A stretch of DNA of 64,000 bases, taken from the NCBI GenBank assembly GCA_024860875.1, contig JACPSZ010000017.1, forward strand, positions 62,001-126,000. The letters are read 5' to 3'. Position numbers and translations under genes: made by a program. The DNA comes from Nitrososphaerota archaeon (lineage in GTDB: Archaea > Thermoproteota > Nitrososphaeria > Nitrososphaerales > UBA57). Shown here one piece after another: positions 1-64,000 of this stretch. Below the pieces are notes generated by a model. That model saw nothing but the letters and a program-made list of their open reading frames with translations. It made no database searches and was not told the DNA's origin. How positions within the stretch are numbered: the first letter of the stretch is position 1; each line of letters opens with the position of its first letter.

Positions 1-1193
1 TTCTGCGAGGCTGTCATGTCAGCACTGTTGCCCGCATTGTCGTTGATGATATTCTCATATGGCTTGCCAATCTTGATCGGCTCATAAACTGGCTTACCAG
101 TCTTGGCATCGAGAACGTAGATATGATCGTTCTTTGTAGCAGCTACAACGACCTTCTTCATCTGTCCGTCTATCTGAATATTTGCGAGCATGGTAGACCA
201 ACCAGGTTCATGGCCGTGCATTGCGTGTGTATTTGTTTGATAATACCATCTGAGCTGCCCTGTGTTAAGATCGATGGAAACTATCGAATCTGCAAAGAGA
301 TTCGGCCCTGGCCTTAAAGCCGCATCAAAGCTGTCTGGCGAGCTTCCAGTTCCGAAATATACAGCATTGTCCTCTTCATCCAATGCCATAAGTGTCCAAA
401 GTGCTCCTCCTCCTATCAGATCGCTGGTGCCCCAGTCCCCTGGATACGGATTGATGTTGCCTTTCACAGCATCAAGATGCCAGTTTGGATCCCCACCTGC
501 AGGAGGAACGGAATACCATCTCCACAAGAGATTCCTCGTCTTCAAATCATAGGCTGACAAGAAGCCCCTGCCTCCTCCTTCCTGAGTCGATAACCTGACC
601 AGAAGCTTGTCCTTGAAGACCACTGGTGCATGCTCTCCAAAGTATCTGCCAGTGTTGCCGGGTATGTTGACGCATGTATCAGGAATAGTCCACTGAACCT
701 CCCCAGTCTGCGCGTCAAACGCATAGACGGTGCAGTCCGATGCCATCATGTACAGCGTGCCGTCTTGGTAATGGAGGTCTTTCTGGGACAGAACTGGCCA
801 CCAGTGCTTCTTCCCTTCAAACGCACTCACGTTGACCTGATACTGCCACACCTCGGATCCAGTTTCAAGGTTTAGAGCGATTATCCTATTGTAATATGTT
901 GAAATGTAAAGCAGACCATTAACTATAAGCGGAGATGTCTGCAGACCAAGTGATGGAGCGACATAGGGAATTTTGAAAGGATCCTCGGGCACCTGAAAAA
1001 GCCATTTCAGCTCGAGCCTGTTTATGTTATCCTTGTTGATTACATTCTGAGGATTAAAGTTAGAATTATGGTTGTCATAAGCCGGGTAAAACCAGTTGAA
1101 ACCAGTCTGCTGCTGAGAATAAGCTATTGGAGATGATGTCACCATTGCTACAACGAAGATAGTCAGTCCTAGCACCGCAATCCTAGGCAACAT
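1..1193 (-). CDS. PQQ-dependent dehydrogenase (quinoprotein beta-propeller), C-terminus truncated by window edge
   Basis: Minus-strand open frame from ATG at 1193 to window start (no stop, so absent from ORF track). Signal-like N-terminus MLPRIAVLGLTIFVVAMVTSS, then WFYPAYDNHNSNFNPQNVINKDNINRLELKW and PPAGGDPNW, as in the 5650 paralog. Confidence 0.85.
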   Translation of the reverse strand, partial: MLPRIAVLGLTIFVVAMVTSSPIAYSQQQTGFNWFYPAYDNHNSNFNPQNVINKDNINRLELKWLFQVPEDPFKIPYVAPSLGLQTSPLIVNGLLYISTYYNRIIALNLETGSEVWQYQVNVSAFEGKKHWWPVLSQKDLHYQDGTLYMMASDCTVYAFDAQTGEVQWTIPDTCVNIPGNTGRYFGEHAPVVFKDKLLVRLSTQEGGGRGFLSAYDLKTRNLLWRWYSVPPAGGDPNWHLDAVKGNINPYPGDWGTSDLIGGGALWTLMALDEEDNAVYFGTGSSPDSFDAALRPGPNLFADSIVSIDLNTGQLRWYYQTNTHAMHGHEPGWSTMLANIQIDGQMKKVVVAATKNDHIYVLDAKTGKPVYEPIKIGKPYENIINDNAGNSADMTASQ

Positions 1194-1243
1194 GTGGATC
1201 GTCGCCTTCAGGCAATATTTATCCCTTTTAAACATGATCGTAT

Positions 1244-2470
1244 TTGGAAAGGCAACTCATAATGGTCAACTGGCTTGAAAGGGATCAACTACTGCTGCAG
1301 GCAGCCTACGGGATAAGAGCTTTCATATTCGGCTACCTGAACATCGCATTCACAATTTATATGAGTATTGCAGGGTTAGACTCCATCTCCATTGGTCTGG
1401 TAATTACAGGTGCCATACTCTTTTCTTCCGTACTTTCTGCAGTTGTAGGACTTGCTGCTGACCGCTATGGAAGAAAGAAAATGATCCTTATGCTTGCAGG
1501 AATAGTTTGTGCAGGGGGCATTATGCTTCTGTTTTCTAACAGCATATTCGTTATCATTTTCGTTGCAATATTCGGCCTGTTCGCTGGGGGACCTCCTGCA
1601 GGAAATACCTTTGGAGTGCTCCAACAAGTAATGCTAGCTGATGTAGCGTCTGCAAAATCCCGCAATTCTGCTTTTGCGGTAACATTTCTAATAAGTTCTG
1701 TTTCAGCTGCTGGAGGCTCACTTATGGCCGGATTGCCAGACTTTTACCGGACATTCCCAAACGTTTCGCAGCTTGAGGCGTTCCGCCCCCTCTTCATCAT
1801 CACAGCCGTGCTCGCCGTATTGTACGCCTTGATGCTCCTCCCCGTGAAGGAAGTTAAGCATGAGAGGACCTCCACCAGCATCCTTCCAAAGTCAACCTCA
1901 TTCGTAGCAAAAATTTCTGGGCTTGCGGTAGTCGATGGTTTTGGCACCTCTCTTGTAGCACCGCTGTTGTCATACTGGTTCGCGATAACATATAATGCCC
2001 CTCTTACGGTCATAGGTACCCTGTTCTTCACCGCCAATCTAATCTCAGCGGGGTTCTACTTGCTTGGGCCAAAGGTGGCTGCAAAAATTGGTGTAGTAAG
2101 GGCAATTGTATGGTTGCACATACCCTCCGATATACTTCTTATTCTTCAGCCACTGGCACCTAATTTTGCCATAGCAGCAGCCATACATCTTCTGCGTGCA
2201 ACCACATCCATTGTAGACATTCCCTTAAGGCAGTCGTTCATAATGGGCGTTGCAAGCCCAGAGGAGAGGGCAAGTGTGGGAGGGTTCTCCGCATTTGCTA
2301 GAAACATATCTAGCTCTGCCAGCCCGGCAGTTTCAGGGTACACTATTCAAGTAATTTCAAACGCAATACCGTTCTACCTAAGTGGAACTTTCCAGCTGGC
2401 CAATGATCTGGCGTTCTACCACCTGTTCAAAAATATGAAGCCGCCTGAAGAGGCTAGTACTAATCCCTAA
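1244..2470 (+). CDS. MFS transporter
   Basis: About 12 hydrophobic segments; MFS loop signature GLAADRYGRKKMILM. Confidence 0.85.
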   Translation: MERQLIMVNWLERDQLLLQAAYGIRAFIFGYLNIAFTIYMSIAGLDSISIGLVITGAILFSSVLSAVVGLAADRYGRKKMILMLAGIVCAGGIMLLFSNSIFVIIFVAIFGLFAGGPPAGNTFGVLQQVMLADVASAKSRNSAFAVTFLISSVSAAGGSLMAGLPDFYRTFPNVSQLEAFRPLFIITAVLAVLYALMLLPVKEVKHERTSTSILPKSTSFVAKISGLAVVDGFGTSLVAPLLSYWFAITYNAPLTVIGTLFFTANLISAGFYLLGPKVAAKIGVVRAIVWLHIPSDILLILQPLAPNFAIAAAIHLLRATTSIVDIPLRQSFIMGVASPEERASVGGFSAFARNISSSASPAVSGYTIQVISNAIPFYLSGTFQLANDLAFYHLFKNMKPPEEASTNP

Positions 2471-3539
2471 CTAGGGCACATGCTTTTTCAGGAATCTCTA
2501 GGTAGACTTTGTCCCCAACACTTGCATAAAGCGCTTTTTCGCGTTCCCTGACTACCTTTATCGCCTGACCGCTCAGCATCATTTTGTATTCTACAAGATA
2601 GCCACTATGTGTCACTGCTATTATGGTAGCAGCAAAAACATTCGCCTTGTTATTAGGAGCCTTTAGAAGGTTCAATTGATCAACACGTAAACATAGTTTC
2701 ATATTTTCCCCTTCTTTTGCATCTCCCGATTTGCAGTAAACCCTGCCAAATGGTGCATCAAATACAACGCTACCATTTGTCGCTTCAGCTACTCTGCCGT
2801 ATATTACCGACATACCTGCAAGCAGGACTGCTGTGTATGAGTTGGGAGGATTATCTAAAAGCTCATACGGAGTGCCTGTTGCCAGTACCCTGCCATTTCC
2901 CATTATTACCAGCTCATCACTTAATGAGAGCGCTTCGGTCCTATCATGTGTCACGTAAATTGCAGTTATACCTATACTCTTCTGCAAAAGTTTGAGCTCT
3001 CCCCTCATTTCTTCCCTAAGTGGTGCATCCAAGTTGCTTAGAGGTTCGTCGAATAGAAGCAGTTTTGGATTGTAGACAAGCGACCTTGCAAGTGCAACCC
3101 TCTGCTGCTGTCCCCCGCTAAGATTGGGAGCCAATCTGTCTTCAAGGCCAGAGAGATGTACAAGTTCAAGAACCTCTTTGACCTTTTTGCTTATGTCCTC
3201 TCTGGGCATTTTTCTAATCTTTAGAGGGTATGCGATATTTTCAAAGACTGTCAGATGAGGCCAAATGGCATACGATTGAAAGACCATGCCTATTCCCCTT
3301 CTTTCAGGGGGGACGAAAACCTTGTTAGCAGAAGAGAAGACTACTTCTCCGCCTATTGAGATTTCCCCTTCGTCTGGCTCTTCAATTCCCGCTATGCATC
3401 GGAGCACGGTAGTCTTTCCGCACCCACTCAGACCCAATAATGTGACAAACTTCTGGCTCTTCACGGTGAACGAAACTCCCCTAACCGCTTGAGTTGAGCC
3501 GAAGCTCTTCTTCAGGTTCTTTACTATAGCTTCTGTCAT
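2460..3539 (-). CDS. ABC transporter ATP-binding protein (spermidine/iron/thiamine-type, C-terminal TOBE-like region)
   Basis: Walker A GLSGCGKTT, signature LSGGQQQR, Walker B LLLFDEP, H-loop VTHD. Confidence 0.93.
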   Translation of the reverse strand: MTEAIVKNLKKSFGSTQAVRGVSFTVKSQKFVTLLGLSGCGKTTVLRCIAGIEEPDEGEISIGGEVVFSSANKVFVPPERRGIGMVFQSYAIWPHLTVFENIAYPLKIRKMPREDISKKVKEVLELVHLSGLEDRLAPNLSGGQQQRVALARSLVYNPKLLLFDEPLSNLDAPLREEMRGELKLLQKSIGITAIYVTHDRTEALSLSDELVIMGNGRVLATGTPYELLDNPPNSYTAVLLAGMSVIYGRVAEATNGSVVFDAPFGRVYCKSGDAKEGENMKLCLRVDQLNLLKAPNNKANVFAATIIAVTHSGYLVEYKMMLSGQAIKVVREREKALYASVGDKVYLEIPEKACALVRD

Positions 3540-4508
3540 CTAGTCCAAACCAGCCTGCCTGTAAGCCGCAACGAACTTCTCCACCTGCTTGACCTCCTCT
3601 ATATTTGGGAATATCGTCATGCCTTTTGATAACGGCGAGCTTATCCAGTAGCTCGATTGTATACCCACCCTTGCAGGAACCATACCCTCCTTTGTCTCTC
3701 CAAGCTTGGACTGCCATTCTTTTGAGAGTATGAAATCGACAAAAAGCTTGGCGACATTTAAATGAGTCGAATTTTTAATGATTGAAATGGATCTTAGAAT
3801 TGCTGTCGGAGGCACATCACGCAGGAAAAACGGCTCTATTCCTCCAGCCTCTTTCAAGCTTTCAGTCCTTAGGGCCCCGGGGAAAGAAATCGCATGTTTC
3901 CCGTTTTTAGTTGCGTCCTTCATATGGTGCAGGCAATCGTAGGTTTTAGGCCTCACATCTGCTGCAAGTTTTTTCAGAAAAACATTCCACTGTCTCTCAT
4001 CAATAGTCCTGAGGAGGCTTGCTAAGAAGAATATCCCAAGAAGACCTTCAACCCTTCTAGTCAATGATTGCATGGCTACCATCCCCCTCCACTTTTTATC
4101 CGTAAGATCGTCGATGGTCTTTGGAAGCTCCTCTTCGTGAACCACAGCAGTGCTGTACATAAGCCCTGTAGGCTCCAAAGCGAATGCCGCTCCACCATGC
4201 TCGTAATAATTTGGAGGGTACATAGAGAGTTCTGGAGAATCGTACTTCTGCAGGAAGCCGTCCATTTCAAGCTGCATAAGTGAGTATTGGGGGAGTACGA
4301 CAACATCGGCAGAAGGGATCCCCGCTTTGATTTCTGCCCTGATCTTTTCTGCGATAGGTACTGGATGACCGCTAAGATACGTTATATGAAAGTTCTGTTC
4401 CTTGTACTTCCCTCTGAAAGACGCGATCAGTGAACTTAAAACCCCAGGCAGAGCGGCGTATATGACGAGCTGCCCTTCCTTACTTGCATCTCCAAGAATT
4501 TTAGACAT
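3540..4508 (-). CDS. Extracellular-solute-binding-fold protein (Fe3+/thiamine family) without a signal peptide
   Basis: EGQLVIYAALPGVLSSLIASFRGKY...; adjacent to ABC ATPase; N-terminus MSKILGDASKEG is not a signal peptide; paralog of 57005..57952. Confidence 0.8.
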   Translation of the reverse strand: MSKILGDASKEGQLVIYAALPGVLSSLIASFRGKYKEQNFHITYLSGHPVPIAEKIRAEIKAGIPSADVVVLPQYSLMQLEMDGFLQKYDSPELSMYPPNYYEHGGAAFALEPTGLMYSTAVVHEEELPKTIDDLTDKKWRGMVAMQSLTRRVEGLLGIFFLASLLRTIDERQWNVFLKKLAADVRPKTYDCLHHMKDATKNGKHAISFPGALRTESLKEAGGIEPFFLRDVPPTAILRSISIIKNSTHLNVAKLFVDFILSKEWQSKLGETKEGMVPARVGIQSSYWISSPLSKGMTIFPNIEEVKQVEKFVAAYRQAGLD

Positions 4509-4664
4509 CTCTACTACCTATTGGGTTGATCGCTGTTGAGAAGAGATTCACAAACCAGATTTTTTATACTTATGTATTGTGTAAGAATTAATCTCAAGTG
4601 TTAGATTATTCATAAGGTAGAGTTAAATTCCTTCAGTAGCAACAACGACTAGTCTTACAGAACC

Positions 4665-4684
4665 TTATTAGGCAAGCCTAATAA
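4665..4684. promoter_or_regulatory. Palindrome TTATTAGGC-AA-GCCTAATAA, DtxR/MntR-family-like operator candidate
   Basis: Perfect 9-bp inverted repeat with 2-nt spacer upstream of the SBP/ABC genes; resembles TTAGGnnnnCCTAA-type metalloregulator boxes. Confidence 0.5.
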
Positions 4685-4844
4685 TTCTCGAATTCTAAAC
4701 TCCATATCGGTGCAGAAGGTAACGAGGTTCCCATCTGCGACAAGTTGCCCTCCTTATAGCACTTAGTGCCTTCCTCCCAATCGGCTTTTTTGTAGCGGGG
4801 GGTGGTTGATCCTAATTGCTTGGAGAATAGCAAATTTCGATAAA

Positions 4845-5567
4845 TTAGAATGATGCACTTAACGGCACCTCGTTTACAACATACGCAGTATAGAGTGCGT
4901 CAGAAATGCTCCATAGAACATCGTTCTTGAAGGATACGGCGTCTATTGCACGCTTCTGCAGCTCTGCAGCATCGCAGTATCTTACTGCTATGTCCAATGC
5001 TATGTTGCTGTCTCTTTTAGTCTGAATTAGCCTTGATCTAAAGTATCCAAGGCCCTCTGACTTTACCCAGCGGTAGTGCTTCTCGAAGGCTTTGACCCTC
5101 TCAGCCAAAGCTTCGTAGAACAGATCGGAAAGAGATGCTGCAACTGATTCAACCCAATGCCTAGTCCTTGCAAAGTTCACGTATGAGTCTACGGAGAAAC
5201 GCACTCCAGGCAGAAACCTTGCAGAGATCATGTCGTCCTTGGGAATTCCAGCGGCTTCCCCGAGCTTTAACCATCCAGTTATCCCGCCTTCAACCTTTCC
5301 GTAGCCGTCATGCTCGAGTATCCTCGAAATCCAGAACCTCCTAACTTCAGGTATGGGACAATTGGAGATTATCGCAGCATCCTTCATCGGTATATTCAGC
5401 TGATAATAGAACATGTTCACTATCCATGCCCTTACCTGTGTCTTCGTGAGTTTGCCTTCGAACATCATCCTGTTGAACGGATGCTTTGTGTGGAACCTCT
5501 CGTTCCCTTCTCCTCTAAGCTTTTGGATGAAGGTTTCCCTGTCAAGAGGGCTTCTTGCATAATTCAT
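4845..5567 (-). CDS. pqqC: Pyrroloquinoline-quinone synthase PqqC
   Basis: Strong PqqC-like motifs: HPFNRMMFEGKLTKTQVRAWIVNMFYYQLNIPMKDAAIISNCP, HDGYGKVEGGITGWLKLGEAAG, PGVRFSVDSYVNFAR, RSRLIQTKRDSNIAL. Confidence 0.9.
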   Translation of the reverse strand: MNYARSPLDRETFIQKLRGEGNERFHTKHPFNRMMFEGKLTKTQVRAWIVNMFYYQLNIPMKDAAIISNCPIPEVRRFWISRILEHDGYGKVEGGITGWLKLGEAAGIPKDDMISARFLPGVRFSVDSYVNFARTRHWVESVAASLSDLFYEALAERVKAFEKHYRWVKSEGLGYFRSRLIQTKRDSNIALDIAVRYCDAAELQKRAIDAVSFKNDVLWSISDALYTAYVVNEVPLSASF

Positions 5568-5649
5568 TCGTGCCCTAGCATTAACAGTTATGCTATATGG
5601 CTTTTTGTGCTGAACCCTTAAATATAGTCGTAAGATTAAGCGCTCTTTA

Positions 5650-7569
5650 ATGCACAGGCACAGTCTGCTCTATGCCTCTCTTGTTTTGGTGCTGATCTTT
5701 GGAGCCGCGTTTATTGGGACGTTTATAGGAGCAAATTACGCTTTTGGACAGAGGCAACAGGTGGATAGAGGGTTTAGCTGGGCTTACCCCGCTTATGACA
5801 AACTTGCGACGAACTTTAACCCTCAAACGGCACTGACGAAGGATAACATTGCGCGCGTATCTGATGTCTGGACAACTGCATTTCCAATCCCGCCGCCCAT
5901 AGCAGGAATAGAGCCTCTAACGGGCTCTTCAGCCATGCCCATCGTAGTTGGAGGCGTAGTATACTTCCCCGTTAACTACATGACAATATTCGCGCATCAG
6001 GCAGAAACTGGAAACCCGCTCTGGAGCTATTCGTATCCTGTCAACATGACAGATGTCGTTGAAAAGATACCTGAAATTAGGCCGTACCAATCAGGCCTGC
6101 TCAATGGGCTAAGCTACTATAACGGAGATATTTACATGCCACTGGCAGACTGCAGTATCGCAATTCTTGATGCTTTGATAGGCACTCCAAAGTTTCTTGG
6201 GGATTTGGCTCAAGGCAGGATGTGCCAGAACGTACCTGGCAACGCAGGCCATTATACGGGCCAGATGCTCTACGGCCCCGTATTTTATGAGAAGGGTAGC
6301 ATGCTGATAACTGGCACAGGAGTAAGCGGAAGGGCGGATTCGGGGAGAGGCTTTGTTGCTGGTTTTGACTTGACCACAGGAAAACTGCTGTGGAGGTTCT
6401 TCCTTATGCCTCCAGCAGGAGGAGATCCTAACTGGACCATTCAATACAAAGGAAAGGGTAATGTTGACCCAGTAGCAGGAGACTGGGGAGATTCAAAAGG
6501 AGTAGGAGTAGGAGTAGGCTTTGGTGCTTGGGCCGTGGATGAAGAAACTGGAATTGTGTATGTTGGTACTTCCGCACCAGCACCATATTATGATGCTACA
6601 GGGAGACCAGGGCCGAACCTCTTTTCGTCGTCAATACTAGCGCTTGATGCGAAGACTGGAGAGCTAAAGTGGTATTATCAAACGTCTTCTCATGACCTTG
6701 CTGGTCATGGGTGTGCTTGGAATGTCGCTCTGGGTAAGATTGGAGATAGGAAAGTTGTCTTCAAGGGATGCGCAAATGGGAAGGTGTACGCGCTTGATGC
6801 GGCTAATGGACAACTTATCTGGAGTTTCACGCCTCCAAGCGTCAAATATGTTAATGTCCCATCTTCAAGTGTGAATAACAATAACAAAAAATGGGCAGTC
6901 GAGCCCTCGATAGACGCTTACTGGCAGTGCCCAGGCATAACTGGTGCAATCGAAGGTGACATTGCTGTAGCCTACAACAAGGTGTATTTTGTTACTTACA
7001 GCTTCTGCGACTATCTGAAACCATCATCAGTAAATCCTTCTGACCTTGATTCGTTCGGAGCTCAAGCGGTTGAAACGCCATTGGAAATCGTGAAGAATTC
7101 TACCGTCTATGCAATCGATGCGTCTACAGGGAAGATGCAGTGGACTTTCGAGATTCCAGACGTTCCTCACAGAGGAGGGATTATAGCTAGCGGTGATATG
7201 GTATTCTTAGGCAGCATTGACGGTAATATATACGCGCTAAAATCGGATACTGGGGAGATCGCGTACAAGAAGTTCTTTGGAACTCCGTTGGGCTTGCCAC
7301 CAACGATCGCTGCTGATGCCAAAGGCATAGTTTCAATGTTCCAAGTCGTAGGAGGGTTGCAGGACAGGTGGAATATCCCTGTATCTGGTATTGTAGTAAT
7401 ATTGAAACATAAAAACGCCGCAATTCCACCCTCAGCTCCCGCACAGCAGGCAGATCAGCTTGGCGGATCTTTACAGCTGCCCATGGATCTACTCATTCCT
7501 ATTATGGCCGTAGTCGTCGTGCTGGTACTCTTTGGAGTCCTAGCTATGCGCAGAAAGAACAAGAAGTAA
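5650..7569 (+). CDS. PQQ-dependent dehydrogenase, N-terminal signal/anchor and C-terminal TM anchor
   Basis: Propeller repeats (YALDAANGQLIWSF, YAIDASTGKMQWTF), PPAGGDPNW; C-terminal LLIPIMAVVVVLVLFGVLAMRRKNKK. Confidence 0.9.
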   Translation: MHRHSLLYASLVLVLIFGAAFIGTFIGANYAFGQRQQVDRGFSWAYPAYDKLATNFNPQTALTKDNIARVSDVWTTAFPIPPPIAGIEPLTGSSAMPIVVGGVVYFPVNYMTIFAHQAETGNPLWSYSYPVNMTDVVEKIPEIRPYQSGLLNGLSYYNGDIYMPLADCSIAILDALIGTPKFLGDLAQGRMCQNVPGNAGHYTGQMLYGPVFYEKGSMLITGTGVSGRADSGRGFVAGFDLTTGKLLWRFFLMPPAGGDPNWTIQYKGKGNVDPVAGDWGDSKGVGVGVGFGAWAVDEETGIVYVGTSAPAPYYDATGRPGPNLFSSSILALDAKTGELKWYYQTSSHDLAGHGCAWNVALGKIGDRKVVFKGCANGKVYALDAANGQLIWSFTPPSVKYVNVPSSSVNNNNKKWAVEPSIDAYWQCPGITGAIEGDIAVAYNKVYFVTYSFCDYLKPSSVNPSDLDSFGAQAVETPLEIVKNSTVYAIDASTGKMQWTFEIPDVPHRGGIIASGDMVFLGSIDGNIYALKSDTGEIAYKKFFGTPLGLPPTIAADAKGIVSMFQVVGGLQDRWNIPVSGIVVILKHKNAAIPPSAPAQQADQLGGSLQLPMDLLIPIMAVVVVLVLFGVLAMRRKNKK

Positions 7570-10098
7570 TTACTTTAGCTTGATTTCGAGAAGGTCCAGC
7601 CTATCGCGCAGCTTTCGGTTATCTTCCTTCAACTTATCAAGGTCGTCGCGTAGAGCCTTGAACTCCTGAGTCCTATCCCTGTCCTCGCGAATCTTTTTCA
7701 TGGCCTCTTTGGCCCTGCGCTTCACTCTTCCTTCCAATTCCCTGTCAACGAGTTTCTGCAGTTCGCTTAGCGACCTAGTGTCCCTGAACTCCTCTATGGA
7801 TGCAATGGCGTAAATCTTGACCCTCCACCAGTAGTCGTACAGCAGATTATGCAGAAAGTCCAGAACGTTGGGCTTGCCTCTTGCAAGCCTTCCAAGTATT
7901 CCTACTGCAGCTTCGCGAGCCTTCTGCGGTTTCCCGTACTTGCCCCATTCCATAGCTATGGGTATGGCTCTTTCGTCGCGAAGAGCGTCGAAGCCCTGAA
8001 ATGCACCTACCCTGATGGTTTCGTTGAACGACTCCTTCTCAAGAACCTTCTTCAGAGCGTCAAACGCCTTCTGCGACCTTGTTTTGCCCAGAGACGTTGC
8101 AGTTTCCATCTCCACAAAATAGCTCTCGTCATGCTTGAGAACCTTGATTAGAGCGTAAGCAGCCTCATCGTCCCTGAATTCTCCCAAAGCCTTAACAACG
8201 CCTCTTCTAGCTTTCGGATGTTTTACCGAGAGGCACTGCAATAGCGCTTTGAGAGCGACCTTAGAACGAATCTGGCCCAATGCCTGAGCAATCCTCGATT
8301 GGACGGCCCAGAATTTTTCCATAAGGAAGGCAGACTTTAGCTCATCAACCACGTCTTGAGTGCCCAACTTTGCAAGCTCCTGCACAACTCTTATCCTTTC
8401 AATCGGTGCTGGGCTTTCTTTCAGAATCTTCAGCAGCATTTCTTTTGGCCTTGCGAATTCAAGCGTCTTGAGTATCCAGTTAGAAGGATCGAACTCTACC
8501 GCACTCGGAGCTTCATTCATAGGGAATAGGAATGTTTGTTGCTTCTCCTTTAGGTCTATGCGGTGAACCCTTCTCTTTCTTGCAGTGATTGCAATTTCAA
8601 TTGGGAGCATGAAGACTGGAGTTTCCCCGTTTGTGGACTGGTTCTGATTTACAGTCACCTTTGCAGTCTTCGAACTTTCGTTCCATTCATAGCTTACCTT
8701 GAATTCAGGGTAGCCAGACTTTTTGAACCACTGATCGAAGAACGGCTCAAGGTTTCTTCCCGTAGCCTCCTCTATCGCCCTGCGAAAGTCTTCAGTAGTT
8801 ACATTCTGCATTTTGTGCTTTTGGACGTAATGCCTTATCGCCCTCCAAAATTGGTTGTCGCCGAGAACGAACCTCAGCATGTGCAATATCAGAGCGGCTT
8901 TGTTGTAGAGGTGCCTGTCGAAGAGCTCCACGGAGTCTTCGTAGACGTTAGTGACTATCGGCCTTCTATAACGCTCCCTGTCTTCTCCAAAGTACTCTTC
9001 TGCTTCGAGCAGCATCTTATATGCGAATTCGTCGCTGCCGAGGTGATGTTCATGGTAAAGCGCTTCAAAATACGTTGCAAAGCCTTCGTTCAGCCAAGCG
9101 TTGGCCCAGTCCCTGCAGGTTATCAGATCGCCGAACCACTGGTGTGCGAGCTCATGGGCGAGCAATTCGTCGCTGTTGTAGTCAATCATGGCCCTCTTGT
9201 CAAGCAGGCAGGAATCCGTTAGCGTAGTTGCGTTCGTATTCTCCATTCCTCCAAAGATGAAGTCAGCGACCGTCACCTGCGAATACTTAGGATAAGGGTA
9301 CTTCAAACCAAGGCTCTTGCTGAAGAACTTCATCATGTCTGGCGTATTTACAAAGGTTCTCTTGGCGTCCTCCTCCCTTCCCTTCGGAACGTAATATATT
9401 ATTGGTATCCCATCGTAGCTATCTTTCAGCTCGGAGAATTCTCCAGCAACTAGTGAAATCAGGTATACAGAATGCGGTATTTCGTGCGACCAGTGGGATG
9501 TTTTTGTCCCATTCTTGTTAATCTTCTGCGATACAAGTTTCCCGTTTGATACTGCAACGAACTTCTTTGGAACTGTTGCTATTACCTCGCTGGTCACCTT
9601 TACATTCGGATCATCAATTGAGGGAAACCAGAAGCGAGATTCGTCAGATTCGCCTTGCGTCCAAGCCTGAATAGGTCTGTTTGGGTATTCCTTGTCTGGA
9701 TAGTTGAAGAAGATGCCCCTTCTGGGCGTGCAAGAATATTCGATATTGATTGTGAATTTTTCCCCCTCTTTCATTTCCCTTCCTAGGCTTACAGATAATT
9801 TGCCATACGTCTGGCTGAACCTCAGATTCGTTCTCCCGAATTTCACGCTTTTGATGTGGAGTTCAACTGCATCAAAATCAACAGCAGAGACTCCAGAAAC
9901 TTTTGCACGAAACTGTGTAGAGACCTTTCCGTAAAGTTTCTTGTTTTTGAAATCTGGTTTTACTTCGAGTTTTACATGCTCAGCTTGGACTAGGGTATCG
10001 CGGGCGTAATGCTCTGTAGCACTGGGGAATGCAAATGTACTATGAACCGCATCTGCCATGCCGCAGTTTCCAACAACGCTGTCCTTCATGCTATACAC
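7570..10098 (-). CDS. M1-family aminopeptidase with C-terminal HEAT repeats
   Basis: HELAHQWFGDLITCRDWANAWLNEGFATYFEALY zinc site, GGMENTNATTLTD; C-terminal HEAT-like helices. Confidence 0.92.
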   Translation of the reverse strand: MYSMKDSVVGNCGMADAVHSTFAFPSATEHYARDTLVQAEHVKLEVKPDFKNKKLYGKVSTQFRAKVSGVSAVDFDAVELHIKSVKFGRTNLRFSQTYGKLSVSLGREMKEGEKFTINIEYSCTPRRGIFFNYPDKEYPNRPIQAWTQGESDESRFWFPSIDDPNVKVTSEVIATVPKKFVAVSNGKLVSQKINKNGTKTSHWSHEIPHSVYLISLVAGEFSELKDSYDGIPIIYYVPKGREEDAKRTFVNTPDMMKFFSKSLGLKYPYPKYSQVTVADFIFGGMENTNATTLTDSCLLDKRAMIDYNSDELLAHELAHQWFGDLITCRDWANAWLNEGFATYFEALYHEHHLGSDEFAYKMLLEAEEYFGEDRERYRRPIVTNVYEDSVELFDRHLYNKAALILHMLRFVLGDNQFWRAIRHYVQKHKMQNVTTEDFRRAIEEATGRNLEPFFDQWFKKSGYPEFKVSYEWNESSKTAKVTVNQNQSTNGETPVFMLPIEIAITARKRRVHRIDLKEKQQTFLFPMNEAPSAVEFDPSNWILKTLEFARPKEMLLKILKESPAPIERIRVVQELAKLGTQDVVDELKSAFLMEKFWAVQSRIAQALGQIRSKVALKALLQCLSVKHPKARRGVVKALGEFRDDEAAYALIKVLKHDESYFVEMETATSLGKTRSQKAFDALKKVLEKESFNETIRVGAFQGFDALRDERAIPIAMEWGKYGKPQKAREAAVGILGRLARGKPNVLDFLHNLLYDYWWRVKIYAIASIEEFRDTRSLSELQKLVDRELEGRVKRRAKEAMKKIREDRDRTQEFKALRDDLDKLKEDNRKLRDRLDLLEIKLK

Positions 10099-10153
10099 TG
10101 AATTGTTAGGAGTCTCTACCGGTTTGAGTATATATACATCGACTTTCTCTTAG

Positions 10154-10882
10154 ATGGTGCAAAAAGCCCAGCCGTGGTATGAAATGAAGAGCATAGTAAT
10201 TGTAGCGATTGCTGCGGTGGTTGTAGTTGCTGTCGGTGCTACTGTATTTTTGAACCAAGGTTTGCTAACGTCTGTAACTCCAGCTCCGCCTCCTCCACTA
10301 GGAGTAGAAAAGGGAAGCATCTTTTTCACTACGACTGAGAAGAACATAACGCTGTCGCCCGGAGAAACAAAGACCATCAAGCTGAATTTGCAGTCGGTTG
10401 GAGGCTTTCAGGGCGGCGTAAGCTTTGGACTAAGAGGCCCGATTCAGGGTGCGCAGATAAAATTCGATCCCCCTTCAGCTAAAATAACAAATGACGGCGA
10501 TGTGCCTGTCCAAGCTACGATTTCCTTGCAAAGCACTGCCAAGGCTGGGGACAGAAACGTGATTTTCACTGCAAACTCCAAAACGCTGTCTTCTGAAGCT
10601 GTAACGGGCTTGAGCATACTTGGCTCAGACAGGGTAACTGTCGAAATCAGGAACTATCTTTACATCCCTGCCAGCGTCACAGTCAAAAAAGGCACTACAA
10701 TTACTTGGGTCAACCTTGACGATGTTGCACATACTGCAACCGAAGACAATGGGGAATGGGACTCTAAGGACCTTCCTGCACAAAGATCGTGGAGTCATAC
10801 CTTCAACGATGTTGGAGTTTACACTTACCACTGCACCCCTCACCCGTTCATGCTTGGAAAGGTTACAGTAATTAATGGCTAG
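10154..10882 (+). CDS. Membrane-anchored plastocyanin-like cupredoxin
   Basis: N-terminal TM; Cu-site motif VGVYTYHCTPHPFMLGKVTV. Confidence 0.9.
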   Translation: MVQKAQPWYEMKSIVIVAIAAVVVVAVGATVFLNQGLLTSVTPAPPPPLGVEKGSIFFTTTEKNITLSPGETKTIKLNLQSVGGFQGGVSFGLRGPIQGAQIKFDPPSAKITNDGDVPVQATISLQSTAKAGDRNVIFTANSKTLSSEAVTGLSILGSDRVTVEIRNYLYIPASVTVKKGTTITWVNLDDVAHTATEDNGEWDSKDLPAQRSWSHTFNDVGVYTYHCTPHPFMLGKVTVING

Positions 10883-11802
10883 CGGAAGGCTCTAAGATCT
10901 ACCAGTTCCTCGTATCTGTGTCCGGCCTCAATGAGCTTTCTATCGATCATCCAACTGTAAATATCTTCAAAGTCTTTCTTTGAATAAGCACTCCATTCCT
11001 TCCACTTTGGAACCTTCATCGTCAATTTTAGCTGCTTGGCAGGCTTCTGCAGTTCTGGAGCGAGCCTTGGTATTATCTTGCTGAACCGTTCAAAATAAAA
11101 TTTTCTGTATTCGTCTGGCTTTACATTTATCTCCCTGATAGCTTTGTTCGTCGCTTTGAGATAAGCGGAGAGTGTTGGGGCGTTAATGTCGTTCCTCGCT
11201 ATCATCAGGGTGCCCTTCCTCCTTGTTGATTCTATGATCTTGACCATACCCATGTGCTCTGCGAGATCTGCATAGGGCCCCATAACGCTCGCGGCGGCAA
11301 CTTCTCCTTTTACTAGGGCTTCGAGTCTGAGGTGAGGGTCTCCTATCTGCTGAAGTTTTATATGGTCTCTCGGAATGAACTTTTCCAAATCTTCTATCGT
11401 CGTGTAGTAAGACCCTGTACCTTTCTCAATCGCTATAGCTTTGTCCTTCAGCTCTTCGGGCTTTTTTATTGCCTTTGGCTTGACGTACAGGCCAAAACTT
11501 GCGTTCAAACCTTCTTTAACCCAAGAGGATATAGCCACTATCTTGCCAGTCGTATTTCCGATGGCTCTTGTTAAGCAAACATATTCCGCAGCATGGTAAA
11601 TATCCTGCTTACCCTCCTTCTGCAGGTCTTTGTACATCTCGCTCTTGTTGGAAACTACTTCGCTTGGAGTTATGTCGTGAAATACAAGTTCAATACCTTC
11701 TTTCTTGTAGAACCCCTTTTTATGAGCCATAATTTCTGGAAAAGACCAGTAGTAGGCAAGGTTGTTTATTCCCTGATCGATAGTCTGAAGAACCTTCTGC
11801 AT
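10879..11802 (-). CDS. NMT1/SsuA-like substrate-binding-fold protein lacking a signal peptide
   Basis: MQKVLQTIDQGINNLAYYWSFPEIMAHKKGFYKKEGIELVFHDITPSE; KKPEELKDKAIAIEKGTGSYYTTIEDL; no signal peptide. Confidence 0.75.
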   Translation of the reverse strand: MQKVLQTIDQGINNLAYYWSFPEIMAHKKGFYKKEGIELVFHDITPSEVVSNKSEMYKDLQKEGKQDIYHAAEYVCLTRAIGNTTGKIVAISSWVKEGLNASFGLYVKPKAIKKPEELKDKAIAIEKGTGSYYTTIEDLEKFIPRDHIKLQQIGDPHLRLEALVKGEVAAASVMGPYADLAEHMGMVKIIESTRRKGTLMIARNDINAPTLSAYLKATNKAIREINVKPDEYRKFYFERFSKIIPRLAPELQKPAKQLKLTMKVPKWKEWSAYSKKDFEDIYSWMIDRKLIEAGHRYEELVDLRAFR

Positions 11803-11882
11803 GTCATATGCTGTAGTAATGCGGTAAATTAGAGCTTTCTGTTATGAAAAATTGGATAGCAGGCCTTGCGACCTGCTTTCAG

Positions 11883-13472
11883 TTACTTTTTACGCCTTGC
11901 CAGAGCTGCTATAGCACCTACGATAATGACTGCTACTGCTACTCCTATGATTACCATTGTATTGTCTGGGCCTGCGGAAGGCTGAGGTGGAGCTGACTGC
12001 TGTGGAGATGGAGCTGGTTGAACTGGTTGTCCGGGCTGAACCGGTTGTACTACTTGCACTGGTTGAACAGGCTGAGGTGCTGGAGCTCCAAGGGCTGGTG
12101 CCTTCTGTGCAGCGTTTAGAGCTACAGGGTCAACTGCATACTGTACATTCACAGGCTCTGTTGGTGTGACCCCTATCGATGGATCGTGTTCGAGGCTTTT
12201 CGCGCCGAAGTTAGGATAGAGTATGTACACTCTAATCTTGTTCTGATCTCCAATGTATGAGCCGTCAACTTTCACACTTTGACCCTGCGCAGGAGAGCTT
12301 CCCTTTGCGTAGACTGTTGCTGTGTTTGTGAAGTTGAAGTAGCCTCCCAAGACCTGATTGTCGCTTAACATTGTAAGCTTGCGCTGATCTTTGTCAGCCT
12401 CCAACTTCTTCTCGTCTTCGCCTTTTGCAGTCTTGTTCTCTTTAGTTTCTATCCTCTCTTTTCCTGTTCTCACCTCTGTCAGAGACGGTTTTGCCTTTTC
12501 TTCTACCGCATCGTCAATCTTGGAGCCTTTGAACGCTGTTAGCTCAAGCCATAGTGCTAGCTTGTCCTTGGTAAGGTCTATGTTGAGTATCTTTGCAGCT
12601 GTAGTATTGAGGTTCCACCTCCACGACTTTATGATAATGTCGCTCTTCATCGATGCTGTTGGAACTAATGTGTCGCCTTCCTTCACGGTAGTGTTGTACA
12701 ATCTGTTTCTGATGACGATCTGGTTCTTTAGGTTCTCGAATTGCTTGCCGTTTATGTCGCTTAGAGTGTAGTTGAACTGATATCCAATGACTTTGTCGCC
12801 AGCGCTAATGGGCTGGAAGCCTAAGAATGTCCATTTGCCCTGGTTGAATTCGAAGAACGGAGGGTTAGTTTGCCTTAGCTGTGATCTGATGTTCTCCAAT
12901 GCGCTGATTGATATTGCTTTGATGTAGAAGGTCTGGCCTTGCACTGCAACGATTCCCTCAACAACAACGTCCCCTCTAAGTTCTCCACTCACCTTTGTGT
13001 CCTTTGAGACATTCACACCTATTCGAGAGGAACCCTCTTGGAATAGATAGTTGAATAGTCGCTCTGTCTGTCTATCCCTGTTCTCTCTTATGGTGCCAGC
13101 GATTGTCACATTCTTGCCGACTTTGGATGCATTAATTTCCTTTATTGCTGATTCTCCAGCCTTCAGGAACTTTTCGAGTTCTGCCTTGAACTTTCTTTGG
13201 AAGATTTCCTGCCCCGTATCAAGGTATTCAATTATTCCCTTGTACTTCACCTGATATATTGTGTTGTTCTGGCTGTTTGCATACCAGAAGAACGCCGGAT
13301 GCTTACCTTCTGCCGTGGCTATGACAGTTATGTCACCATTTGTAACTGTCAGTCTTCCTCGCTCTTCTCGGCCTTTGAGCCCTTTTTCCTTTTCTGCGTA
13401 TGCTGTATTCGCAAGTAGCGGTGCAGCTACTAGTACTGCTACTAGTGCCAATGCTATTATTTTGCCGCGCAT
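11883..13472 (-). CDS. Secreted/anchored surface protein with P/V/Q-rich stalk and C-terminal TM
   Basis: Signal MRGKIIALALVAVLVAAPLLANTAYA; stalk QPVQPVQVVQPVQPGQPVQPAP; C-terminal MVIIGVAVAVIIVGAIAALARRKK. Confidence 0.8.
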   Translation of the reverse strand: MRGKIIALALVAVLVAAPLLANTAYAEKEKGLKGREERGRLTVTNGDITVIATAEGKHPAFFWYANSQNNTIYQVKYKGIIEYLDTGQEIFQRKFKAELEKFLKAGESAIKEINASKVGKNVTIAGTIRENRDRQTERLFNYLFQEGSSRIGVNVSKDTKVSGELRGDVVVEGIVAVQGQTFYIKAISISALENIRSQLRQTNPPFFEFNQGKWTFLGFQPISAGDKVIGYQFNYTLSDINGKQFENLKNQIVIRNRLYNTTVKEGDTLVPTASMKSDIIIKSWRWNLNTTAAKILNIDLTKDKLALWLELTAFKGSKIDDAVEEKAKPSLTEVRTGKERIETKENKTAKGEDEKKLEADKDQRKLTMLSDNQVLGGYFNFTNTATVYAKGSSPAQGQSVKVDGSYIGDQNKIRVYILYPNFGAKSLEHDPSIGVTPTEPVNVQYAVDPVALNAAQKAPALGAPAPQPVQPVQVVQPVQPGQPVQPAPSPQQSAPPQPSAGPDNTMVIIGVAVAVIIVGAIAALARRKK

Positions 13473-13564
13473 TTTTTCACCTTAGCGCTGTTATTGCACT
13501 GCCAATACTATAAGGGCCGTTGTGGTACACTATGCAGGAACACCAAGGAACGAATTTCTAATTT

Positions 13565-14503
13565 TCACGAACTTTGGCACGTGAAGGTTCCAGATTCCGA
13601 ATACGTATTAGGAGGCCTGAACCCTGATTCATCTTTGAGGTATATCGACAGTATTCTATCAATGTCACATGTCGATGGGTGTATGACTCGTGAGGTTGAA
13701 ATGAAGTCATACGATCCGTACATTACGTCGCCATATACTGTGCTATGGCCTAGACCTAATGCATGGCCGAATTCATGGGCTGCAACATTCTGAATGTCCG
13801 CTTTGTCTAGTGCCAGTCCCCTGGCCGATTTGGTTGCTATGACTACATCTGCTCTGACTATCTTCCCTAATCTGTAGTACGCTGTTGTTGTGCCGAGCAC
13901 TGACTCTGCCCTCTCAATTAGGGTTATTGCAATGTCTGCAGAGGAGCTGACGTACCTTATGCCGAATGGTGCAGAATCATAGGGAACGTTTGAAATTCCT
14001 CCACCAGCTCTTATCCTGTCTTGCCAGTCTCTTATTGCCGATTTTGCTAAGTCTATTGCTGATGGGTCAATGTCGCCACTTGCTACGTTAATTGAGACTG
14101 TTAGAGGGTCGTGGTCCCATGCAAATTCTCTTTCTATGAATCCCGGCCCGTCGAAGCCGTTAATCATTTTCTGAGGGTCTATGCCGTATTGAGAGAGGTG
14201 ATCCGTGACGAAGGCTACTATTCTTGCTGTAAGCATGCCCATTGACTCAAGAATCGATATGGCTATCTGCCAAAGTCCTGATTGTTGTTGATTGACTGGA
14301 GTCGTAGTGGGAGTTGGCGTATTGTAATGTGGGGTTGGAGTATCTGGAGTTGGTATGTCGTATTGCTCTACTGCTGAATGAGAGTTTCCCCTGCTTGTCT
14401 TGAACTTTAGAGCGTATTCAGCACTGCTGTTGTATGATGCTGCTATGATACCTGCTGACAGAAGCAGTATAGCTATTGCAAATGCAACTTTGCCCATTGA
14501 CAA
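13565..14503 (-). CDS. Matrixin-like (metzincin) zinc metalloprotease, secreted/anchored
   Basis: HEFGHALGLGHS zinc motif plus Met-turn-like DVMYGS; N-terminal TM; Thr/Pro-rich linker TPDTPTPHYNTPTPTTTP. Confidence 0.87.
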   Translation of the reverse strand: MSMGKVAFAIAILLLSAGIIAASYNSSAEYALKFKTSRGNSHSAVEQYDIPTPDTPTPHYNTPTPTTTPVNQQQSGLWQIAISILESMGMLTARIVAFVTDHLSQYGIDPQKMINGFDGPGFIEREFAWDHDPLTVSINVASGDIDPSAIDLAKSAIRDWQDRIRAGGGISNVPYDSAPFGIRYVSSSADIAITLIERAESVLGTTTAYYRLGKIVRADVVIATKSARGLALDKADIQNVAAHEFGHALGLGHSTVYGDVMYGSYDFISTSRVIHPSTCDIDRILSIYLKDESGFRPPNTYSESGTFTCQSS

Positions 14504-14627
14504 TATTTAGGATAAGTCATAGGATAAGGGACATTGTGGAACGGGTATTCCAGTATTATTCCAATAATTTGGAAATATGGCTGGCAACGAGCATAACAAA
14601 ACATTATGACAGGAATTTGAAGAATCG

Positions 14628-14975
14628 CTATAATAGTTTCTTGCTCTGCCTCGACCTTATCCACCTATCAAGCTGTTCGATTACCTTGCTCAGATCTTTA
14701 CCATCTTCTGTAAGCGAATATTCAACCCTAGGCGGAATCTCTGGGTATATCCTTCTAGTTATTAGGCCGTCGTTCTCAAATTCCTTCAATCTTTCTGATA
14801 GGGTTGTGGCGGTTATTCCAGTCAGCCTCCTCTTTAATTCGTTGAACCGTACAGTTCCACCGCCATTGAGCTCTCCAAGAATCTGCAGAGCCCAGCTCCT
14901 GCTAAGATGCTCCCATAGCTCTGAAACCACGCATACTCCGCGTTGTTCTACCTCTGCAGTAGTATGGTCTGGCAA
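14628..14975 (-). CDS. HxlR-family transcriptional regulator
   Basis: WALQILGELNGGGTVRFNELKRRLTGITATTLSERLKEFENDGLITRRIYPEIPPRVEYSLTEDG. Confidence 0.9.
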   Translation of the reverse strand: MPDHTTAEVEQRGVCVVSELWEHLSRSWALQILGELNGGGTVRFNELKRRLTGITATTLSERLKEFENDGLITRRIYPEIPPRVEYSLTEDGKDLSKVIEQLDRWIRSRQSKKLL

Positions 14976-15043
14976 ATCTAGTTGGTATGGAGAAACTACC
15001 TAGTTTAAATAGATTACTATGTATTATGATACTAGTGGTATAG

Positions 15044-15451
15044 ATGATAGGAATAACGGACCCTATAGTTTCGAACCCTGATCTAGCATTGCTAGCATTG
15101 AGAACGATCTTTGGAGCTGCCATGATAGTGCATGGTTATCCGAAACTTTCAGGAGAGGGTAGAAAGAAGACAGAAGGTTTCATGAAGTCAGTGGGCATAC
15201 CTCCAGCATTGGGTTTTCTTACAGGAGTGCTGGAATTTGTAGGCGGTATCGCGGTAATTCTTGGAGTGCTTACAGTTCTTGCTGGGACATTGTTTGCACT
15301 AGAAATGGTTGCTACGACATGGCTTGCACAGAAAAAGCTAGGGAAAAAATATGTCCTTGGTTACGAGCTTGACATTGCGTACCTTGGAGGAGCAATAGTG
15401 CTGGCACTGGTAGGAGCAGGCTCCATATCTGTTGATGCGTTTCTACCATAA
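15044..15451 (+). CDS. DoxX-family membrane protein
   Basis: ALRTIFGAAMIVHGYPKLSG...LGFLTGVLEFVGGIAVILGV; divergent from HxlR gene. Confidence 0.85.
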   Translation: MIGITDPIVSNPDLALLALRTIFGAAMIVHGYPKLSGEGRKKTEGFMKSVGIPPALGFLTGVLEFVGGIAVILGVLTVLAGTLFALEMVATTWLAQKKLGKKYVLGYELDIAYLGGAIVLALVGAGSISVDAFLP

Positions 15452-15485
15452 AAAATCACAATAAGGATTGGTGCAGAATTTAATT

Positions 15486-16001
15486 TCAGAGGCGTAATGG
15501 ACGGGTTGGAGCGACTATCGCTTTAGGATCCTTTTGCCAGATCGCCGGTTGCACATCGATGTATAGCTCAATCTCGTTTCCGTCAGGATCCTTGATGTAC
15601 ACACTATGAGTCACCGTGTGATCAGCCATCCCTTCAATCTCTATCCCAGCCGCTTTTAAGCGGGCAACGGCTCCTCTCAGTTCGTCATCACTCTCACCTA
15701 CCTTCAATCCAATATGATAAAGCCCTATTCTGGGTTCTGGAGGAATAGGATTCGCATCGGTTCCGACTTGAATCAGTAAAAGCTCGTGGTGAGTTCGCCC
15801 TGAAGAGAATACTGCAAACGTATCCCCTATCCTAGGAATCTCGTTGAATCCCAATATATCGCTGTAAAATTGCCTTGACATCTCCAAATCACCAACATAC
15901 AGCACTACGTGCCCAAGCTCCTTAACGCCTCCAATTAGTGCCCTCTTATTGCTCGGTTGGATTTCGTTGTTGGAAACCGATCTTGGTCTTTCATTATACA
16001 T
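15486..16001 (-). CDS. VOC/glyoxalase-fold dioxygenase-like protein
   Basis: LGHVVLYVGDLEMSRQFYSDILGF; LYHIGLKV; SVYIKDPDGNEIELYID. Confidence 0.87.
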   Translation of the reverse strand: MYNERPRSVSNNEIQPSNKRALIGGVKELGHVVLYVGDLEMSRQFYSDILGFNEIPRIGDTFAVFSSGRTHHELLLIQVGTDANPIPPEPRIGLYHIGLKVGESDDELRGAVARLKAAGIEIEGMADHTVTHSVYIKDPDGNEIELYIDVQPAIWQKDPKAIVAPTRPLRL

Positions 16002-16252
16002 TTGAAATAATTGTTTTATTACATACTGTTAAACCTATGGTGCCAATCTACAGGAGGTTATTTCATGCCTCCAGCTAAATAAGCAAGACTTGGACGGGCC
16101 CCCAGTATGGACAAATTTATCCAAGGCCCTGAACACTAGTTGTTCAAATTCGTAGAAGTTAGTTATGGAGTGCGAGCTACCGACCCAACTGGGTAAGAAT
16201 GGATCTGGTGTTGGAACTGTCCCGAGGATTTATTAAGAGGATGATAGGGGGA

Positions 16253-16335
16253 AGCTAGGAGTGTTTCATGACTCGTATTTGTGATAGGGTCTCCCTGTCC
16301 ACCATGCTCCTAGCATCCTTTCCCTTCGATATTAT
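16253..16335. ncRNA. Candidate structured RNA element, copy 1
   Basis: P1 GCTAGGAG/CTCCTAGC encloses TGTTTCATGACTC, hairpin GATAGGG-TCT-CCCTGTC and CACCATG; loops conserved and stems changed versus 58115..58181. Strand unresolved. Confidence 0.5.
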
Positions 16336-16367
16336 TAGTCGTTAGAGGAAAAGATCGGCGCTATTTT

Positions 16368-16401
16368 GAAAAGAAAAGAGTTAGCCCTGCGCGAGCAAGG
16401 C
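16368..16401 (-). terminator. Hairpin plus T-tract terminator-like sequence after PQQ dehydrogenase
   Basis: Minus strand GCCTTGC-TCGC-GCAGGGC followed by TAACTCTTTTCTTTT. Confidence 0.5.
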
Positions 16402-16407
16402 CTTTGT

Positions 16408-18765
16408 TTATGCCTTCTTTCTTCTGCTGAATAGTACTCCAGATATTACTACTAGTACTACTCCTATACCAATTGCGGCATAGGATATTGGGCTGATCGT
16501 CTCCACTGTGACTGTTGGTCCTGGCACTGGTACTTCTTTGATGACTTCTTTCTCTACTGGTACTTGTACTTCCTTAATGACCTCTTTCTCTACTGGTACT
16601 TCTTTGATGACTTCCTTAATGACATCTCTTGGAACTTCCTTGATCACTTCCCTAACTTGAGGCTGTGGTATTACATCTGGAAGACCGAATGCTACAAGAG
16701 TACCATCAAGTACATTACTGACACCAGCACCGAAGAGGAATCCACCTCCACCTCCTACATGCATGAAGATCCTGTATTTGCCGTCCTTTGTCGCACCTAT
16801 CGTAGGCATTACGTTGACTGGCACACCGAAGAACTTCTCATGTAGCAGTTTACCACTTGTAGCATCTAGGAACTTCAGGTTACCGTCTGCAGCATAGACC
16901 ACGACCATGCCTCCAGTAGTCATTATGCCCCCTCTGAATGCCGCATTATCAATCTTGTATGACCATACCTTCTTTCCTGTATTGACGTCTACAGCATCTA
17001 CATTTGCATCGACGATCCATTCAGTCTGTTGTGGGAATGCTGTTCTTGGAGTGCCTCCAACACCATTGTTTCCAAATGCTCTTACAGGTCCAAAGTTATG
17101 AGTGCCCATGTTGTTGAATGTGGCTACATATACGCGGTTGCCATCGTATGCAAAGTCAGATTCAAGACAGACTGTGTAGCAGTTCTGTACAATTGGTCCT
17201 TTCTCCGGATAGTTCATCCATGGCTTGCCCATGTCTTCCTTTGTAAGCCTGCAGCAAGCTTCTCTGTCTGTTGGCCTGTTGTTAGCTCCAACACCGTAAT
17301 AGGTTTGAATGTTCTTTCCTCCTCTGAGTATGGTAGGAGGATCATACACCCAGAATGGCTTTCCAGTATTCCAGTCTAATGCATAGACAATTCCATTCTT
17401 GCACCCTTTAATGAATGCCTTCTGGCCCTGAACACTTGCTATGACGCCTACCCATGAGCAGTCATAGTCCCATAGGTCGTGCGGAATGGCTTGGAACCAC
17501 CATACTATTTTGCCCGTTCTGACATCGTATGCTGATAATCCACTTCCATGTATAGCTGGACCATATCTGTGTGTTAGATTTGTATATGGACCTTGGTCTC
17601 CCCAGCCCAATGCGACTATACCAGTTTCAGGATCAATTGGATAGGTACCCCAAACCGCTGAGCCAAAATTGGTAGCAGGGTGTAATTTTCCAAAGGTTGG
17701 CGATCCTGGCACTAGATCAATCCCATCGTTCTTTACGACATCGTCAGCCACGTCAGTACATTTTGTTGCTAGATATGTTGGTTCTCTGTCTCTTGCTGGA
17801 TAGTTGATACCCTCCAAGTATCTTGGATACTCAAAGTACCATCCATTTCCGTTTGCAGCTCTGCATTGGTTAATGGCCCAGTCAGGGTCTCCTTGAGGAC
17901 TAGGTGAAGTGAACTCCCTGTATAATCTCTTTGGATTTGCAGGGTCGCTCATGTCGAATGCAGTCACAAAGTTTCGACCTCCGGCACCACTGGCACCAGC
18001 TATAGGGAAGAACATGATATTGCCAAGGAATTGTGGAGGATGTGTACCTAAACTGGACATGAAACCGCCAGATACGGAACCTATGATTCCCTTTGTTGGA
18101 TCACCGAATTCAGCATTTGTACCGCATATCTGCTCTGTTGTCAGAGTCCATGCGGTCTTGCCAGTCTTTGCATCTACTCCATATAGGTTGCATGACCCAA
18201 GTGAACTGGTGATGAGCCAGCCTTTGTCTCTATAATAGTTGATCGCATGTCCATGGGCAAGTACCCTTTGTAACCATGGATATTTTGCATTTTCCTCCTC
18301 AGCCTTGAACTGATAACCGTATGTATTATTCCATATTAGTTTGCCTGTCCCTGCATCAATGGCAAGAATTCTCCTGTCGTTGAGTAGAACGTATGCTACG
18401 CCATCGACCACGATGACTGGGGCTCCAGAACCCATGTGTGCCGGACCCAATTGTGTTGAAAGTGTGAACCTTGTGTATGGATAAATCCACTTTGATTCAA
18501 GGTATTGGACGTTATCTTTGTTAATCTGGTTCTGGGGACTGTAGCTTCCTCCAGTTGGCTGATAGTTCACATGCTCCCAGTTGCCTGTTGGGACTGACGG
18601 AGCAGCTCCTCCTACTGGAGGACCTCCAGGATCAAAAGCACTCACAGATTTTGTTAGAGATGCCATGACTGACGAAGCTATGAGTAGAGCTGCTACCAGC
18701 AGAGTGAGGATTGTTAGTCTTTGAGTCACAACTTTCTTTTTTACCACAGAGTCGTTTGAACTCAT
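16408..18765 (-). CDS. PQQ-dependent dehydrogenase (large type) with VIKEVP-repeat stalk and C-terminal TM anchor
   Basis: Propeller repeats, QGDPDWAINQC, LWDYDCSWVG, GGIMTTGGMVVVYAADGNL; stalk VIKEVPRDVIKEVIKEVPVEKEVIKEV; TM plus RRKKA. Confidence 0.93.
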   Translation of the reverse strand: MSSNDSVVKKKVVTQRLTILTLLVAALLIASSVMASLTKSVSAFDPGGPPVGGAAPSVPTGNWEHVNYQPTGGSYSPQNQINKDNVQYLESKWIYPYTRFTLSTQLGPAHMGSGAPVIVVDGVAYVLLNDRRILAIDAGTGKLIWNNTYGYQFKAEEENAKYPWLQRVLAHGHAINYYRDKGWLITSSLGSCNLYGVDAKTGKTAWTLTTEQICGTNAEFGDPTKGIIGSVSGGFMSSLGTHPPQFLGNIMFFPIAGASGAGGRNFVTAFDMSDPANPKRLYREFTSPSPQGDPDWAINQCRAANGNGWYFEYPRYLEGINYPARDREPTYLATKCTDVADDVVKNDGIDLVPGSPTFGKLHPATNFGSAVWGTYPIDPETGIVALGWGDQGPYTNLTHRYGPAIHGSGLSAYDVRTGKIVWWFQAIPHDLWDYDCSWVGVIASVQGQKAFIKGCKNGIVYALDWNTGKPFWVYDPPTILRGGKNIQTYYGVGANNRPTDREACCRLTKEDMGKPWMNYPEKGPIVQNCYTVCLESDFAYDGNRVYVATFNNMGTHNFGPVRAFGNNGVGGTPRTAFPQQTEWIVDANVDAVDVNTGKKVWSYKIDNAAFRGGIMTTGGMVVVYAADGNLKFLDATSGKLLHEKFFGVPVNVMPTIGATKDGKYRIFMHVGGGGGFLFGAGVSNVLDGTLVAFGLPDVIPQPQVREVIKEVPRDVIKEVIKEVPVEKEVIKEVQVPVEKEVIKEVPVPGPTVTVETISPISYAAIGIGVVLVVISGVLFSRRKKA

Positions 18766-18870
18766 TGCGGATTCTAATCAAAGAGTTTGATTTAGTATTA
18801 TGGTGTACACAAGGCTACATTGTAGCACTTTTTTGGGCTAATGCCAAAACCAATGTTGATTTAAGGATAT

Positions 18871-18893
18871 ATATCTCCTCTTACAAGAGATAT
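18871..18893. promoter_or_regulatory. Inverted repeat ATATCTC-N9-GAGATAT just upstream of RHH gene
   Basis: Symmetric arms overlapping a TATA-like stretch, ending 1 nt before the ATG at 18895. Confidence 0.35.
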
Positions 18894-18894
18894 C

Positions 18895-19503
18895 ATGGCC
18901 CGAAATCTTCGGAAGATCCATAAAACAATTCGAGCGGATCCAGAGGCGCTTGATATTATTGAAAAGGAGGCTGATAGCAGAGGGTTGTCATTTAACGCCT
19001 TTCTATCATCCATTCTAAAAAGATATACAGAGTGGGGTAAGTTAACTGAGAGAGGATTCGTCACGATTTCACAAACCACCTACAAATCTCTTCTTGATGA
19101 ACTCGATGATGAAACGCTGAAGAGGGTAGCAGAGCGCCTTGCCGACCGCGTTGTAAGGGAGATCTTGCTTGTTCTTTCCGGAGGTGATGACCTTCAGTCT
19201 TTCTTAAGGACACTTGAAATCTTCTCGAGAAACAGTGGATTATTCAATTGCGATATCAAGGTCGATGGCGAGAGAGTCAGAATTTCTGCCCGCCATGAGC
19301 TCGGCAGAAATCATTCACTATTTTTGATGTTCGTTTGGCGACGCTTTCTGAAAAGCATTCTTGGTGTGACTCCTGAGATTGTTATTGATCGCAATATCAT
19401 ACTCGTAAGCTTTAACACTCCTGAACCAACTGTAAGAAAGTTAGAAGCTCCACTGAGCGAATCATTTGAGAGAATAGGCCTCTCAGTTAGCTTAAGCAAA
19501 TAG
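18895..19503 (+). CDS. Ribbon-helix-helix-like putative transcriptional regulator
   Basis: N-terminal TIRADPEALDIIEKEADSRGLSFNAFLSSILKRYTEW; divergent from PQQ dehydrogenase. Confidence 0.65.
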   Translation: MARNLRKIHKTIRADPEALDIIEKEADSRGLSFNAFLSSILKRYTEWGKLTERGFVTISQTTYKSLLDELDDETLKRVAERLADRVVREILLVLSGGDDLQSFLRTLEIFSRNSGLFNCDIKVDGERVRISARHELGRNHSLFLMFVWRRFLKSILGVTPEIVIDRNIILVSFNTPEPTVRKLEAPLSESFERIGLSVSLSK

Positions 19504-19534
19504 GAGATAACAATTCGGACGTATGGAATTTAGG

Positions 19535-19622
19535 CGGGCCCCCCGGGATTCGAACCCGAGACCCCCGGGTGTCTTTCAGAGGGTTAAAAGCCCGGTGCTC
19601 TACCTGGCTGAGCTAGGGGCCC
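19535..19622 (-). tRNA. tRNA-Lys(UUU) with 14-nt intron at 37/38
   Basis: GGGCCCC/GGGGCCC acceptor, GCTC/GAGC D-stem, CCGGG-CTTTTA..A-CCCGG anticodon arm, GGGTTCGAATCCC T-arm; intron ACCCTCTGAAAGAC (19571..19584) in a bulge-helix arrangement (CTTT/AAAG, bulges TAA and ACA). Confidence 0.93.
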
Positions 19623-19706
19623 TTGTGAGAAGGCAAGCCCTTTACAAGCTCTATTAGAGCTTTCCCTTTCTTTGCCGAATCAAAAATATCCCAGAAAAGG
19701 ACCTTG

Positions 19707-20957
19707 TTACCGTGGATTGAAATTTGCTGAGAATAGTCTAGTCATAACGATGTCAACATTTTGTCCCTTCTTGATTGATGATTTAGGAGCCAACATCAAA
19801 TAACCATCAGCCCTGACAAAACTGGAAAGGATGTTCGAACCAGAGGGGTGAATAGGTTCAGCTTTGACATTGCTCCCTTGATGAATTAGTTTGACAAGAA
19901 CAAAACGGGTCATCTCATCACTCTCTATATCCTCAGTAATTGTTGCCCTGATTAATACCCCATCTAATTCTCTTCTTGTTAGAATCTTCCGAAGCATTGC
20001 CCTTCCAAAAATGTAGAATCCAAAGATACAGGAAACAGAAAAACCTGGCGTGAGCAGTATAGGTTTTCCTTCAATCGATGCAAGTGCTATAGGGCTTCCT
20101 GGGCGCATCGCAATTCCATGAACAAGTACTCCAGGTCTTCCCAGTGTGCCGACGACCGTAGGGAGCAAGTCTTTCTCTCCTACAGATGTACCACCACTTG
20201 CTATAACTGCATCAGATTTTTTCAAACCTTCCTCTAATTTTCTTCTTATCTCATCCTCATCATCGTGTGCTATGCCAAGGTCAATTGGTATTCCTCCCTC
20301 CTCTTTCACAAGAGCACTTAGGATAATTCTGTTGGTATCGTAAATCTTCGCTCCACTCATCTTTTGCCCTGGATTGAGTAATTCGTCTCCTGTTGAAAGA
20401 ATTGATACTCTGGGCCTCTTCGTAACTGTGATGATGCCAATTCCAAGAGCGGATAAGATACCTAAATCCTGAGAATACAAGAATGTACCCGCTTGAAGAA
20501 CAGTCCCGCCGCGCTTTATGTCGCTTCCTCTATACGTTACATTCTCTCCCTTTTCCACCGATTTGATGAACTCGACCTTGTTACCGCCTCTTTTGGAATA
20601 TTCGAACATGACAACAGCATCCGCACCATTGGGAATCATAGAGCCTGTAGAAACAAAAGCACACTCTTGTCCCCCTACCCTGAACTTTGGGGGAGTACCA
20701 ATTTTCACTTCTCCAAGGAATCTAAATGTAAAAGGATTCTTAAGAGACGCGTTTACATCTTCGGATCTAACGGCGTACCCGTCTCTCGTTGACATGTTCT
20801 CACTCGGCAAATCAACCGATGCCACCACGTCCCTTGCAAGTACCCTGTGTAGCCCCTCAATTGTAGGAATGCTTTCCGTACCCGTGTGTATCGTTATTGC
20901 ATCGAGGAACGTAGCAAGCGCCTCTTTAATAGGAGTATACTTCAGGAATTTTTTCAT
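19707..20957 (-). CDS. moeA: Molybdopterin molybdotransferase MoeA
   Basis: LPSENMSTRDGYAV, STGSMIPNGADAVVMFE, STGDELLNPG, ASGGTSVGEKDLLP, GIAMRPGSPIALA. Confidence 0.96.
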   Translation of the reverse strand: MKKFLKYTPIKEALATFLDAITIHTGTESIPTIEGLHRVLARDVVASVDLPSENMSTRDGYAVRSEDVNASLKNPFTFRFLGEVKIGTPPKFRVGGQECAFVSTGSMIPNGADAVVMFEYSKRGGNKVEFIKSVEKGENVTYRGSDIKRGGTVLQAGTFLYSQDLGILSALGIGIITVTKRPRVSILSTGDELLNPGQKMSGAKIYDTNRIILSALVKEEGGIPIDLGIAHDDEDEIRRKLEEGLKKSDAVIASGGTSVGEKDLLPTVVGTLGRPGVLVHGIAMRPGSPIALASIEGKPILLTPGFSVSCIFGFYIFGRAMLRKILTRRELDGVLIRATITEDIESDEMTRFVLVKLIHQGSNVKAEPIHPSGSNILSSFVRADGYLMLAPKSSIKKGQNVDIVMTRLFSANFNPR

Positions 20958-21035
20958 TGTAGCTTTTCGTGCCCGTATAGACTGCCAGAATAGAGGTAAA
21001 ATAATATAGTTTCAGGTGTATCTAGGAAGTAGAAT

Positions 21036-21518
21036 TTGAGCAGAATAAAGCAAAAAAATCCTGCAATGGAGGTTTCAATGGTAAACATTTCTGAAAAGAC
21101 TAGAGTTCACAGGGAATCGATCGCGGTAGGCTCGATCAGACTTAATTCAGATACAATCCGAAAGTTAAAATCAGGTCAGACCGGGAAAGGCGATGCCATT
21201 CAGATAGCAAAGATCACAGGGATTCAGGCGGCAAAGCTTACCCCCCTTCTAATTCCTCTCTGCCACCCTATACATATCGAACATGTAGATATCAAGACGA
21301 AGATACTAAAAGGTTCGGTTGAAATTACTGCTAAAGTCGTTTCAGAGGGCAAGACGGGCGTTGAAATGGAAGCATTGACTGCAGTTTCTGTAGCACTGCT
21401 TAATATTTGGGATGTTGTCAAGGCATATGAGAAGGATGAAAAGGGTCAATATCCGAGCACGGTAATTGAGCGAATAAGTGTAAAGAGCAAAGTGAAGAGA
21501 AAGATTGAAGACTCATAA
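21036..21518 (+). CDS. moaC: Cyclic pyranopterin monophosphate synthase MoaC
   Basis: VHRESIAVGSIRL, KITGIQAAKLTPLLIPLCHPI, TGVEMEALTAVSVALLNIWDVVKAYEKD. Confidence 0.95.
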   Translation: MSRIKQKNPAMEVSMVNISEKTRVHRESIAVGSIRLNSDTIRKLKSGQTGKGDAIQIAKITGIQAAKLTPLLIPLCHPIHIEHVDIKTKILKGSVEITAKVVSEGKTGVEMEALTAVSVALLNIWDVVKAYEKDEKGQYPSTVIERISVKSKVKRKIEDS

Positions 21519-22017
21519 ACAACATAGGGTAGATTCTCCAAAAAAAATTGCTATAGCCGTCTTTACCATTAGTAGTAGCAGGTTCCGAGCTAAAAAAAAG
21601 ACTAATCAGTCAGGCACACTGATAATCAACGCCCTGAAAAATGCAGGGCATGATGTTTTAGACCTTGGAATTTTGGATGATGATTCTAAGATGATTACTA
21701 CACAAGTTATGGGAGCTGTGCGGTCGCAGAAGGTAAACGCGGTAATCTTGACAGGAGGTACGGGTCTTGCAATTAGAGATGTTACTACGGAAACCTTAGC
21801 TCCACTTTTTGAAAAAACGATACCCGGGTTCGGAGAGATTTTTCGTTATGAAAGTTACAGGAAGATAGGTACTGCAGCGTACCTCTCAAGGGCGACTGCG
21901 GGTATAATTTCAGGTAAGCCTGTCTTCTGCCTTCCAGGATCCCCAGAAGCAGTTGCTTTGGGTATGAAACTAATCATTCCTGAGATATCCCACACAGTTT
22001 TCATAGCAAAATCCTAA
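21505..22017 (+). CDS. moaB: MoaB/MogA-family molybdopterin biosynthesis protein
   Basis: AVILTGGTGLAIRDVTTETLAPLFEKTIPGFGEIFRYESYRKIGTAAYLSRATAGI, PVFCLPGSPEAV. Confidence 0.93.
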   Translation: MKTHKQHRVDSPKKIAIAVFTISSSRFRAKKKTNQSGTLIINALKNAGHDVLDLGILDDDSKMITTQVMGAVRSQKVNAVILTGGTGLAIRDVTTETLAPLFEKTIPGFGEIFRYESYRKIGTAAYLSRATAGIISGKPVFCLPGSPEAVALGMKLIIPEISHTVFIAKS

Positions 22018-22068
22018 CTTCCACAAGCAGAAAATGGACTGAGTTCCAAATAGATTGTGAATTGTCCT

Positions 22069-22521
22069 TTACTGTATCCAAGCATAACTGTTGTCGACAT
22101 ATAGCTCCTTCTTGAACAAAGCGGGTTCTTTTTTGTAACGCTTGACCGATTCTTGCATAGCCAAGAAGACATTCTCTTTTCTGGCACCTCCTACAACAAC
22201 CAAGACCACGGGCTCGCCTACACGAAACTGCCCTACAAGATGATGGATTGAAACAAAGTGAACTTTGAATTTCCTCTTTACCTCGTTGCAGATCTTTAGG
22301 ATTGCTTTGTTCGCATGCTTCTTGTACGACTCCATTTCAAGTTTGGCGACTTCCTTCCCTCCTCTCCCCTCGCGACGGGCAACCCCTATGAAGACTAGTA
22401 ACGCACCTATCTCTCCAGACAGATTTGATTTTAGTATGTAGCTCAATGCATCTAAGAGATTTACCTTACCCTTTCTATGAATACCCGGCTTTAGCATTAG
22501 ATCTGACGAACCCATAACCAC
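22069..22521 (-). CDS. moaE: Molybdopterin synthase catalytic subunit MoaE
   Basis: GALLVFIGVARREGRGGKEVAKLEMESYKKHA, VHFVSIHHLVGQFRVGEPVVLVVVGGARKENVFLA. Confidence 0.93.
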   Translation of the reverse strand: MVMGSSDLMLKPGIHRKGKVNLLDALSYILKSNLSGEIGALLVFIGVARREGRGGKEVAKLEMESYKKHANKAILKICNEVKRKFKVHFVSIHHLVGQFRVGEPVVLVVVGGARKENVFLAMQESVKRYKKEPALFKKELYVDNSYAWIQ

Positions 22522-22543
22522 TTCTTATAAGATATAATAAATT

Positions 22544-22846
22544 GGTTCTGATAACTCTTCATGTTATCCAATTATTCGCTTTTTATACCCCCTCTAGGGC
22601 CTAGATAACGATAGGGGCCCCTAACGCTCATAGTGATTTGCTTGTAGAAACTGCATGAACAAGCAATACAAAGAAATCCTTTGTAGAGTTATCAGATTCT
22701 GTGCGTCCTAGGCACGCCCGCTCGCCTGCACGACTCCCCGTCTAGGGGGAGCATATATAAACAAAGATGAGAGAGGAGTTGCTTTGCGTAGTTGCGGTAG
22801 ATGGGTCATGCGTGCCAACGTTCCACAAGAACCAGTTATCAGAACA
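22544..22846. mobile_element. MITE-like element, copy 1 (303 bp), TIRs plus 8-bp TSD
   Basis: GGTTCTGATAACT at 22544 and AGTTATCAGAACA ending 22846; flanked by AATAAATT at 22536..22543 and 22847..22854. Confidence 0.8.
22714..22816. repeat. Dispersed GC-rich repeat, copy B (inside MITE copy 1)
   Basis: About 7 differences over ~103 aligned nt versus reverse complement of 57989..58090. Confidence 0.85.
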
Positions 22847-22937
22847 AATAAATTGTTAAGATAAGCAATTGATGCCATTTCTCTAGGAATAGTTTTTCCT
22901 TCAAGTTTAATATACTCGTGTTGCAATTTTATGATAA

Positions 22938-23240
22938 ATGCAGGCATCGTCGGAAAGGTATGTTTTGGTCAAATACTTTGCAAAGGTCAGAGAGATTACA
23001 AAAAAGAGGGAAGAGAAGATACCAATTCGAAATCCAACAACTGTAAACAAATTTCTTTCAGAACTCTTCTCTAAGTATGGATATCAATTGAAGGAATTTG
23101 TCATGGAAAGTGATGGAGCCTTGAAGAAAAACATAGGAATACTTGTGAACGGTTCTTCAGTTCATAGCAACAAGATGAGAGAGCTCCATCTTAGCAACCA
23201 TGATGAGTTTGTCATTCTCCCTCCGATAGCTGGAGGATAA
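22938..23240 (+). CDS. MoaD/ThiS-like ubiquitin-fold protein
   Basis: VKYFAKVREITKKREEKI...; C-terminal LPPIAGG. Confidence 0.88.
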   Translation: MQASSERYVLVKYFAKVREITKKREEKIPIRNPTTVNKFLSELFSKYGYQLKEFVMESDGALKKNIGILVNGSSVHSNKMRELHLSNHDEFVILPPIAGG

Positions 23241-23272
23241 TTTTGGCTTGAATTAGATGTCGTTCTTATCTT

Positions 23273-24004
23273 TCAGATCGATGAGGCTGTAAAATACGTT
23301 CCAATGGTTACCAAAATTACCCCTATGATGCGTCTTACACCTAATTGTGCTAATCTTTTCGAGCCCAAATAACTTCCCAATTGAGCGGCTATGATAACTA
23401 CGGGTATTGTTATCAAAAGAAGTGGATTCGGAAGGATGGGTGTTAGTCTGGGAGCTCTGGCTGCGATCCCAGCCAGTGAATTTAGCATAATAAAGACCGT
23501 TGTAGTCGCAGCCGAATTCTTAGGCTCAGCTATTCCTCCAAGAATCAGCAGAGGGGCCAAGTACACGCCACCTCCAATGCCCGTTACTCCTGCAGCAATA
23601 CCTATCATGATGCCCAAGAGGATCTTTAGAGTTACGCTAAGTCTAATGGTACGCAAGGGCGATGTTGCTATTATGACTGCCAGTCCGCCTATTGCTATAG
23701 AGGTTCCCATGATTATTTTTAGTACTTGTTCGGGTAATATTAGCGAGCCACTGAAAAAAGCTGCTGGCACTGACCCCGCAATGAACCATAGCAGATCTTT
23801 TGACAAATGTATTCTCCATCTAGTTAAAGAGCTCATTGTGGAAAAAATATTGAAGATTAGGCCAGCAGTAGCGGTTTGACCGGGTGGTTGCCCTGACAAC
23901 AGCAGAATGGCGATGAACATCGAGCCGCCCGCAAAACCTCCCATGGTGTAGAACAAACCCGCTAAGCCAAGTAAAGATACTATGATCAGCTCGCCTGATT
24001 CCAT
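23273..24004 (-). CDS. TauE/SafE-family sulfite exporter-like permease
   Basis: GFAGGSMFIAILLLSGQPPGQTATAGLIFNIFSTMSSLTRW, GIAAGVTGIGGGVYLAPLLIL. Confidence 0.88.
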   Translation of the reverse strand: MESGELIIVSLLGLAGLFYTMGGFAGGSMFIAILLLSGQPPGQTATAGLIFNIFSTMSSLTRWRIHLSKDLLWFIAGSVPAAFFSGSLILPEQVLKIIMGTSIAIGGLAVIIATSPLRTIRLSVTLKILLGIMIGIAAGVTGIGGGVYLAPLLILGGIAEPKNSAATTTVFIMLNSLAGIAARAPRLTPILPNPLLLITIPVVIIAAQLGSYLGSKRLAQLGVRRIIGVILVTIGTYFTASSI

Positions 24005-24144
24005 CTAACCATACTCCGTTCTAATAGAAATTTGAGTCATTATGCAAGTGGAAACTGGGCAGCGGCCAAGAAGGCAGTCCACGTTGTTGATATAATCCTC
24101 GGCCATAACAATTCTTTGAACATTAGTAGCCCTGAATCAAACGA

Positions 24145-25218
24145 TCAAGTCTTGATGCAGCTCACGGAAAATATACGTGGCAGATTCTCAGCAATCTTTT
24201 GCCATGACTTGGCCCCATCGGTACTGCAAAAGACTTGACCATTTGTACAACCCACATAGATACCGCATTGTTCCTCTCCATCCGTGGCCATGGCCTCTCG
24301 TAATACGTTAAAGTAAGACCTTTGAGGTAGTCCTTCGGAGCTCTTGAACCAGCTCCTTCCACCGTCCTGTGTAACCCAAAGTTGAAACACTCCATTAGGA
24401 GGATAACGTCCTCCAGCCTCTACTGGTACAACATAGACTTCGTCTGGCTTATGAGGGTGCACTCCAATCGGGAAACCAAAGTCGCTTGGCAATGATTTCC
24501 CGATTTCGTTCCAATTTTTTCCAAAGTCCCCACTGACATATACTCCGCCGTGATTTTGAAGATACAGCACATCAGGTTTTGAGGAATTATGGTCGATCTT
24601 GTGGACGCACTGGCCGTATTCAGGGTATTTCTCTGGGAGAAAATCAGCCCGAATGCCTTTGTTCATGAATTTCCATATCTTCCCTCCATCATCGCTACCA
24701 AGAACACCGACCGCTGAAATTCCTACGCGTATTTTGTTTTGTTGATTTGAATTTATTACGATTGTGTGCAAGCAAAGTCCACCGTTTCCAGGCTGCCATT
24801 CCTTACGCGTCTGATGGAAGTTCAGCGAGTCAAAACCCTTCCATGAATCGGAGCCATCCTCACTAACGAATAGGGCAGCAGGTTCCACTCCCGCATAAAG
24901 GCGATGGTCTTTGTCGAACTGCAGGTTCCATATCCTTTTGACGCTCAACTGGTAAGGATTTTTCTTAGGGAAACGAGGATGGTTCCTAGCCTTTCTCCAA
25001 GTACGTCCGGAGTCTTTACTCTTGTAGATCACTGGTCCCCATGTCCAGGTGTTAACCCCGGCATAAAGACTCGGACGACCTTTACCCTCTTCTCCAATCA
25101 TGTCGTAAGTGTCGAAACCCTCGAAGAAGGGCCCATGCATTTTCCAGGTTCTTCTTGATGGGGAACCTTCGAAGATAAAACCACCTTTGGCCGTACCTAC
25201 TAGAACCAAAACAGTCAA
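24145..25218 (-). CDS. BNR/sialidase-like beta-propeller protein
   Basis: Asp-box-like repeats SKDSGRTWRKA, SEDGSDSWKGF, SGDFGKNWNEI, TQDGGRSWFKS, STDGAKSWQKI. Confidence 0.88.
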   Translation of the reverse strand: MTVLVLVGTAKGGFIFEGSPSRRTWKMHGPFFEGFDTYDMIGEEGKGRPSLYAGVNTWTWGPVIYKSKDSGRTWRKARNHPRFPKKNPYQLSVKRIWNLQFDKDHRLYAGVEPAALFVSEDGSDSWKGFDSLNFHQTRKEWQPGNGGLCLHTIVINSNQQNKIRVGISAVGVLGSDDGGKIWKFMNKGIRADFLPEKYPEYGQCVHKIDHNSSKPDVLYLQNHGGVYVSGDFGKNWNEIGKSLPSDFGFPIGVHPHKPDEVYVVPVEAGGRYPPNGVFQLWVTQDGGRSWFKSSEGLPQRSYFNVLREAMATDGEEQCGIYVGCTNGQVFCSTDGAKSWQKIAENLPRIFSVSCIKT

Positions 25219-25241
25219 CTAGACCGCCCCAAACTCCATGG

Positions 25242-25520
25242 TTATCCTCCAGCTACAGAGGGGAATATATGCACTAGGTCTCCGTCCTTAAGCAGAGTGT
25301 CCAGTGCGTCTTCTCTGGACCTTATGTTCGTACCATTCACAAACAAATTCACATACGGACGAATCCTCCCAGTTTCGTCGTAGATACTATCCTTGAAGCC
25401 AGAAGCCATCTTCTCGATATTTGACACAAGATCTTTTACCGTTCTTACCTCCAGCGTAAGTCTTGGGCTCAACCTGAACTCCCTAACGAAAACAGACGCA
25501 ACGAATACCTCAACTCCCAA
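25242..25520 (-). CDS. MoaD-family small ubiquitin-like protein
   Basis: VFVREFRLSPRLTLEVRTVKDLVSNIEKMASGFKDSIYDETGRIRPYVNLFVNG...FPSVAGG. Confidence 0.87.
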   Translation of the reverse strand: MGVEVFVASVFVREFRLSPRLTLEVRTVKDLVSNIEKMASGFKDSIYDETGRIRPYVNLFVNGTNIRSREDALDTLLKDGDLVHIFPSVAGG

Positions 25521-25785
25521 TTTGCCATCCTCCGATTAACCCAACCATCCTGATACGATCCTTTGTGCATACTGGTGCGTTAAGTTGTGTGGCATCAAAC
25601 GCTTAGCCTTCACCAACCCCCTCAGAAAACTACCGATTGTTATACGGCCTCCCGTTTTTTAAGGTTATAGGGGAGTTTACAGAGTTTGTTTTGTTTACTA
25701 CCTTCCCAATGAGGTTGCTCAGGTCTCCTAACCAAGATCTGGTGAATTTGAGCGCTAGTGAAATTCCCTAGTGTTGAGCCTGAAA

Positions 25786-26814
25786 TTAGCCACCAATTGA
25801 GTGCATGGGTCTAATGTGCCTAATAGAAAGCACCTGGTCTAATTTTCTTTCCACACCCGCATCTTTATTCCAGAAACATCTCTTTATGAAATCCGCAATC
25901 TGCACGTCTGAAGCTCCCTCCTTCAATAGTGGTCTTAGGTCATATTCACTAGAACTGAAAAGGCAAGGAACAAGGTTGCCGTCAGCTTTTAGCCTTACTC
26001 TGTCACAATCTCCACAAAAGGGAGAAGTGATTGATGTTATGAGTCCTATCTTGCCTTGACCATCGGAAAACTCAAAGAGCGTAGATGTGCTTCCTGGTTC
26101 CCTTGGCATAGGCTGCAGTTCGTATGACTGCTTTATTCTTTCAATTATTTCTCTCCCAGAGAAGACTTTTTCTGGGTTCCACAGTTTCTTCCCGTCAAAA
26201 GGCATGTATTCGATAAATCTGATCGTCAACGCGGTTTTGTGAGCCAATGAAGCAAATTCAACCACTTCATCGTCGTTGAACCCCTTTATTACAACACAGT
26301 TTATCTTAACTTTCAGCCCCGTATCCATAGCCGCCGTAATACCATTAAGGACTCTTTCGTAAGCAAACTTTCCTGTAACATTTTCAAATCTTTCCTTCCG
26401 TAAGCTGTGTAAGCTAACTGTTACGCCGTTCAGGCCTGCCTCTTTCAGTGCTTTCGCTTTTTCTTCAAGGAAGAACCCATTGGTGGTCATATTGATGTTA
26501 GATATTTCTTGAATATCTCTCAGCATTGCTACAAGTTCATGCATGCAATTTCTGGCTAGAGGCTCGCCACCACTCAACCTAATCGTATCTACACCAAGTG
26601 AAGCAAAGATTTTCGCGAGGCGTTCAATCTCTTCAAATGAAAGAATCTCCTCTTTAGGGAGCCATGATGGATGTTCAGGCATGCAAAAGGAGCATCTGAA
26701 GTTGCATTTGTCAGTGACAGAAATTCGTAGTTTTCGAGCTACACGTCCATAGGAATCCATCAGCACGTCAGATTTCTTACTGGCCTGACTATCTAGGCTT
26801 AGGGCTTGAGCCAT
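25786..26814 (-). CDS. moaA: GTP 3',8-cyclase MoaA (radical SAM)
   Basis: VTDKCNFRCSFCMPE (CxxxCxxC), RLSGGEPL, SPFCGDCDRVRLKADGNLVPCLFS. Confidence 0.96.
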   Translation of the reverse strand: MAQALSLDSQASKKSDVLMDSYGRVARKLRISVTDKCNFRCSFCMPEHPSWLPKEEILSFEEIERLAKIFASLGVDTIRLSGGEPLARNCMHELVAMLRDIQEISNINMTTNGFFLEEKAKALKEAGLNGVTVSLHSLRKERFENVTGKFAYERVLNGITAAMDTGLKVKINCVVIKGFNDDEVVEFASLAHKTALTIRFIEYMPFDGKKLWNPEKVFSGREIIERIKQSYELQPMPREPGSTSTLFEFSDGQGKIGLITSITSPFCGDCDRVRLKADGNLVPCLFSSSEYDLRPLLKEGASDVQIADFIKRCFWNKDAGVERKLDQVLSIRHIRPMHSIGG

Positions 26815-28117
26815 CTTTACTCTTTTCTACCGCTAATGGTGTATAATAGGCTTCCCCGAGGCCAATCTTGATATTGTTGCTTGAGGATTCTCCTTCGTAT
26901 ACGCTAACATTGGGTATTATCGGAGCCGAGATTAGAGGTGCCACCTTTACTGAATATGTCCATGTCAAAATTCCTGTCTTGAGAAGGGCTACGCCGAGCA
27001 TTGAACCAAGACTAAAAAGCCCAAACCCAAACCCGTACGAACCTGCTAGATCTCTTACAGTGCCGAGGGTCAAGGGAAGCATAAAACCTCCAAGACCACC
27101 TACTGCACCAACTAAGCCCGTAGCAAGGCCTATCTGTTTAGGAAACCTTAGCGGCACCAGCTGGAAAATTGAGCCGTTCCCCATTCCCAAGAAAAGCATC
27201 GTGGTGAAGAGCAGCACGATCGCAATATACAAAGAAGGCAACTGAGCTACCCCGATCGTTGTCACAGAAGCTGACGAAAGTAGTAGCAACAACATCTTTA
27301 CGCCACCTATTCTATCCGCTAAGTACCCTCCTATAGGTCGGAAGAAGCTTCCTGCAAGTATACAGACTGTAGTGAAAGTCCCTGCATCAATAGCGTTTAG
27401 GCCGTAATGATCATGAAAGAATATACCAAGATAGCTGCTGAAACCGACAAATCCACCAAAGGTTACGCTGTAGAGAAAGGCAAGCGCTAAGACATCTTTA
27501 GATCTGAGGAGTCGAGCATATTCAGATACCCTCTTGATTTCTTTATTACTGCTCTCCTTTGTAAAAAAGGTGAATGCGCCTAGAGTTAAAGCAAGTGGAA
27601 TCATGTATAACGCAAAGACATTTTGCCATCCATAAATTGAGGCTAGCCTAGGCGCGAAGAGCGTTGAAATGAGGGTTCCGCTGTTCCCAGCCCCAGCTAT
27701 TCCCATCACTAACCCTTGATACTCCTTTGGATACCATCTGCTGGCCATTGGCAAAGCAACGGCGAAACTTGCACCTGCTGTCCCGAGCAGAAGTCCGAGG
27801 GCAATGAAATCCGACACGCTATTGGCAAAGAGCCATCCCCAAAACAGTGGTACAAAGGTAAGCATCATTCCAATGATCCCCGTCCTCTTGTATCCTATCT
27901 TATCTGCGATTATCCCAAAGGGAATTCTAAGTAGTGCCCCACCCAGAACTGGGAAAGCGGTTACTAGGCCCTTCTGAGTAGGAGTCAGCCCTAAATCCTG
28001 AGATATGTATACGCCCAGAGCTCCCACCATCACCCAGACCATGAAGCTGATATCAAAGTAGAGGAAGGAGCCAAGAAGCGTTGGGAAGTGGCCTACCTTA
28101 AGAAATTTCCTCTCCAA
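26789..28117 (-). CDS. narK: NarK-family nitrate/nitrite MFS transporter
   Basis: LGLTPTQKGLVTAFPVLGGALLRIPFGIIADKIGYKRTGI; GIAGAGNSGTLISTLFAPRLASIYGWQNVF. Confidence 0.9.
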   Translation of the reverse strand: MERKFLKVGHFPTLLGSFLYFDISFMVWVMVGALGVYISQDLGLTPTQKGLVTAFPVLGGALLRIPFGIIADKIGYKRTGIIGMMLTFVPLFWGWLFANSVSDFIALGLLLGTAGASFAVALPMASRWYPKEYQGLVMGIAGAGNSGTLISTLFAPRLASIYGWQNVFALYMIPLALTLGAFTFFTKESSNKEIKRVSEYARLLRSKDVLALAFLYSVTFGGFVGFSSYLGIFFHDHYGLNAIDAGTFTTVCILAGSFFRPIGGYLADRIGGVKMLLLLLSSASVTTIGVAQLPSLYIAIVLLFTTMLFLGMGNGSIFQLVPLRFPKQIGLATGLVGAVGGLGGFMLPLTLGTVRDLAGSYGFGFGLFSLGSMLGVALLKTGILTWTYSVKVAPLISAPIIPNVSVYEGESSSNNIKIGLGEAYYTPLAVEKSKDGSSPKPR

Positions 28118-28129
28118 TGAGTCACCTTC

Positions 28130-28846
28130 TTACCGAGGTTCCCCTACTCTTCCAATAGGAGGTGTAATGTTGTACCTCTGTAACCACTGATGTCCTAATC
28201 TTCCAGTGTTGCTCTGGCTCAGAAGGCGCTTAATGCCAATCGGATCACGTTTGAAAGCTCTGATAGAGGACAACCACTTTACACTTTTGTATCCTTGAAG
28301 GAAGGGTACCACAAGTCGCAAGGGGCCTCCGTGAACCTCTGGAAGTGGAGTCCCATTCAGACCTGTTGCCAGCAGAACCCGTGGATCTCGCGCATTGTCC
28401 CTAGAGAGTTTCTCAAAATACCCTCCGTCACGAGAGTAAAAGGCATAAAAACCATCATAGGGCGTCTCCAGCAACTTAACGTGGTCTAGAAAATCTACGA
28501 GGCGTATTCCCTCCCATTCAACCTCCTCTGACCAATTGAATATCTGGCAAATGAGTGGAACCCGCATTCTTACCCTAGGAATGGATTCCAGTTCAGCCCA
28601 AGGAACTGATCTCTTCTTGCAGTCTAGACCGCATACTTCTATTTGCAGCTCCGAAAGGGAGATTGGTTCGGGAATCGGGTATAGGCACAATACGGGCATT
28701 GGGTTTGCGTCAAAATCTATCTTGGCGAACTGTTCAGCAAATTTCGGGTAGTTTACACCTTCGCGCTTACGTCGTACCGGGGTATTCTCAAGAACCGTTG
28801 TTGGAGAATCGATCTCAACAGAATTGGTAAGTTGAGTTTCAGTCAT
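28130..28846 (-). CDS. SUOX-family molybdopterin-dependent oxidoreductase
   Basis: Moco-ligand context VPLICQIFNWSEEVEWEGIRLVDFLDHV; DPRVLLATGLNGTPLPEVHGGPLRLVVPFLQGYKSVKWLSSI. Confidence 0.9.
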   Translation of the reverse strand: MTETQLTNSVEIDSPTTVLENTPVRRKREGVNYPKFAEQFAKIDFDANPMPVLCLYPIPEPISLSELQIEVCGLDCKKRSVPWAELESIPRVRMRVPLICQIFNWSEEVEWEGIRLVDFLDHVKLLETPYDGFYAFYSRDGGYFEKLSRDNARDPRVLLATGLNGTPLPEVHGGPLRLVVPFLQGYKSVKWLSSIRAFKRDPIGIKRLLSQSNTGRLGHQWLQRYNITPPIGRVGEPR

Positions 28847-28852
28847 ACTACG

Positions 28853-30808
28853 TCACCTAATTTGAATCCCTGCTTCTCCAGCACGTGATTGTATAGCCCC
28901 TGCGCCGGAAACTATTGGCTGGATAGTTTTCTCGTCAATTTCTTTTACCAAAAAACCATTATCTTGTGGAACCAGCTTGAAGGTTCTGGCACAAAGTGTA
29001 CGTTCGGTGGAGCAAGCACCGGTGCCAATATCGAATCTATAGCCATGACGGGGGCATACCACTTCGTTACCTTCTACGCTTCCCTCTGCTAGCGAAGCTC
29101 CCTCATGAGGACAGCGATTCTGGATTGCGATAAAGCGTCCCTGATGCTTGAAAACGGCAACCTCAGTGCCGTTCACAAATACCACCTTACTAGCACCCTC
29201 AGCTAATTCATCCTGCCTGATGAAAACCTTCGAATCGACGATCTCCTTGGTAGTTATACGGGGCTGCAATGATGTTTGTTGAGGTGCCCTCAGGTTCTTC
29301 CTTATCTTATCAAAGGCTCCAAATCGAATTAGCCCTTCCAAAACTTGCGGCAGCTGATCGCATGGTACATTCTCCATGATTTGGATTCCCCGATTTGCAT
29401 CCGGTCCTGACGAGCCCCCCACGAAGATGTCCACTCCATCAACCATCTTGTCATCTAACTTGACCATCCTACCCAGAAGTCCAATATCAGCGACAGTGTG
29501 ATTACCGCAGCCTGCGGGGCATCCAGACCAGTGGATTGTAATGGGTTGCTTCCGGTCCACTTTCCTCTCAATTTCTCGGGCTATTTGCAATGCGCGATTC
29601 TTGGTTTCTATGACAGCAAGGTTGCAGTACTCTATCCCCGTACAACTTACAAGGCCTCTCATGATTTGAGTCGGGTTGTACCCAAAGACCTTAAGCAAGG
29701 GCTCATCAAGCAAGGTGGAGAGTTTCTCGTCTGATACGTGAGGAATTATGAGGTTCTGATTCGTCGTCAGCCTAATTTCACCCTTGCCATAAGTTTCGGC
29801 GAGCCGAGCAACGTCTTCAAGCTGATCACCAGTTATTCGGCCAACAGGAACCTTAAGGCCAACATAGTTCGTATGGGCTTGCTTCTGGCGAAATACACCA
29901 ATATGATCTGTTACCTTCGGAAGCCTAGCGTCGAGCCCAGCTCGTAATAGAGTATAAGCAAGCCTAGACTCTAGTGCTTCTCTGAACTTCTCAATTCCCC
30001 ATGCATCTATCAGGAAAGAGAGGCGAGCCGAGTTTCTGCCTTCCCTGAATCCATGATCCCTAAACAAGAGGGTTATAGCGCTTGCAACTTCTGCAGCCTC
30101 CTCAGGCCTGACAAACGCATCCAATGCAGAAGCAACTCTATAGCCACCCGAACCGTTTTTGCCTCCAACCAATACATTAAATCCCTTTATTGTCTCGCCC
30201 TCGACTTCTTTTGTTGCAGGTACAAATGCGATGTCTTGGGTTCCGGCGTGAGTGCAGTTCTCCAAACAACCTGTGATAGTGACATTAAATTTTCGCGGAA
30301 GGTTCGTGTATGCTTTGTTCATTACGAACATTGCAGTAAAAGCTTGGGCTATAGGAGAGGCGTCTAGAAGCTCATTTGTTGTTAGACCAGCAACTGGGCA
30401 ACCAACTACGTTTCTGATGTTGTCCATACCAGTCTGAAGAGTCACAAGCCCAACATTGCGAAGTTGATTAAGCATCTCCGGAACACTTTCGATCCTGACA
30501 GAGCGGAGCTCTATCTGCTGCCTAGTAGTGATATCAGCTATACCATTTCCAACCCTGTTTGCAATGGACCCTATTGCTCTAAGCTGGGATGACGTCGTTA
30601 TTCCATTAGTAATTCTAATTCGAATCATAAAGTATCCCGGAGTGCGTTTCCTGAAGTAGACGCCCCACCACTTCAGCCTGTGATCTCTATCACCTGCAGG
30701 AATTGACTCCCATCCTAGCTCCGCGTAGCGAGAAATGTCTTGGCCGACATCAAGGCCGTCCTTCTCAGCCTTCAATTGTTCGATTTGGTTATTTGCGGCA
30801 GCCTGCAC
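28853..30808 (-). CDS. nirA: Ferredoxin-type nitrite/sulfite reductase (NirA-like) fused to C-terminal Rieske [2Fe-2S] domain
   Basis: Siroheme/4Fe-4S motifs CTGIEYCNLA and HWSGCPAGCGNHTVADIGLLG; Rieske CPHEGASLAEGSVEGNEVVCPRHGYRFD. Confidence 0.92.
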   Translation of the reverse strand: MQAAANNQIEQLKAEKDGLDVGQDISRYAELGWESIPAGDRDHRLKWWGVYFRKRTPGYFMIRIRITNGITTSSQLRAIGSIANRVGNGIADITTRQQIELRSVRIESVPEMLNQLRNVGLVTLQTGMDNIRNVVGCPVAGLTTNELLDASPIAQAFTAMFVMNKAYTNLPRKFNVTITGCLENCTHAGTQDIAFVPATKEVEGETIKGFNVLVGGKNGSGGYRVASALDAFVRPEEAAEVASAITLLFRDHGFREGRNSARLSFLIDAWGIEKFREALESRLAYTLLRAGLDARLPKVTDHIGVFRQKQAHTNYVGLKVPVGRITGDQLEDVARLAETYGKGEIRLTTNQNLIIPHVSDEKLSTLLDEPLLKVFGYNPTQIMRGLVSCTGIEYCNLAVIETKNRALQIAREIERKVDRKQPITIHWSGCPAGCGNHTVADIGLLGRMVKLDDKMVDGVDIFVGGSSGPDANRGIQIMENVPCDQLPQVLEGLIRFGAFDKIRKNLRAPQQTSLQPRITTKEIVDSKVFIRQDELAEGASKVVFVNGTEVAVFKHQGRFIAIQNRCPHEGASLAEGSVEGNEVVCPRHGYRFDIGTGACSTERTLCARTFKLVPQDNGFLVKEIDEKTIQPIVSGAGAIQSRAGEAGIQIR

Positions 30809-30842
30809 AGATGGCGATTTTTGAAGATCAAATTAAAAGCTA

Positions 30843-30861
30843 TTTATGAACTGTTCATAAA
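30843..30861. promoter_or_regulatory. Perfect palindrome TTTATGAAC-T-GTTCATAAA, operator candidate between nirA and RHH regulator
   Basis: 9-bp arms, 1-nt spacer; 35 bp upstream of nirA start, 68 bp upstream of 30929 start. Confidence 0.6.
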
Positions 30862-30928
30862 AGTTAGGAATAATAGAATGAATGTCCATAATTCTAGCAA
30901 TCCATTTGACACATAGATAGACATAAAA

Positions 30929-31495
30929 ATGGATATTGCCAAAGCGTACAAAATGGCATCTGTACCAAGCAGAATCACATTTGCTTTTGATAAGGATGAA
31001 GAAACACTCCTCAGGAAGACTAGCAAAGAAGCTAATGTGTCTGTAAGTGAACTGATAAGGAGGGCTGTCAAGTTCTATTGCAAGTACAGAGACGTCATTG
31101 AAGGAGATATGGAAAGGAAGATCAGGACCTATCTAGATTTACTTCCAAATGGCGAACACCAGATAATAGATATCGAGCGGTGGATTTTGTTCATGAGAAT
31201 GGTGGAAGCGTTACCCAGCGATCACGAATTCTGGGATTCGTGTATACGTATCGCAAGGGATCAAGCCGAGGAATTCAAGGGCAAGATTGGGAGTCCGCAA
31301 GCTGCCCTAGAGAGGCTAGAGGATTGTAATTGGTTTCGATTGCAGAAGAACGCAGAGAAGGAGTTTACGTTGGTGCTGAATTCGGAAATGTCTAGGAGAT
31401 TTGTGGAGTTTGCTGTAGCTCAACTTCTATCAGCGATGGGATACAAAGCCGATCTGAAAACGAATCTGGGGAAAATACGAATTAGGCTGTATTGA
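30929..31495 (+). CDS. Ribbon-helix-helix (CopG-like) transcriptional regulator
   Basis: PSRITFAFDKDEETLLRKTSKEANVSVSELIRRAVKFYCKY; divergent from nirA. Confidence 0.75.
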   Translation: MDIAKAYKMASVPSRITFAFDKDEETLLRKTSKEANVSVSELIRRAVKFYCKYRDVIEGDMERKIRTYLDLLPNGEHQIIDIERWILFMRMVEALPSDHEFWDSCIRIARDQAEEFKGKIGSPQAALERLEDCNWFRLQKNAEKEFTLVLNSEMSRRFVEFAVAQLLSAMGYKADLKTNLGKIRIRLY

Positions 31496-31523
31496 TGGAT
31501 TAATCTCAGCTTTTGTAAACGTC

Positions 31524-31577
31524 CGTATCTTGCAGAGGGGTAAAAAGCCCGCTCTCAACCTGCTTGGGCTAGAGTAC
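31524..31577 (-). pseudogene. Degenerate 5' half of tRNA-Lys (includes intron-like sequence)
   Basis: tcttgcagaggggtaaaaagcccgctctcaacctgcttgggctag aligns by eye with tctttcagagggttaaaagcccggtgctctacctggctgagctag of the 19535..19622 gene; no 3' half. Confidence 0.6.
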
Positions 31578-31603
31578 GTTTTCTTAGTAACCATATTGTT
31601 GCT

Positions 31604-31672
31604 GCATATGGCAACCCCTCCCTATCTTTTGCACAGGGGCGGGCGTGACAACTAGACTCCTAGGCGCAGGAA
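31604..31672. repeat. Diverged dispersed GC-rich repeat, copy C
   Basis: GCACAGGGGCGGGCGTGACAACTAGACTCCTAGGCGCAG resembles GCAGGCGAGCGGGCGTGCCTAGGACGCACAG of copy B. Confidence 0.35.
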
Positions 31673-31675
31673 GAA

Positions 31676-32938
31676 CTATTTTCTAATCTCGTCCAGAATT
31701 TCCTTGGCTCTGGTAAACTTTACAGCCTTCTCCTTCACCATAGTGGCAGCGACCTTGTCGATTTCTCCGCCCTTGGCCCCAGCAGATACAGCTATGTTTC
31801 TTGCGTGCAGCCGCATGTGCCCCTTCTGAATCCCTTCAGCGACGAGTGCCCTTAGAGCTGCCAAGTTCTGAGCAAGCCCAACAGATACCATGACTCTAGC
31901 AAGCTCGCCAGCACTTTTTACACCGAGTATCTTTAGTGCAATTTTTGCAGAGGGATTTACAGATGATGACCCTCCAACAATGCCAACGGCTATTGGAAGT
32001 TCTATACTGCCCACAAGGTCTTCTCTTCTGTCCTTCTTCCAAGAAGTTAACGATCTATACCGTCCAGTAATGCTTGCGTAAGAATGCGCGCCAGCTTCTA
32101 TTGCCCTAGTGTCCTGTCCAGTCGCCATTGCAACAGCTATAATTCCATTCATTACGCCCTTGTTGTGAGTAGTTGCCCTATACTGATCGAAATCGGCAAA
32201 ATGGTAGGCTTTGATGATGCCTTCAATGACATACTCTCCTCCAAGCTCTTCCTTGTCGAATGTTGCAGATGCGAATGCTATCCTTTCTGTTGCTAAGTTT
32301 GATAAAATTCTCAGCAGGACGTTGCCTTTAGTGGCTTTTTCAATTATAGGAGCAATAGCTTCAGCCATTGTGTTTACAGCATTGGCACCCATAGCGTCTT
32401 TGCAGTCAACGTATAACTCAACAATGAGCATTGAACCAGAAGGCGTCTTGATGGCTCTGGTCTTCAGGTCTTTTGGCCCTCCACCAATTGATAGCAATGT
32501 GGGGTTCTGCTCTGCTGCCTTTTTCATGATGCTTTTCTTCTCCTTCATAACGGCTTTAGCAGCCTTCTTTACGTCAACATCAACGACCTGAATCTGGGCA
32601 CGCATTATAGAACCCGAATATTTTGTCCTAAAACCGCCTTTCTTTCTGGCGATAGCGGCGGCCTTGCTCGCAGCAGCAACTACCGAGGGCTCTTCGATGG
32701 CCATAGGCACAAGATAATCCTTGCCATCTATCAGAAAATTTACAGCTATCCCAAGAGGATGCGAAATTCCTCCAACAACATTCTCTATCATCTTATCCGC
32801 CTTATCAAGGCTCAAAGTGCGCATAGAATGCAGGGTTGCAGCTTCATCATCAGTTAGATCGGCAAACTCTTTTACGAATCCAAGCCTTTCTTCGGGCGAA
32901 AGCTTGTAGAAGCCCGAAACTGCAGAGCTCTTTTGCAC
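31676..32938 (-). CDS. Hydroxymethylglutaryl-CoA reductase (class II-like)
   Basis: SGFYKLSPEERLGFVKEFADLTDDEAATL, VVGGISHPLGIAVNFLIDGKDYLVPMAIEEPSVVAAASKAA, ATTHNKGVMNGIIAVAMATGQDTRAIEAGAHSYA. Confidence 0.93.
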   Translation of the reverse strand: MQKSSAVSGFYKLSPEERLGFVKEFADLTDDEAATLHSMRTLSLDKADKMIENVVGGISHPLGIAVNFLIDGKDYLVPMAIEEPSVVAAASKAAAIARKKGGFRTKYSGSIMRAQIQVVDVDVKKAAKAVMKEKKSIMKKAAEQNPTLLSIGGGPKDLKTRAIKTPSGSMLIVELYVDCKDAMGANAVNTMAEAIAPIIEKATKGNVLLRILSNLATERIAFASATFDKEELGGEYVIEGIIKAYHFADFDQYRATTHNKGVMNGIIAVAMATGQDTRAIEAGAHSYASITGRYRSLTSWKKDRREDLVGSIELPIAVGIVGGSSSVNPSAKIALKILGVKSAGELARVMVSVGLAQNLAALRALVAEGIQKGHMRLHARNIAVSAGAKGGEIDKVAATMVKEKAVKFTRAKEILDEIRK

Positions 32939-32995
32939 GAGTCAAGCAGTTCAAGGGTTTCTATTTATTTAGATCGGCGAATCTGCAAGCGTTGC

Positions 32996-34060
32996 ATGAA
33001 AGTCTGGGTTGACATCCTTACTCCAAAGCAGGCTCTATTCTTTGAGCCGTTAATCAAGGAACTCCGCTCGAAAAATGTTGTTTTGGTAACATCAAGGAAA
33101 TACAGGGAAGTTGAACTTATTATGAAGAAGAGGAGCATTGATGGTCATTTCATTGGTGAGCACGGAGGCAAAGACCTCTATGGGAAACTCGTAGCTTCTG
33201 CAGAAAGAATCCATATGCTTGCAGATTTAGTAAGCAAAGAGGAGCCTGATATTGCCATATCGTTCAGCTCCCCTGAATGCTGTAGAGTTGCCTTTGGACT
33301 AGGCATCAAGAACTATTGCATCAATGATTCTCCTCATGCTGCAGCAGTTGCAAAGCTCACGATACCTTTGTGCCAGAGGCTCTTCACTCCTTGGGTAATT
33401 TCGACCAGAGCTTGGACAAGGTATGGAATAGATGCAAAGAACATTACGAAATACAGAGCATTAGATCCAGCTGCATGGCTCAAGAGGGCCGATCTTTCGA
33501 AAGCAAAGTCAGAACTTAATCTTGAAAAAGGTAAGAAGACGATGGCGGTAAGGCTTGAAGAGAGCTTTGCAGCATATCTGCTTGAAAATAGCAACAAAAA
33601 ACCCTCGCAGGGCTACCGTCTTCTAGCTAAACTCGTCAAGGAATTCTCCAATTGCAATATCATAACCTTGGGAAGGTATTCAGAGCAAATAGAAATCCTA
33701 CAGAAGAACTTTGGCAATAAGATCATAGTGCCTGACAATATAGTAGATGGCATCCCGTTGCTTCTGAACTGTGACCTGTTCATAGGTATGGGAGGAACCA
33801 TGACTGCTGAAGCGGCTCTGCTGGGGGTTCCTACAATATCGTTTTTCAGGGGCAGCTATGATGTTGAAAGCTTTCTTATCAAGAAAGGGCTTGTTCTGAA
33901 ACCCAAGAATGTAGATGACATAGTAAAAGTTTCGAAGAAGTTGCTTTCAGATGAGCGTAGAAGGAGAGCCATCAAGGACAAGGCCGTTAAGCTTCTTGAC
34001 TGGATGGAGGATCCTATCCAGATAATATCCGACAAGATTGAGATTGCTAACTCTATTTGA
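32996..34060 (+). CDS. DUF354-like glycosyltransferase/epimerase-fold protein
   Basis: MKVWVDILTPKQALFFEPLIKEL...; DLFIGMGGTMTAEAALLGVPTISFF. Internal ATG at 32996 preferred over ORF-track start 32933. Confidence 0.82.
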   Translation: MKVWVDILTPKQALFFEPLIKELRSKNVVLVTSRKYREVELIMKKRSIDGHFIGEHGGKDLYGKLVASAERIHMLADLVSKEEPDIAISFSSPECCRVAFGLGIKNYCINDSPHAAAVAKLTIPLCQRLFTPWVISTRAWTRYGIDAKNITKYRALDPAAWLKRADLSKAKSELNLEKGKKTMAVRLEESFAAYLLENSNKKPSQGYRLLAKLVKEFSNCNIITLGRYSEQIEILQKNFGNKIIVPDNIVDGIPLLLNCDLFIGMGGTMTAEAALLGVPTISFFRGSYDVESFLIKKGLVLKPKNVDDIVKVSKKLLSDERRRRAIKDKAVKLLDWMEDPIQIISDKIEIANSI

Positions 34061-34061
34061 G

Positions 34062-34550
34062 TTATGGGCTTACCTTTATGGTGCCTGACATTTCGTGAAA
34101 TGCTATCACGCAGTCGAAGTAATAGGTGCCAGGCTTGTCAAACTTGAACTCGAACTTGTCTCCGGGATTTAACTGCCGGTGAAACAGAAGAATACCGTCG
34201 GCTGTAAAGTTCTTACTAGTTGCAGTGTGAATCTCTTTGTCGACATTCTCCCATATTACTGTAGAGCCTACTGGAACGTTTACGAAGGACGGCGTGAAGG
34301 CACTTTTACTTACAGCTTTTATCACAACTGTTGTAGGAGGCAGCATGTCTGCAGGGTCGGCTCCTATTGGAGGGGCATTGTTGAAGACTTGCTTTGGAAG
34401 CTCTAACTTTGGCTGTCCTGCTTGCTGCGTTTGAATTGATGTGAAAAAGACTATTCCGCCTGCAATCACCAAAAATACAACCCCTAAAACACCGATAAGT
34501 ATCTTGGAGATCACCTTAGATTCACTTGACGCAATAACATTTAGAAACAA
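34062..34550 (-). CDS. Membrane-anchored cupredoxin
   Basis: SKILIGVLGVVFLVIAGGIVFF TM; FTPSFVNVPVGSTVIWENVDKEIHTATS; YYFDCVIAFHEMSGTIKV. Confidence 0.88.
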   Translation of the reverse strand: MFLNVIASSESKVISKILIGVLGVVFLVIAGGIVFFTSIQTQQAGQPKLELPKQVFNNAPPIGADPADMLPPTTVVIKAVSKSAFTPSFVNVPVGSTVIWENVDKEIHTATSKNFTADGILLFHRQLNPGDKFEFKFDKPGTYYFDCVIAFHEMSGTIKVSP

Positions 34551-34587
34551 GACATAGATAAGTTAGTTCCCTCTCCAATGCACGAGC

Positions 34588-35277
34588 TTGGAATACGCTG
34601 TCATAATTGGAAGACTCAATGCAATGAAGAATCTCAGGAACGTAGAAGGGATGGCAAGGTTCGGCATCAACCCGAAGAACACTCTAGGTATTTCAGTTCC
34701 AGATATTAGGACAATGGCCAAGCAAATAGGTAAGGATCACTTTTTGGCGCAGAAGCTATGGTCTTCGGGGATACATGAAGCTAGAATCCTTGCAACCATC
34801 ATAGACGATCCGAAACTGATTACCGAGGAGCAGATGGAGAGCTGGGTCAAAGAGATTGACAGCTGGGATATTTGCGATCAATGCTGCGGTAATCTTTTTG
34901 ATAAAACGAAATTTGCCTACCAGAAGGCAATAGAATGGAGTAATAACGATAAGGAATTTATCAAGAGAGCAGGATTTAGCCTTATGGCCTACCTAGCAGT
35001 TCACGACAAGAAAGCTCCAGATAAAGCATTTGCAAAATTCCTTTCTGCCATAAAGGCCGCTGCTACTGATGAAAGAAACTTCGTCAAAAAAGCTGTAAAC
35101 TGGGCTTTGCGGCAGATAGGGAAGCGCAGTCTTGAACTCAACAGGGAAGCCATAAAAACCGCAAAAGAAATTCAAAAGATGTATCCTAAGAGCGCTAGAT
35201 GGATAGCGTCCGATGCGCTTAGGGAGCTGACGGGCAAAACCGTGCAGGAAAGGCTGAAGGCTAAAGCCTCTAAATAG
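34588..35277 (+). CDS. AlkD-like DNA alkylation repair protein
   Basis: GINPKNTLGISVPDIRTMAKQIGKDHFLAQKLWSSGIHEARILATIIDDP, EIDSWDICDQCC, FVKKAVNWALRQIGKR. Confidence 0.9.
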   Translation: MEYAVIIGRLNAMKNLRNVEGMARFGINPKNTLGISVPDIRTMAKQIGKDHFLAQKLWSSGIHEARILATIIDDPKLITEEQMESWVKEIDSWDICDQCCGNLFDKTKFAYQKAIEWSNNDKEFIKRAGFSLMAYLAVHDKKAPDKAFAKFLSAIKAAATDERNFVKKAVNWALRQIGKRSLELNREAIKTAKEIQKMYPKSARWIASDALRELTGKTVQERLKAKASK

Positions 35278-35303
35278 AGGCAAGTAAGTGCACATATAGT
35301 AAA

Positions 35304-36848
35304 ATGCTATCCTTTCGTGTAAGGACTCTCGGAATTGATTCGGGGAAGCCTATCGTCGTTCTTACCGAAGACGATGCCGCAGATTTGGGCGTCAAGAGTT
35401 CGTCGAGAGTGAGGGTAAAATCCAGTAGAGGAGAGATTACTGCAATAGTGAACATCGCAACCAAGACGTTGTCTAATGGAACGATTGGAGTGTTTGATGA
35501 AGTTCGCAGGATACTGAAACTAAGGGATAATGATAGAGTCGATGTTGGGGTTGCACCTTTTCCATCATCGCTCCAGTTTATCAGGAATAGGCTGTTAGGA
35601 AGGAAACTAAACTATGATGAGATTCATGAAATAGTGAAGGATGTCGTTGAAGGGAACCTTAGAGAGACAGAGATAGCATCCTTTGTGACCTCCCTGCACA
35701 TGCAGGGCGTTGACCTTGACGAGGCTACTAGTCTGACTAATGCTATGGTGGAAACCGGGCACATTCTGAAAATCAAAAAGCGGCCTGTAGTAGACAAGCA
35801 TTCCATTGGAGGAGTGCCTGGGGACAAGACAAGCCTTTTGCTGGTGCCAGTTCTGGCCGCAGCTGGCTGCACCATACCCAAGTCTTCTTCGAGGGCCATA
35901 ACATCTGCTGCAGGTACTGCCGACAAAGCGGAGGTCCTGATGCCTGTCAACCTTGGAATTGAAGAGATTACCAAGGTGGTTCAAAAGACCAATGGATGCC
36001 TTGTCTGGGGAGGCTCTCTAGAACTTGCACCTGCAGACGACATCTTCGTCCAGATAGAATTTCCTCTTTCCATAGACCCTCTTTTGTTACCTTCGATCAT
36101 GAGCAAGAAACGCGCTGCAAATGTGGACAATCTTGTTATCGACATACCTACTGGGACAAGGACGAAAATCAAGACAATAGAGGAAGCGAACCTACTTGCA
36201 AAGGATTTCATAGAGCTTGGAAGGCGTGTTAATATCAAAACGCAATGCACCATTACAAGCGGCGAGCAGCCAATAGGCTATGCCGTAGGGCCTGCATTGG
36301 AGGCCAGAGAAGCCCTTGAAATTTTGATGAGGAGGAAGGTCGTGCCCGAACAGATAGACAAGGTCTGCCATATTGCTGGAGCTCTGCTCGAAATGGTGGG
36401 AAGAAATGACGGCTATGATATTGCTATTCAAATCTTGAAGAGTGGTAAGGCTGAAAAGAAGATGCGGGAAATCATTTCCCAGCAGGGAGGAAATCCGAAT
36501 GTTACGCCTGAGGACATAGAGGTTGGAGAATACACGTTCGATGCAAGTTCAGAGAATGCTGGGAATTTGCTTTGGATAGATAACAACGGTCTGGTGGAGG
36601 TTGCAAGGGCTGCAGGTGCACCAAAGGACAAGGAAGCAGGAGTATTGCTGCATAAAAAGCTTGGAGAGCGCGTCAGAAAAGGTGAATCATTGTTCACTAT
36701 ATACAGTGCTAAATCAAGAAAGATGGAAATGGCAAGGAAACTTCTTGAAGAGGTAAGAGTCTGCGGTGTCGCAGAAAAAGGAGAGATGCTCATTCAAAGG
36801 GTTAGGGAGATTCCCGTTCCAAAGAAGGCGTTCATACTTGAGCGCTAG
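35304..36848 (+). CDS. AMP phosphorylase (thymidine phosphorylase family)
   Basis: Archaeal N-terminal extension; VDKHSIGGVPGDKTSLLLVPVLAAAG, SSRAITSAAGTADKAEVLMP, GYAVGPALEAREALE. Confidence 0.94.
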   Translation: MLSFRVRTLGIDSGKPIVVLTEDDAADLGVKSSSRVRVKSSRGEITAIVNIATKTLSNGTIGVFDEVRRILKLRDNDRVDVGVAPFPSSLQFIRNRLLGRKLNYDEIHEIVKDVVEGNLRETEIASFVTSLHMQGVDLDEATSLTNAMVETGHILKIKKRPVVDKHSIGGVPGDKTSLLLVPVLAAAGCTIPKSSSRAITSAAGTADKAEVLMPVNLGIEEITKVVQKTNGCLVWGGSLELAPADDIFVQIEFPLSIDPLLLPSIMSKKRAANVDNLVIDIPTGTRTKIKTIEEANLLAKDFIELGRRVNIKTQCTITSGEQPIGYAVGPALEAREALEILMRRKVVPEQIDKVCHIAGALLEMVGRNDGYDIAIQILKSGKAEKKMREIISQQGGNPNVTPEDIEVGEYTFDASSENAGNLLWIDNNGLVEVARAAGAPKDKEAGVLLHKKLGERVRKGESLFTIYSAKSRKMEMARKLLEEVRVCGVAEKGEMLIQRVREIPVPKKAFILER

Positions 36849-37690
36849 CGCCTGAAACGCATGCTGAAGTCAATGCTCTTTGCAGAATGGGTGAGCATCC
36901 CCATTGAAATTATGTCGGCGCCAGATTTTGCATAATCAGCAAGGTTATCAAAATTAACTCCTCCGGAGGCTTCCACTTCTATTTTGTCCCTAAGCTTCTG
37001 TTTCTTAAGCTCGCCTACGGCGTTCCTGATTTCAGCAGGGCGCATATTGTCCAGCATGATGATGTCGGCGCCAGCCTTTACAGCTTTAATGGCGTCTTCA
37101 ATGCTTGAAACTTCTATCTCTATTTTTTTAGAGAAACTTACCTTCTTTTTAGCGAGCTGGACGGCTTTCTTGACGCTCCCTACAAGTGCTATATGGTTGT
37201 TCTTTATCAGAACCATGTCCTGAAGGTCTGCCCTGTGCGGGTCTCCTCCTCCAAGCTCGACAGCCTTCTTCTCCAGCGACCGCAGGCCTGGAGTCGTCTT
37301 CCTTGTCGTTGCAATTCTTACTCCCTTCCTAGCTCTTTCTGCAATTGAGACGGCCTTTGCTGTGGTCGTTGCTATCCCGCTTAGGTGGCTAATTATGTTT
37401 AGGGAGACCCTTTCCAGAGCGAGCATCTTCTTTGCATCTCCTGACACTTTTGCAACTATGGTGCCATTGGAAACTCTCTGGCCGTCAGAAACTTTCTGCT
37501 CAACCTCAAGCCCCTTCTGCTTTACGAAAAAGAGCACTTCTGCGAGCCCCGCAACGACGCAATCTTCCTTGGCTATTATCTCCGCTGTAGCAGTCTGACC
37601 TTCTGCAATCACAGCATCAGTTGTAACATCTCCTCTTCCATAATCCTCCTGCAAGAAGGTTTCAAGCATGAGCATGACGCGGCTATCCAT
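36845..37690 (-). CDS. nadC: Nicotinate-nucleotide pyrophosphorylase NadC
   Basis: ATTRKTTPGLRSLEKKAVELGGGDPHRADLQDMVLIKNNH, IEVEASGGVNFDNLADYAKSGADIISMG. Confidence 0.96.
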   Translation of the reverse strand: MDSRVMLMLETFLQEDYGRGDVTTDAVIAEGQTATAEIIAKEDCVVAGLAEVLFFVKQKGLEVEQKVSDGQRVSNGTIVAKVSGDAKKMLALERVSLNIISHLSGIATTTAKAVSIAERARKGVRIATTRKTTPGLRSLEKKAVELGGGDPHRADLQDMVLIKNNHIALVGSVKKAVQLAKKKVSFSKKIEIEVSSIEDAIKAVKAGADIIMLDNMRPAEIRNAVGELKKQKLRDKIEVEASGGVNFDNLADYAKSGADIISMGMLTHSAKSIDFSMRFRR

Positions 37691-37727
37691 CTTTCTTATT
37701 GATGAGGTCTTGGTTGATTAGTCTTTA

Positions 37728-37768
37728 GCCCGCCCCTGCACAAAGGGGCCCGTATAGGGGGATATCAT
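37728..37768. repeat. Dispersed GC-rich repeat, copy D (upstream of nadC)
   Basis: GCCCGCCCCTGCACAAAGGGGCCCGTATAGGGGGATATCAT resembles GCCCGCCCGCCTGCACGATCCCCGTCTAGGGGGAGCATAT of copy A. Confidence 0.5.
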
Positions 37769-37974
37769 CTGACATCATCACTCCCTGCTTACAAATGTTC
37801 AGAGCATCCACGAGAGTGTTGAACAAGTGCGGAGACTTGAAGTCGGTGTTGTTAGTGCGTATCCAAGAGCGAAATAAGAAAATCGAAGAGCTTGAGGCTA
37901 GGTTTACAAAGCTTGAAGATAACTCTGCTTGGAACATTTATGGGAGGCTGGCCAGAATGTCTCCTTCCCTTTTA

Positions 37975-38049
37975 GTTCTCTGTTGGGCAGTAGACAGGTC
38001 CTGTTGCAAAAACTGCATCATACTTCAATCAATCTTAAAAAGGAAGCCA
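37975..38049 (+). pseudogene. Remnant of HxlR regulator C-terminus
   Basis: VLCWAVDRSCCKNCIILQSILKRK versus VVNWAVDRSSHKDCIILQSVLRGR at the end of 45195..45560. Confidence 0.65.
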
Positions 38050-38109
38050 ACAGCCTGTAGATGACCACCGTGAGCAAGACATTGGCTTTGTATCCTAGAT
38101 TACCAAATG

Positions 38110-38781
38110 TTAGAGGTATCCTTTGGCAAATAGCCTGCCCATCGCACCAAGCTGGGCAATCTTTTCTCTTCCTTGATCAACGGTTTCAACTAAACCTAAC
38201 TCTATTAGCCCAAAAGAGTCCCTGTCTCCATTAAAATGATACGACACAAGAGGAGGACTCATTTTCACCTTCTCAGCCAGAGACTCGAGATTTACGGATC
38301 CCTCCATCAATGCTCTCAGAATCTTCATCTTGCTCTCGGATATGATCTTGGCGTAAGAAAATCTGAGCATGGGCAGTAGCCTCGGTTCATTGTCCATGAT
38401 GCCAAAAGCCCTTACTCCATTGACATAGCAGGCGCTCAGAACTGCGCATGTGGTTATTCTGTCGCCAGTAGAGACGTTAACAAGCAGTCGTTCCTCTCCT
38501 TCAATCTTCTTCAAATTGGCGAGGAACTCGAAAGCGCTCTCAATGGGATCCCCTTTCAGTTCATACGCTTCAACGGGTATCTGGAATCTAACTAGATCTT
38601 GCTTGAGTTTGTCAAGATCTTTTTTTTGGGCAGCCTGATATAGAAGGATTATCTTCTTTGTCGGAAACTGTCTTATGCCTACAAACAAAGCATCAGGATT
38701 ATCTCCCATAGGGGCAACGACAACATATTCAGGCATATTTTGAACAATTAATTTCTCACTATTAAGCCCTTGTTTTAACAT
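38110..38781 (-). CDS. CARF-like plus winged-HTH transcriptional regulator (Csa3/DUF6293-like)
   Basis: N-terminal Rossmann-like domain with LLVNVSTGDRITTCAVLSACYVNGVRAFGI; C-terminal KILRALMEGSVNLESLAEKVKMSPPLVSYHF wHTH. Confidence 0.7.
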   Translation of the reverse strand: MLKQGLNSEKLIVQNMPEYVVVAPMGDNPDALFVGIRQFPTKKIILLYQAAQKKDLDKLKQDLVRFQIPVEAYELKGDPIESAFEFLANLKKIEGEERLLVNVSTGDRITTCAVLSACYVNGVRAFGIMDNEPRLLPMLRFSYAKIISESKMKILRALMEGSVNLESLAEKVKMSPPLVSYHFNGDRDSFGLIELGLVETVDQGREKIAQLGAMGRLFAKGYL

Positions 38782-38824
38782 TTAAGGGGAACACTCATTA
38801 AGATTTTCTTAACTAAAACAACCT

Positions 38825-39328
38825 ATGAATGCTAAGGTATTAGGGATAATCACCCTCATAGTTGGATTAGTAGCAGGAACAGGAATAGGCTATGCAGTGC
38901 AAGGCAGTAACACAGCCTCACTCCAGAAAGATGCAGCGTACTGGCGTCAGGCAACTGCTATCTTTGAACCTGCCCCGCTCAAAACGATGACAGATCATTT
39001 GGTGTACATGACCCCCGATGGAAAGATGATGCTTGCTTACCAGTTTGACAATTTGGACCTATCAAAGGCTCAGAACCTCAACTGGATAGCTCTTGGTATA
39101 CCTGGTAAATGGTGCAAGGAAGACCAGCAGAGAGTCGAGCAGCAATTCGGACCTGGTTTCACACATTTCCATGACCTCGTGAAGGATACACACGGTGGGT
39201 CGGTTACAGGTCAGGATGGAGTATGGTTCAAGCACAACGCTGTTAGACAATTCGAAGCACCGTGGGGAGCGGTTGGGCCAGGCGTGGACACTAAATTCAT
39301 GCCTACACAAGCTCCATCCTGCGCATAA
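38825..39328 (+). CDS. Exported/anchored protein of unknown function
   Basis: Signal MNAKVLGIITLIVGLVAGTGIGYAVQG; no family recognised. Confidence 0.7.
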   Translation: MNAKVLGIITLIVGLVAGTGIGYAVQGSNTASLQKDAAYWRQATAIFEPAPLKTMTDHLVYMTPDGKMMLAYQFDNLDLSKAQNLNWIALGIPGKWCKEDQQRVEQQFGPGFTHFHDLVKDTHGGSVTGQDGVWFKHNAVRQFEAPWGAVGPGVDTKFMPTQAPSCA

Positions 39329-39359
39329 GTAATCGTCATAGTAGAAAGCGGCGACAGTA

Positions 39360-39782
39360 TTGGCTACTAGAGCTACCACAGTAGCAATAGGTATAGTGGT
39401 AGTAGTTGCTGCTATCATCGCTGTATTCTTTACAGCGCAGGCCGGTAATTCCGTAGGATCACGGACAGCCGCAGAAGTAGCTATAGCGCTCAATGCGTAC
39501 ATTGCCCCTGCTAATTGGGAATCTGGTTATTTGATTGATGACAAGTTCTATGCGCCTAGTACAGTTACAATCAGGGTAGGAGAATCAATAAGGTGGACAA
39601 ACAGAGACACTACTATACATACGGTAACCTCGCAAAAGGTGCCTAATGGAGCGAGCACATTTGATTCGAGTTTCGTAGATCCAAGCAAGACAGTCGTTTT
39701 TACATTTAGAGCAGCAGGAGAATATGAATACTTTTGTACGTTGCATCCCTATATGGGCGGAAAGGTTCAAGTCCTGCCATAA
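39360..39782 (+). CDS. Membrane-anchored plastocyanin-like cupredoxin
   Basis: YAPSTVTIRVGESIRWTNRDTTIHTVTS; GEYEYFCTLHPYMGGKVQV. Confidence 0.9.
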   Translation: MATRATTVAIGIVVVVAAIIAVFFTAQAGNSVGSRTAAEVAIALNAYIAPANWESGYLIDDKFYAPSTVTIRVGESIRWTNRDTTIHTVTSQKVPNGASTFDSSFVDPSKTVVFTFRAAGEYEYFCTLHPYMGGKVQVLP

Positions 39783-40690
39783 TGTACAGAAGGTCTTTTC
39801 TACTTCTAACCCTTGCATGGTTTGTATTAGTTGTGCCTCCGGCATTCGCTCATGAGCAGGAGGCATTAATCGGGAAGTACAAAATAAAATTCAATGTTAT
39901 CCCTGACGAACCATCGGTTGGAAAAATTGCCGTGCCCGTTGTTTTCACCTACAAAGTCGAGCTGGTAGATCTTGGGCAAGAGGTACAAATCAACCTCATC
40001 AGGATAAACATTACATCGCCAAGTGGGAATTTGGCTCAACATCTCTATCAAGGAGATCGAGCTTTCCATATAATGACAGAAGCGGGACAGCACAAAGTTG
40101 ATGCGGTATTGACACTTGCAGATGGTACGATATTGCCTACGAATTTTTTGGTTGCAGTACTACAAGAAGGTTCAAGCACTAGTCCTTTTGAAATGTTCTT
40201 TCTCAGTTTATCCGTTTTTGGTCCTATTTCGCTTATCAAAGCTGTGCACATCGGTGCAGCGGCAATTTGGATAGGAACTTCATTCCATACTTTTCTGGTT
40301 GTCAGATCCCCTGACAATGGAAGCAAGATATCTCTAATGAATAGCAAGTATGGTAATGCTCTGCTCTACACTACAACTTTTGCGGTAGGTATTGTTGTAT
40401 CAACCGGATTGATCAATGCAATCTACAAACACAGAATTGATTTTGATTCTCTTGTGAATACTGCGTATGGATTGACTCTCTTTGTAAAGATGCTGGCTGT
40501 TATTCCCGTTCTGATATTTGGGGGTTTGATAGAATTTCGATACTTGCCAAGGCTACGAAGTCCTAATTCTGGGCGGATGAAGAATCAGGCGATTCTGCGC
40601 TTGAAGACACTTTTGATAGCTGAATTATCCCTCTTCGCGCTAATAGTCTTCGTAGCAACAGTATTTACTGCATTGCATCCATCTGCATGA
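39782..40690 (+). CDS. CopD-like copper transport membrane protein
   Basis: Signal peptide, HEQEALIGKYKIKFNV, then multi-TM region ISLIKAVHIGAAAIWIGTSFHTFLV. Confidence 0.72.
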   Translation: MYRRSFLLLTLAWFVLVVPPAFAHEQEALIGKYKIKFNVIPDEPSVGKIAVPVVFTYKVELVDLGQEVQINLIRINITSPSGNLAQHLYQGDRAFHIMTEAGQHKVDAVLTLADGTILPTNFLVAVLQEGSSTSPFEMFFLSLSVFGPISLIKAVHIGAAAIWIGTSFHTFLVVRSPDNGSKISLMNSKYGNALLYTTTFAVGIVVSTGLINAIYKHRIDFDSLVNTAYGLTLFVKMLAVIPVLIFGGLIEFRYLPRLRSPNSGRMKNQAILRLKTLLIAELSLFALIVFVATVFTALHPSA

Positions 40691-40780
40691 AGAACTGGAA
40701 CCCTGCACCAATCAGCAAATCTCATCATAATCACGAGCGGTTTACTTCTTCTAGGAAGTAAATACCATTTTACCGTGTTC

Positions 40781-40799
40781 ATTAAGGCAAAGCCTTAAT
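40781..40799. promoter_or_regulatory. Palindrome ATTAAGGC-AAA-GCCTTAAT upstream of DUF1059 gene
   Basis: Perfect 8-bp arms, 3-nt spacer, ~45 bp upstream of ATG at 40844. Confidence 0.45.
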
Positions 40800-40843
40800 A
40801 CTTAAGGGCAACGGTTAATTATTATTTTGCTTAACAAAAGAAC

Positions 40844-40999
40844 ATGGCAAAGTTGCTATCATGTGACTGTGGGTGGACTGTAATCTCTCCTCAGGGAGAA
40901 GCCGATGTCAAGAAGCATGCTATGATACACGTGGAAGATGCGCATCCCGGCATGAATATGACCGAGGAGCAGACCGCAAAGCTGATAAAAACAGTCTAA
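40844..40999 (+). CDS. DUF1059-like small protein
   Basis: 51-aa ORF MAKLLSCDCGWTVISPQGEADVKKHAMIHVEDAHPGMNMTEEQTAKLIKTV. Confidence 0.75.
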   Translation: MAKLLSCDCGWTVISPQGEADVKKHAMIHVEDAHPGMNMTEEQTAKLIKTV

Positions 41000-41027
41000 C
41001 CTATTTTCTATTGTTATAGTGGTCTAA

Positions 41028-41264
41028 GTGCGCCCAAGGATACAGAGGACAATAACGGTGCTCGAAACCAGAGGAGTCTTCGGAACCTGTAACTGCGGGG
41101 GAAGAGTACTGTACTACAGCGACTCTGGCGTAAAGTGTGAATCCTGCGGCAAGCTCTACGGTGTATGGAGTATAAGGCATAAGCAGGCTGAAAAGCCTGG
41201 AAGGCCGTTCGACCAAGGCTCAGAGCAAGACTTGTGGGTCCCGAAGGGATCTGCACTAGGGTGA
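41028..41264 (+). CDS. Small zinc-ribbon protein
   Basis: CNCGGRVLYYSDSGVKCESCGKLYGVW. Confidence 0.6.
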   Translation: MRPRIQRTITVLETRGVFGTCNCGGRVLYYSDSGVKCESCGKLYGVWSIRHKQAEKPGRPFDQGSEQDLWVPKGSALG

Positions 41265-41399
41265 AATCCTCTCCGCTGATTTTTTAACACCATTGGTTCT
41301 TCTTAGTGCAGAATATTGGTGCTGATGATCCGCAGACAGGACAGATAAAGTCCATCAGATATGTAATGGTAAGGACAACTCAATAAGCCGAACCTGAAT

Positions 41400-41790
41400 C
41401 TACTTGATTTTATCTATTCTTTTGCCTTTCTCAATCATCGAACATGAGCAATGGGCCATGACGGTTCCCTTCTTTGATAGTGCCCACTGTAAGAGAGGGA
41501 TTATAGCTTCCCTTAGGGCCATCCCGTCCCTTGTAAGACTGTAATCCACCCTTGGCGGAATCTCATTAAAAGCCTCACGTATAACTAAATTGCTCCTATT
41601 CAATTCTTTCAGCGTATCTGCTAAAGTCTTAGGGCTTATGCCTTCCAACTCCTTCATCAAATTATTATACCTTATCCTCCCATGGTTCCCAATCTCGTTA
41701 ATGATTAACAAAGCCCACTTCTTGCTGATTATGTCAAACACACCTTCAAGGGGACAGAGACAGATTACGTTCGTAATGCTATTGGCCATG
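41400..41790 (-). CDS. HxlR-family transcriptional regulator
   Basis: MANSITNVICLCPLEGVFDIISKKWALLIINEIGNHGRIRYNNLMKELEGISPKTLADTLKEL (internal start; ORF track extends to 41891). Confidence 0.9.
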
Positions 41791-41794
41791 AACA

Positions 41795-41815
41795 ATACTA
41801 TAAAACTTATAGTAT
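41795..41815. promoter_or_regulatory. HxlR-type operator candidate ATACTATAA-AAC-TTATAGTAT
   Basis: Perfect 9-bp palindrome; related 19-nt motifs at 41906, 44515 and 45165. Confidence 0.65.
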
Positions 41816-41905
41816 AAATGCTTGCCACACTGTAGCACAGATAGAGAGATGAATCTATCACAATAACTTGTAGCTGGGAAACTATACCCAACTGTAGCTA
41901 CTACA

Positions 41906-41924
41906 ATGCTATAAACTATGTAGT
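41906..41924. promoter_or_regulatory. HxlR-type operator candidate ATGCTATAAACTATGTAGT
   Basis: Upstream of the 41962 peptide gene and merA. Confidence 0.45.
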
Positions 41925-41961
41925 TTAAATACTATTAATAGTATAGTTATGCCGACATAAA

Positions 41962-42066
41962 ATGTGTGATTGTTGTAGCGTGGCTCCAGATAAGGAAAAG
42001 ACTGAGGCATCCGAGGAAGTAGAAGAAATAACCACAGAGGTAAAGAAAAAGCCAAAGCTCCTGTAG
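41962..42066 (+). CDS. 34-aa Cys-rich peptide MCDCCSVAPDKEKTEASEEVEEITTEVKKKPKLL
   Basis: Short ORF upstream of merA and downstream of an operator-like palindrome; N-terminal MCDCC metal-binding-like motif. Confidence 0.5.
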   Translation: MCDCCSVAPDKEKTEASEEVEEITTEVKKKPKLL

Positions 42067-42114
42067 ACATAAGTGATTATGTCTACAATTTTTCTTTAAA
42101 ATGGAGTAGACGCG

Positions 42115-43533
42115 GTGTTGGGTAGTAAGTACGACCTCATTATCCTAGGGCAGGGCTCAGGTGCATTCGCTGCAGCAATCAAGGCAAACGAACTGGGTAT
42201 CAAAACCGCAATGGTTGGCGGAAATGCCACAAGGGGTGCAGTTATTGGAGGGACATGTGTTAACGTTGGTTGTGTTCCAAGCAAGAATCTATTGACTGTA
42301 GGAAACGAATTCTATCAAGCTAAGGATGGTTTTGCAGCAATCAAGTATGGAAACAGTGAGCTTGATTTCAGAAGAGCAATTGGAGAGAAGGATGCACTTG
42401 TAAAAAGATTCAGGAAGGAGAAGTACTCTGACGTGCTCGCAGAACTTCAAAATGTTGAATACATTCCTGAGCTGGGAAGGTTTGGCTCACGCAACGAAGT
42501 AAAGGCAGGAGATCGAACTCTTATGGCAAAGAAGTTCATCATAGCGACCGGAGCAAGAGCGAAGATTCCTTCAATTAAAGGAGCTGATAAGATAGCATTC
42601 CTTACAAATGAAGGGGCGTTGAGTCTGAAAGAGTTTCCAGATTCCATGATCGTAGTAGGAGGGAGAGCTCTTGGGCTTGAGTTTGCCCAGATGTACGCTC
42701 ACTTTGGAACAAAAGTCACCGTCTTGCAGCGTAGCGATAGAATATTGCCAGAGCACGAGCCTGAAATATCACAGGCTTTGCAGCATTATCTGGAGCAGGA
42801 AGGTATTGAGATTTACACCAACGTGAATCTGAAGGAAGTCTCGCAGAATAATAAGACGAAGGTAGTTCGTGCTCTGGTTAACGACGTAAGCAAGGAATTT
42901 AGAGCAGACGAATTGCTTTTTGCAACTGGTAGAACACCAAATACTGAGTATTTGAACCTGAATGCAGTAGGTGTCGAGTTAGACAATAATGGTTTTGTTA
43001 AGGTAAACGAGGAAATGCAAACTTCAGCTCCATATGTGTGGGCAGCGGGAGATGTTATTGGCGAACCGATGCTCGAAACTATCGCAGCGAAGGAGGGAGC
43101 TATTGCTGCAAATAATGCCTTTAATAGCCATAAGAAAAGAATCAACTTCAAAGAGGTCCCTAGCGCTGTATTCACCTATCCTGAAGTGGCTAGCGTAGGT
43201 CTGACCGATGCAGAGGCGAATGGCCAGGGTATAAAGTGTGCATGTGGCATTCTTACGCTGGATCTGGTTCCAAAAGCGCATATCATTGGAGACACCCGCG
43301 GATTAGTAAAGGTAGTAGCGAATAAGGAGACAAAGCAGATTGTGGGCGTACACATTCTGGCTCCCCACGCAGCCGATCTAATCCATGAGGGTGTATTAGC
43401 TGTCAAATTTAAGCTTACAATCGATGACATAATCGACACGGTTCACGTATTCCCCACTCTATCTGAAGGATTGAAATTAGCTGCCCAATCCTTCTACAGA
43501 GATGTCAGCAAAATGAGCTGCTGTACAGAGTAG
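42115..43533 (+). CDS. merA: Mercuric reductase MerA (no NmerA domain)
   Basis: GGTCVNVGCVPSKNLL redox motif; GRALGLEFAQMYAHFGTKVTVLQR; C-terminal SCCTE vicinal cysteines. Confidence 0.93.
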   Translation: MLGSKYDLIILGQGSGAFAAAIKANELGIKTAMVGGNATRGAVIGGTCVNVGCVPSKNLLTVGNEFYQAKDGFAAIKYGNSELDFRRAIGEKDALVKRFRKEKYSDVLAELQNVEYIPELGRFGSRNEVKAGDRTLMAKKFIIATGARAKIPSIKGADKIAFLTNEGALSLKEFPDSMIVVGGRALGLEFAQMYAHFGTKVTVLQRSDRILPEHEPEISQALQHYLEQEGIEIYTNVNLKEVSQNNKTKVVRALVNDVSKEFRADELLFATGRTPNTEYLNLNAVGVELDNNGFVKVNEEMQTSAPYVWAAGDVIGEPMLETIAAKEGAIAANNAFNSHKKRINFKEVPSAVFTYPEVASVGLTDAEANGQGIKCACGILTLDLVPKAHIIGDTRGLVKVVANKETKQIVGVHILAPHAADLIHEGVLAVKFKLTIDDIIDTVHVFPTLSEGLKLAAQSFYRDVSKMSCCTE

Positions 43534-43536
43534 AAA

Positions 43537-44121
43537 GTGTCCTTTTTGCTCTCTACGAAGATTATCTTCGATGTGATTCGTAAGTCACTTTCATACAGAA
43601 TCTACAAGATGCTGGCCATTTTTGCAGGGGTACTATATGCGGTATTCTATCTGTTTGCTACAGGAGTAGTGTCATATTATTCAAGTGCTGATCTTTCGCA
43701 ATTTGCAGCTATACCTTACGTTAGTGTACATTTAGGTAAAGAAATAGGATTCTATCCCTGGATTATATTATACCCTACAAGTAATATGGTGATATCGCTG
43801 CCCTTCTGGACTCTGATTTCCACTGTATTTCTCGCTTTTCTGGTATCTTGCAACACTGCACTTGCTGCTTACTCTATTAGACTAAGATCCACTAACGGTA
43901 CGAAAATATTTGGTATAATGATAGGTGGAGCTGTACCTGCTTCCTTCGGTATCGTGGGTTGCTGTAGCCCCACCCTCGTCATCCTTCTTGGAATGTTGAG
44001 CTTGACATCAATCCTCTGGAAGCTCACTCCGTATCTCACGATAGGTAGCTTCTTCCTTCTTTCTGCTGGCATCTATTATACGGCTAAAGCTACAATCAAT
44101 TGTGAGAGGCGGAATAGATGA
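43537..44121 (+). CDS. Multi-TM membrane protein, putative mercury-related transporter
   Basis: Downstream of merA; several TMs; ASFGIVGCCSPTLVILLG Cys-pair in TM. Confidence 0.6.
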   Translation: MSFLLSTKIIFDVIRKSLSYRIYKMLAIFAGVLYAVFYLFATGVVSYYSSADLSQFAAIPYVSVHLGKEIGFYPWIILYPTSNMVISLPFWTLISTVFLAFLVSCNTALAAYSIRLRSTNGTKIFGIMIGGAVPASFGIVGCCSPTLVILLGMLSLTSILWKLTPYLTIGSFFLLSAGIYYTAKATINCERRNR

Positions 44122-44152
44122 GAGCAGGGAGAACAGAACGAAGGTTAGATCG

Positions 44153-44485
44153 CTAAAAAAGGACTTGCATCACTATTATGGACCAACTCCAAAGACTCAG
44201 TGAAAGAATCGTGCTAATAGTTAGCCAGAAGATTTGTGATGATGAGCGATGTCCCTGCACCCATACCTTGTAGTGAGAATAGCCCAGCAGAATTGCAGAT
44301 GCACCCAACAATGGAACGGTTAGAGGCCGCAGAAAGGTAGCTAGAAAGGCGCTTCCTACACCAAACCAAGAAATAGCCACGGGCAGTATGCAACACCATG
44401 GAAGAGTCATCATTGAGTATAATGGACTCTTCTTCTCTGGCATTCTGCAGAGCTGGATTAACCTTTCTTGCTTCTGTTTGGTCAT
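44153..44485 (-). CDS. MerT/MerC-like small membrane protein
   Basis: About 3 TMs; MMTLPWCCILPVAISWFG vicinal Cys in first TM. Confidence 0.6.
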   Translation of the reverse strand: MTKQKQERLIQLCRMPEKKSPLYSMMTLPWCCILPVAISWFGVGSAFLATFLRPLTVPLLGASAILLGYSHYKVWVQGHRSSSQIFWLTISTILSLSLWSWSIIVMQVLF

Positions 44486-44514
44486 CGCATCTTACTATGC
44501 AATCGATAGTATTT

Positions 44515-44533
44515 ATACTGTCAAGTTTATAGT
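44515..44533. promoter_or_regulatory. HxlR-type operator candidate ATACTGTCAAGTTTATAGT
   Basis: Three differences from the 45165 motif; upstream of 44485 start. Confidence 0.5.
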
Positions 44534-44576
44534 AACATAGAAACTATGCCCCGGGATAGTCTTCGGTCCCTTTGCT

Positions 44577-45137
44577 TTACCTTTGTCCTCCGGGCCACTT
44601 TACCATAGGCATATTCACTACCGCACCGGGTTGTGCTATTGTCAATTGGCCCTGCGACTCAGCCTCTTTTATTCCGTCAACAGACTTGAGTTCTCTTGCG
44701 GTTACACCTTCTTTCCAACTTACCAGCCTTACGGCCCGAAGAGGCGTATAGTCTTTGTCGCCTGGTGTCGAACTGAATACATCAGGCTGAAAGCCAAATG
44801 GTCCACCTCCTTTGACTCCATTGGTGAAAACAAATACATCGCTTAGTGATGCGGCTGGGATCTCTTTTAGACTCGGTACCACTAGGACGGGCGAACCCAT
44901 CATCATCGTCAGCATCGATGCTACCTGCGCATCCGAAGCCTCTGTGTGAATGAATAAGATTTCTTGGCCCTTGTAGAATCCTTTAACTGGTGGCACTACC
45001 ATTGAAGCACTTTGCATTGCCGTTTGAGGAGCAGCCATTTGGCCGCCAAAATAGCCTAGGCTGAAGCCTATAACGATCAAGATTATGCTGATAATGGCAA
45101 CTTTGGAGCTCGAATAACCTGTCTTGCCAACTTGCAT
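44577..45137 (-). CDS. Anchored protein of unknown function
   Basis: N-terminal TM VAIISIILIVIGFSLGYFGG; FYKGQEILFIHTEASDAQVASMLTMMMGSPVLVVPSL. Confidence 0.7.
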   Translation of the reverse strand: MQVGKTGYSSSKVAIISIILIVIGFSLGYFGGQMAAPQTAMQSASMVVPPVKGFYKGQEILFIHTEASDAQVASMLTMMMGSPVLVVPSLKEIPAASLSDVFVFTNGVKGGGPFGFQPDVFSSTPGDKDYTPLRAVRLVSWKEGVTARELKSVDGIKEAESQGQLTIAQPGAVVNMPMVKWPGGQR

Positions 45138-45164
45138 GGCTATACTATTACTAAGTAAGTATTT

Positions 45165-45183
45165 ATACTATAGAGTTTATAGT
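45165..45183. promoter_or_regulatory. HxlR-type operator candidate ATACTATAGAGTTTATAGT
   Basis: Between divergent 44577..45137 and 45195..45560. Confidence 0.55.
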
Positions 45184-45194
45184 TCATAGTAAGT

Positions 45195-45560
45195 ATGCGG
45201 CAAGAAAGTAAGATTATTGATACGTGTCCAATTCAAGGAGTGATAGACATTATAAGCAAGAAATGGGCGATACTGATAGTTGCCGTTCTAGGTAATCGTT
45301 CGGCTATGAGATACAACGATATCTTAAACGAGTTAAAAGGAATTAGCCCCAAGACTTTGGCAGATACGCTCAAGCAGCTTCATGGTTCGGGTATTATCAG
45401 TCGTCAGTCCTTCAACGAAATACCTCCGAGGGTCGAATACTCACTAACCAGAGACGGGGAGAAACTAAGAGACGCGATTATACCGGTCGTTAACTGGGCG
45501 GTGGACCGGTCAAGCCACAAGGACTGCATTATACTCCAGTCCGTTTTGAGGGGAAGGTAG
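45195..45560 (+). CDS. HxlR-family transcriptional regulator
   Basis: CPIQGVIDIISKKWAILIVAVLGNRSAMRYNDILNELKGISPKTLADTLKQLHGSG. Confidence 0.92.
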   Translation: MRQESKIIDTCPIQGVIDIISKKWAILIVAVLGNRSAMRYNDILNELKGISPKTLADTLKQLHGSGIISRQSFNEIPPRVEYSLTRDGEKLRDAIIPVVNWAVDRSSHKDCIILQSVLRGR

Positions 45561-45718
45561 CCCTATGCCTATTTACTTTCGCAACAAGAAGATTGACACT
45601 AGCTCTTCCATCAATAATCCGAAAATTAGATGCGCACCCCGGTATATTGCGCGCGGCCGGCTTACGCATTAGTTCCACAGCTTGGCGGACATTACTCAAT
45701 CGGTCCTCACTTGTAATT

Positions 45719-46000
45719 CTAGGTTTTGGTTCCGTATATAGAGTATATTATAACGGTAAAGCCCGAGGCTGTCATTATCGATCCTACCGTGAGAGCCCAG
45801 AAGATGTCCAAAGCTAGAAATTCAAAAAGGACGCCCTCGACGACCGCTCCAACGGTTATCAACGCGAATCCGATCGAGAGCAATAGCATAGCATTACTAT
45901 GGTTCTGTCGGTGGCTCTTGAAGGCCAGGTAGATTATTATTGCTCCTAATGCTACAACGAGTAACCTAACAATAACCAGAGTAGGGTAGAAGAAGGACAT
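45719..46000 (-). CDS. Small 3-TM membrane protein (DUF7521-like)
   Basis: Paralog of 46409..46681; adjacent to wHTH gene. Confidence 0.65.
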   Translation of the reverse strand: MSFFYPTLVIVRLLVVALGAIIIYLAFKSHRQNHSNAMLLLSIGFALITVGAVVEGVLFEFLALDIFWALTVGSIMTASGFTVIIYSIYGTKT

Positions 46001-46368
46001 TACTTCACCTTCTTAAGGGAAGACCAGAGCCTGTAGAACCTCGTTGTCGCCTCTTCATTCGGAAAGACCTCTACTGTTGTCCCGTTAGACGAGACGAGGA
46101 ACCTGATTTCTCGCGCCACGCTTCTGTACATCGCAAAGCGCTTTCCCTCGGATGTTATCACTGATCGTTCAACCGCTAGGAGCCCTGCTTCCATCAGCTC
46201 GTGAACATAATTATATGCAGTGCTCAACGGGATGTCCAAATCCACTGCCAAGGTCGATGCCGCTTTAGGACTATCGAAGCAGGAGACTAGAATCTGCCTA
46301 AGGCTAACATTACTAAAAGCCTTCATCATTTTACTCCTAGTCTCCTCCTCATCTACACGAACCCACAC
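46000..46368 (-). CDS. Winged-HTH (ArsR-like) regulator
   Basis: LRQILVSCFDSPKAASTLAVDLDIPLSTAYNYVHELMEAGLLAVERSV. Confidence 0.75.
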   Translation of the reverse strand: MWVRVDEEETRSKMMKAFSNVSLRQILVSCFDSPKAASTLAVDLDIPLSTAYNYVHELMEAGLLAVERSVITSEGKRFAMYRSVAREIRFLVSSNGTTVEVFPNEEATTRFYRLWSSLKKVK

Positions 46369-46408
46369 ATGTAATCGCCATTAGACAATGGTGGGTCAGC
46401 TTGACCTA

Positions 46409-46681
46409 TCATCGTCTGGTAAAGATAGAATGGACTATATAGACAAAACCGAAAGCTATCAATGCCGACTCGATGGATTGAACCTCCCAGAAGCCGAGCC
46501 CCGAAAAGGAAAGCAACCCCATTGCCAGCACCGGACCCGCGGTGATCAACGAGAAACCTATGGTAAGACAGAGCATTGAAAAACTGCAGTTCTGCCTATA
46601 TGCCTTAAAGGAGATGAAGGCAGCCAAGCCTCCGAGAGCAATGACAAGACTGTTGGCTAGTAGTAAGATGTATTGTATCAC
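46409..46681 (-). CDS. Small 3-TM membrane protein, paralog of 45719..46000
   Basis: AFISFKAYRQNCSFSMLCLTIGFSLITAGPVLA versus IYLAFKSHRQNHSNAMLLLSIGFALITVGAVVE. Confidence 0.65.
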   Translation of the reverse strand: MIQYILLLANSLVIALGGLAAFISFKAYRQNCSFSMLCLTIGFSLITAGPVLAMGLLSFSGLGFWEVQSIESALIAFGFVYIVHSIFTRR

Positions 46682-47602
46682 TCACCAGAACCTCCTTTGA
46701 TGGCCGATTCCACTGCTTCTAGCGGGAAGAGGGCATTTGCTATTAATCCTCTTCGATGTCCTAAAGATTCCTAGGATGAGAAAACCAGCCATAACTGCAA
46801 GGAAGATTCGTGATAGGAAGATGAACCCAGCCGCCCCTACAGCAAAACCGAAAACGAAGACACTATTCTCTAATGCAAAGCTGCCGCAGCAGACCCCAGC
46901 GCTTAGAGCTGTCATTGCGGTTGTTGCACCTGAACCCACACTCGGTGAAACTGCTGAAAGTCCACCTGCAATCGTACCTCCCTTTCCATTAATTCCGCTT
47001 ATAGGATCTGCTCTCGATCTTGAGAAATAGTACCGCGTCAGAACGGTGTAGGAGCTTATCAGTAACGCAAAGGGCGCGAAATCCCCGAAGTAATGAATAT
47101 TGAGGAAAAGTGGCTGGTTAATAATATCGCTCTCTTTATTCCCAAGTTCGTCGATAAAGGCAAACTGTCGAGGGAACATTATCGCCGCAAACGGCTGGTT
47201 ATAGAACGGGAAGACCTGCTCTAGAAATTGATCTAAAGGATCGTCGAGCCTTGCCTGAAGTCCGAGTGTACCATCGTTTAGCATAAGATAGGAAGGAGGA
47301 CTGCCAGTTACAACCGAAAGAACCATCACATTGATAAGTAGACTAGCACCAAGCAGCGCGAGGGTTAGAGCTAAGAACATTCTGCTCTTGGACCTTATTA
47401 CGCTCAATATCGTTCTCAATTCGCTCAATATTCTAATCACTAGGTTCGCCACTTGTGATGACGCTTGAGGAATTAATAACTGACTGGACGTTTCCAAGAT
47501 CTTTGGAAACGTCTGCGGATTATAAGTAGCAGAATTGCCCTTGCACTCCCGATGATCATATGTCATCAGAATCGAGTAAAAGGTTAATCGGCAAAACAGC
47601 AC
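46682..47602 (-). CDS. Multi-TM membrane protein of unknown function (start uncertain)
   Basis: MFLALTLALLGASLLINVMVLSV TM; TALSAGVCCGSFALENSVFVFGFAVGAAGFIFL. Annotated start overlaps the divergent 47560 gene, so true start is probably downstream. Confidence 0.6.
   Translation of the reverse strand: MLFCRLTFYSILMTYDHRECKGNSATYNPQTFPKILETSSQLLIPQASSQVANLVIRILSELRTILSVIRSKSRMFLALTLALLGASLLINVMVLSVVTGSPPSYLMLNDGTLGLQARLDDPLDQFLEQVFPFYNQPFAAIMFPRQFAFIDELGNKESDIINQPLFLNIHYFGDFAPFALLISSYTVLTRYYFSRSRADPISGINGKGGTIAGGLSAVSPSVGSGATTAMTALSAGVCCGSFALENSVFVFGFAVGAAGFIFLSRIFLAVMAGFLILGIFRTSKRINSKCPLPARSSGIGHQRRFW
47487..47513. promoter_or_regulatory. Inverted repeat GACGTTTCCAA-GATCT-TTGGAAACGTC in divergent promoter region
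   Basis: Perfect 11-bp arms, 5-nt spacer, upstream of 47560 gene. Confidence 0.55.
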
Positions 47603-49137
47603 TGATCGCCTTGCTTATAGGCGTACTTGTTGGGGGGTCCATAGGTGGGGCTGCGATCTGGCTAGTAAAGCCAGCGCCCGAAACTGTGTCACCTCAGACA
47701 AAGTCTGCACAGGTCTCCGCAGAGCAAGCTAAGCCTGCAACGGCCCTCGCTGGAGAGGTTGCTCAAGCACCGTCTATTCCCGCAAAACCAGCTGCACTAC
47801 CATCTGCATGGGATACTGAATGGTCCCAGAAACTGGATATCAAACTGTTGGCACAATTTGACTCCAGTGGCCCGCCTGCATGGGACGCTGCAAAACATCC
47901 GCTGGTCTACATTTCATCAAACGGACCAGGGTATGGTGGATTTCTCAGCGGAATTAAGAGTCCAGGCTTGGTAATCGTAGATGCAAATACCTATGAAGTT
48001 ATAATCACTAAGCAGTATACCCTTGAAGGCGTCAAGAACTACTTTGAATCGCACGGTAGTGGAGTTTCCATGGACGGGAAATGGATATACATGCCAACAG
48101 GGGACCAGGATAAGCCCAAACTAGAATCTGGACGCCTTTTAGTGATCGATGCAAAGACCCTAAAGTTGCACCAAGTGATACAGACCAGTAGCGTACCTCA
48201 CCATGTCAAGGCTTTCAGGCTCTTTGATGGTAAGGACGTAGTCATGTCGTATACATTCAACTGGCAGCAAGGCGCGGCAGCATCGTACATGGGCCCAGGT
48301 TCAGGAGTCTGGTTGATGGATCCCAATGACAACAACAGGATCATAGGAGGAATCAGAAGCGAATCACTGCAAAATAACCCATACTTGGCTTTCGCGCATC
48401 CTGACGGGAGGCATCTCTTCGTAGGTCTACCACCAGGACCAATCAGTGACCCTGATATCAGGCACAACCTTGAAGGCAGCATTGCCGTAGTTGACATGAA
48501 GACTTGGCAGCCCGTTAAGTATTACAAGGCAGGATTTGACCCAATCTTCGCTGCGTTTACGGCTGATGGAAAATACACTTACTTCAGTGACGGTGGCTCA
48601 GACGAGATCTTCAAGATCGACAATGTAGCCCAGAAGATCGTAGGGGTTAGCAGATCTTCTGTACACGGAGTCTATGGAATCGTTCTGGACTGGAAGGACG
48701 AGCAGCTGTTCGCAGTAGAGAAGGGAGAGGCGTCCCATAACCGGGGCAAGATGTTAGGACTCGTGGACACTCTATCGATGAGACCTGTAGACAACTACTA
48801 CATAGGAACCTTGCGGGCAGATCATGGTATCCTCCATCCAGACCCGCAAAAGAACGAGATATGGATAAGCTCTAACAGCAATTTCAGAGAGGTAGTCTTT
48901 GACATAGCGAAGAAGGAGGTAAAGGCTGAGGTCAAGCACTCAGGCAGTACACACAATGGAGCCTTCGTGAAGTATACTGTTCTGCCCAGCGGAGACTGGA
49001 AGGGAGAACTGGAGTCAGACCAAAATGGACTGCACAACAGCGCGCTAGCAGGTAAGCAACAAACGCTCGGTGTAACGGAGACGGTCTACGGCAAGGACAA
49101 GTTTCCGACAGAAAGTGGAAGAGCAATAAGCAGGTGA
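47560..49137 (+). CDS. Membrane-anchored YncE/cytochrome-d1-like beta-propeller protein
   Basis: N-terminal TM; LVYISSNGPGYGGFLSGIKSPGLVIVDANTYEVI; FAAFTADGKYTYFSDGGSDEIFKIDNVAQKIVG. Confidence 0.72.
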   Translation: MSSESSKRLIGKTALIALLIGVLVGGSIGGAAIWLVKPAPETVSPQTKSAQVSAEQAKPATALAGEVAQAPSIPAKPAALPSAWDTEWSQKLDIKLLAQFDSSGPPAWDAAKHPLVYISSNGPGYGGFLSGIKSPGLVIVDANTYEVIITKQYTLEGVKNYFESHGSGVSMDGKWIYMPTGDQDKPKLESGRLLVIDAKTLKLHQVIQTSSVPHHVKAFRLFDGKDVVMSYTFNWQQGAAASYMGPGSGVWLMDPNDNNRIIGGIRSESLQNNPYLAFAHPDGRHLFVGLPPGPISDPDIRHNLEGSIAVVDMKTWQPVKYYKAGFDPIFAAFTADGKYTYFSDGGSDEIFKIDNVAQKIVGVSRSSVHGVYGIVLDWKDEQLFAVEKGEASHNRGKMLGLVDTLSMRPVDNYYIGTLRADHGILHPDPQKNEIWISSNSNFREVVFDIAKKEVKAEVKHSGSTHNGAFVKYTVLPSGDWKGELESDQNGLHNSALAGKQQTLGVTETVYGKDKFPTESGRAISR

Positions 49138-49661
49138 TTATGTTGAAGACCGTATTGCTCCTCCCGATTTTTCTTGCAGTGGCAATCGTGGGATATCTTG
49201 CAATCAGTCCTATGATAGGCGCTCCAGCTCAGCAGGCCGTGAGTGCTCCCGCTGTGCCACGTCAGGAAGTAGCCAAGCCCCCAGCCAATGTGCAAGAAGC
49301 TAGCAAGCCAAAGGAACAGGTCAATGCAGATGGAGGTCAGGTCAAATCCACTGAGGTCAAACCCATTACCATCAGACTAACAAACGACGGGTTCGATGCA
49401 AAAGCACAGTACACGTTAACTGTCAAGCAGGGCGATAAAGTCCAAATAACATACGAAGACACTTATGGAGACCTTCACCCCATATTCATTTCTGACTGCG
49501 GTATCGCATTTGATAATCTCAGTCCACAGACCACACAAAGCACCATAAAAATGGATTGCCAGCCAGGAAAATATGCAATGTATTGCCTTAACACCAATTG
49601 CAAGACTCACAACTCTCTGAGCCCCCCTAATGGCGGAATCATCACCGTACTGCCTGGATAA
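49134..49661 (+). CDS. Anchored cupredoxin-like protein
   Basis: N-terminal TM; YTLTVKQGDKVQITYEDTYGDLHPIFISDCGIAF; PGKYAMYCLNTNCKTH. Confidence 0.78.
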   Translation: MIMLKTVLLLPIFLAVAIVGYLAISPMIGAPAQQAVSAPAVPRQEVAKPPANVQEASKPKEQVNADGGQVKSTEVKPITIRLTNDGFDAKAQYTLTVKQGDKVQITYEDTYGDLHPIFISDCGIAFDNLSPQTTQSTIKMDCQPGKYAMYCLNTNCKTHNSLSPPNGGIITVLPG

Positions 49662-49733
49662 ACTGCGATAAGCCCCCTGAAGAGCCTGTGAAATTCGGGC
49701 GAAACAGCAATTTTTTGTCGGGGTGTAAAAGAC

Positions 49734-51092
49734 ATGGCTAGGAAGATTGATGCAAGAGGGCTCATACTTGCACTCACTTCCTTGGCCATGCTCTTGACTC
49801 TCCCAGTTGTGATTACTCCCGCATCTGCACACCAGATCCCGGAGGAACTAAGACCTGCAATAATGGATGCGCTAATAGGATACGACGAAACGAGTGGCAG
49901 AATAGAGGTTTCAGCAATATATGCAATCGATGAATATTGGCATTTGCAGAATCTAAACCCGAGAGAGTACGGTCTGGATCCTGATCGCAATCTAATCTTC
50001 ATGCTGATTTTGAATATCCACGTTGGAGATTTACCAGGTCACGGCAGCCCTACCCCAAAATGGGAAAGTATTGTTTCATTGAGTGTGGATGGCAGGAAGG
50101 AGCTTTTGCCAACTTCAGCCAAGATGGTCGTCGATTCTCCGCACCATGAAGTGATTGGCATAGAATTTGCCAAGTCATCAGACGGAAGAACTCCCATCAT
50201 TACTGCCGACTCTAAGAAGATTGATCTTATGGTAAAGGGACTCGAGAGTGCGGATGACATTAAGGACGTTGCCTGGTCACTCCCTCTCACCTTCTCCAAG
50301 GATGCTGCGGCTGCGATCAGGCCCTCATCAAACTTTCTAGCGCTCGGCACTTTGGGCGCTTTCTTCCCTCTCTTTGCAGGACTTTTGGTTTATTTCTCAC
50401 CTTGCTTTATGGAGATGACCGCTGTCTACCTAGCTATGATAAGCGGTGTAAGGGTAAGTGAACTATCTGAGAAAAAGAACAATCGAAGGTTTAGGTTAAG
50501 GATACTTGCAGCAGCAATACTATTTGTGGCCGGTTTTGCCTCAATCTATACAGCTGCTGGGGCCATAGCGGGTTATTCTGGTTCAATTATGCAAGGATCT
50601 ATTTTTGAAGATCTATCTTTCCCACTTAGGCTGATTGGAGGCTCGGTTCTTGTCTACATGGGAGTGCAGTCTTCAGGGATAGGGCCACGAATATTTGGCC
50701 TTCGTTCATCACCCCTCTTTCCTAGAGCGAATGCGAGCTGCAGGATTGGCGGTTCATTTATCGTTGGGCTAACTTTTGGCTGCCTTCAATGTTTTAGAGG
50801 AAGCCTAGTAGTTGCTATGCTGTTCTTCGCATGGTCTATAGGCTCTGCGGGTATGGGAGCGACGATGTTGCTATTGCTATCGCTGAGTTTTGGTATCCCG
50901 TTCATCCTGATAGCGCTGTTTGCAGGGCGGACGACATTCCTCCAACGCCTAGCTCCAAGAATTGGTGGATACACCAGAGTAGCTACGAGTTTCTTTCTTG
51001 TTACCACGGGTATACTGATCATGATATTCGATCAACACCCACTGCTAGATCCGTTATACGGAGTCTGGGAAGGGATAATCGGGATCAGGTAG
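49734..51092 (+). CDS. CcdA/DsbD-like membrane protein with N-terminal exported domain
   Basis: TLGAFFPLFAGLLVYFSPCFMEMTAVYLAMISG; GLTFGCLQCFRGSLVVAMLFFAWSIGSAGMGATMLLLLSLSFGIPFILIAL. Confidence 0.75.
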   Translation: MARKIDARGLILALTSLAMLLTLPVVITPASAHQIPEELRPAIMDALIGYDETSGRIEVSAIYAIDEYWHLQNLNPREYGLDPDRNLIFMLILNIHVGDLPGHGSPTPKWESIVSLSVDGRKELLPTSAKMVVDSPHHEVIGIEFAKSSDGRTPIITADSKKIDLMVKGLESADDIKDVAWSLPLTFSKDAAAAIRPSSNFLALGTLGAFFPLFAGLLVYFSPCFMEMTAVYLAMISGVRVSELSEKKNNRRFRLRILAAAILFVAGFASIYTAAGAIAGYSGSIMQGSIFEDLSFPLRLIGGSVLVYMGVQSSGIGPRIFGLRSSPLFPRANASCRIGGSFIVGLTFGCLQCFRGSLVVAMLFFAWSIGSAGMGATMLLLLSLSFGIPFILIALFAGRTTFLQRLAPRIGGYTRVATSFFLVTTGILIMIFDQHPLLDPLYGVWEGIIGIR

Positions 51093-51408
51093 CATCTATG
51101 ATTCCCTGAGGGTAGCCATCAATTTGAGGATAACTGCTCAAAAAACGAACACAGAGGATTCAAAAGCGGTCTACCAGTAAATAATGCCAGGAATCCACAC
51201 GGCGGGGAAACCAGTACGCATAAACGACATGGTGGCCTTAGGATTGGTGACGTTGCCCCCTCCTTGCCTTGGCCTTTTACCCAATAGCCGTCCGTATCGC
51301 AAACTTTTGTATAGGCCTCTCTTTTCGAGAGTGGATATAATTCTTGGCCTACATCCAATACTATCAGCCACTAATGAATTCTTGGGCTGAGGTTATCATT
51401 AAAATCCC

Positions 51409-52422
51409 CTATTTTGTCGTCTGTACTTTTATCGCTCTCCAGTCCGCTCTCGTAGCAGTCTTACCCTTAATCCCCTGAACGTAGTTATACGCTGAGAGTG
51501 CGGCAATCGCACCTTGACCCGCAGAGATCACGGCCTGCATGTAAGGTATATCAGTAACATCACCAGCAGCAAATATTCCTGGCTGTGAAGTCTTGCTCTT
51601 TCTATCAACCTCTATCTGGCCTTGCGGCGTCAACTTAACAAGATCCTTTAGCCAAGCCGTCTTTGCAATGTATCCGATTTCCACAAAAATTCCATCTGCC
51701 TGTATCTCACTATTCTGCCCATTTGTCGTATTGGTTATGATTATAGTCTCCAGCTTTGATGTCCCTTTCAGTGCTGAAACCTTGGAATTTGGCACCGCTT
51801 GTACATTTGGAAGGCTCAAGACTTGACTGACTAGGTCCTCGCTACCAATTGGTCTGTCATGCGTATGTATTAGGTAAATCTTAGAAACTACGCTTGCCAG
51901 ATAATTAGCAGCCTCAAGAGCTTGGTCGCCTGTTCCTACAACAGCTACAGTTTTCCCTTTGAAAAGAGGGCCATCACAGACAGCACAGTACGAAACGCCT
52001 TTGCCCTTTAGCTCCTGCTCGCCAGGTACGCCGAGGTCTTTAGGCGTCTTACCAAAGGCCAGGATCAAAGCGGTAGCATGATAATCCCCGGACATCGTTT
52101 TGACCCTAAAGCACAAGCCCGGACATTCCGCATCCCGTTCTATCCCATTGGCCTCATCGTACACAAATTCTGGACCATAAAGTTCAACCTGCTCTTTGAA
52201 CTTTGTCGCCAATTCGAAGCCGCTAGTATTTGCAAAGCCCGGATAGTTCTGTATCTCATTGGTTAAGAGCATCTGGCCTCCGATGTCCTTTGTAATGACC
52301 AAGGTCTTCAACCCCTGCCTCGAGGCATAGAGCGTCGCAGCTAGTCCAGCAGCTGAACCTCCTATGACAATAACATCATAATGCATTCTCATTACATCCC
52401 AATCAGGAAAGTTCGTAATCAA
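51409..52422 (-). CDS. trxB: Thioredoxin reductase
   Basis: VIGGSAAGLAATLYASRQGLKTLVI; VSYCAVCDGPLFKGKTVAVVGTGDQALEAANYLAS; GIFAAGDVTD. Confidence 0.94.
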   Translation of the reverse strand: MITNFPDWDVMRMHYDVIVIGGSAAGLAATLYASRQGLKTLVITKDIGGQMLLTNEIQNYPGFANTSGFELATKFKEQVELYGPEFVYDEANGIERDAECPGLCFRVKTMSGDYHATALILAFGKTPKDLGVPGEQELKGKGVSYCAVCDGPLFKGKTVAVVGTGDQALEAANYLASVVSKIYLIHTHDRPIGSEDLVSQVLSLPNVQAVPNSKVSALKGTSKLETIIITNTTNGQNSEIQADGIFVEIGYIAKTAWLKDLVKLTPQGQIEVDRKSKTSQPGIFAAGDVTDIPYMQAVISAGQGAIAALSAYNYVQGIKGKTATRADWRAIKVQTTK

Positions 52423-52445
52423 AAAAGGGGAAAGAGACGCCGCTC

Positions 52446-52535
52446 TTACTGCTTCCTATGCTCTTTGTCGGCGTGCTCAATTAGTTCTTCCTTCGTTTCG
52501 AATGCCTCTCCACAACCACATTCTAGTTTTGTCAT
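52446..52535 (-). CDS. 29-aa C2H2-like zinc-finger microprotein
   Basis: MTKLECGCGEAFETKEELIEHADKEHRKQ. Confidence 0.55.
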   Translation of the reverse strand: MTKLECGCGEAFETKEELIEHADKEHRKQ

Positions 52536-52603
52536 ATCTGAAGATTAGAGTACAACTTTTCAAATTAGAGCTTTTCCCTGAACTATTAAGGATAACGCTT
52601 GAT

Positions 52604-52881
52604 GGTTCTGATAAAACTAAAATGGGTATACGCACCATAGTCTTCATGCAGCACTTTTTGTGATTTATACTGAAAGTGGGGGGATGCCATCACCAAGTAA
52701 GGACCAGAATACATCAAGGCAACGAAGAGTGCTTATAACTCTGATAACGAGGTCGTGGAGATTCTCATCATTGCAGGTTACAAGTCCTTTTCCCGTCCAA
52801 AGGATCGACTTTCAAAATTTCGCCACTGACCCAAAAATTACCGATCGATAGTGAACAATACCCAATTATGTTATCAGAACC
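52604..52881. mobile_element. MITE-like element, copy 2 (278 bp), TIRs plus 8-bp TSD
   Basis: GGTTCTGATAA at 52604 and TTATCAGAACC ending 52881; flanked by CGCTTGAT at 52596..52603 and 52882..52889. Confidence 0.85.
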
Positions 52882-52894
52882 CGCTTGATGATAC

Positions 52895-53356
52895 TTAGGG
52901 GGTGGAACTCTTTTCAGCGTTTGTGAGCATTTCTTCTTTAAATGCTTTGTCGGCGGAAATCCATTCGCTAACCATCATTCTTTTGATGAACCATCCGAAC
53001 ATTAGCTTGGTAATGTTAGCTTTGATTCCTTTCGCTTCAAGGTGATATTTAATGTGCAGAATGGCCTTGTTTCCTTTTTCTTCCAACCGAAAATCGTCAG
53101 TAATACGTATCCCCATCATGTGCGGTTCCCAAACCCAGTGATGTGGTGGATCGAGTGTGAGCTTTTCGGTGAGAATCATAGTCATACCCATGATTACCCA
53201 CCTTGTCCTTACAAGGATCTTCTCACCTTCTCTTCCAACGGGCTCGATGGACTTCAGAGATTCCCCGACATAGCCTTTACCTGAAAGGTCAGTCCACCAA
53301 TCATAAACCGTTTTAATATCATAATCATACTCAAAAATTAATTCATTTTTTGGCAA
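52895..53356 (-). CDS. SRPBCC/START-like domain protein
   Basis: LIFEYDYDIKTVYDWWTDLSGKGYVGESLKSIEPVGREGEKILVRTRWVIMG. Confidence 0.72.
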   Translation of the reverse strand: MPKNELIFEYDYDIKTVYDWWTDLSGKGYVGESLKSIEPVGREGEKILVRTRWVIMGMTMILTEKLTLDPPHHWVWEPHMMGIRITDDFRLEEKGNKAILHIKYHLEAKGIKANITKLMFGWFIKRMMVSEWISADKAFKEEMLTNAEKSSTP

Positions 53357-53472
53357 ATAGAAACACCTCTATGATGGACAGATATACTAAACATAGGACA
53401 TCTTAAGATTGATGTGTTATTTAGGATTATCTTTAACTGTTAAGGGGAAGCCTAAAATGCGTTTTAACAGAA

Positions 53473-54186
53473 TTGCATAGATATGTCAAGAATTTCAATT
53501 GGAAGAGGAATTGGCTTGGGACTTCTGGAGGTTTCGTCGGAGTAATAGTGATGACAATCGTCATGGTTATGATGTTCAGCATGATGGGATTGCCGGGAGA
53601 GGCCTTCTTTGCAATGGTCGGGATAGGTATGGGAGTAGGTGTACCCGGCGCTGCAGTGCTTCACACACTGACGGGGCTGATAATCGGTGTAATATTCGGT
53701 GCAGCAGTTTCTAAGGTCAGTTTATTCAGAATAACCAGTGTAGGGAAAGGGATTGGGCTTGGAATTCTCGCGGGGATAGTTGCATTTTCAGTACTATTCC
53801 TTCCGATGGCAATAAATGTGCTACCGCCTGCTATGATGGCCCTTCTACAAAGCATGCAACCACAAGCATCGCGAGAAATGATAATGCAAATGGCACAGTC
53901 CATGCTACCAGCACTTCTTGGAGGAGGTTTTGTTTTGCATATAATCTACGGGGCAGTTTTGGGTTCGGTGACTGGTTTCGGATTAAAAGCAACACCTGAT
54001 GGAAGGTATGCATGCAAAGATTGTGGGGCAGTTTTTCAGTCAGAAAAGGAACTTATGGGGCATGCCCAAACAGCCCATAAACAAATGAAGAAGGAATTTA
54101 CATGTGAAGCCTGCGGAGGGTCTTTCAGATCTAAAGCGGAGCTTGGTGAGCATGTCAAGGCCGCCCATCCGATGCCCAAACCGTGA
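53473..54186 (+). CDS. Multi-TM membrane protein with two C-terminal C2H2 zinc fingers
   Basis: Four TM-like segments, then YACKDCGAVFQSEKELMGHAQTAHKQMKKEFTCEACGGSFRSKAELGEHVKAAH. Confidence 0.8.
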   Translation: MHRYVKNFNWKRNWLGTSGGFVGVIVMTIVMVMMFSMMGLPGEAFFAMVGIGMGVGVPGAAVLHTLTGLIIGVIFGAAVSKVSLFRITSVGKGIGLGILAGIVAFSVLFLPMAINVLPPAMMALLQSMQPQASREMIMQMAQSMLPALLGGGFVLHIIYGAVLGSVTGFGLKATPDGRYACKDCGAVFQSEKELMGHAQTAHKQMKKEFTCEACGGSFRSKAELGEHVKAAHPMPKP

Positions 54187-54203
54187 TACCCGTGGTGACA
54201 AAA

Positions 54204-54359
54204 ATGGTTGGTATTGGTAATGAACAATTGTATACCTGTAGAGTCTGTGGCTTTGCGTACTCTACTAAAGAACTCGCACAGAAATGCGAAGATTACTGCA
54301 AGACTCATAAAGGTTGTTCGCTAGAGATAACCAGACATGCCGTCAGAAAAGGGAGGTAG
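54204..54359 (+). CDS. 51-aa Cys/His-rich zinc-finger-like microprotein
   Basis: MVGIGNEQLYTCRVCGFAYSTKELAQKCEDYCKTHKGCSLEITRHAVRKGR. Confidence 0.6.
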   Translation: MVGIGNEQLYTCRVCGFAYSTKELAQKCEDYCKTHKGCSLEITRHAVRKGR

Positions 54360-54365
54360 ATTTGG

Positions 54366-54731
54366 TTGCCATTAATAGATGTTGGAAGCGCTGATTGGGA
54401 TGCAAAGGTCTTAAGATCACCAATACCTGTAATCGTAGACTTCTGGGCGCCTTGGTGTCCATGGTGCAAAAGATTAGAGCCAGACTTTGAATCCCTTTCA
54501 AATGGGTATGCTGGTAGATTGGTGTTTGCCAAGGTCAATGTGGAACAATACCCAGAGATAGCCGAAAAGTATGGTGTTCAAGGTTTGCCGACTCTGAAAA
54601 TGATATGCTCGGGACGCCCAGTAGGCGAGATCGTAGGTTACTTGCCTAAAGATGCTCTCAAGAACCAGCTAGATCGCATGCTCGCTGCATACGACCAGTG
54701 CTTAAAACAAAGCTCTCCTTTGCAAAAATAA
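54366..54731 (+). CDS. Thioredoxin
   Basis: VIVDFWAPWCPWCKRLEPDFESLS; VQGLPTLKMICSGRPVGEIVGYLPKD. Confidence 0.92.
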   Translation: MPLIDVGSADWDAKVLRSPIPVIVDFWAPWCPWCKRLEPDFESLSNGYAGRLVFAKVNVEQYPEIAEKYGVQGLPTLKMICSGRPVGEIVGYLPKDALKNQLDRMLAAYDQCLKQSSPLQK

Positions 54732-54821
54732 TGCCTTCGAAAGACTGAATTGAAATTCTGGCATATTCTTAATTGGGACCAAATGATCCTTGTACATGGA
54801 ATTCCGTACACAGTGGTTTGA

Positions 54822-56420
54822 TTGAGCATTGGAAAAACACCAGTCCTCATAATTGTGATAGTTGCCATAGTCGGAAGCATTTTGATCCTTGAGAATCCAT
54901 TTGCAAGTTCTTCGGTAGTTAAGCAGACGCAGACTTCAGGTCCTCCTATTGGCACAGAGATAGGCTGGCAGGCCCCAAACTTCAGTCTCCAGAGCCTTTC
55001 AGGTGAGCAGCTTTCTTTAAACGATTTTAGAGGCAAAATCGTGATAGTAAATTTCTGGGCGAGCTGGTGCCCTTTTTGTGTTGAAGAGATGCCAGAGTTT
55101 GAAAAGCTGAACAGAGAAATGGGTGGCAAAGTCGTAGTTCTCGGCATAAACAGGGCTGAAACTGTAGAGAAGCAAAACGAGTTTCTAAATTCATTGGACA
55201 CAAAGATTACCTACAAGCTGCTTTCTGACACAGATGATAGTATTGCCAAGGCTTACAACATCAGGGTCATGCCTACAACATTCTTCCTAAACGAAAATGG
55301 CGTAATAGCTCAGAAGAAGCTTGGGCCTCTGACTCTCGATGAGATGAAGCAGTTAGTTGCAAAATCGTATATTGAGGCTGGAGGCGGTGAAAATGCACCG
55401 CAAGAGCCTCCGAAGGGGCAGAATATTATCAAGGCAGAACCTCAGGTGCAGATTACCAATGGTGTAAAGCATATCGTACCTTTGAACAAGATACTCTCTG
55501 GAGGGCCTCCAAAAGATGGCATACCTTCTATTGACAAGCCAAAGTTCATTTCATCTGGAGAAGCAAACAAATTCCTAAATGATGACGATTTAGTTTTAGG
55601 GTTGTACTTTGATGGCGTTGCAAGAGCCTATCCGAGAATGATCTTGGTCTGGCACGAAATTGTAAACGACAAGATAAACGGGAAGCCAATTCTCATAACC
55701 TATTGTCCTCTATGCTATACTGGTGCTACTTTCATCAGAACAATAAATGGAGAGGGAGTGGAGTTTGGCGTTTCTGGGAAATTGTACAATAGCGATCTTG
55801 TCATGTATGATAGAAAAACAGAAAGCTACTGGAGCCAGATTTTAGGACAAGCGATTGTAGGAGAGTTAGCAGGCTTAAACCTTGAGAGAATTCATGTAGA
55901 CACTCTGGAATGGAAGGCCTGGAAGAAACTTCACCCAAAAACCGAGGTTCTATCAAAAGATACTGGCATCAATAGACCTTATGGTCAAGATCCCTATGGA
56001 AGCTATTATCAAAGCAGAGAGCTTTACTTTCCTGTAGAGAATCAGGACAATAGACTACATCCGAAGAGCGTAGTCTATGGTGTAGAGTTAGGAGGAAGAG
56101 CGAAGGCGTACCCCGATGCTGTACTTGCAAAGGTTATTGTGGTCAGTGATGTAGTTGGAGACGCGCCTCTTTTAGTGGCAAGAAACCCTGAAACGCAGAC
56201 TGTCAGAATATTTGAAAGAAAGATTGGTAATGCGACATTAGAGTTCGAGTTCAGGAATGGAAAGCTCTATGATAAGCAGACAGGGTCGGAGTGGAACTTT
56301 GAAGGTTTTGCAATAAATGGTAAGTATGCAAACACTCAACTAGTTTCAACAATTGCTCCTGCACACTTTTGGTTTGCTTGGGCCGCATTCAAGCCTGGTA
56401 CAGAATTGTTCCAGCCTTAG
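54822..56420 (+). CDS. TlpA-like thioredoxin domain fused to DUF3179 domain, anchored
   Basis: RGKIVIVNFWASWCPFCVEEMPEFEKL; C-terminal WHEIVNDKINGKPILITYCPLCYTGATF...VMYDRKTESYWSQILGQAIVGELAG. Confidence 0.88.
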   Translation: MSIGKTPVLIIVIVAIVGSILILENPFASSSVVKQTQTSGPPIGTEIGWQAPNFSLQSLSGEQLSLNDFRGKIVIVNFWASWCPFCVEEMPEFEKLNREMGGKVVVLGINRAETVEKQNEFLNSLDTKITYKLLSDTDDSIAKAYNIRVMPTTFFLNENGVIAQKKLGPLTLDEMKQLVAKSYIEAGGGENAPQEPPKGQNIIKAEPQVQITNGVKHIVPLNKILSGGPPKDGIPSIDKPKFISSGEANKFLNDDDLVLGLYFDGVARAYPRMILVWHEIVNDKINGKPILITYCPLCYTGATFIRTINGEGVEFGVSGKLYNSDLVMYDRKTESYWSQILGQAIVGELAGLNLERIHVDTLEWKAWKKLHPKTEVLSKDTGINRPYGQDPYGSYYQSRELYFPVENQDNRLHPKSVVYGVELGGRAKAYPDAVLAKVIVVSDVVGDAPLLVARNPETQTVRIFERKIGNATLEFEFRNGKLYDKQTGSEWNFEGFAINGKYANTQLVSTIAPAHFWFAWAAFKPGTELFQP

Positions 56421-56442
56421 CCGAGTATAGGCATGTCTGCTG

Positions 56443-56967
56443 TTGGAAATCTCCGACTCTCGCATCGGACTGCTAAATCGCACAAGGCATAAGCCCGAAC
56501 ATGTTAGGTTAAACTTCTATTTAGCTGTCAAACAAATATTCTGTCGTATGCTAGGCCCTTCTACCACCCAAAGTATAAGGTTCTTTTCGCTGGAATTTTT
56601 CAACAATATGGTAGACCAGCTTAATGCTGATGAGTCACTGGCCAAGGTTACAAAAGGAATGAATACAAACTTGCTGCTTTCTTGCGCCGAAATTTCAGCA
56701 TTTTATATAATAGATATTAAAGAAGGAAGACTCTCGGTAAAACAGGCATCGAGCAACCAGGTAGCAGAATTTGCCTTTTCTGCGTCTTATAATGAATGGG
56801 AGAAGATAGCGAAAGGCCAAGCGAAGATACCTAGCGAAGTGATTTCTGGGAGGATAAAATTCAAAGGTTCGATGCCCAAGATGCTACTATATCTAAACAA
56901 GGTTTTGGGCCTTGAGAGCAAGATAATGAAGGCGATTAATTCAATGAATCTGGATTTTAATCCCTAA
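56443..56967 (+). CDS. SCP2-like small protein (start uncertain, probably ATG near 56608)
   Basis: SAFYIIDIKEGRLSVKQASSNQVAEFAFSASYNEWEKIAKGQAKIPSEVISGRIKFKGSMPKMLLYLNKV. Confidence 0.6.
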   Translation: MEISDSRIGLLNRTRHKPEHVRLNFYLAVKQIFCRMLGPSTTQSIRFFSLEFFNNMVDQLNADESLAKVTKGMNTNLLLSCAEISAFYIIDIKEGRLSVKQASSNQVAEFAFSASYNEWEKIAKGQAKIPSEVISGRIKFKGSMPKMLLYLNKVLGLESKIMKAINSMNLDFNP

Positions 56968-57004
56968 CAGGTAAGGTATAATGCTATTCTGCACCTAATC
57001 CTCT

Positions 57005-57952
57005 ATGATGGGCATGAACAGGTTAACCATCTATACCTCATTCTCCTTCCTCCTTGACAGTTTCGATCTGGCTCTCAGGCAGAAGTACAAGGACTACCAC
57101 TTCCATATAGTGACTTTCAGAGATCACCCTGCTAGACTTCTTGAACAGATAACCAAGGAGGCAAAGGTAGGCGTTCCTACGGCTGATTTGGTAATAGCAC
57201 CGCACTGGATGACTTTAGACCTTCAGGTTAGAGGGCTTTTGAGAAAATATGATTCAAGCGAATTTGGTGCGTTTTCAAAGGAATTCTACGATCCCAAAGG
57301 CGCATGGGCAGCGATGGCACTTTCCCCTGTCGGCCTAGCTTACAATACTGAACTTGTTAGCGAAGAAGACTCTCCAAAGACGATTGAACAGGTTTTAGAT
57401 GATAAATGGCGTAACAAGCTGGCAGTTCATTCTATAATTCAGAATATAGAGGGAAGGATGGGCCTTGCCTACCTCGTTACTTTGAAGAGAATAGTCGGAG
57501 AGAAAAAGTGGGACGAGTTTATCCAGAGGCTGAGCGCTCTAAAGCCCAAAGCATACGAATGCATGCCTGAAATGGCATTAAGGGTTGGAATGGGTGAGAA
57601 ACATGTCGGCTTTCCTGCAACATTAGCATGCATATCATACTATCTTGATGTTCAGAACAGACCTGTTGCGTTTAGGCAGCCGCAGGATATCGTGCCTTTA
57701 GTTACATTCTCACCCTCCATAGGATTGGTAAAGAACGGGGAGAGCCCAGAGATTGCAGAAATGGCCTTCGATTTTGCACTTTCAGAAGAGTGGCAGAATA
57801 TGATTGGAGGGTTTGGAGGCAAAATCCCTGCTAGGAATGGTATTGCTGAAGAGGGAAGGATACCAGATGGAGCTACATATTTCCCGACATACGATGATGT
57901 CACGCAGCATTCGAAGTATCTACAGATACTCAAAGGCAGGCTTGGAGAATAG
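57005..57952 (+). CDS. Substrate-binding-fold protein without signal peptide, paralog of 3540..4508
   Basis: LTIYTSFSFLLDSFDLALRQKYKDYHFHIVTFRDHPARLLEQITKEAKVGVPTADLVIAPHWMTLDLQVRGLLRKYDSSEF. Confidence 0.8.
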   Translation: MMGMNRLTIYTSFSFLLDSFDLALRQKYKDYHFHIVTFRDHPARLLEQITKEAKVGVPTADLVIAPHWMTLDLQVRGLLRKYDSSEFGAFSKEFYDPKGAWAAMALSPVGLAYNTELVSEEDSPKTIEQVLDDKWRNKLAVHSIIQNIEGRMGLAYLVTLKRIVGEKKWDEFIQRLSALKPKAYECMPEMALRVGMGEKHVGFPATLACISYYLDVQNRPVAFRQPQDIVPLVTFSPSIGLVKNGESPEIAEMAFDFALSEEWQNMIGGFGGKIPARNGIAEEGRIPDGATYFPTYDDVTQHSKYLQILKGRLGE

Positions 57953-57988
57953 TAAGAAAAGTGTCGAGGCCGGTTCCGGTACAGCGTC

Positions 57989-58090
57989 GGCATGCATGAC
58001 CCATCTATCGCAACTAAGCAAAGCAACTCGTCTCTCACCTTTGTTTATATATGCTCCCCCTAGACGGGGATCGTGCAGGCGGGCGGGCGT
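57989..58090. repeat. Dispersed GC-rich repeat, copy A
   Basis: About 93% identical by eye to reverse complement of 22714..22816; contains TTTATATATG and hairpin CCCC-CTAGAC-GGGG. Confidence 0.85.
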
Positions 58091-58114
58091 CCTTGATGAG
58101 AGTGAATTAGGGAT

Positions 58115-58181
58115 GGAGGGAAGTGTGTTTCATGACTCTAAAGTGTCCATGGATCTCCCATGGCACCATGCACCTACCTCC
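58115..58181. ncRNA. Candidate structured RNA element, copy 2
   Basis: GGAGGgaaGTG/CACctaCCTCC encloses TGTTTCATGACTC, hairpin CCATGG-ATCTC-CCATGG and CACCATG; same loops as 16253..16335. Confidence 0.5.
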
Positions 58182-58254
58182 GTCTAGTCAATTGATAGAA
58201 ATTCCTCTAAATAAGCAGGATGGATCATTTGTCTATTTGCAAGAATTATGGAGG

Positions 58255-58271
58255 GCCCTCCATTAGAGGGC
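58255..58271 (-). terminator. Hairpin GCCCTC-TAATG-GAGGGC abutting PQQ dehydrogenase stop codon
   Basis: Perfect 6-bp stem right after the stop. Confidence 0.35.
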
Positions 58272-58272
58272 T

Positions 58273-60459
58273 TTATGCCTTCTTCCTTCTGGTGAATAGT
58301 ACTCCGGCCACCACTATGAGAATTAGTCCCACGCCTACTACAGCGTAAGAGATTGGACTTACAGTCTCCACCGTTACTTCCTTCACGACTTCTTTTGGAA
58401 CCTCTTTTATCACTTCTTTGGGTACTTCTTTGATAACTTCCTTGACGACTGGTTCAGGTATTTTATCCGGCAGACCTAGGGCAACAAGAGTACCATCAAC
58501 AGGTGATGCCACGGCAGGTCCTAGCACAAGACCTCCGCCACCGCCAACATGCAGGAAGATCTTCATCTTTCCATTTTTGTCTGCCCCTGTTGTTGGCATC
58601 ACATTCACAGGTATGCCAAAGAACCTCTCATTGAGGAGTTTCCCAGTCTCCGCATCGTAGAATCTCAAGTTTCCATCACCAGCATAGGCCAAAACCATTC
58701 CTCCAGTTACGCTTAGTCCTCCTCTGAACCCGAAACCGTCAATTCTGCTGGTCCACTTCGACTTGCCAGTATTGACATCGACGGCCCAAATATTCGTGTT
58801 TGTCCTGTCAGCGTATTTTGGATCAGCGTAGTGTCTTTGGACGTTACCTTGATTACCAAAGTCCCTAACCGGCGTGATTGTTAGAGTTCTGGGTTCGTTT
58901 AATGAGGCTACATAGACGTACTTGCCGTCATAGGCTATGTCCGATTCTATGCAGAATGTGTAGCAGATGCTAAATAGAGGAGTGGTCTTTGGATAGTGAG
59001 GCCATGGTTTGGCCATATCTTGTTTTGTCATTCTGCAACAGGCATCGGGACCTCTCGGATTGTTATTTTGATCCACTCCGTAGTTAAGTTCAGTATTCCT
59101 CACTGTTGTAGGAGGATCAAATACCCAGAATGGCTTTCCATTCGTTGCGTCGAGTGCAAATACCTGTCCGCTCTTGCAACTCTTTATGTACGCTTTCTTT
59201 CCTTGCACCTGTCCTATAATGCCGGCCCATGAGCAGTCATAGTCCCACAGGTCATGAGGTACTGATTGGAACCACCACACAAGCTTCCCTGTTCTAACAT
59301 CGTGTGCAGTATAGCCGCTACCATGCAATCCTGGCCCATATTTGTGTGTCATGTTTGGATAAGGTCCTTGGTCTCCCCAGCCCAAGTATACAATTCCTAA
59401 TTCAGGATCAAGAGGATAGTTACCCCATACTGCAGAACCATGATTGGTAGCTGTATGCATCTTTCCGAATGTTTTAGACCCTGGTACTAGATCCATTCCA
59501 TCGTTCTTTACAACGTCATCAGCAACATCCGTGCATTTTGTCGCGAGGTATGTTGGTTCTCTATCCCTTGCCGGATGATTTATGCCCTCCAGATATCTCG
59601 GATACTCGAAGTACCAGCCATTGCCATTTGCAGCTTTACATTGGTTGATTGCCCAGTCAGGATCGCCTTGAGCTGGAGGCGCCGTAAAGACCCTGTAAAG
59701 CCTCTTAGGGTTCTGAGGATCACTCATATCGAATCCCGTTACGAATGATCTTCCTCCTGATCCACTTCCTCCCGCTACCGGGAAGAACATTATGTTACCC
59801 AGAAACTTCGGTGGATGAGAACCTGCTCCAGACATGAATCCTTGATTACCTAAAGAGCCGACGATTCTCTTCGCAGGATCACCGAACTCCGCATTCGTAC
59901 CGCATATCTGCTCTGTCGTTAGCGTCCAGGCAGTTTTCCCGGTTTTTGCATCTACCGCATAGAGCTCGCAGGCTCCCATGCTATTGGTTATAAGCCAGCC
60001 CTTATCACGATAGTAGTTTATCGCATGCACATGGGCACCAGCTCTTGAAAGCCATGGGTAAGTTGCTATTTGCTTTGCGGAATCGAACACAGTGCCGTAG
60101 GTGTTATTCCACAATAACTTGCCTGTAGCCGCATCTATAGCGAGTATTCTTCTATCATTCATGGCTACATACAAAGTGCCGTCGACGATTATTACAGGAG
60201 CACCGGTACCAAAGCCTTGTCCAATCTTTGCGTCCGGAGGAGAACGAACATAGGGATAAATCCACTTTGTTTCCAAATGTTGCACATTATCTTTTGTAAT
60301 CTGAGTTTGTGGATTGTAGCTCCCACCTAACTGAGCCGAATTGATAAATTCCCAGTTTACGCCTTGAAGCTGTTGGGCCTGTGCCATTGGCAGGAATGCG
60401 GCAGGGATGAGTAGAACTCCTACGATTAACAGACTCGATATTAACATATTGCGAGCCAT
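58273..60459 (-). CDS. PQQ-dependent dehydrogenase (large type) with VIKEVP stalk and C-terminal TM anchor
   Basis: Close paralog of 16408..18765; signal peptide; PPAQGDPDWAINQ; stalk VVKEVIKEVPKEVIKEVPKEVVKEV; TM plus TRRKKA. Confidence 0.93.
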   Translation of the reverse strand: MARNMLISSLLIVGVLLIPAAFLPMAQAQQLQGVNWEFINSAQLGGSYNPQTQITKDNVQHLETKWIYPYVRSPPDAKIGQGFGTGAPVIIVDGTLYVAMNDRRILAIDAATGKLLWNNTYGTVFDSAKQIATYPWLSRAGAHVHAINYYRDKGWLITNSMGACELYAVDAKTGKTAWTLTTEQICGTNAEFGDPAKRIVGSLGNQGFMSGAGSHPPKFLGNIMFFPVAGGSGSGGRSFVTGFDMSDPQNPKRLYRVFTAPPAQGDPDWAINQCKAANGNGWYFEYPRYLEGINHPARDREPTYLATKCTDVADDVVKNDGMDLVPGSKTFGKMHTATNHGSAVWGNYPLDPELGIVYLGWGDQGPYPNMTHKYGPGLHGSGYTAHDVRTGKLVWWFQSVPHDLWDYDCSWAGIIGQVQGKKAYIKSCKSGQVFALDATNGKPFWVFDPPTTVRNTELNYGVDQNNNPRGPDACCRMTKQDMAKPWPHYPKTTPLFSICYTFCIESDIAYDGKYVYVASLNEPRTLTITPVRDFGNQGNVQRHYADPKYADRTNTNIWAVDVNTGKSKWTSRIDGFGFRGGLSVTGGMVLAYAGDGNLRFYDAETGKLLNERFFGIPVNVMPTTGADKNGKMKIFLHVGGGGGLVLGPAVASPVDGTLVALGLPDKIPEPVVKEVIKEVPKEVIKEVPKEVVKEVTVETVSPISYAVVGVGLILIVVAGVLFTRRKKA

Positions 60460-60522
60460 TTGGGAGGCATATAGGCCTATGATATTTAAACACGATGTTG
60501 AAATTGAGTACCCGTTTAGGAG

Positions 60523-60611
60523 TGCCGAGGGCCGGATTTGAACCGACGACAGCCCGGTCTTCAGCCGGGTGCTCTCCGTAGCCCATCTTTGTCAGGCTGA
60601 GCTACCTCGGC
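60523..60611 (-). tRNA. tRNA-Phe(GAA) with 15-nt noncanonical D-loop intron
   Basis: GCCGAGG/CCTCGGC acceptor, CCCGG-CTGAAGA-CCGGG anticodon arm, GGTTCAAATCC T-arm; D-loop insertion ACAAAGATGGGCTAC (60578..60592) flanked by AGCC/GGCT helix and 3-nt bulges TGA and ACG. Confidence 0.9.
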
Positions 60612-60731
60612 ACGCAAGGTCAAAATTCGCATTTCAAGCTCATTAAAGCGTTTCTGAACCAACACTTCTGGTAGAACATTTCGAATGTTGTCCCAAATCA
60701 CTTATGTTAAGCCTTGATATCCTAAATCCCA

Positions 60732-61130
60732 ATGCAAAAGATCAGAATCATTTTTGCAATCATAGGCATTGTCATTCTTGTAGGACTTTATTTCGCAGTA
60801 TCCCCGCCAATCCAACAGCAAGGTAAAGGAGGACTAGAAGAATTCGAGTTAGAGATAAAGAATCGAAAACTTACCTTAAGCCCTCCAATTATCAAATTGG
60901 TGCAGGGTGACGAAGTAACATTTAGAATCAGAGCTGATGAAGGAGGCGAGTTCCATATCCACACCTACGATGAAGAGATTGGGGTAGAACTTGGTAAGAT
61001 TAGTACGATCAGGTTCAACGCTACACTTGTAGGTCGTTATGATATAGAGTGGCATCTTCCCAAGCAACCCGGCCAAGAGGAAGGCGAGCACATAGTAATT
61101 GGAGCTATAGAGGTATCTCCTATTGGCTGA
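60732..61130 (+). CDS. Anchored cupredoxin-like-fold protein
   Basis: N-terminal TM; LSPPIIKLVQGDEVTFRIRADEGGEFHIHTYDEEIGVELGKISTIRFNATLVGRYDIEWHLP. Confidence 0.6.
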   Translation: MQKIRIIFAIIGIVILVGLYFAVSPPIQQQGKGGLEEFELEIKNRKLTLSPPIIKLVQGDEVTFRIRADEGGEFHIHTYDEEIGVELGKISTIRFNATLVGRYDIEWHLPKQPGQEEGEHIVIGAIEVSPIG

Positions 61131-62641
61131 TGCAGATGAAGAGCGAAAAATTCCTCTACGGAGTTTTAGTATTTCTTCTAATTTTTCAATTTGAATATGC
61201 AAGCGCTCATGGGTTCGGAGCGAAGGCAGACCTGCCTATACCTGCATATCTCTATTGGTTTGGCGGAGGAGCAGCTGTAGTTGTCTCATTTATCGTGATA
61301 AGTCTTTTTGTTGGGAAGAGCAACAAAATCAATGACGATTACAGAAGATATGACATCTTAAAGTCCTCATGGGTCAGGAAACTTTGGAAGAATAAGATTC
61401 TCCTTTACCTGATAAAAATACCCCCAGTTGGTCTACTCTTCCTTTCTGTAGCAACTGGACTCTTCGGCTCCCAATTTCCTGACCTCAATTTTACTCCCAC
61501 ATTTGTTTGGGTGATTTGGTGGGTAGGTTTCAGCGTTTTGCATGTGCTTGTTGGAAATATATGGGCGCTAGTCAACCCTTGGAAGACTCTTTTTGAAATC
61601 GTTGGGCTCGGTAGATGGAATGGCATCTTCGAATATCCCAAAAGACTTGGGACATGGCCTGCATTTGCCCTCTTCTTTCTTTTTGTTTGGATAGAATTGA
61701 TCTTCCCTGCCAGTGCAAATCCACAAAGTTTGGCAATGGTAATTCGTGGATATTCTATTATCGCTTTGCTGGGCATGTACCTCTTTGGGAAAAATATCTG
61801 GCTACGGTATGGCGAACCATTCTCTGTGTTCTTCAGGTTCCTATCAATGATGGCTCCTACAGAGGTGAGGGTGAAAGACATGACGCTATGCGAAGCGTGC
61901 AAACTAGACTGTAGCAGAAACGAAGGTTTGTGCATAAATTGCTACGAGTGTGCAGCAAAGGCTTCTGAGATAGAGTTGAACCTAAGGCCCTTTGCCATAG
62001 GCCTGCTGCAAGAGCGAAGGATAAGTTTTGACCAAGCCGCATTCATCATACTAATGCTCTCCAGCGTGTCATTTGATGGGCTCATAAGGACTCTCGCATG
62101 GTATAATTTCATAGGGCTTGATCCATTTGCTGGGAGTGAAAGATTAGCCGTTCTTCAGGTAAATACTCTAGGTCTTTTCGGAGTGTTTCTTTTCTTCGTT
62201 GGAATATACTATGCTTTTGTCTATCTAGTAAAACTGTTCTCAGGATACAAAGGGTCACCAAAAGGTTTGGCGCTGACATTTGTCCTTTCTCTTTTGCCCA
62301 TAGCCATGGTATACCAGTTTGCTCATTATTCGACCTATCTACTGATCAACGGGCAGCAGATAATTATTCTCCTTTCTGATCCATTTGGGTATGGTTGGGA
62401 TATTTTTGGAACTAAGAATTACACGGTATTTAGATCCCTTGACTTCCTCGCAGTCTGGAACTATCAGGTTCTTCTTATAGTCATGGGACACATGTTAGCA
62501 GTTTACATTGCACACAAAATAGCCCTTGGAGTCTTGGGAAGCCATAAGACCGTGATAAAGAGCCAATACCCTATAATGATACTTATGGTAATTTATACCA
62601 TAGTGGGCTTATGGTTACTTTCCACGCCCAGCTTAGGCTAA
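61130..62641 (+). CDS. Polytopic membrane protein with Cys-rich insert, function unknown
   Basis: Many TMs; insert MTLCEACKLDCSRNEGLCINCYECAAKASE. Start at 61130 preferred over 61049. Confidence 0.65.
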   Translation: MQMKSEKFLYGVLVFLLIFQFEYASAHGFGAKADLPIPAYLYWFGGGAAVVVSFIVISLFVGKSNKINDDYRRYDILKSSWVRKLWKNKILLYLIKIPPVGLLFLSVATGLFGSQFPDLNFTPTFVWVIWWVGFSVLHVLVGNIWALVNPWKTLFEIVGLGRWNGIFEYPKRLGTWPAFALFFLFVWIELIFPASANPQSLAMVIRGYSIIALLGMYLFGKNIWLRYGEPFSVFFRFLSMMAPTEVRVKDMTLCEACKLDCSRNEGLCINCYECAAKASEIELNLRPFAIGLLQERRISFDQAAFIILMLSSVSFDGLIRTLAWYNFIGLDPFAGSERLAVLQVNTLGLFGVFLFFVGIYYAFVYLVKLFSGYKGSPKGLALTFVLSLLPIAMVYQFAHYSTYLLINGQQIIILLSDPFGYGWDIFGTKNYTVFRSLDFLAVWNYQVLLIVMGHMLAVYIAHKIALGVLGSHKTVIKSQYPIMILMVIYTIVGLWLLSTPSLG

Positions 62642-62773
62642 AAGGCAGGACCTTCACCATCGATCGTGCTGTAGTTATGAGACATGTTGGATTCGATATT
62701 TACATATTTGGAAATAGGATATAAGATTCTGATGATCTATATACAAAAGAAAATCGACTTGCATAGATGCACG

Positions 62774-63277
62774 ATGAAGATTTTTGCAACTGCGTTACTG
62801 TTGGTCATTGGAATCAGTTTCTTCCATCCAGCAGACGCCCACATAGCAGGCGGCTTGACCAGAGATGTTGGACAATATAGAGTCCAGTTCATCTCCCAGC
62901 CCCAGTTCCCCTTCGAGAACGAAAGGGTGATTTTGTTTTTCAACATCCAAAATAACACTAATGGCCTAGACCTCTACAACCAGACAGCATCAGTAACTAT
63001 CCTGAGAGACGGAAACGTAATCGAAAAGTTTCCACTATATAATGCGGCTTATGCTAATGTCATGCTAAATTACACCTTTCCTGGTGCAGGTACATATACT
63101 ATAAGCGTGGAGGTGCTCTCTGCATCAACACCGGTGGAAGCAGATTTTCCGATAGAGGTCAGCGGCGGCAGCACATCTTTGTATATCATGGCCATGGTAG
63201 CTGCAGGCTTGATAACAGCAATTATCATGGTACCTGTCTTCAGAAAGAGGAAGATAAAAAATGAAAAAGACGCTTGA
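62774..63277 (+). CDS. Exported Ig-like protein with C-terminal TM anchor, in copper-associated cluster
   Basis: Signal MKIFATALLLVIGISFFHPADAHIAGG; C-terminal TM IMAMVAAGLITAIIMVPVFRKRK. Internal ATG preferred. Confidence 0.65.
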   Translation: MKIFATALLLVIGISFFHPADAHIAGGLTRDVGQYRVQFISQPQFPFENERVILFFNIQNNTNGLDLYNQTASVTILRDGNVIEKFPLYNAAYANVMLNYTFPGAGTYTISVEVLSASTPVEADFPIEVSGGSTSLYIMAMVAAGLITAIIMVPVFRKRKIKNEKDA

Positions 63278-63626
63278 AATTTCTGTAGGAATCTGTGCCG
63301 CCACAGGTTTAGTACTAGTTGGACTCTGGTGGAATGGAATTCTCTACGATTGGATTACGCCTCCAAACAACGTTATAATATGGAGCTATGGCTTCCATCC
63401 TCCTGATATTGCTGTAAAGAAAGGCTCTACAGTCATTTGGGAGAACCTCGACCCTGTTCCCCACAAGATACAGTCAGGAAAGCCAGAAAATTCCACGAAA
63501 CTATTCGAGTCTGGTTTGATGTACGAGCGTGATAAGTTTCAGCATACTTTCAATGACGTAGGCACTTACGAATATTATTGCGTGCCGCATCCTTTGATGA
63601 AAGCAAGAATAGTAGTACTTCCATAG
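63261..63626 (+). CDS. Anchored plastocyanin-like cupredoxin
   Basis: FHPPDIAVKKGSTVIWENLDPVPHKIQS; VGTYEYYCVPHPLMKARIVV. Confidence 0.88.
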   Translation: MKKTLEISVGICAATGLVLVGLWWNGILYDWITPPNNVIIWSYGFHPPDIAVKKGSTVIWENLDPVPHKIQSGKPENSTKLFESGLMYERDKFQHTFNDVGTYEYYCVPHPLMKARIVVLP

Positions 63627-63655
63627 TCAAATAGAGTTTCAACAGCAACAACTTA

Positions 63656-64000
63656 ATGTCTGAAGGACCAAGGTTTGGCCCTGATTTTCAAGATGTTGAC
63701 TCCAGACTTTACAAAGCTGAATACGGTGCCATTACACTCGCATTTATTGCATACTTGATTTGGCGAGGTCTGTATGCAGGAGGAATGGATTTATTGCAGA
63801 TTGTGTTCTGGATTTTGTTCCCAGACCTTATGGCATTCATCCCAATCGGTCTTTCTTCCAGTAGGAGAGAATGGCCGAGCGGGGCCCTATTTTGTACAAC
63901 ATTCCGCATAGCGTCCTAATCTGGGGTCTGCCATTCGTTATTGTATGGGCTGCCCTCCAAACTCCCAGTTGGCCCATTTTGGGCTGGCTTGTGCACATTA
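63656..64000 (+). pseudogene. DUF4260-like membrane protein with apparent frameshift near 63880 (truncated by window end)
   Basis: Frame 1 ends ...SSSRREWPSGALFCTTFRIAS*; from 63883 the neighbouring frame reads GPILYNIPHSVLIWGLPFVIVWAALQTPSWPILGWLVHI and stays open to the window end. Confidence 0.55.

Follow-up and report, generated by a model that had tools for sequence, protein, structure and literature searches.

A probable new class of three-way-junction RNA in viral contigs and Nitrososphaeria-like archaea

The stretch of 64,000 nucleotides of Nitrososphaerota DNA that we have analyzed (the window) carries two copies of a small structured RNA, which probably represents an undescribed and widespread class found in viruses of bacterial type and in some Nitrososphaeria-like archaea. 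Such a class would be either a new ribozyme or an RNA bound by a host factor, and in this archaeal family it would form part of the PQQ-dehydrogenase regulon. As anticipated in the original prediction, the element matches no known family: Rfam 15 at the gathering threshold gave no match in the window or in 13 viral loci, searches of single stretches at relaxed E-values returned chance matches only, and we found no published description in the open-access literature.

Fold, covariation and strand of the element

The element is a three-way-junction RNA of ~60-105 nt with the consensus P1 - (C)AUGGUG - P3 (GG-GAGA-N-CC) - AC - optional P2 - (C)AUGAAACA - P1', the optional helix P2 sitting between P3 and AUGAAACA. 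Its junction strands are ~6-7, 2-3 and 8-9 nt long, and ~24 positions, in the junction and the loop, are near-invariant, while the helices vary freely. All copies of the source genome (G000), each read together with its genome stretch, keep one architecture with variable helices, which on the minus strand is P1 - CAUGGUG - P3 - AC - optional P2 - GAGUCAUGAAACA - P1'. In the archaeal copies, P3 has six pairs and a GAGAN loop. The consensus of a 92-copy alignment is nested and closed by P1. An inner CAUG/CAUG pairing is not claimed, as one side is invariant and the pairing is broken in L076, L079, L028:9493 and L030:6069.

Both window sites were recovered at their predicted positions and with the predicted blocks. 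Copy 1 occupies 16246..16324 on the minus strand (5' end 16324, 3' end 16246). In the order of the RNA, it comprises the P1 5' arm GGATGCTAGGAG (16307..16318, columns 7-18 of alignment A1, pairing with 16250-16261), the junction strand CATGGTG (16300..16306, near-invariant in alignments A1 and A3), the covarying P3 hairpin GACAGG-GAGAC-CCTATC (16283..16299), the near-invariant junction strand ATGAAACA (16262..16269), whose core-mutant pattern ATGACACA gave no structured match, and the P1 3' arm CTCCTAGCTTCC (16250..16261), paired with the 5' arm in A1. Copy 2 occupies 58110..58188, also on the minus strand (5' end 58188, 3' end 58110), with the P1 5' arm CGGAGGTAGGTG at 58171..58182 (A1 columns 7-18), CATGGTG at 58164..58170 and ATGAAACA at 58126..58133 (both conserved in A1 and A3), the P3 hairpin CCATGG-GAGAT-CCATGG at 58147..58163 and the P1 3' arm CACTTCCCTCCA at 58114..58125, these last two with covariation in A1. 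With cmsearch, covariance model R1 scored copy 1 at 82.2 bits (E 2.7e-17; fold z-score -3.0) and copy 2 at 81 bits (E 5.4e-17), both on the minus strand; the window copies are included in models R1 and R2, and the E-values come from a shortened calibration.

Conserved blocks with compensatory stems had been proposed from two copies, and the covariation became very strong when homologs were added, first 20 archaeal copies and then 92. In a sequence-only MAFFT alignment of the 20 archaeal copies, 93.4% of the pairing cells were compatible with pairing vs. 77.9% after shuffling, and 11 pairs had double-sided changes. The covariation score was 0.453 vs. 0.187 ± 0.017, a value reached in none of 500 shuffles, and structures slid along the alignment scored at most 0.14. 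With the 92 archaeal and viral copies, double-sided changes were present at 12 of the 12 P1 pairs and five of the six P3 pairs, and the score was 0.727 vs. 0.156. Because this larger alignment had been fitted to the model, we have added an alignment-free control, in which the arms were exchanged between 51 non-redundant viral copies. P1 formed a mean of 7.2 bp with its own arms vs. 3.0 with swapped arms (maximum 3.7 in 200 trials), and P3 behaved likewise. P2 reached 3.8 vs. 3.0 ± 0.17 in the control, weaker yet above it. P1 and P3 are hence established by strong covariation and P2 by a weaker signal. The fold z-scores of single copies ranged from -1.8 to -5.5.

The structured RNA of the original prediction stood, although not on the strand on which it had been folded. 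On that first-read (plus) strand, P1 contains 17 A.C vs. 3 G.U cells; on the minus strand, G.U exceeds A.C by 40 to 10 in the 20 archaeal copies and by 76 to 22 in the 92 copies that include the viral ones. This wobble bias assigns the RNA of the window to the minus strand, in the same sense as the dehydrogenases. The pairs first named P2 correspond to P3, one arm of the three-way junction, the true P2 being the further optional helix.

Archaeal copies, PQQ dehydrogenases and candidate promoters

What had been taken for a two-copy element turned out to be far more numerous. The covariance models built here find about 20 copies (range 17-20) in G000, and there are many more elsewhere. The 13-mer TGTTTCATGACTC alone has 15 exact copies in this 1.67 Mb genome, and the pattern read backwards has none. 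The search of related genomes that had been suggested gave further copies in the same genus (G001, 5-6), in the same family (G003, 8) and in three other families of the order (G036, 2; G012, 1; G067, 2), and none in the remaining genomes drawn. The flanks of the G036 copy are nearly identical to those in G003; mis-binning of the contig is therefore possible, and this copy is treated with caution.

In the window, the copies begin 83 and 84 nt beyond the stop codons at 16408 and 58273, in line with the predicted distance of roughly 70-90 nt. The genes ending there encode PQQ dehydrogenases of 785 aa (16408..18765, minus strand; Pfam PF01011, E 7.8e-35) and 728 aa (58273..60459, minus strand; PF01011, E 1.4e-38). 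On the same strand, a hairpin with a T-rich tract, of a kind common after the dehydrogenases read, lies at 16368..16402 before copy 1, and a hairpin GCCCTC-TAAT-GGAGGGC at 58255..58271 after the dehydrogenase stop, before copy 2. About 14 of the 20 G000 copies are located just 3' of PQQ dehydrogenases and in sense with them, a count that includes neighbors that are a pseudogene or fragments; the genome holds roughly 30 or more such genes. In heterotrophic marine relatives among the thaumarchaea, each genome has 4-19 PQQ dehydrogenases, and these belong to the genes that are expressed most strongly (PMC7300363). The element types do not track dehydrogenase similarity.

Some features of these loci deserve mention on their own. 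At most of the dehydrogenase 3' ends read, a T-rich tract comes after a short GC hairpin, an arrangement that resembles an intrinsic-type terminator in an archaeon. L026 (5928-16326) holds four tandem PQQ dehydrogenases in the same orientation, with a copy of the element after each of the first three. Tandem pairs or decayed second copies are found in L028, L030, L034, L070, L151, L273 and L294, in archaea and viral contigs, and a chimeric copy in L035 (G001:C1, locus position 9487) keeps the 3' P1 arm and the GAGTCATGAAACA block, the rest being lost. By eye, a tRNA-like 3' end lies on the opposite strand just downstream of the archaeal copy in L024, L025 and L079. Among type-B copies (L025, L029, L031, L034 and L039), a second small hairpin, GGAY-AAAT-RUCC, with apparent compensatory changes, separates the dehydrogenase terminator from the TATA box. 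In L027, a PQQ dehydrogenase (G000:C7:166411-166962) has decayed, with four in-frame stops, next to an intact downstream element, which suggests that retention of the RNA does not depend on the protein.

Upstream of the archaeal copies, all ten TATA-like boxes scoring at least 6.2 fall 39-47 nt before the core, some of the ten upstream regions being related to each other by descent. From this spacing, transcription would start at P1. Copy 2 has such a box, CTTATTTA (58208..58215, minus strand), 45 nt before its core and within the position cluster, and from there transcription would begin close to the 5' end of P1; copy 1 is without a good TATA box. Three copies (L036, L037 and L028:9493) begin 13-15 nt after the dehydrogenase stop, a gap with no room for a promoter of their own, so these must be co-transcribed. 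The two alternatives first offered, a 3'UTR element or an independent small RNA, are thus both represented, by sense copies 3' of dehydrogenases and by the ten with their own TATA box ~25 nt before P1.

A palindromic operator-like box, TTCGWCAnnTGWCG(n)AA (TTCGACAnnTGACGAA), precedes the core by 81-82 nt in six free-standing copies (L038, L060 twice, L072, L074 and L079). The same box lies 68-71 nt upstream of the start codon in five of the dehydrogenase genes measured and 218 nt before the start of one further dehydrogenase; the dehydrogenase-side boxes are those of L036:6995, L037:7524, L060, L072:6343, L116:4626, L117:3786 and L128. Genome-wide in G000, G001 and G003, most exact matches to the box lie upstream of a dehydrogenase or of the element. 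Through this common box, the RNA of this archaeal family is connected with the dehydrogenase regulon.

We have weighed these data against a cis-acting 3'UTR module that would protect or mark mRNA 3' ends, as an exonuclease block or a protein-binding site. The position 3' of dehydrogenases with highly expressed relatives agrees with such a role, as does the viral placement, with the core at most 70 nt (typically 8-36 nt) past a co-oriented ORF stop in 25 of the 34 viral copies in which P1 is clear. A simple blocking hairpin, however, needs no invariant junction, and several copies are free-standing with a putative promoter of their own. Moreover, most dehydrogenases read end in a hairpin and T-tract whether or not the element is present, so that most archaeal copies lie beyond the gene's own 3' end structure. 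Neither is the element itself an intrinsic terminator, since no U-tract follows P1' (T fraction past P1' of 0.12-0.32, no peak, in the viral copies). On balance, we regard the 3'UTR module as rather unlikely.

Viral copies and comparison with known RNA families

The element is present in many viral contigs, many of which carry typical phage genes. We have sampled IMG/VR with the exact core pattern ATGGTGN{2,9}GGGAGAN{18,48}ATGAAACA, by which the core blocks, though not the helices, are conserved by construction. It gave at least 120 matches, vs. 12 for the reversed pattern. Among the matches listed, the wild-type core was accompanied by a full P3 in 97 of 109 distinct viral matches, the reversed core in none of nine, and the GGGAAA and ATGACACA variant patterns (44 and 31 distinct viral matches) in none of 75. 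When 80 viral loci were scored with the archaeal model, 75 matches had E <1, and the E-values of most of them lay between 1e-16 and 1e-4. A strict archaeal pattern had no match in viral contigs, because the phage copies are without GAGUC; its one match in genome contigs, in Streptomyces, failed the model (13.4 bits), and blastn against INPHARED gave only chance matches of 18-28 nt that the model rejects.

Around the viral copies lie phage-type genes (Erf, SSB, replication initiator, helicase, endolysin, endonuclease VII). Within 6 kb, the viral loci share no common gene family, the largest cluster covering 22 of 144 loci. Where the phage copies follow stop codons, they have no evident promoter of their own. 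Co-oriented tRNA genes directly flank the element, beside or on both sides of it, in phages L173, L436, L437, L445 and L448; among 53 viral loci, tRNA genes directly adjoin it in several and not in most.

This placement brings to mind the PeSL cassettes of T4-type phages, a simple stem-loop after a stop codon, in some cases followed by a promoter. The element shares the position past a stop but adds an invariant junction and is without the terminator U-tract. Integron attC sites are likewise structured, 3' of genes and sometimes in gene-plus-element arrays; the strand bias of the element is RNA-like, however, and by eye its core is unlike the GTTRRRY boxes of attC. A mobile or recombination DNA element acting through single-strand folding (attC-like, REP/MITE-like or an IS end) would account for the multiple copies, the tandem gene-plus-element repeats of L026, the independence from dehydrogenase similarity and the patchy taxonomic spread. 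We nevertheless consider it improbable: the P1 arms differ yet stay complementary, unlike those of dispersed transposon copies, the wobble bias favors one RNA strand, the TATA box is placed to start at P1, and neither an integrase family nor another recombinase or transposase is linked to the element in the 144 viral loci.

RAGATH motifs are, like the element, orphan structured RNAs of phage type, and RAGATH-18 RNAs are reported to be guide RNAs of IS607 TnpBs (PMC11061315). This precedent, and an invariant junction that would suit ligand binding, could speak for a guide-RNA scaffold or a 3'-placed metabolite-sensing, riboswitch-like aptamer. But no RAGATH family matches the element, and no RNA-guided nuclease family of the TnpB/IscB kind was found adjacent to it, no gene family recurring in more than 22 of the 144 viral loci within 6 kb. 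Together with unrelated neighbor genes, no 5'UTR placement and no expression platform, this makes such a role very improbable. Inspection by eye did not support two further ideas, antisense pairing to the starts of dehydrogenases and mimicry of ribosomal proteins.

The main rival to the reading that we prefer sees the element as a small self-cleaving ribozyme of a new class, processing transcripts after stops or beside tRNAs, which is possible but somewhat doubtful. It would explain the compact junction fold with ~24 near-invariant positions and helices free to vary, the sporadic, phage-rich distribution independent of gene context, and the tandem pairs. Sites past stops and in tRNA clusters also recall those reported for the HDV-like theta ribozymes (PMC10879173). 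Theta ribozymes, small structured RNAs beside tRNA genes in gut phages, resemble those phage copies of the element that adjoin such genes; their fold, however, is a double pseudoknot, whereas ours is a plain nested three-way junction without a match to the HDV-like models of Rfam. The hammerhead likewise has three helices, a conserved junction and members in phages and archaea, but its core CUGANGA...GAAA...UH is missing, the aligned cores being AUGGUG, AC and AUGAAACA. No Rfam ribozyme model, the hammerhead included, gave a match. Several ribozyme classes have circularly permuted versions. For the element, a permuted pattern hit 39 stretches, with full P3 pairing only in tandem or normal copies, and no permuted version was found. 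Finally, the TATA-bearing archaeal copies would start exactly at P1, where self-cleavage is without evident purpose.

A candidate non-coding RNA and its meaning

Our preferred reading, held tentatively, is a new family of discrete, stable non-coding RNA, made from the minus strand in the window and acting through its invariant junction. Many archaeal copies would be transcribed from a TATA promoter of their own, which would make the 5' end of the RNA that of P1; others may be released from the 3' ends of dehydrogenase transcripts, and the phage copies from mRNA 3' ends or tRNA clusters. The invariant core (AUGGUG / GGGAGANCC / AC / AUGAAACA) could then be the binding site of a conserved host factor, and in this archaeal family a shared operator may wire the RNA into the PQQ-dehydrogenase regulon.

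The discrete-RNA reading is supported by the covariation, the strand bias, the core constraint, the TATA positions, the operator-like box, the tRNA-like placement and the lack of a partner gene. That the junction is the active part is suggested by invariant single-stranded blocks between free helices, together with the patchy spread, a placement like that of tRNAs and, again, the lack of a partner gene. A promoter set at P1, as in the archaea, speaks more for a discrete stable RNA than for self-cleavage, while the position of the phage copies and the tRNA clusters keep the ribozyme alive. Counting against a discrete RNA are the short gaps in L036, L037 and L028:9493, the lack of a good TATA box at copy 1 and the phage copies with no obvious promoter.

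It is rare for a small structured RNA with an invariant core to occur in viruses as well as archaea, and earlier cases turned out to be ribozymes, riboswitches or guide RNAs. The present one comes with a ready consensus, more than 100 candidate members and a precise prediction of the transcript start. The putative shared operator may, in addition, provide a regulatory handle on the large PQQ-dehydrogenase families of non-ammonia-oxidizing, thaumarchaea-like lineages.

Follow-up and report, generated by a model that had tools for sequence, protein, structure and literature searches.

A putative cytosolic nitrate reductase of the SUOX fold in an archaeal nirA-narK operon and in several bacterial phyla

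To our knowledge, every nitrate reductase known from bacteria and archaea belongs to the bis-MGD enzymes of the DMSO reductase family, the only ones that annotation pipelines seek. The 64,000-nucleotide stretch of Nitrososphaerota DNA analysed here (the window) raises the question of whether a quite different molybdoenzyme could take this part. A sequence-only reading had noted that a NarK-type transporter, a siroheme nitrite reductase fused to a Rieske domain and a SUOX-family protein of 238 aa adjoin on one strand near Moco genes, and that a bis-MGD gene is absent from the window; both observations hold. It had further proposed that the small protein is a plausible nitrate reductase, since eukaryotic nitrate reductases are SUOX-family, and that its electrons might pass through the Rieske domain. 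What does this protein do, and how widely is the arrangement shared?

The archaeal operon and its genome

The genes nirA-Rieske, SUOX, narK and moaA lie head to tail in a tight minus-strand operon (Table 1), with gaps of 6 nt (nirA-SUOX) and 12 nt (SUOX-narK) and an overlap of 26 nt between narK and moaA; the other Moco genes are found less than 10 kb away. The genome comprises 1.67 Mb in 25 contigs (91.6% complete), and the window belongs to contig C8, within whose 234 kb the operon sits. A misbinned or spurious gene was ruled out by this position and because a second contig, C9, which carries the nitrite oxidoreductase (NXR)-type genes described below, agrees with the window in tetranucleotide composition, whereas the bacterial relatives do not. 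The divergent gene 5' of the operon, with a weak ribbon-helix-helix/RelB-like N-terminus, encodes a possible regulator. The window also harbours a Sortilin/BNR-repeat protein, a PQQ-domain dehydrogenase-like protein, two cupredoxins and a CopD-like protein.

Table 1. Positions of the operon, of surrounding genes and of features at other loci
Feature	Location	Strand	Remarks
nirA-Rieske	window 28853..30808	minus	651 aa, GTG start; ferredoxin-type siroheme nitrite reductase with C-terminal Rieske [2Fe-2S] domain
SUOX-fold Mo protein	window 28130..28846	minus	238 aa; predicted cytosolic; candidate nitrate reductase
narK-type MFS nitrate/nitrite transporter	window 26789..28117	minus	442 aa
moaA	window 25786..26814	minus	Moco biosynthesis; overlaps narK
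Sortilin/BNR-repeat protein	window 24145-25218		between moaA and TauE gene
TauE/SafE-family (sulfite exporter) gene	window 23273-24004
moaD	window 22938..23240	plus	ThiS family
moaE	window 22069..22521	minus
moaB/mogA	window 21505..22017	plus
moaC-like	window 21036..21518	plus	read from translation
moeA	window 19707..20957	minus
PQQ-domain dehydrogenase-like protein	window 16408-18765		PQQ match
Divergent gene	window 30929-31495		possible regulator
Two cupredoxins and CopD-like protein	window 34062-34550, 39360-39782, 39734-40690
nxrA	L041 (G000:C9) 4428-7919	minus
nxrB	C9 3272-4426	minus	NxrB-type ferredoxin protein
nxrC-like	C9 2286-3260	minus	ethylbenzene-dehydrogenase-type gamma subunit
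torD-like chaperone	C9 1664-2392	minus
moaD-like	C9 1312-1695	minus
mobA	C9 687-1307	minus
PQQ-domain dehydrogenase-like protein	C9, L041 13661-15292		assigned by reading its sequence alone
SUOX-P-II fusion	L014 2474-3592		one of several examples
SUOX-P-II fusion	L102 6627-7781		one of several examples
Distant SUOX clade member	L039 531-1043		Polyangium MAG
NxrA/DMSO-II-type protein	L123 715-4146		G084, Elusimicrobia MAG

The fusion protein consists of two NIR_SIR/NIR_SIR_ferr repeats and a C-terminal Rieske domain (PF00355, 63.1 bits), and narrowly passes the NCBIfam model for ferredoxin--nitrite reductase (NF007125; 595.9 vs 594 bits). Both the siroheme/4Fe-4S motif (C389-x5-C395 / C429-x3-C433) and the Rieske motif (C566-P-H...C-P-R-H) are complete. 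The latter domain is similar to NirD of the NirBD system; its fusion to the C-terminus of NirA sets the protein apart from NirA and NirBD, and in the bacterial relatives examined the two are not fused. For the transporter, TIGR00886 is by far the best family, with 277.5 bits under a cut-off of 311.7.

The whole genome holds a single SUOX gene and a single PF00384 gene; no PF20256 (xanthine-oxidase-family) or MOSC protein was detected in it. The PF00384 gene, located on C9, encodes an NxrA homologue of 1163 aa which matches NxrA of Kuenenia (7b04) over its full length (E 4.4e-277 over 10-1158) and scores 31.7 bits against the NasC profile; NasA/NarB was found nowhere in the genome. The protein possesses a Tat motif, which the SUOX protein does not, and it is accompanied by nxrB, nxrC-like and torD-like genes, with the domains Fer4_11, EB_dh and Nitrate_red_del among the neighbours. 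The absence of NasA/NarB from the window thereby extends to the genome, though an exported molybdoenzyme of another nitrate/nitrite-active type weighs in part against the sequence-only reading. The NXR-type set at 687-7919 on C9 is complete and may encode either an archaeal nitrite oxidoreductase or a nitrate reductase that is exported. Homologues of its NxrA (41-73% identity) occur in seven more genomes of the archaeal order (G014, G038, G043, G020, G024, G053 and G046; L113-L119), so that nxrA is no binning error, and a 'periplasmic type' narG was earlier reported in two Nitrososphaeria MAGs, one of them from groundwater (PMC10833072). A further PQQ-domain dehydrogenase-like protein is encoded on C9 (Table 1).

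The nitrite reduced by NirA might be environmental, or come from the exported NXR-type enzyme working in reverse, with NarK importing nitrite and SUOX being auxiliary or redundant. The nxrA-nxrB-nxrC-torD-mobA set with its Tat motif makes nitrite outside the cell possible, the composition of C9 agrees with that of the window, and NarK-family proteins are able to carry nitrite. A precedent is the nitrite oxidiser Nitrospina, in which nirA acts on nitrite (PMC3578206). Against this, SUOX is kept beside NirA in many genomes in which NXR was not seen, among them a complete one (G111, see below), and genes for Moco synthesis travel with SUOX. We regard this explanation as unlikely.

The SUOX protein and its relatives

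The 238-aa protein matches PF00174 with 91.5 bits (cut-off 24) over residues 62-201, and Pfam reveals no second domain. Its AlphaFold model (mean pLDDT 82.6) is matched best by sulfite oxidases, with a fold match probability of 1.00, and MsrP and the nitrate reductase of Pichia are also retrieved with high probability, at TM-scores near 0.5. Domain, fold and Mo-ligand Cys place the protein in the SUOX superfamily (Oxidored_molyb). The ligand, Cys100, is invariant in 35/35 clade sequences and opens the motif C-Q-I-F-N-W, which runs on directly without the C-x-G-N-x-R loop that is present in the sulfite oxidases of Thermus and Nitrobacter; a short loop at this position is common to the clade, E. 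coli MsrP and small sulfite oxidase-like proteins. Neither a Tat motif nor a hydrophobic stretch was found at the N-terminus, and the protein is predicted to be cytosolic. The Mo dimerisation, cytochrome b5 and FAD/NAD domains of eukaryotic nitrate reductase are all absent, and all NCBIfam sulfite oxidase equivalogs are missed by a wide interval (SorT 33.7 vs 570, SorA 33.2 vs 600, SoxC 25.5 vs 420 bits). Membership of either family, sulfite oxidase or eukaryotic nitrate reductase, was rejected on domains, loop and cut-offs.

These scores also bear on a role of SUOX as a cytosolic enzyme of sulfite oxidase type, which would clear sulfite and thereby keep a competing substrate away from the siroheme nitrite reductase. 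The fold, the top structural match and the TauE/SafE-family gene about 4 kb from the operon would suit such a function, but the protein falls far under the SorA, SorT and SoxC cut-offs and lacks the sulfite oxidase loop, while the P-II fusion and NarK partnership described below indicate nitrogen rather than sulfur. We consider a sulfite-clearing role improbable.

A search of species genomes returned 38 relatives with at most 67% identity, nearly all from Nitrospirota, Chloroflexota, Elusimicrobia, Lindowbacteria and a few other phyla; SUOX matches within the archaeal order reach ~24-34% identity at best. In the phylogenetic tree, which contains several long branches and few references (E. coli MsrP, a Nitrobacter sulfite oxidase, small 'sulfite oxidase-like' proteins and archaeal paralogues, without eukaryotic nitrate reductase), all 38 members are grouped together by a branch that has 99% SH-aLRT support. 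The phylogeny that the sequence-only reading had called for bears out a distinct clade, neither sulfite oxidase nor MsrP; nor does the protein appear to belong to eukaryotic nitrate reductase, with which it was compared by profile and fold.

It is likewise conceivable that the protein is akin to MsrP or to the 'sulfite oxidase-like oxidoreductases', themselves uncharacterised, and serves in repair or as another kind of reductase: MsrP is the top NCBIfam match (NF003767, 50.6 bits), and the short loop recurs in the MsrP of E. coli and in the small proteins. The MsrP cut-off of 207 bits is missed, however, no Tat signal and no MsrQ-like partner in the operon were found, and both the separate clade and the nitrogen gene context speak against this assignment, which we judge very improbable.

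Descent of the block within archaea was rejected. A homologue of the archaeal NirA was found in none of 120 other archaeal genomes (E <= 1e-60), and the archaeal SUOX relatives do not exceed the identities given above. Judging from these comparisons, the nirA-SUOX-narK block was most likely acquired by the archaeon from bacteria; no exact donor emerges from the trees of SUOX, NirA and NarK. A Polyangium MAG contains a distant member of the clade next to a Rieske gene, without NirA.

Gene neighbourhoods and Moco-enzyme inventories

The SUOX-NirA-NarK module is not unique to this archaeon but recurs in several bacterial phyla. Conservation was assessed in the 33 clade loci whose downstream sequence spans 4.5 kb or more, counting partners on the same strand within 7 kb. 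A siroheme nitrite reductase is found in 31 loci, a P-II gene or domain in 28 and NarK in 25; relatives without NarK or NirA nearby are L012, L020, L021 and L039. As two dissimilar types of nitrite reductase and two dissimilar types of NarK partner this one clade, SUOX plus a nitrite reductase appears to be the fixed part of the module, with partners being exchanged. In Elusimicrobia and Leptospirillum-type genomes the cluster also includes Moco genes, with moaA present in both. In a group comprising Leptospirillum, Manganitrophus, Troglogloeales, Lindowbacteria and Acidobacteria, PF00174 and PF00543 occur in a single ORF, i.e. SUOX carries a C-terminal P-II domain (Table 1). We know of no described case of such a fusion, and our search of the open-access literature found no paper on the SUOX-NirA cluster.

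The electron route suggested earlier fares less well. A Rieske protein is encoded in just 4/33 loci, and it was rejected as a general electron donor; nor do the clade loci share any other conserved electron-carrier partner. This makes ferredoxin the more general guess.

Further insight comes from the molybdoenzymes encoded alongside SUOX, searched for as four families (SUOX, PF00384, PF20256 and MOSC). The complete genome G111 (a single contig of 2,559,538 bases, whose SUOX is nearest to that of L007 and of a Leptospirillum MAG) encodes one SUOX, with moaA and moaD inside the SUOX cluster, a lone PF00384 protein that is NuoG-like without a Mo-ligand Cys, and neither PF20256 nor MOSC proteins. 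Similarly, the Elusimicrobia MAGs G081 and G086 possess one SUOX and no PF00384, PF20256 or MOSC match, and moaA-E-C-B stand in the cluster. If no other Moco enzyme exists in those genomes, Moco would be made for the SUOX protein, beside a nitrate/nitrite transporter and a nitrite reductase.

The best match to the NasC profile in each SUOX genome was classed by the residue after the Mo ligand. The Cys-Met pattern of nitrate reductases was observed in NasA/NarB-type enzymes of four genomes (G063, G072, G073, G074) and in NapA of G064, and G273 holds a NasA-like enzyme with Cys-Thr; in the remaining genomes the best match is a Cys/stop-His formate dehydrogenase, a NuoG-like protein that lacks the ligand or an enzyme of another type, or there is none. 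As these genomes are mostly MAGs, absences are soft. A clean mutual exclusion of SUOX and NasA, which we had looked for, is contradicted by these coexisting cases. At L005, a NasA and FeS-DmsC pair precedes SUOX by ~5.6 kb on the same strand, so that SUOX is no simple replacement of NasA there. In L106, L107 and L108 a NasA-type protein is followed by a fused 4Fe-4S/DmsC membrane protein, adjoined in L106 by gltBD-like genes; this pair is a candidate for an unusual quinol-linked cytosolic nitrate reductase. One Elusimicrobia MAG with a SUOX cluster (G084) also encodes an NxrA/DMSO-II-type protein.

As SUOX and NasA can coexist, a function other than nitrate reduction is possible. SUOX could, for example, handle nitrite or another N-oxide, e.g. 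by reducing nitrite to NO, a reaction of which animal sulfite oxidase is capable; moreover, the constant partner is a nitrite reductase, with NarK being present less regularly. Yet a nitrite-consuming side reaction next to a P-II-controlled assimilatory nitrite reductase would waste nitrogen, and of all the readings considered we give this one the least credence.

Two bacterial cases touch on growth and physiology. Leptospirillum ferriphilum has been described with NirA and without a nitrate reductase (PMC5418355), a gap which the SUOX enzyme could fill if the species carries it. Manganitrophus enrichments, which are mixed cultures, were kept on nitrate as nitrogen source (PMC9040806); Manganitrophus was dropped as a clean case of growth on nitrate because G273 encodes a NasA-like enzyme and SUOX is frameshifted in the G079 assembly.

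Proposed function and comparison with known systems

Nitrate reduction is the best-fitting function in view of the partners, the regulator and the genomes with isolated Moco use. On balance, we think it probable that the SUOX protein is a cytosolic single-domain Mo nitrate reductase of an uncharacterised clade, which carries out the first of the reductions encoded by a nitrate assimilation operon. NarK would import nitrate (or nitrite); at a mono-pterin Mo centre ligated by Cys100, SUOX would reduce nitrate to nitrite, which NirA-Rieske would convert to ammonium, with electrons presumably supplied by ferredoxin or a similar small carrier and, in the archaeon, perhaps by the fused Rieske domain. 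The bacterial versions may be regulated by P-II. The nitrate reductase proposed at the outset keeps its lead, given the lack of NasA/NarB and the SUOX-NirA-NarK partnership retained in many bacterial genomes, but in a form other than the eukaryotic one. Whether these proteins constitute a new prokaryotic class of assimilatory nitrate reductases, i.e. single-domain cytosolic SUOX-fold enzymes, controlled directly in some lineages by a P-II domain fused to them, which were passed on horizontally between Nitrospirota, Chloroflexota, Elusimicrobia, Lindowbacteria, Acidobacteria and an archaeon and evolved separately from the eukaryotic SUOX-type enzyme, appears to us evenly poised.

If the clade does reduce nitrate, organisms described as lacking a nitrate reductase, e.g. 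Leptospirillum, would turn out to assimilate nitrate, and nitrate reduction would have arisen in the SUOX fold outside eukaryotes as well. The fusion with P-II would be an unusual tie of a molybdoenzyme to nitrogen status. Being small and soluble, the SUOX proteins lay this question open to direct testing.

Among the known systems, the eukaryotic assimilatory nitrate reductase (Pichia angusta, PDB 2bii) has in common with the archaeal protein the SUOX fold, the Cys-ligated Mo centre and the proposed reaction. The resemblance extends to the gene neighbourhood, as fungal nitrate reductase genes cluster with those for nitrite reductase and a nitrate transporter (PMC6400420, PMC2040219). In the archaeal protein, however, both the additional domains and the long loop that follows the ligand Cys are absent, and similarity to the family profile is weak (E 3.6e-7). 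NasA, NarB and NasC share the proposed role and the partners NarK and NirA/NirB, but NasA/NarB are bis-MGD Fe-S enzymes of ~700 aa from the DMSO reductase family, with a fold unrelated to SUOX. The NXR of Kuenenia and of the Nitrospira type is represented by the second molybdoenzyme of the archaeal genome and its companion genes, a set which stands outside the SUOX operon. MsrP (YedY) is likewise a SUOX protein without a dimerisation domain and with a short loop, but is exported via Tat and pairs with the membrane protein MsrQ. Finally, the small 'sulfite oxidase-like oxidoreductases' of uncharacterised function agree in single-domain size and in a motif of the C-x(3)-W-S type, but show only ~30% identity to the SUOX clade, form a clade apart and, in the few checked, have no nitrogen gene context.
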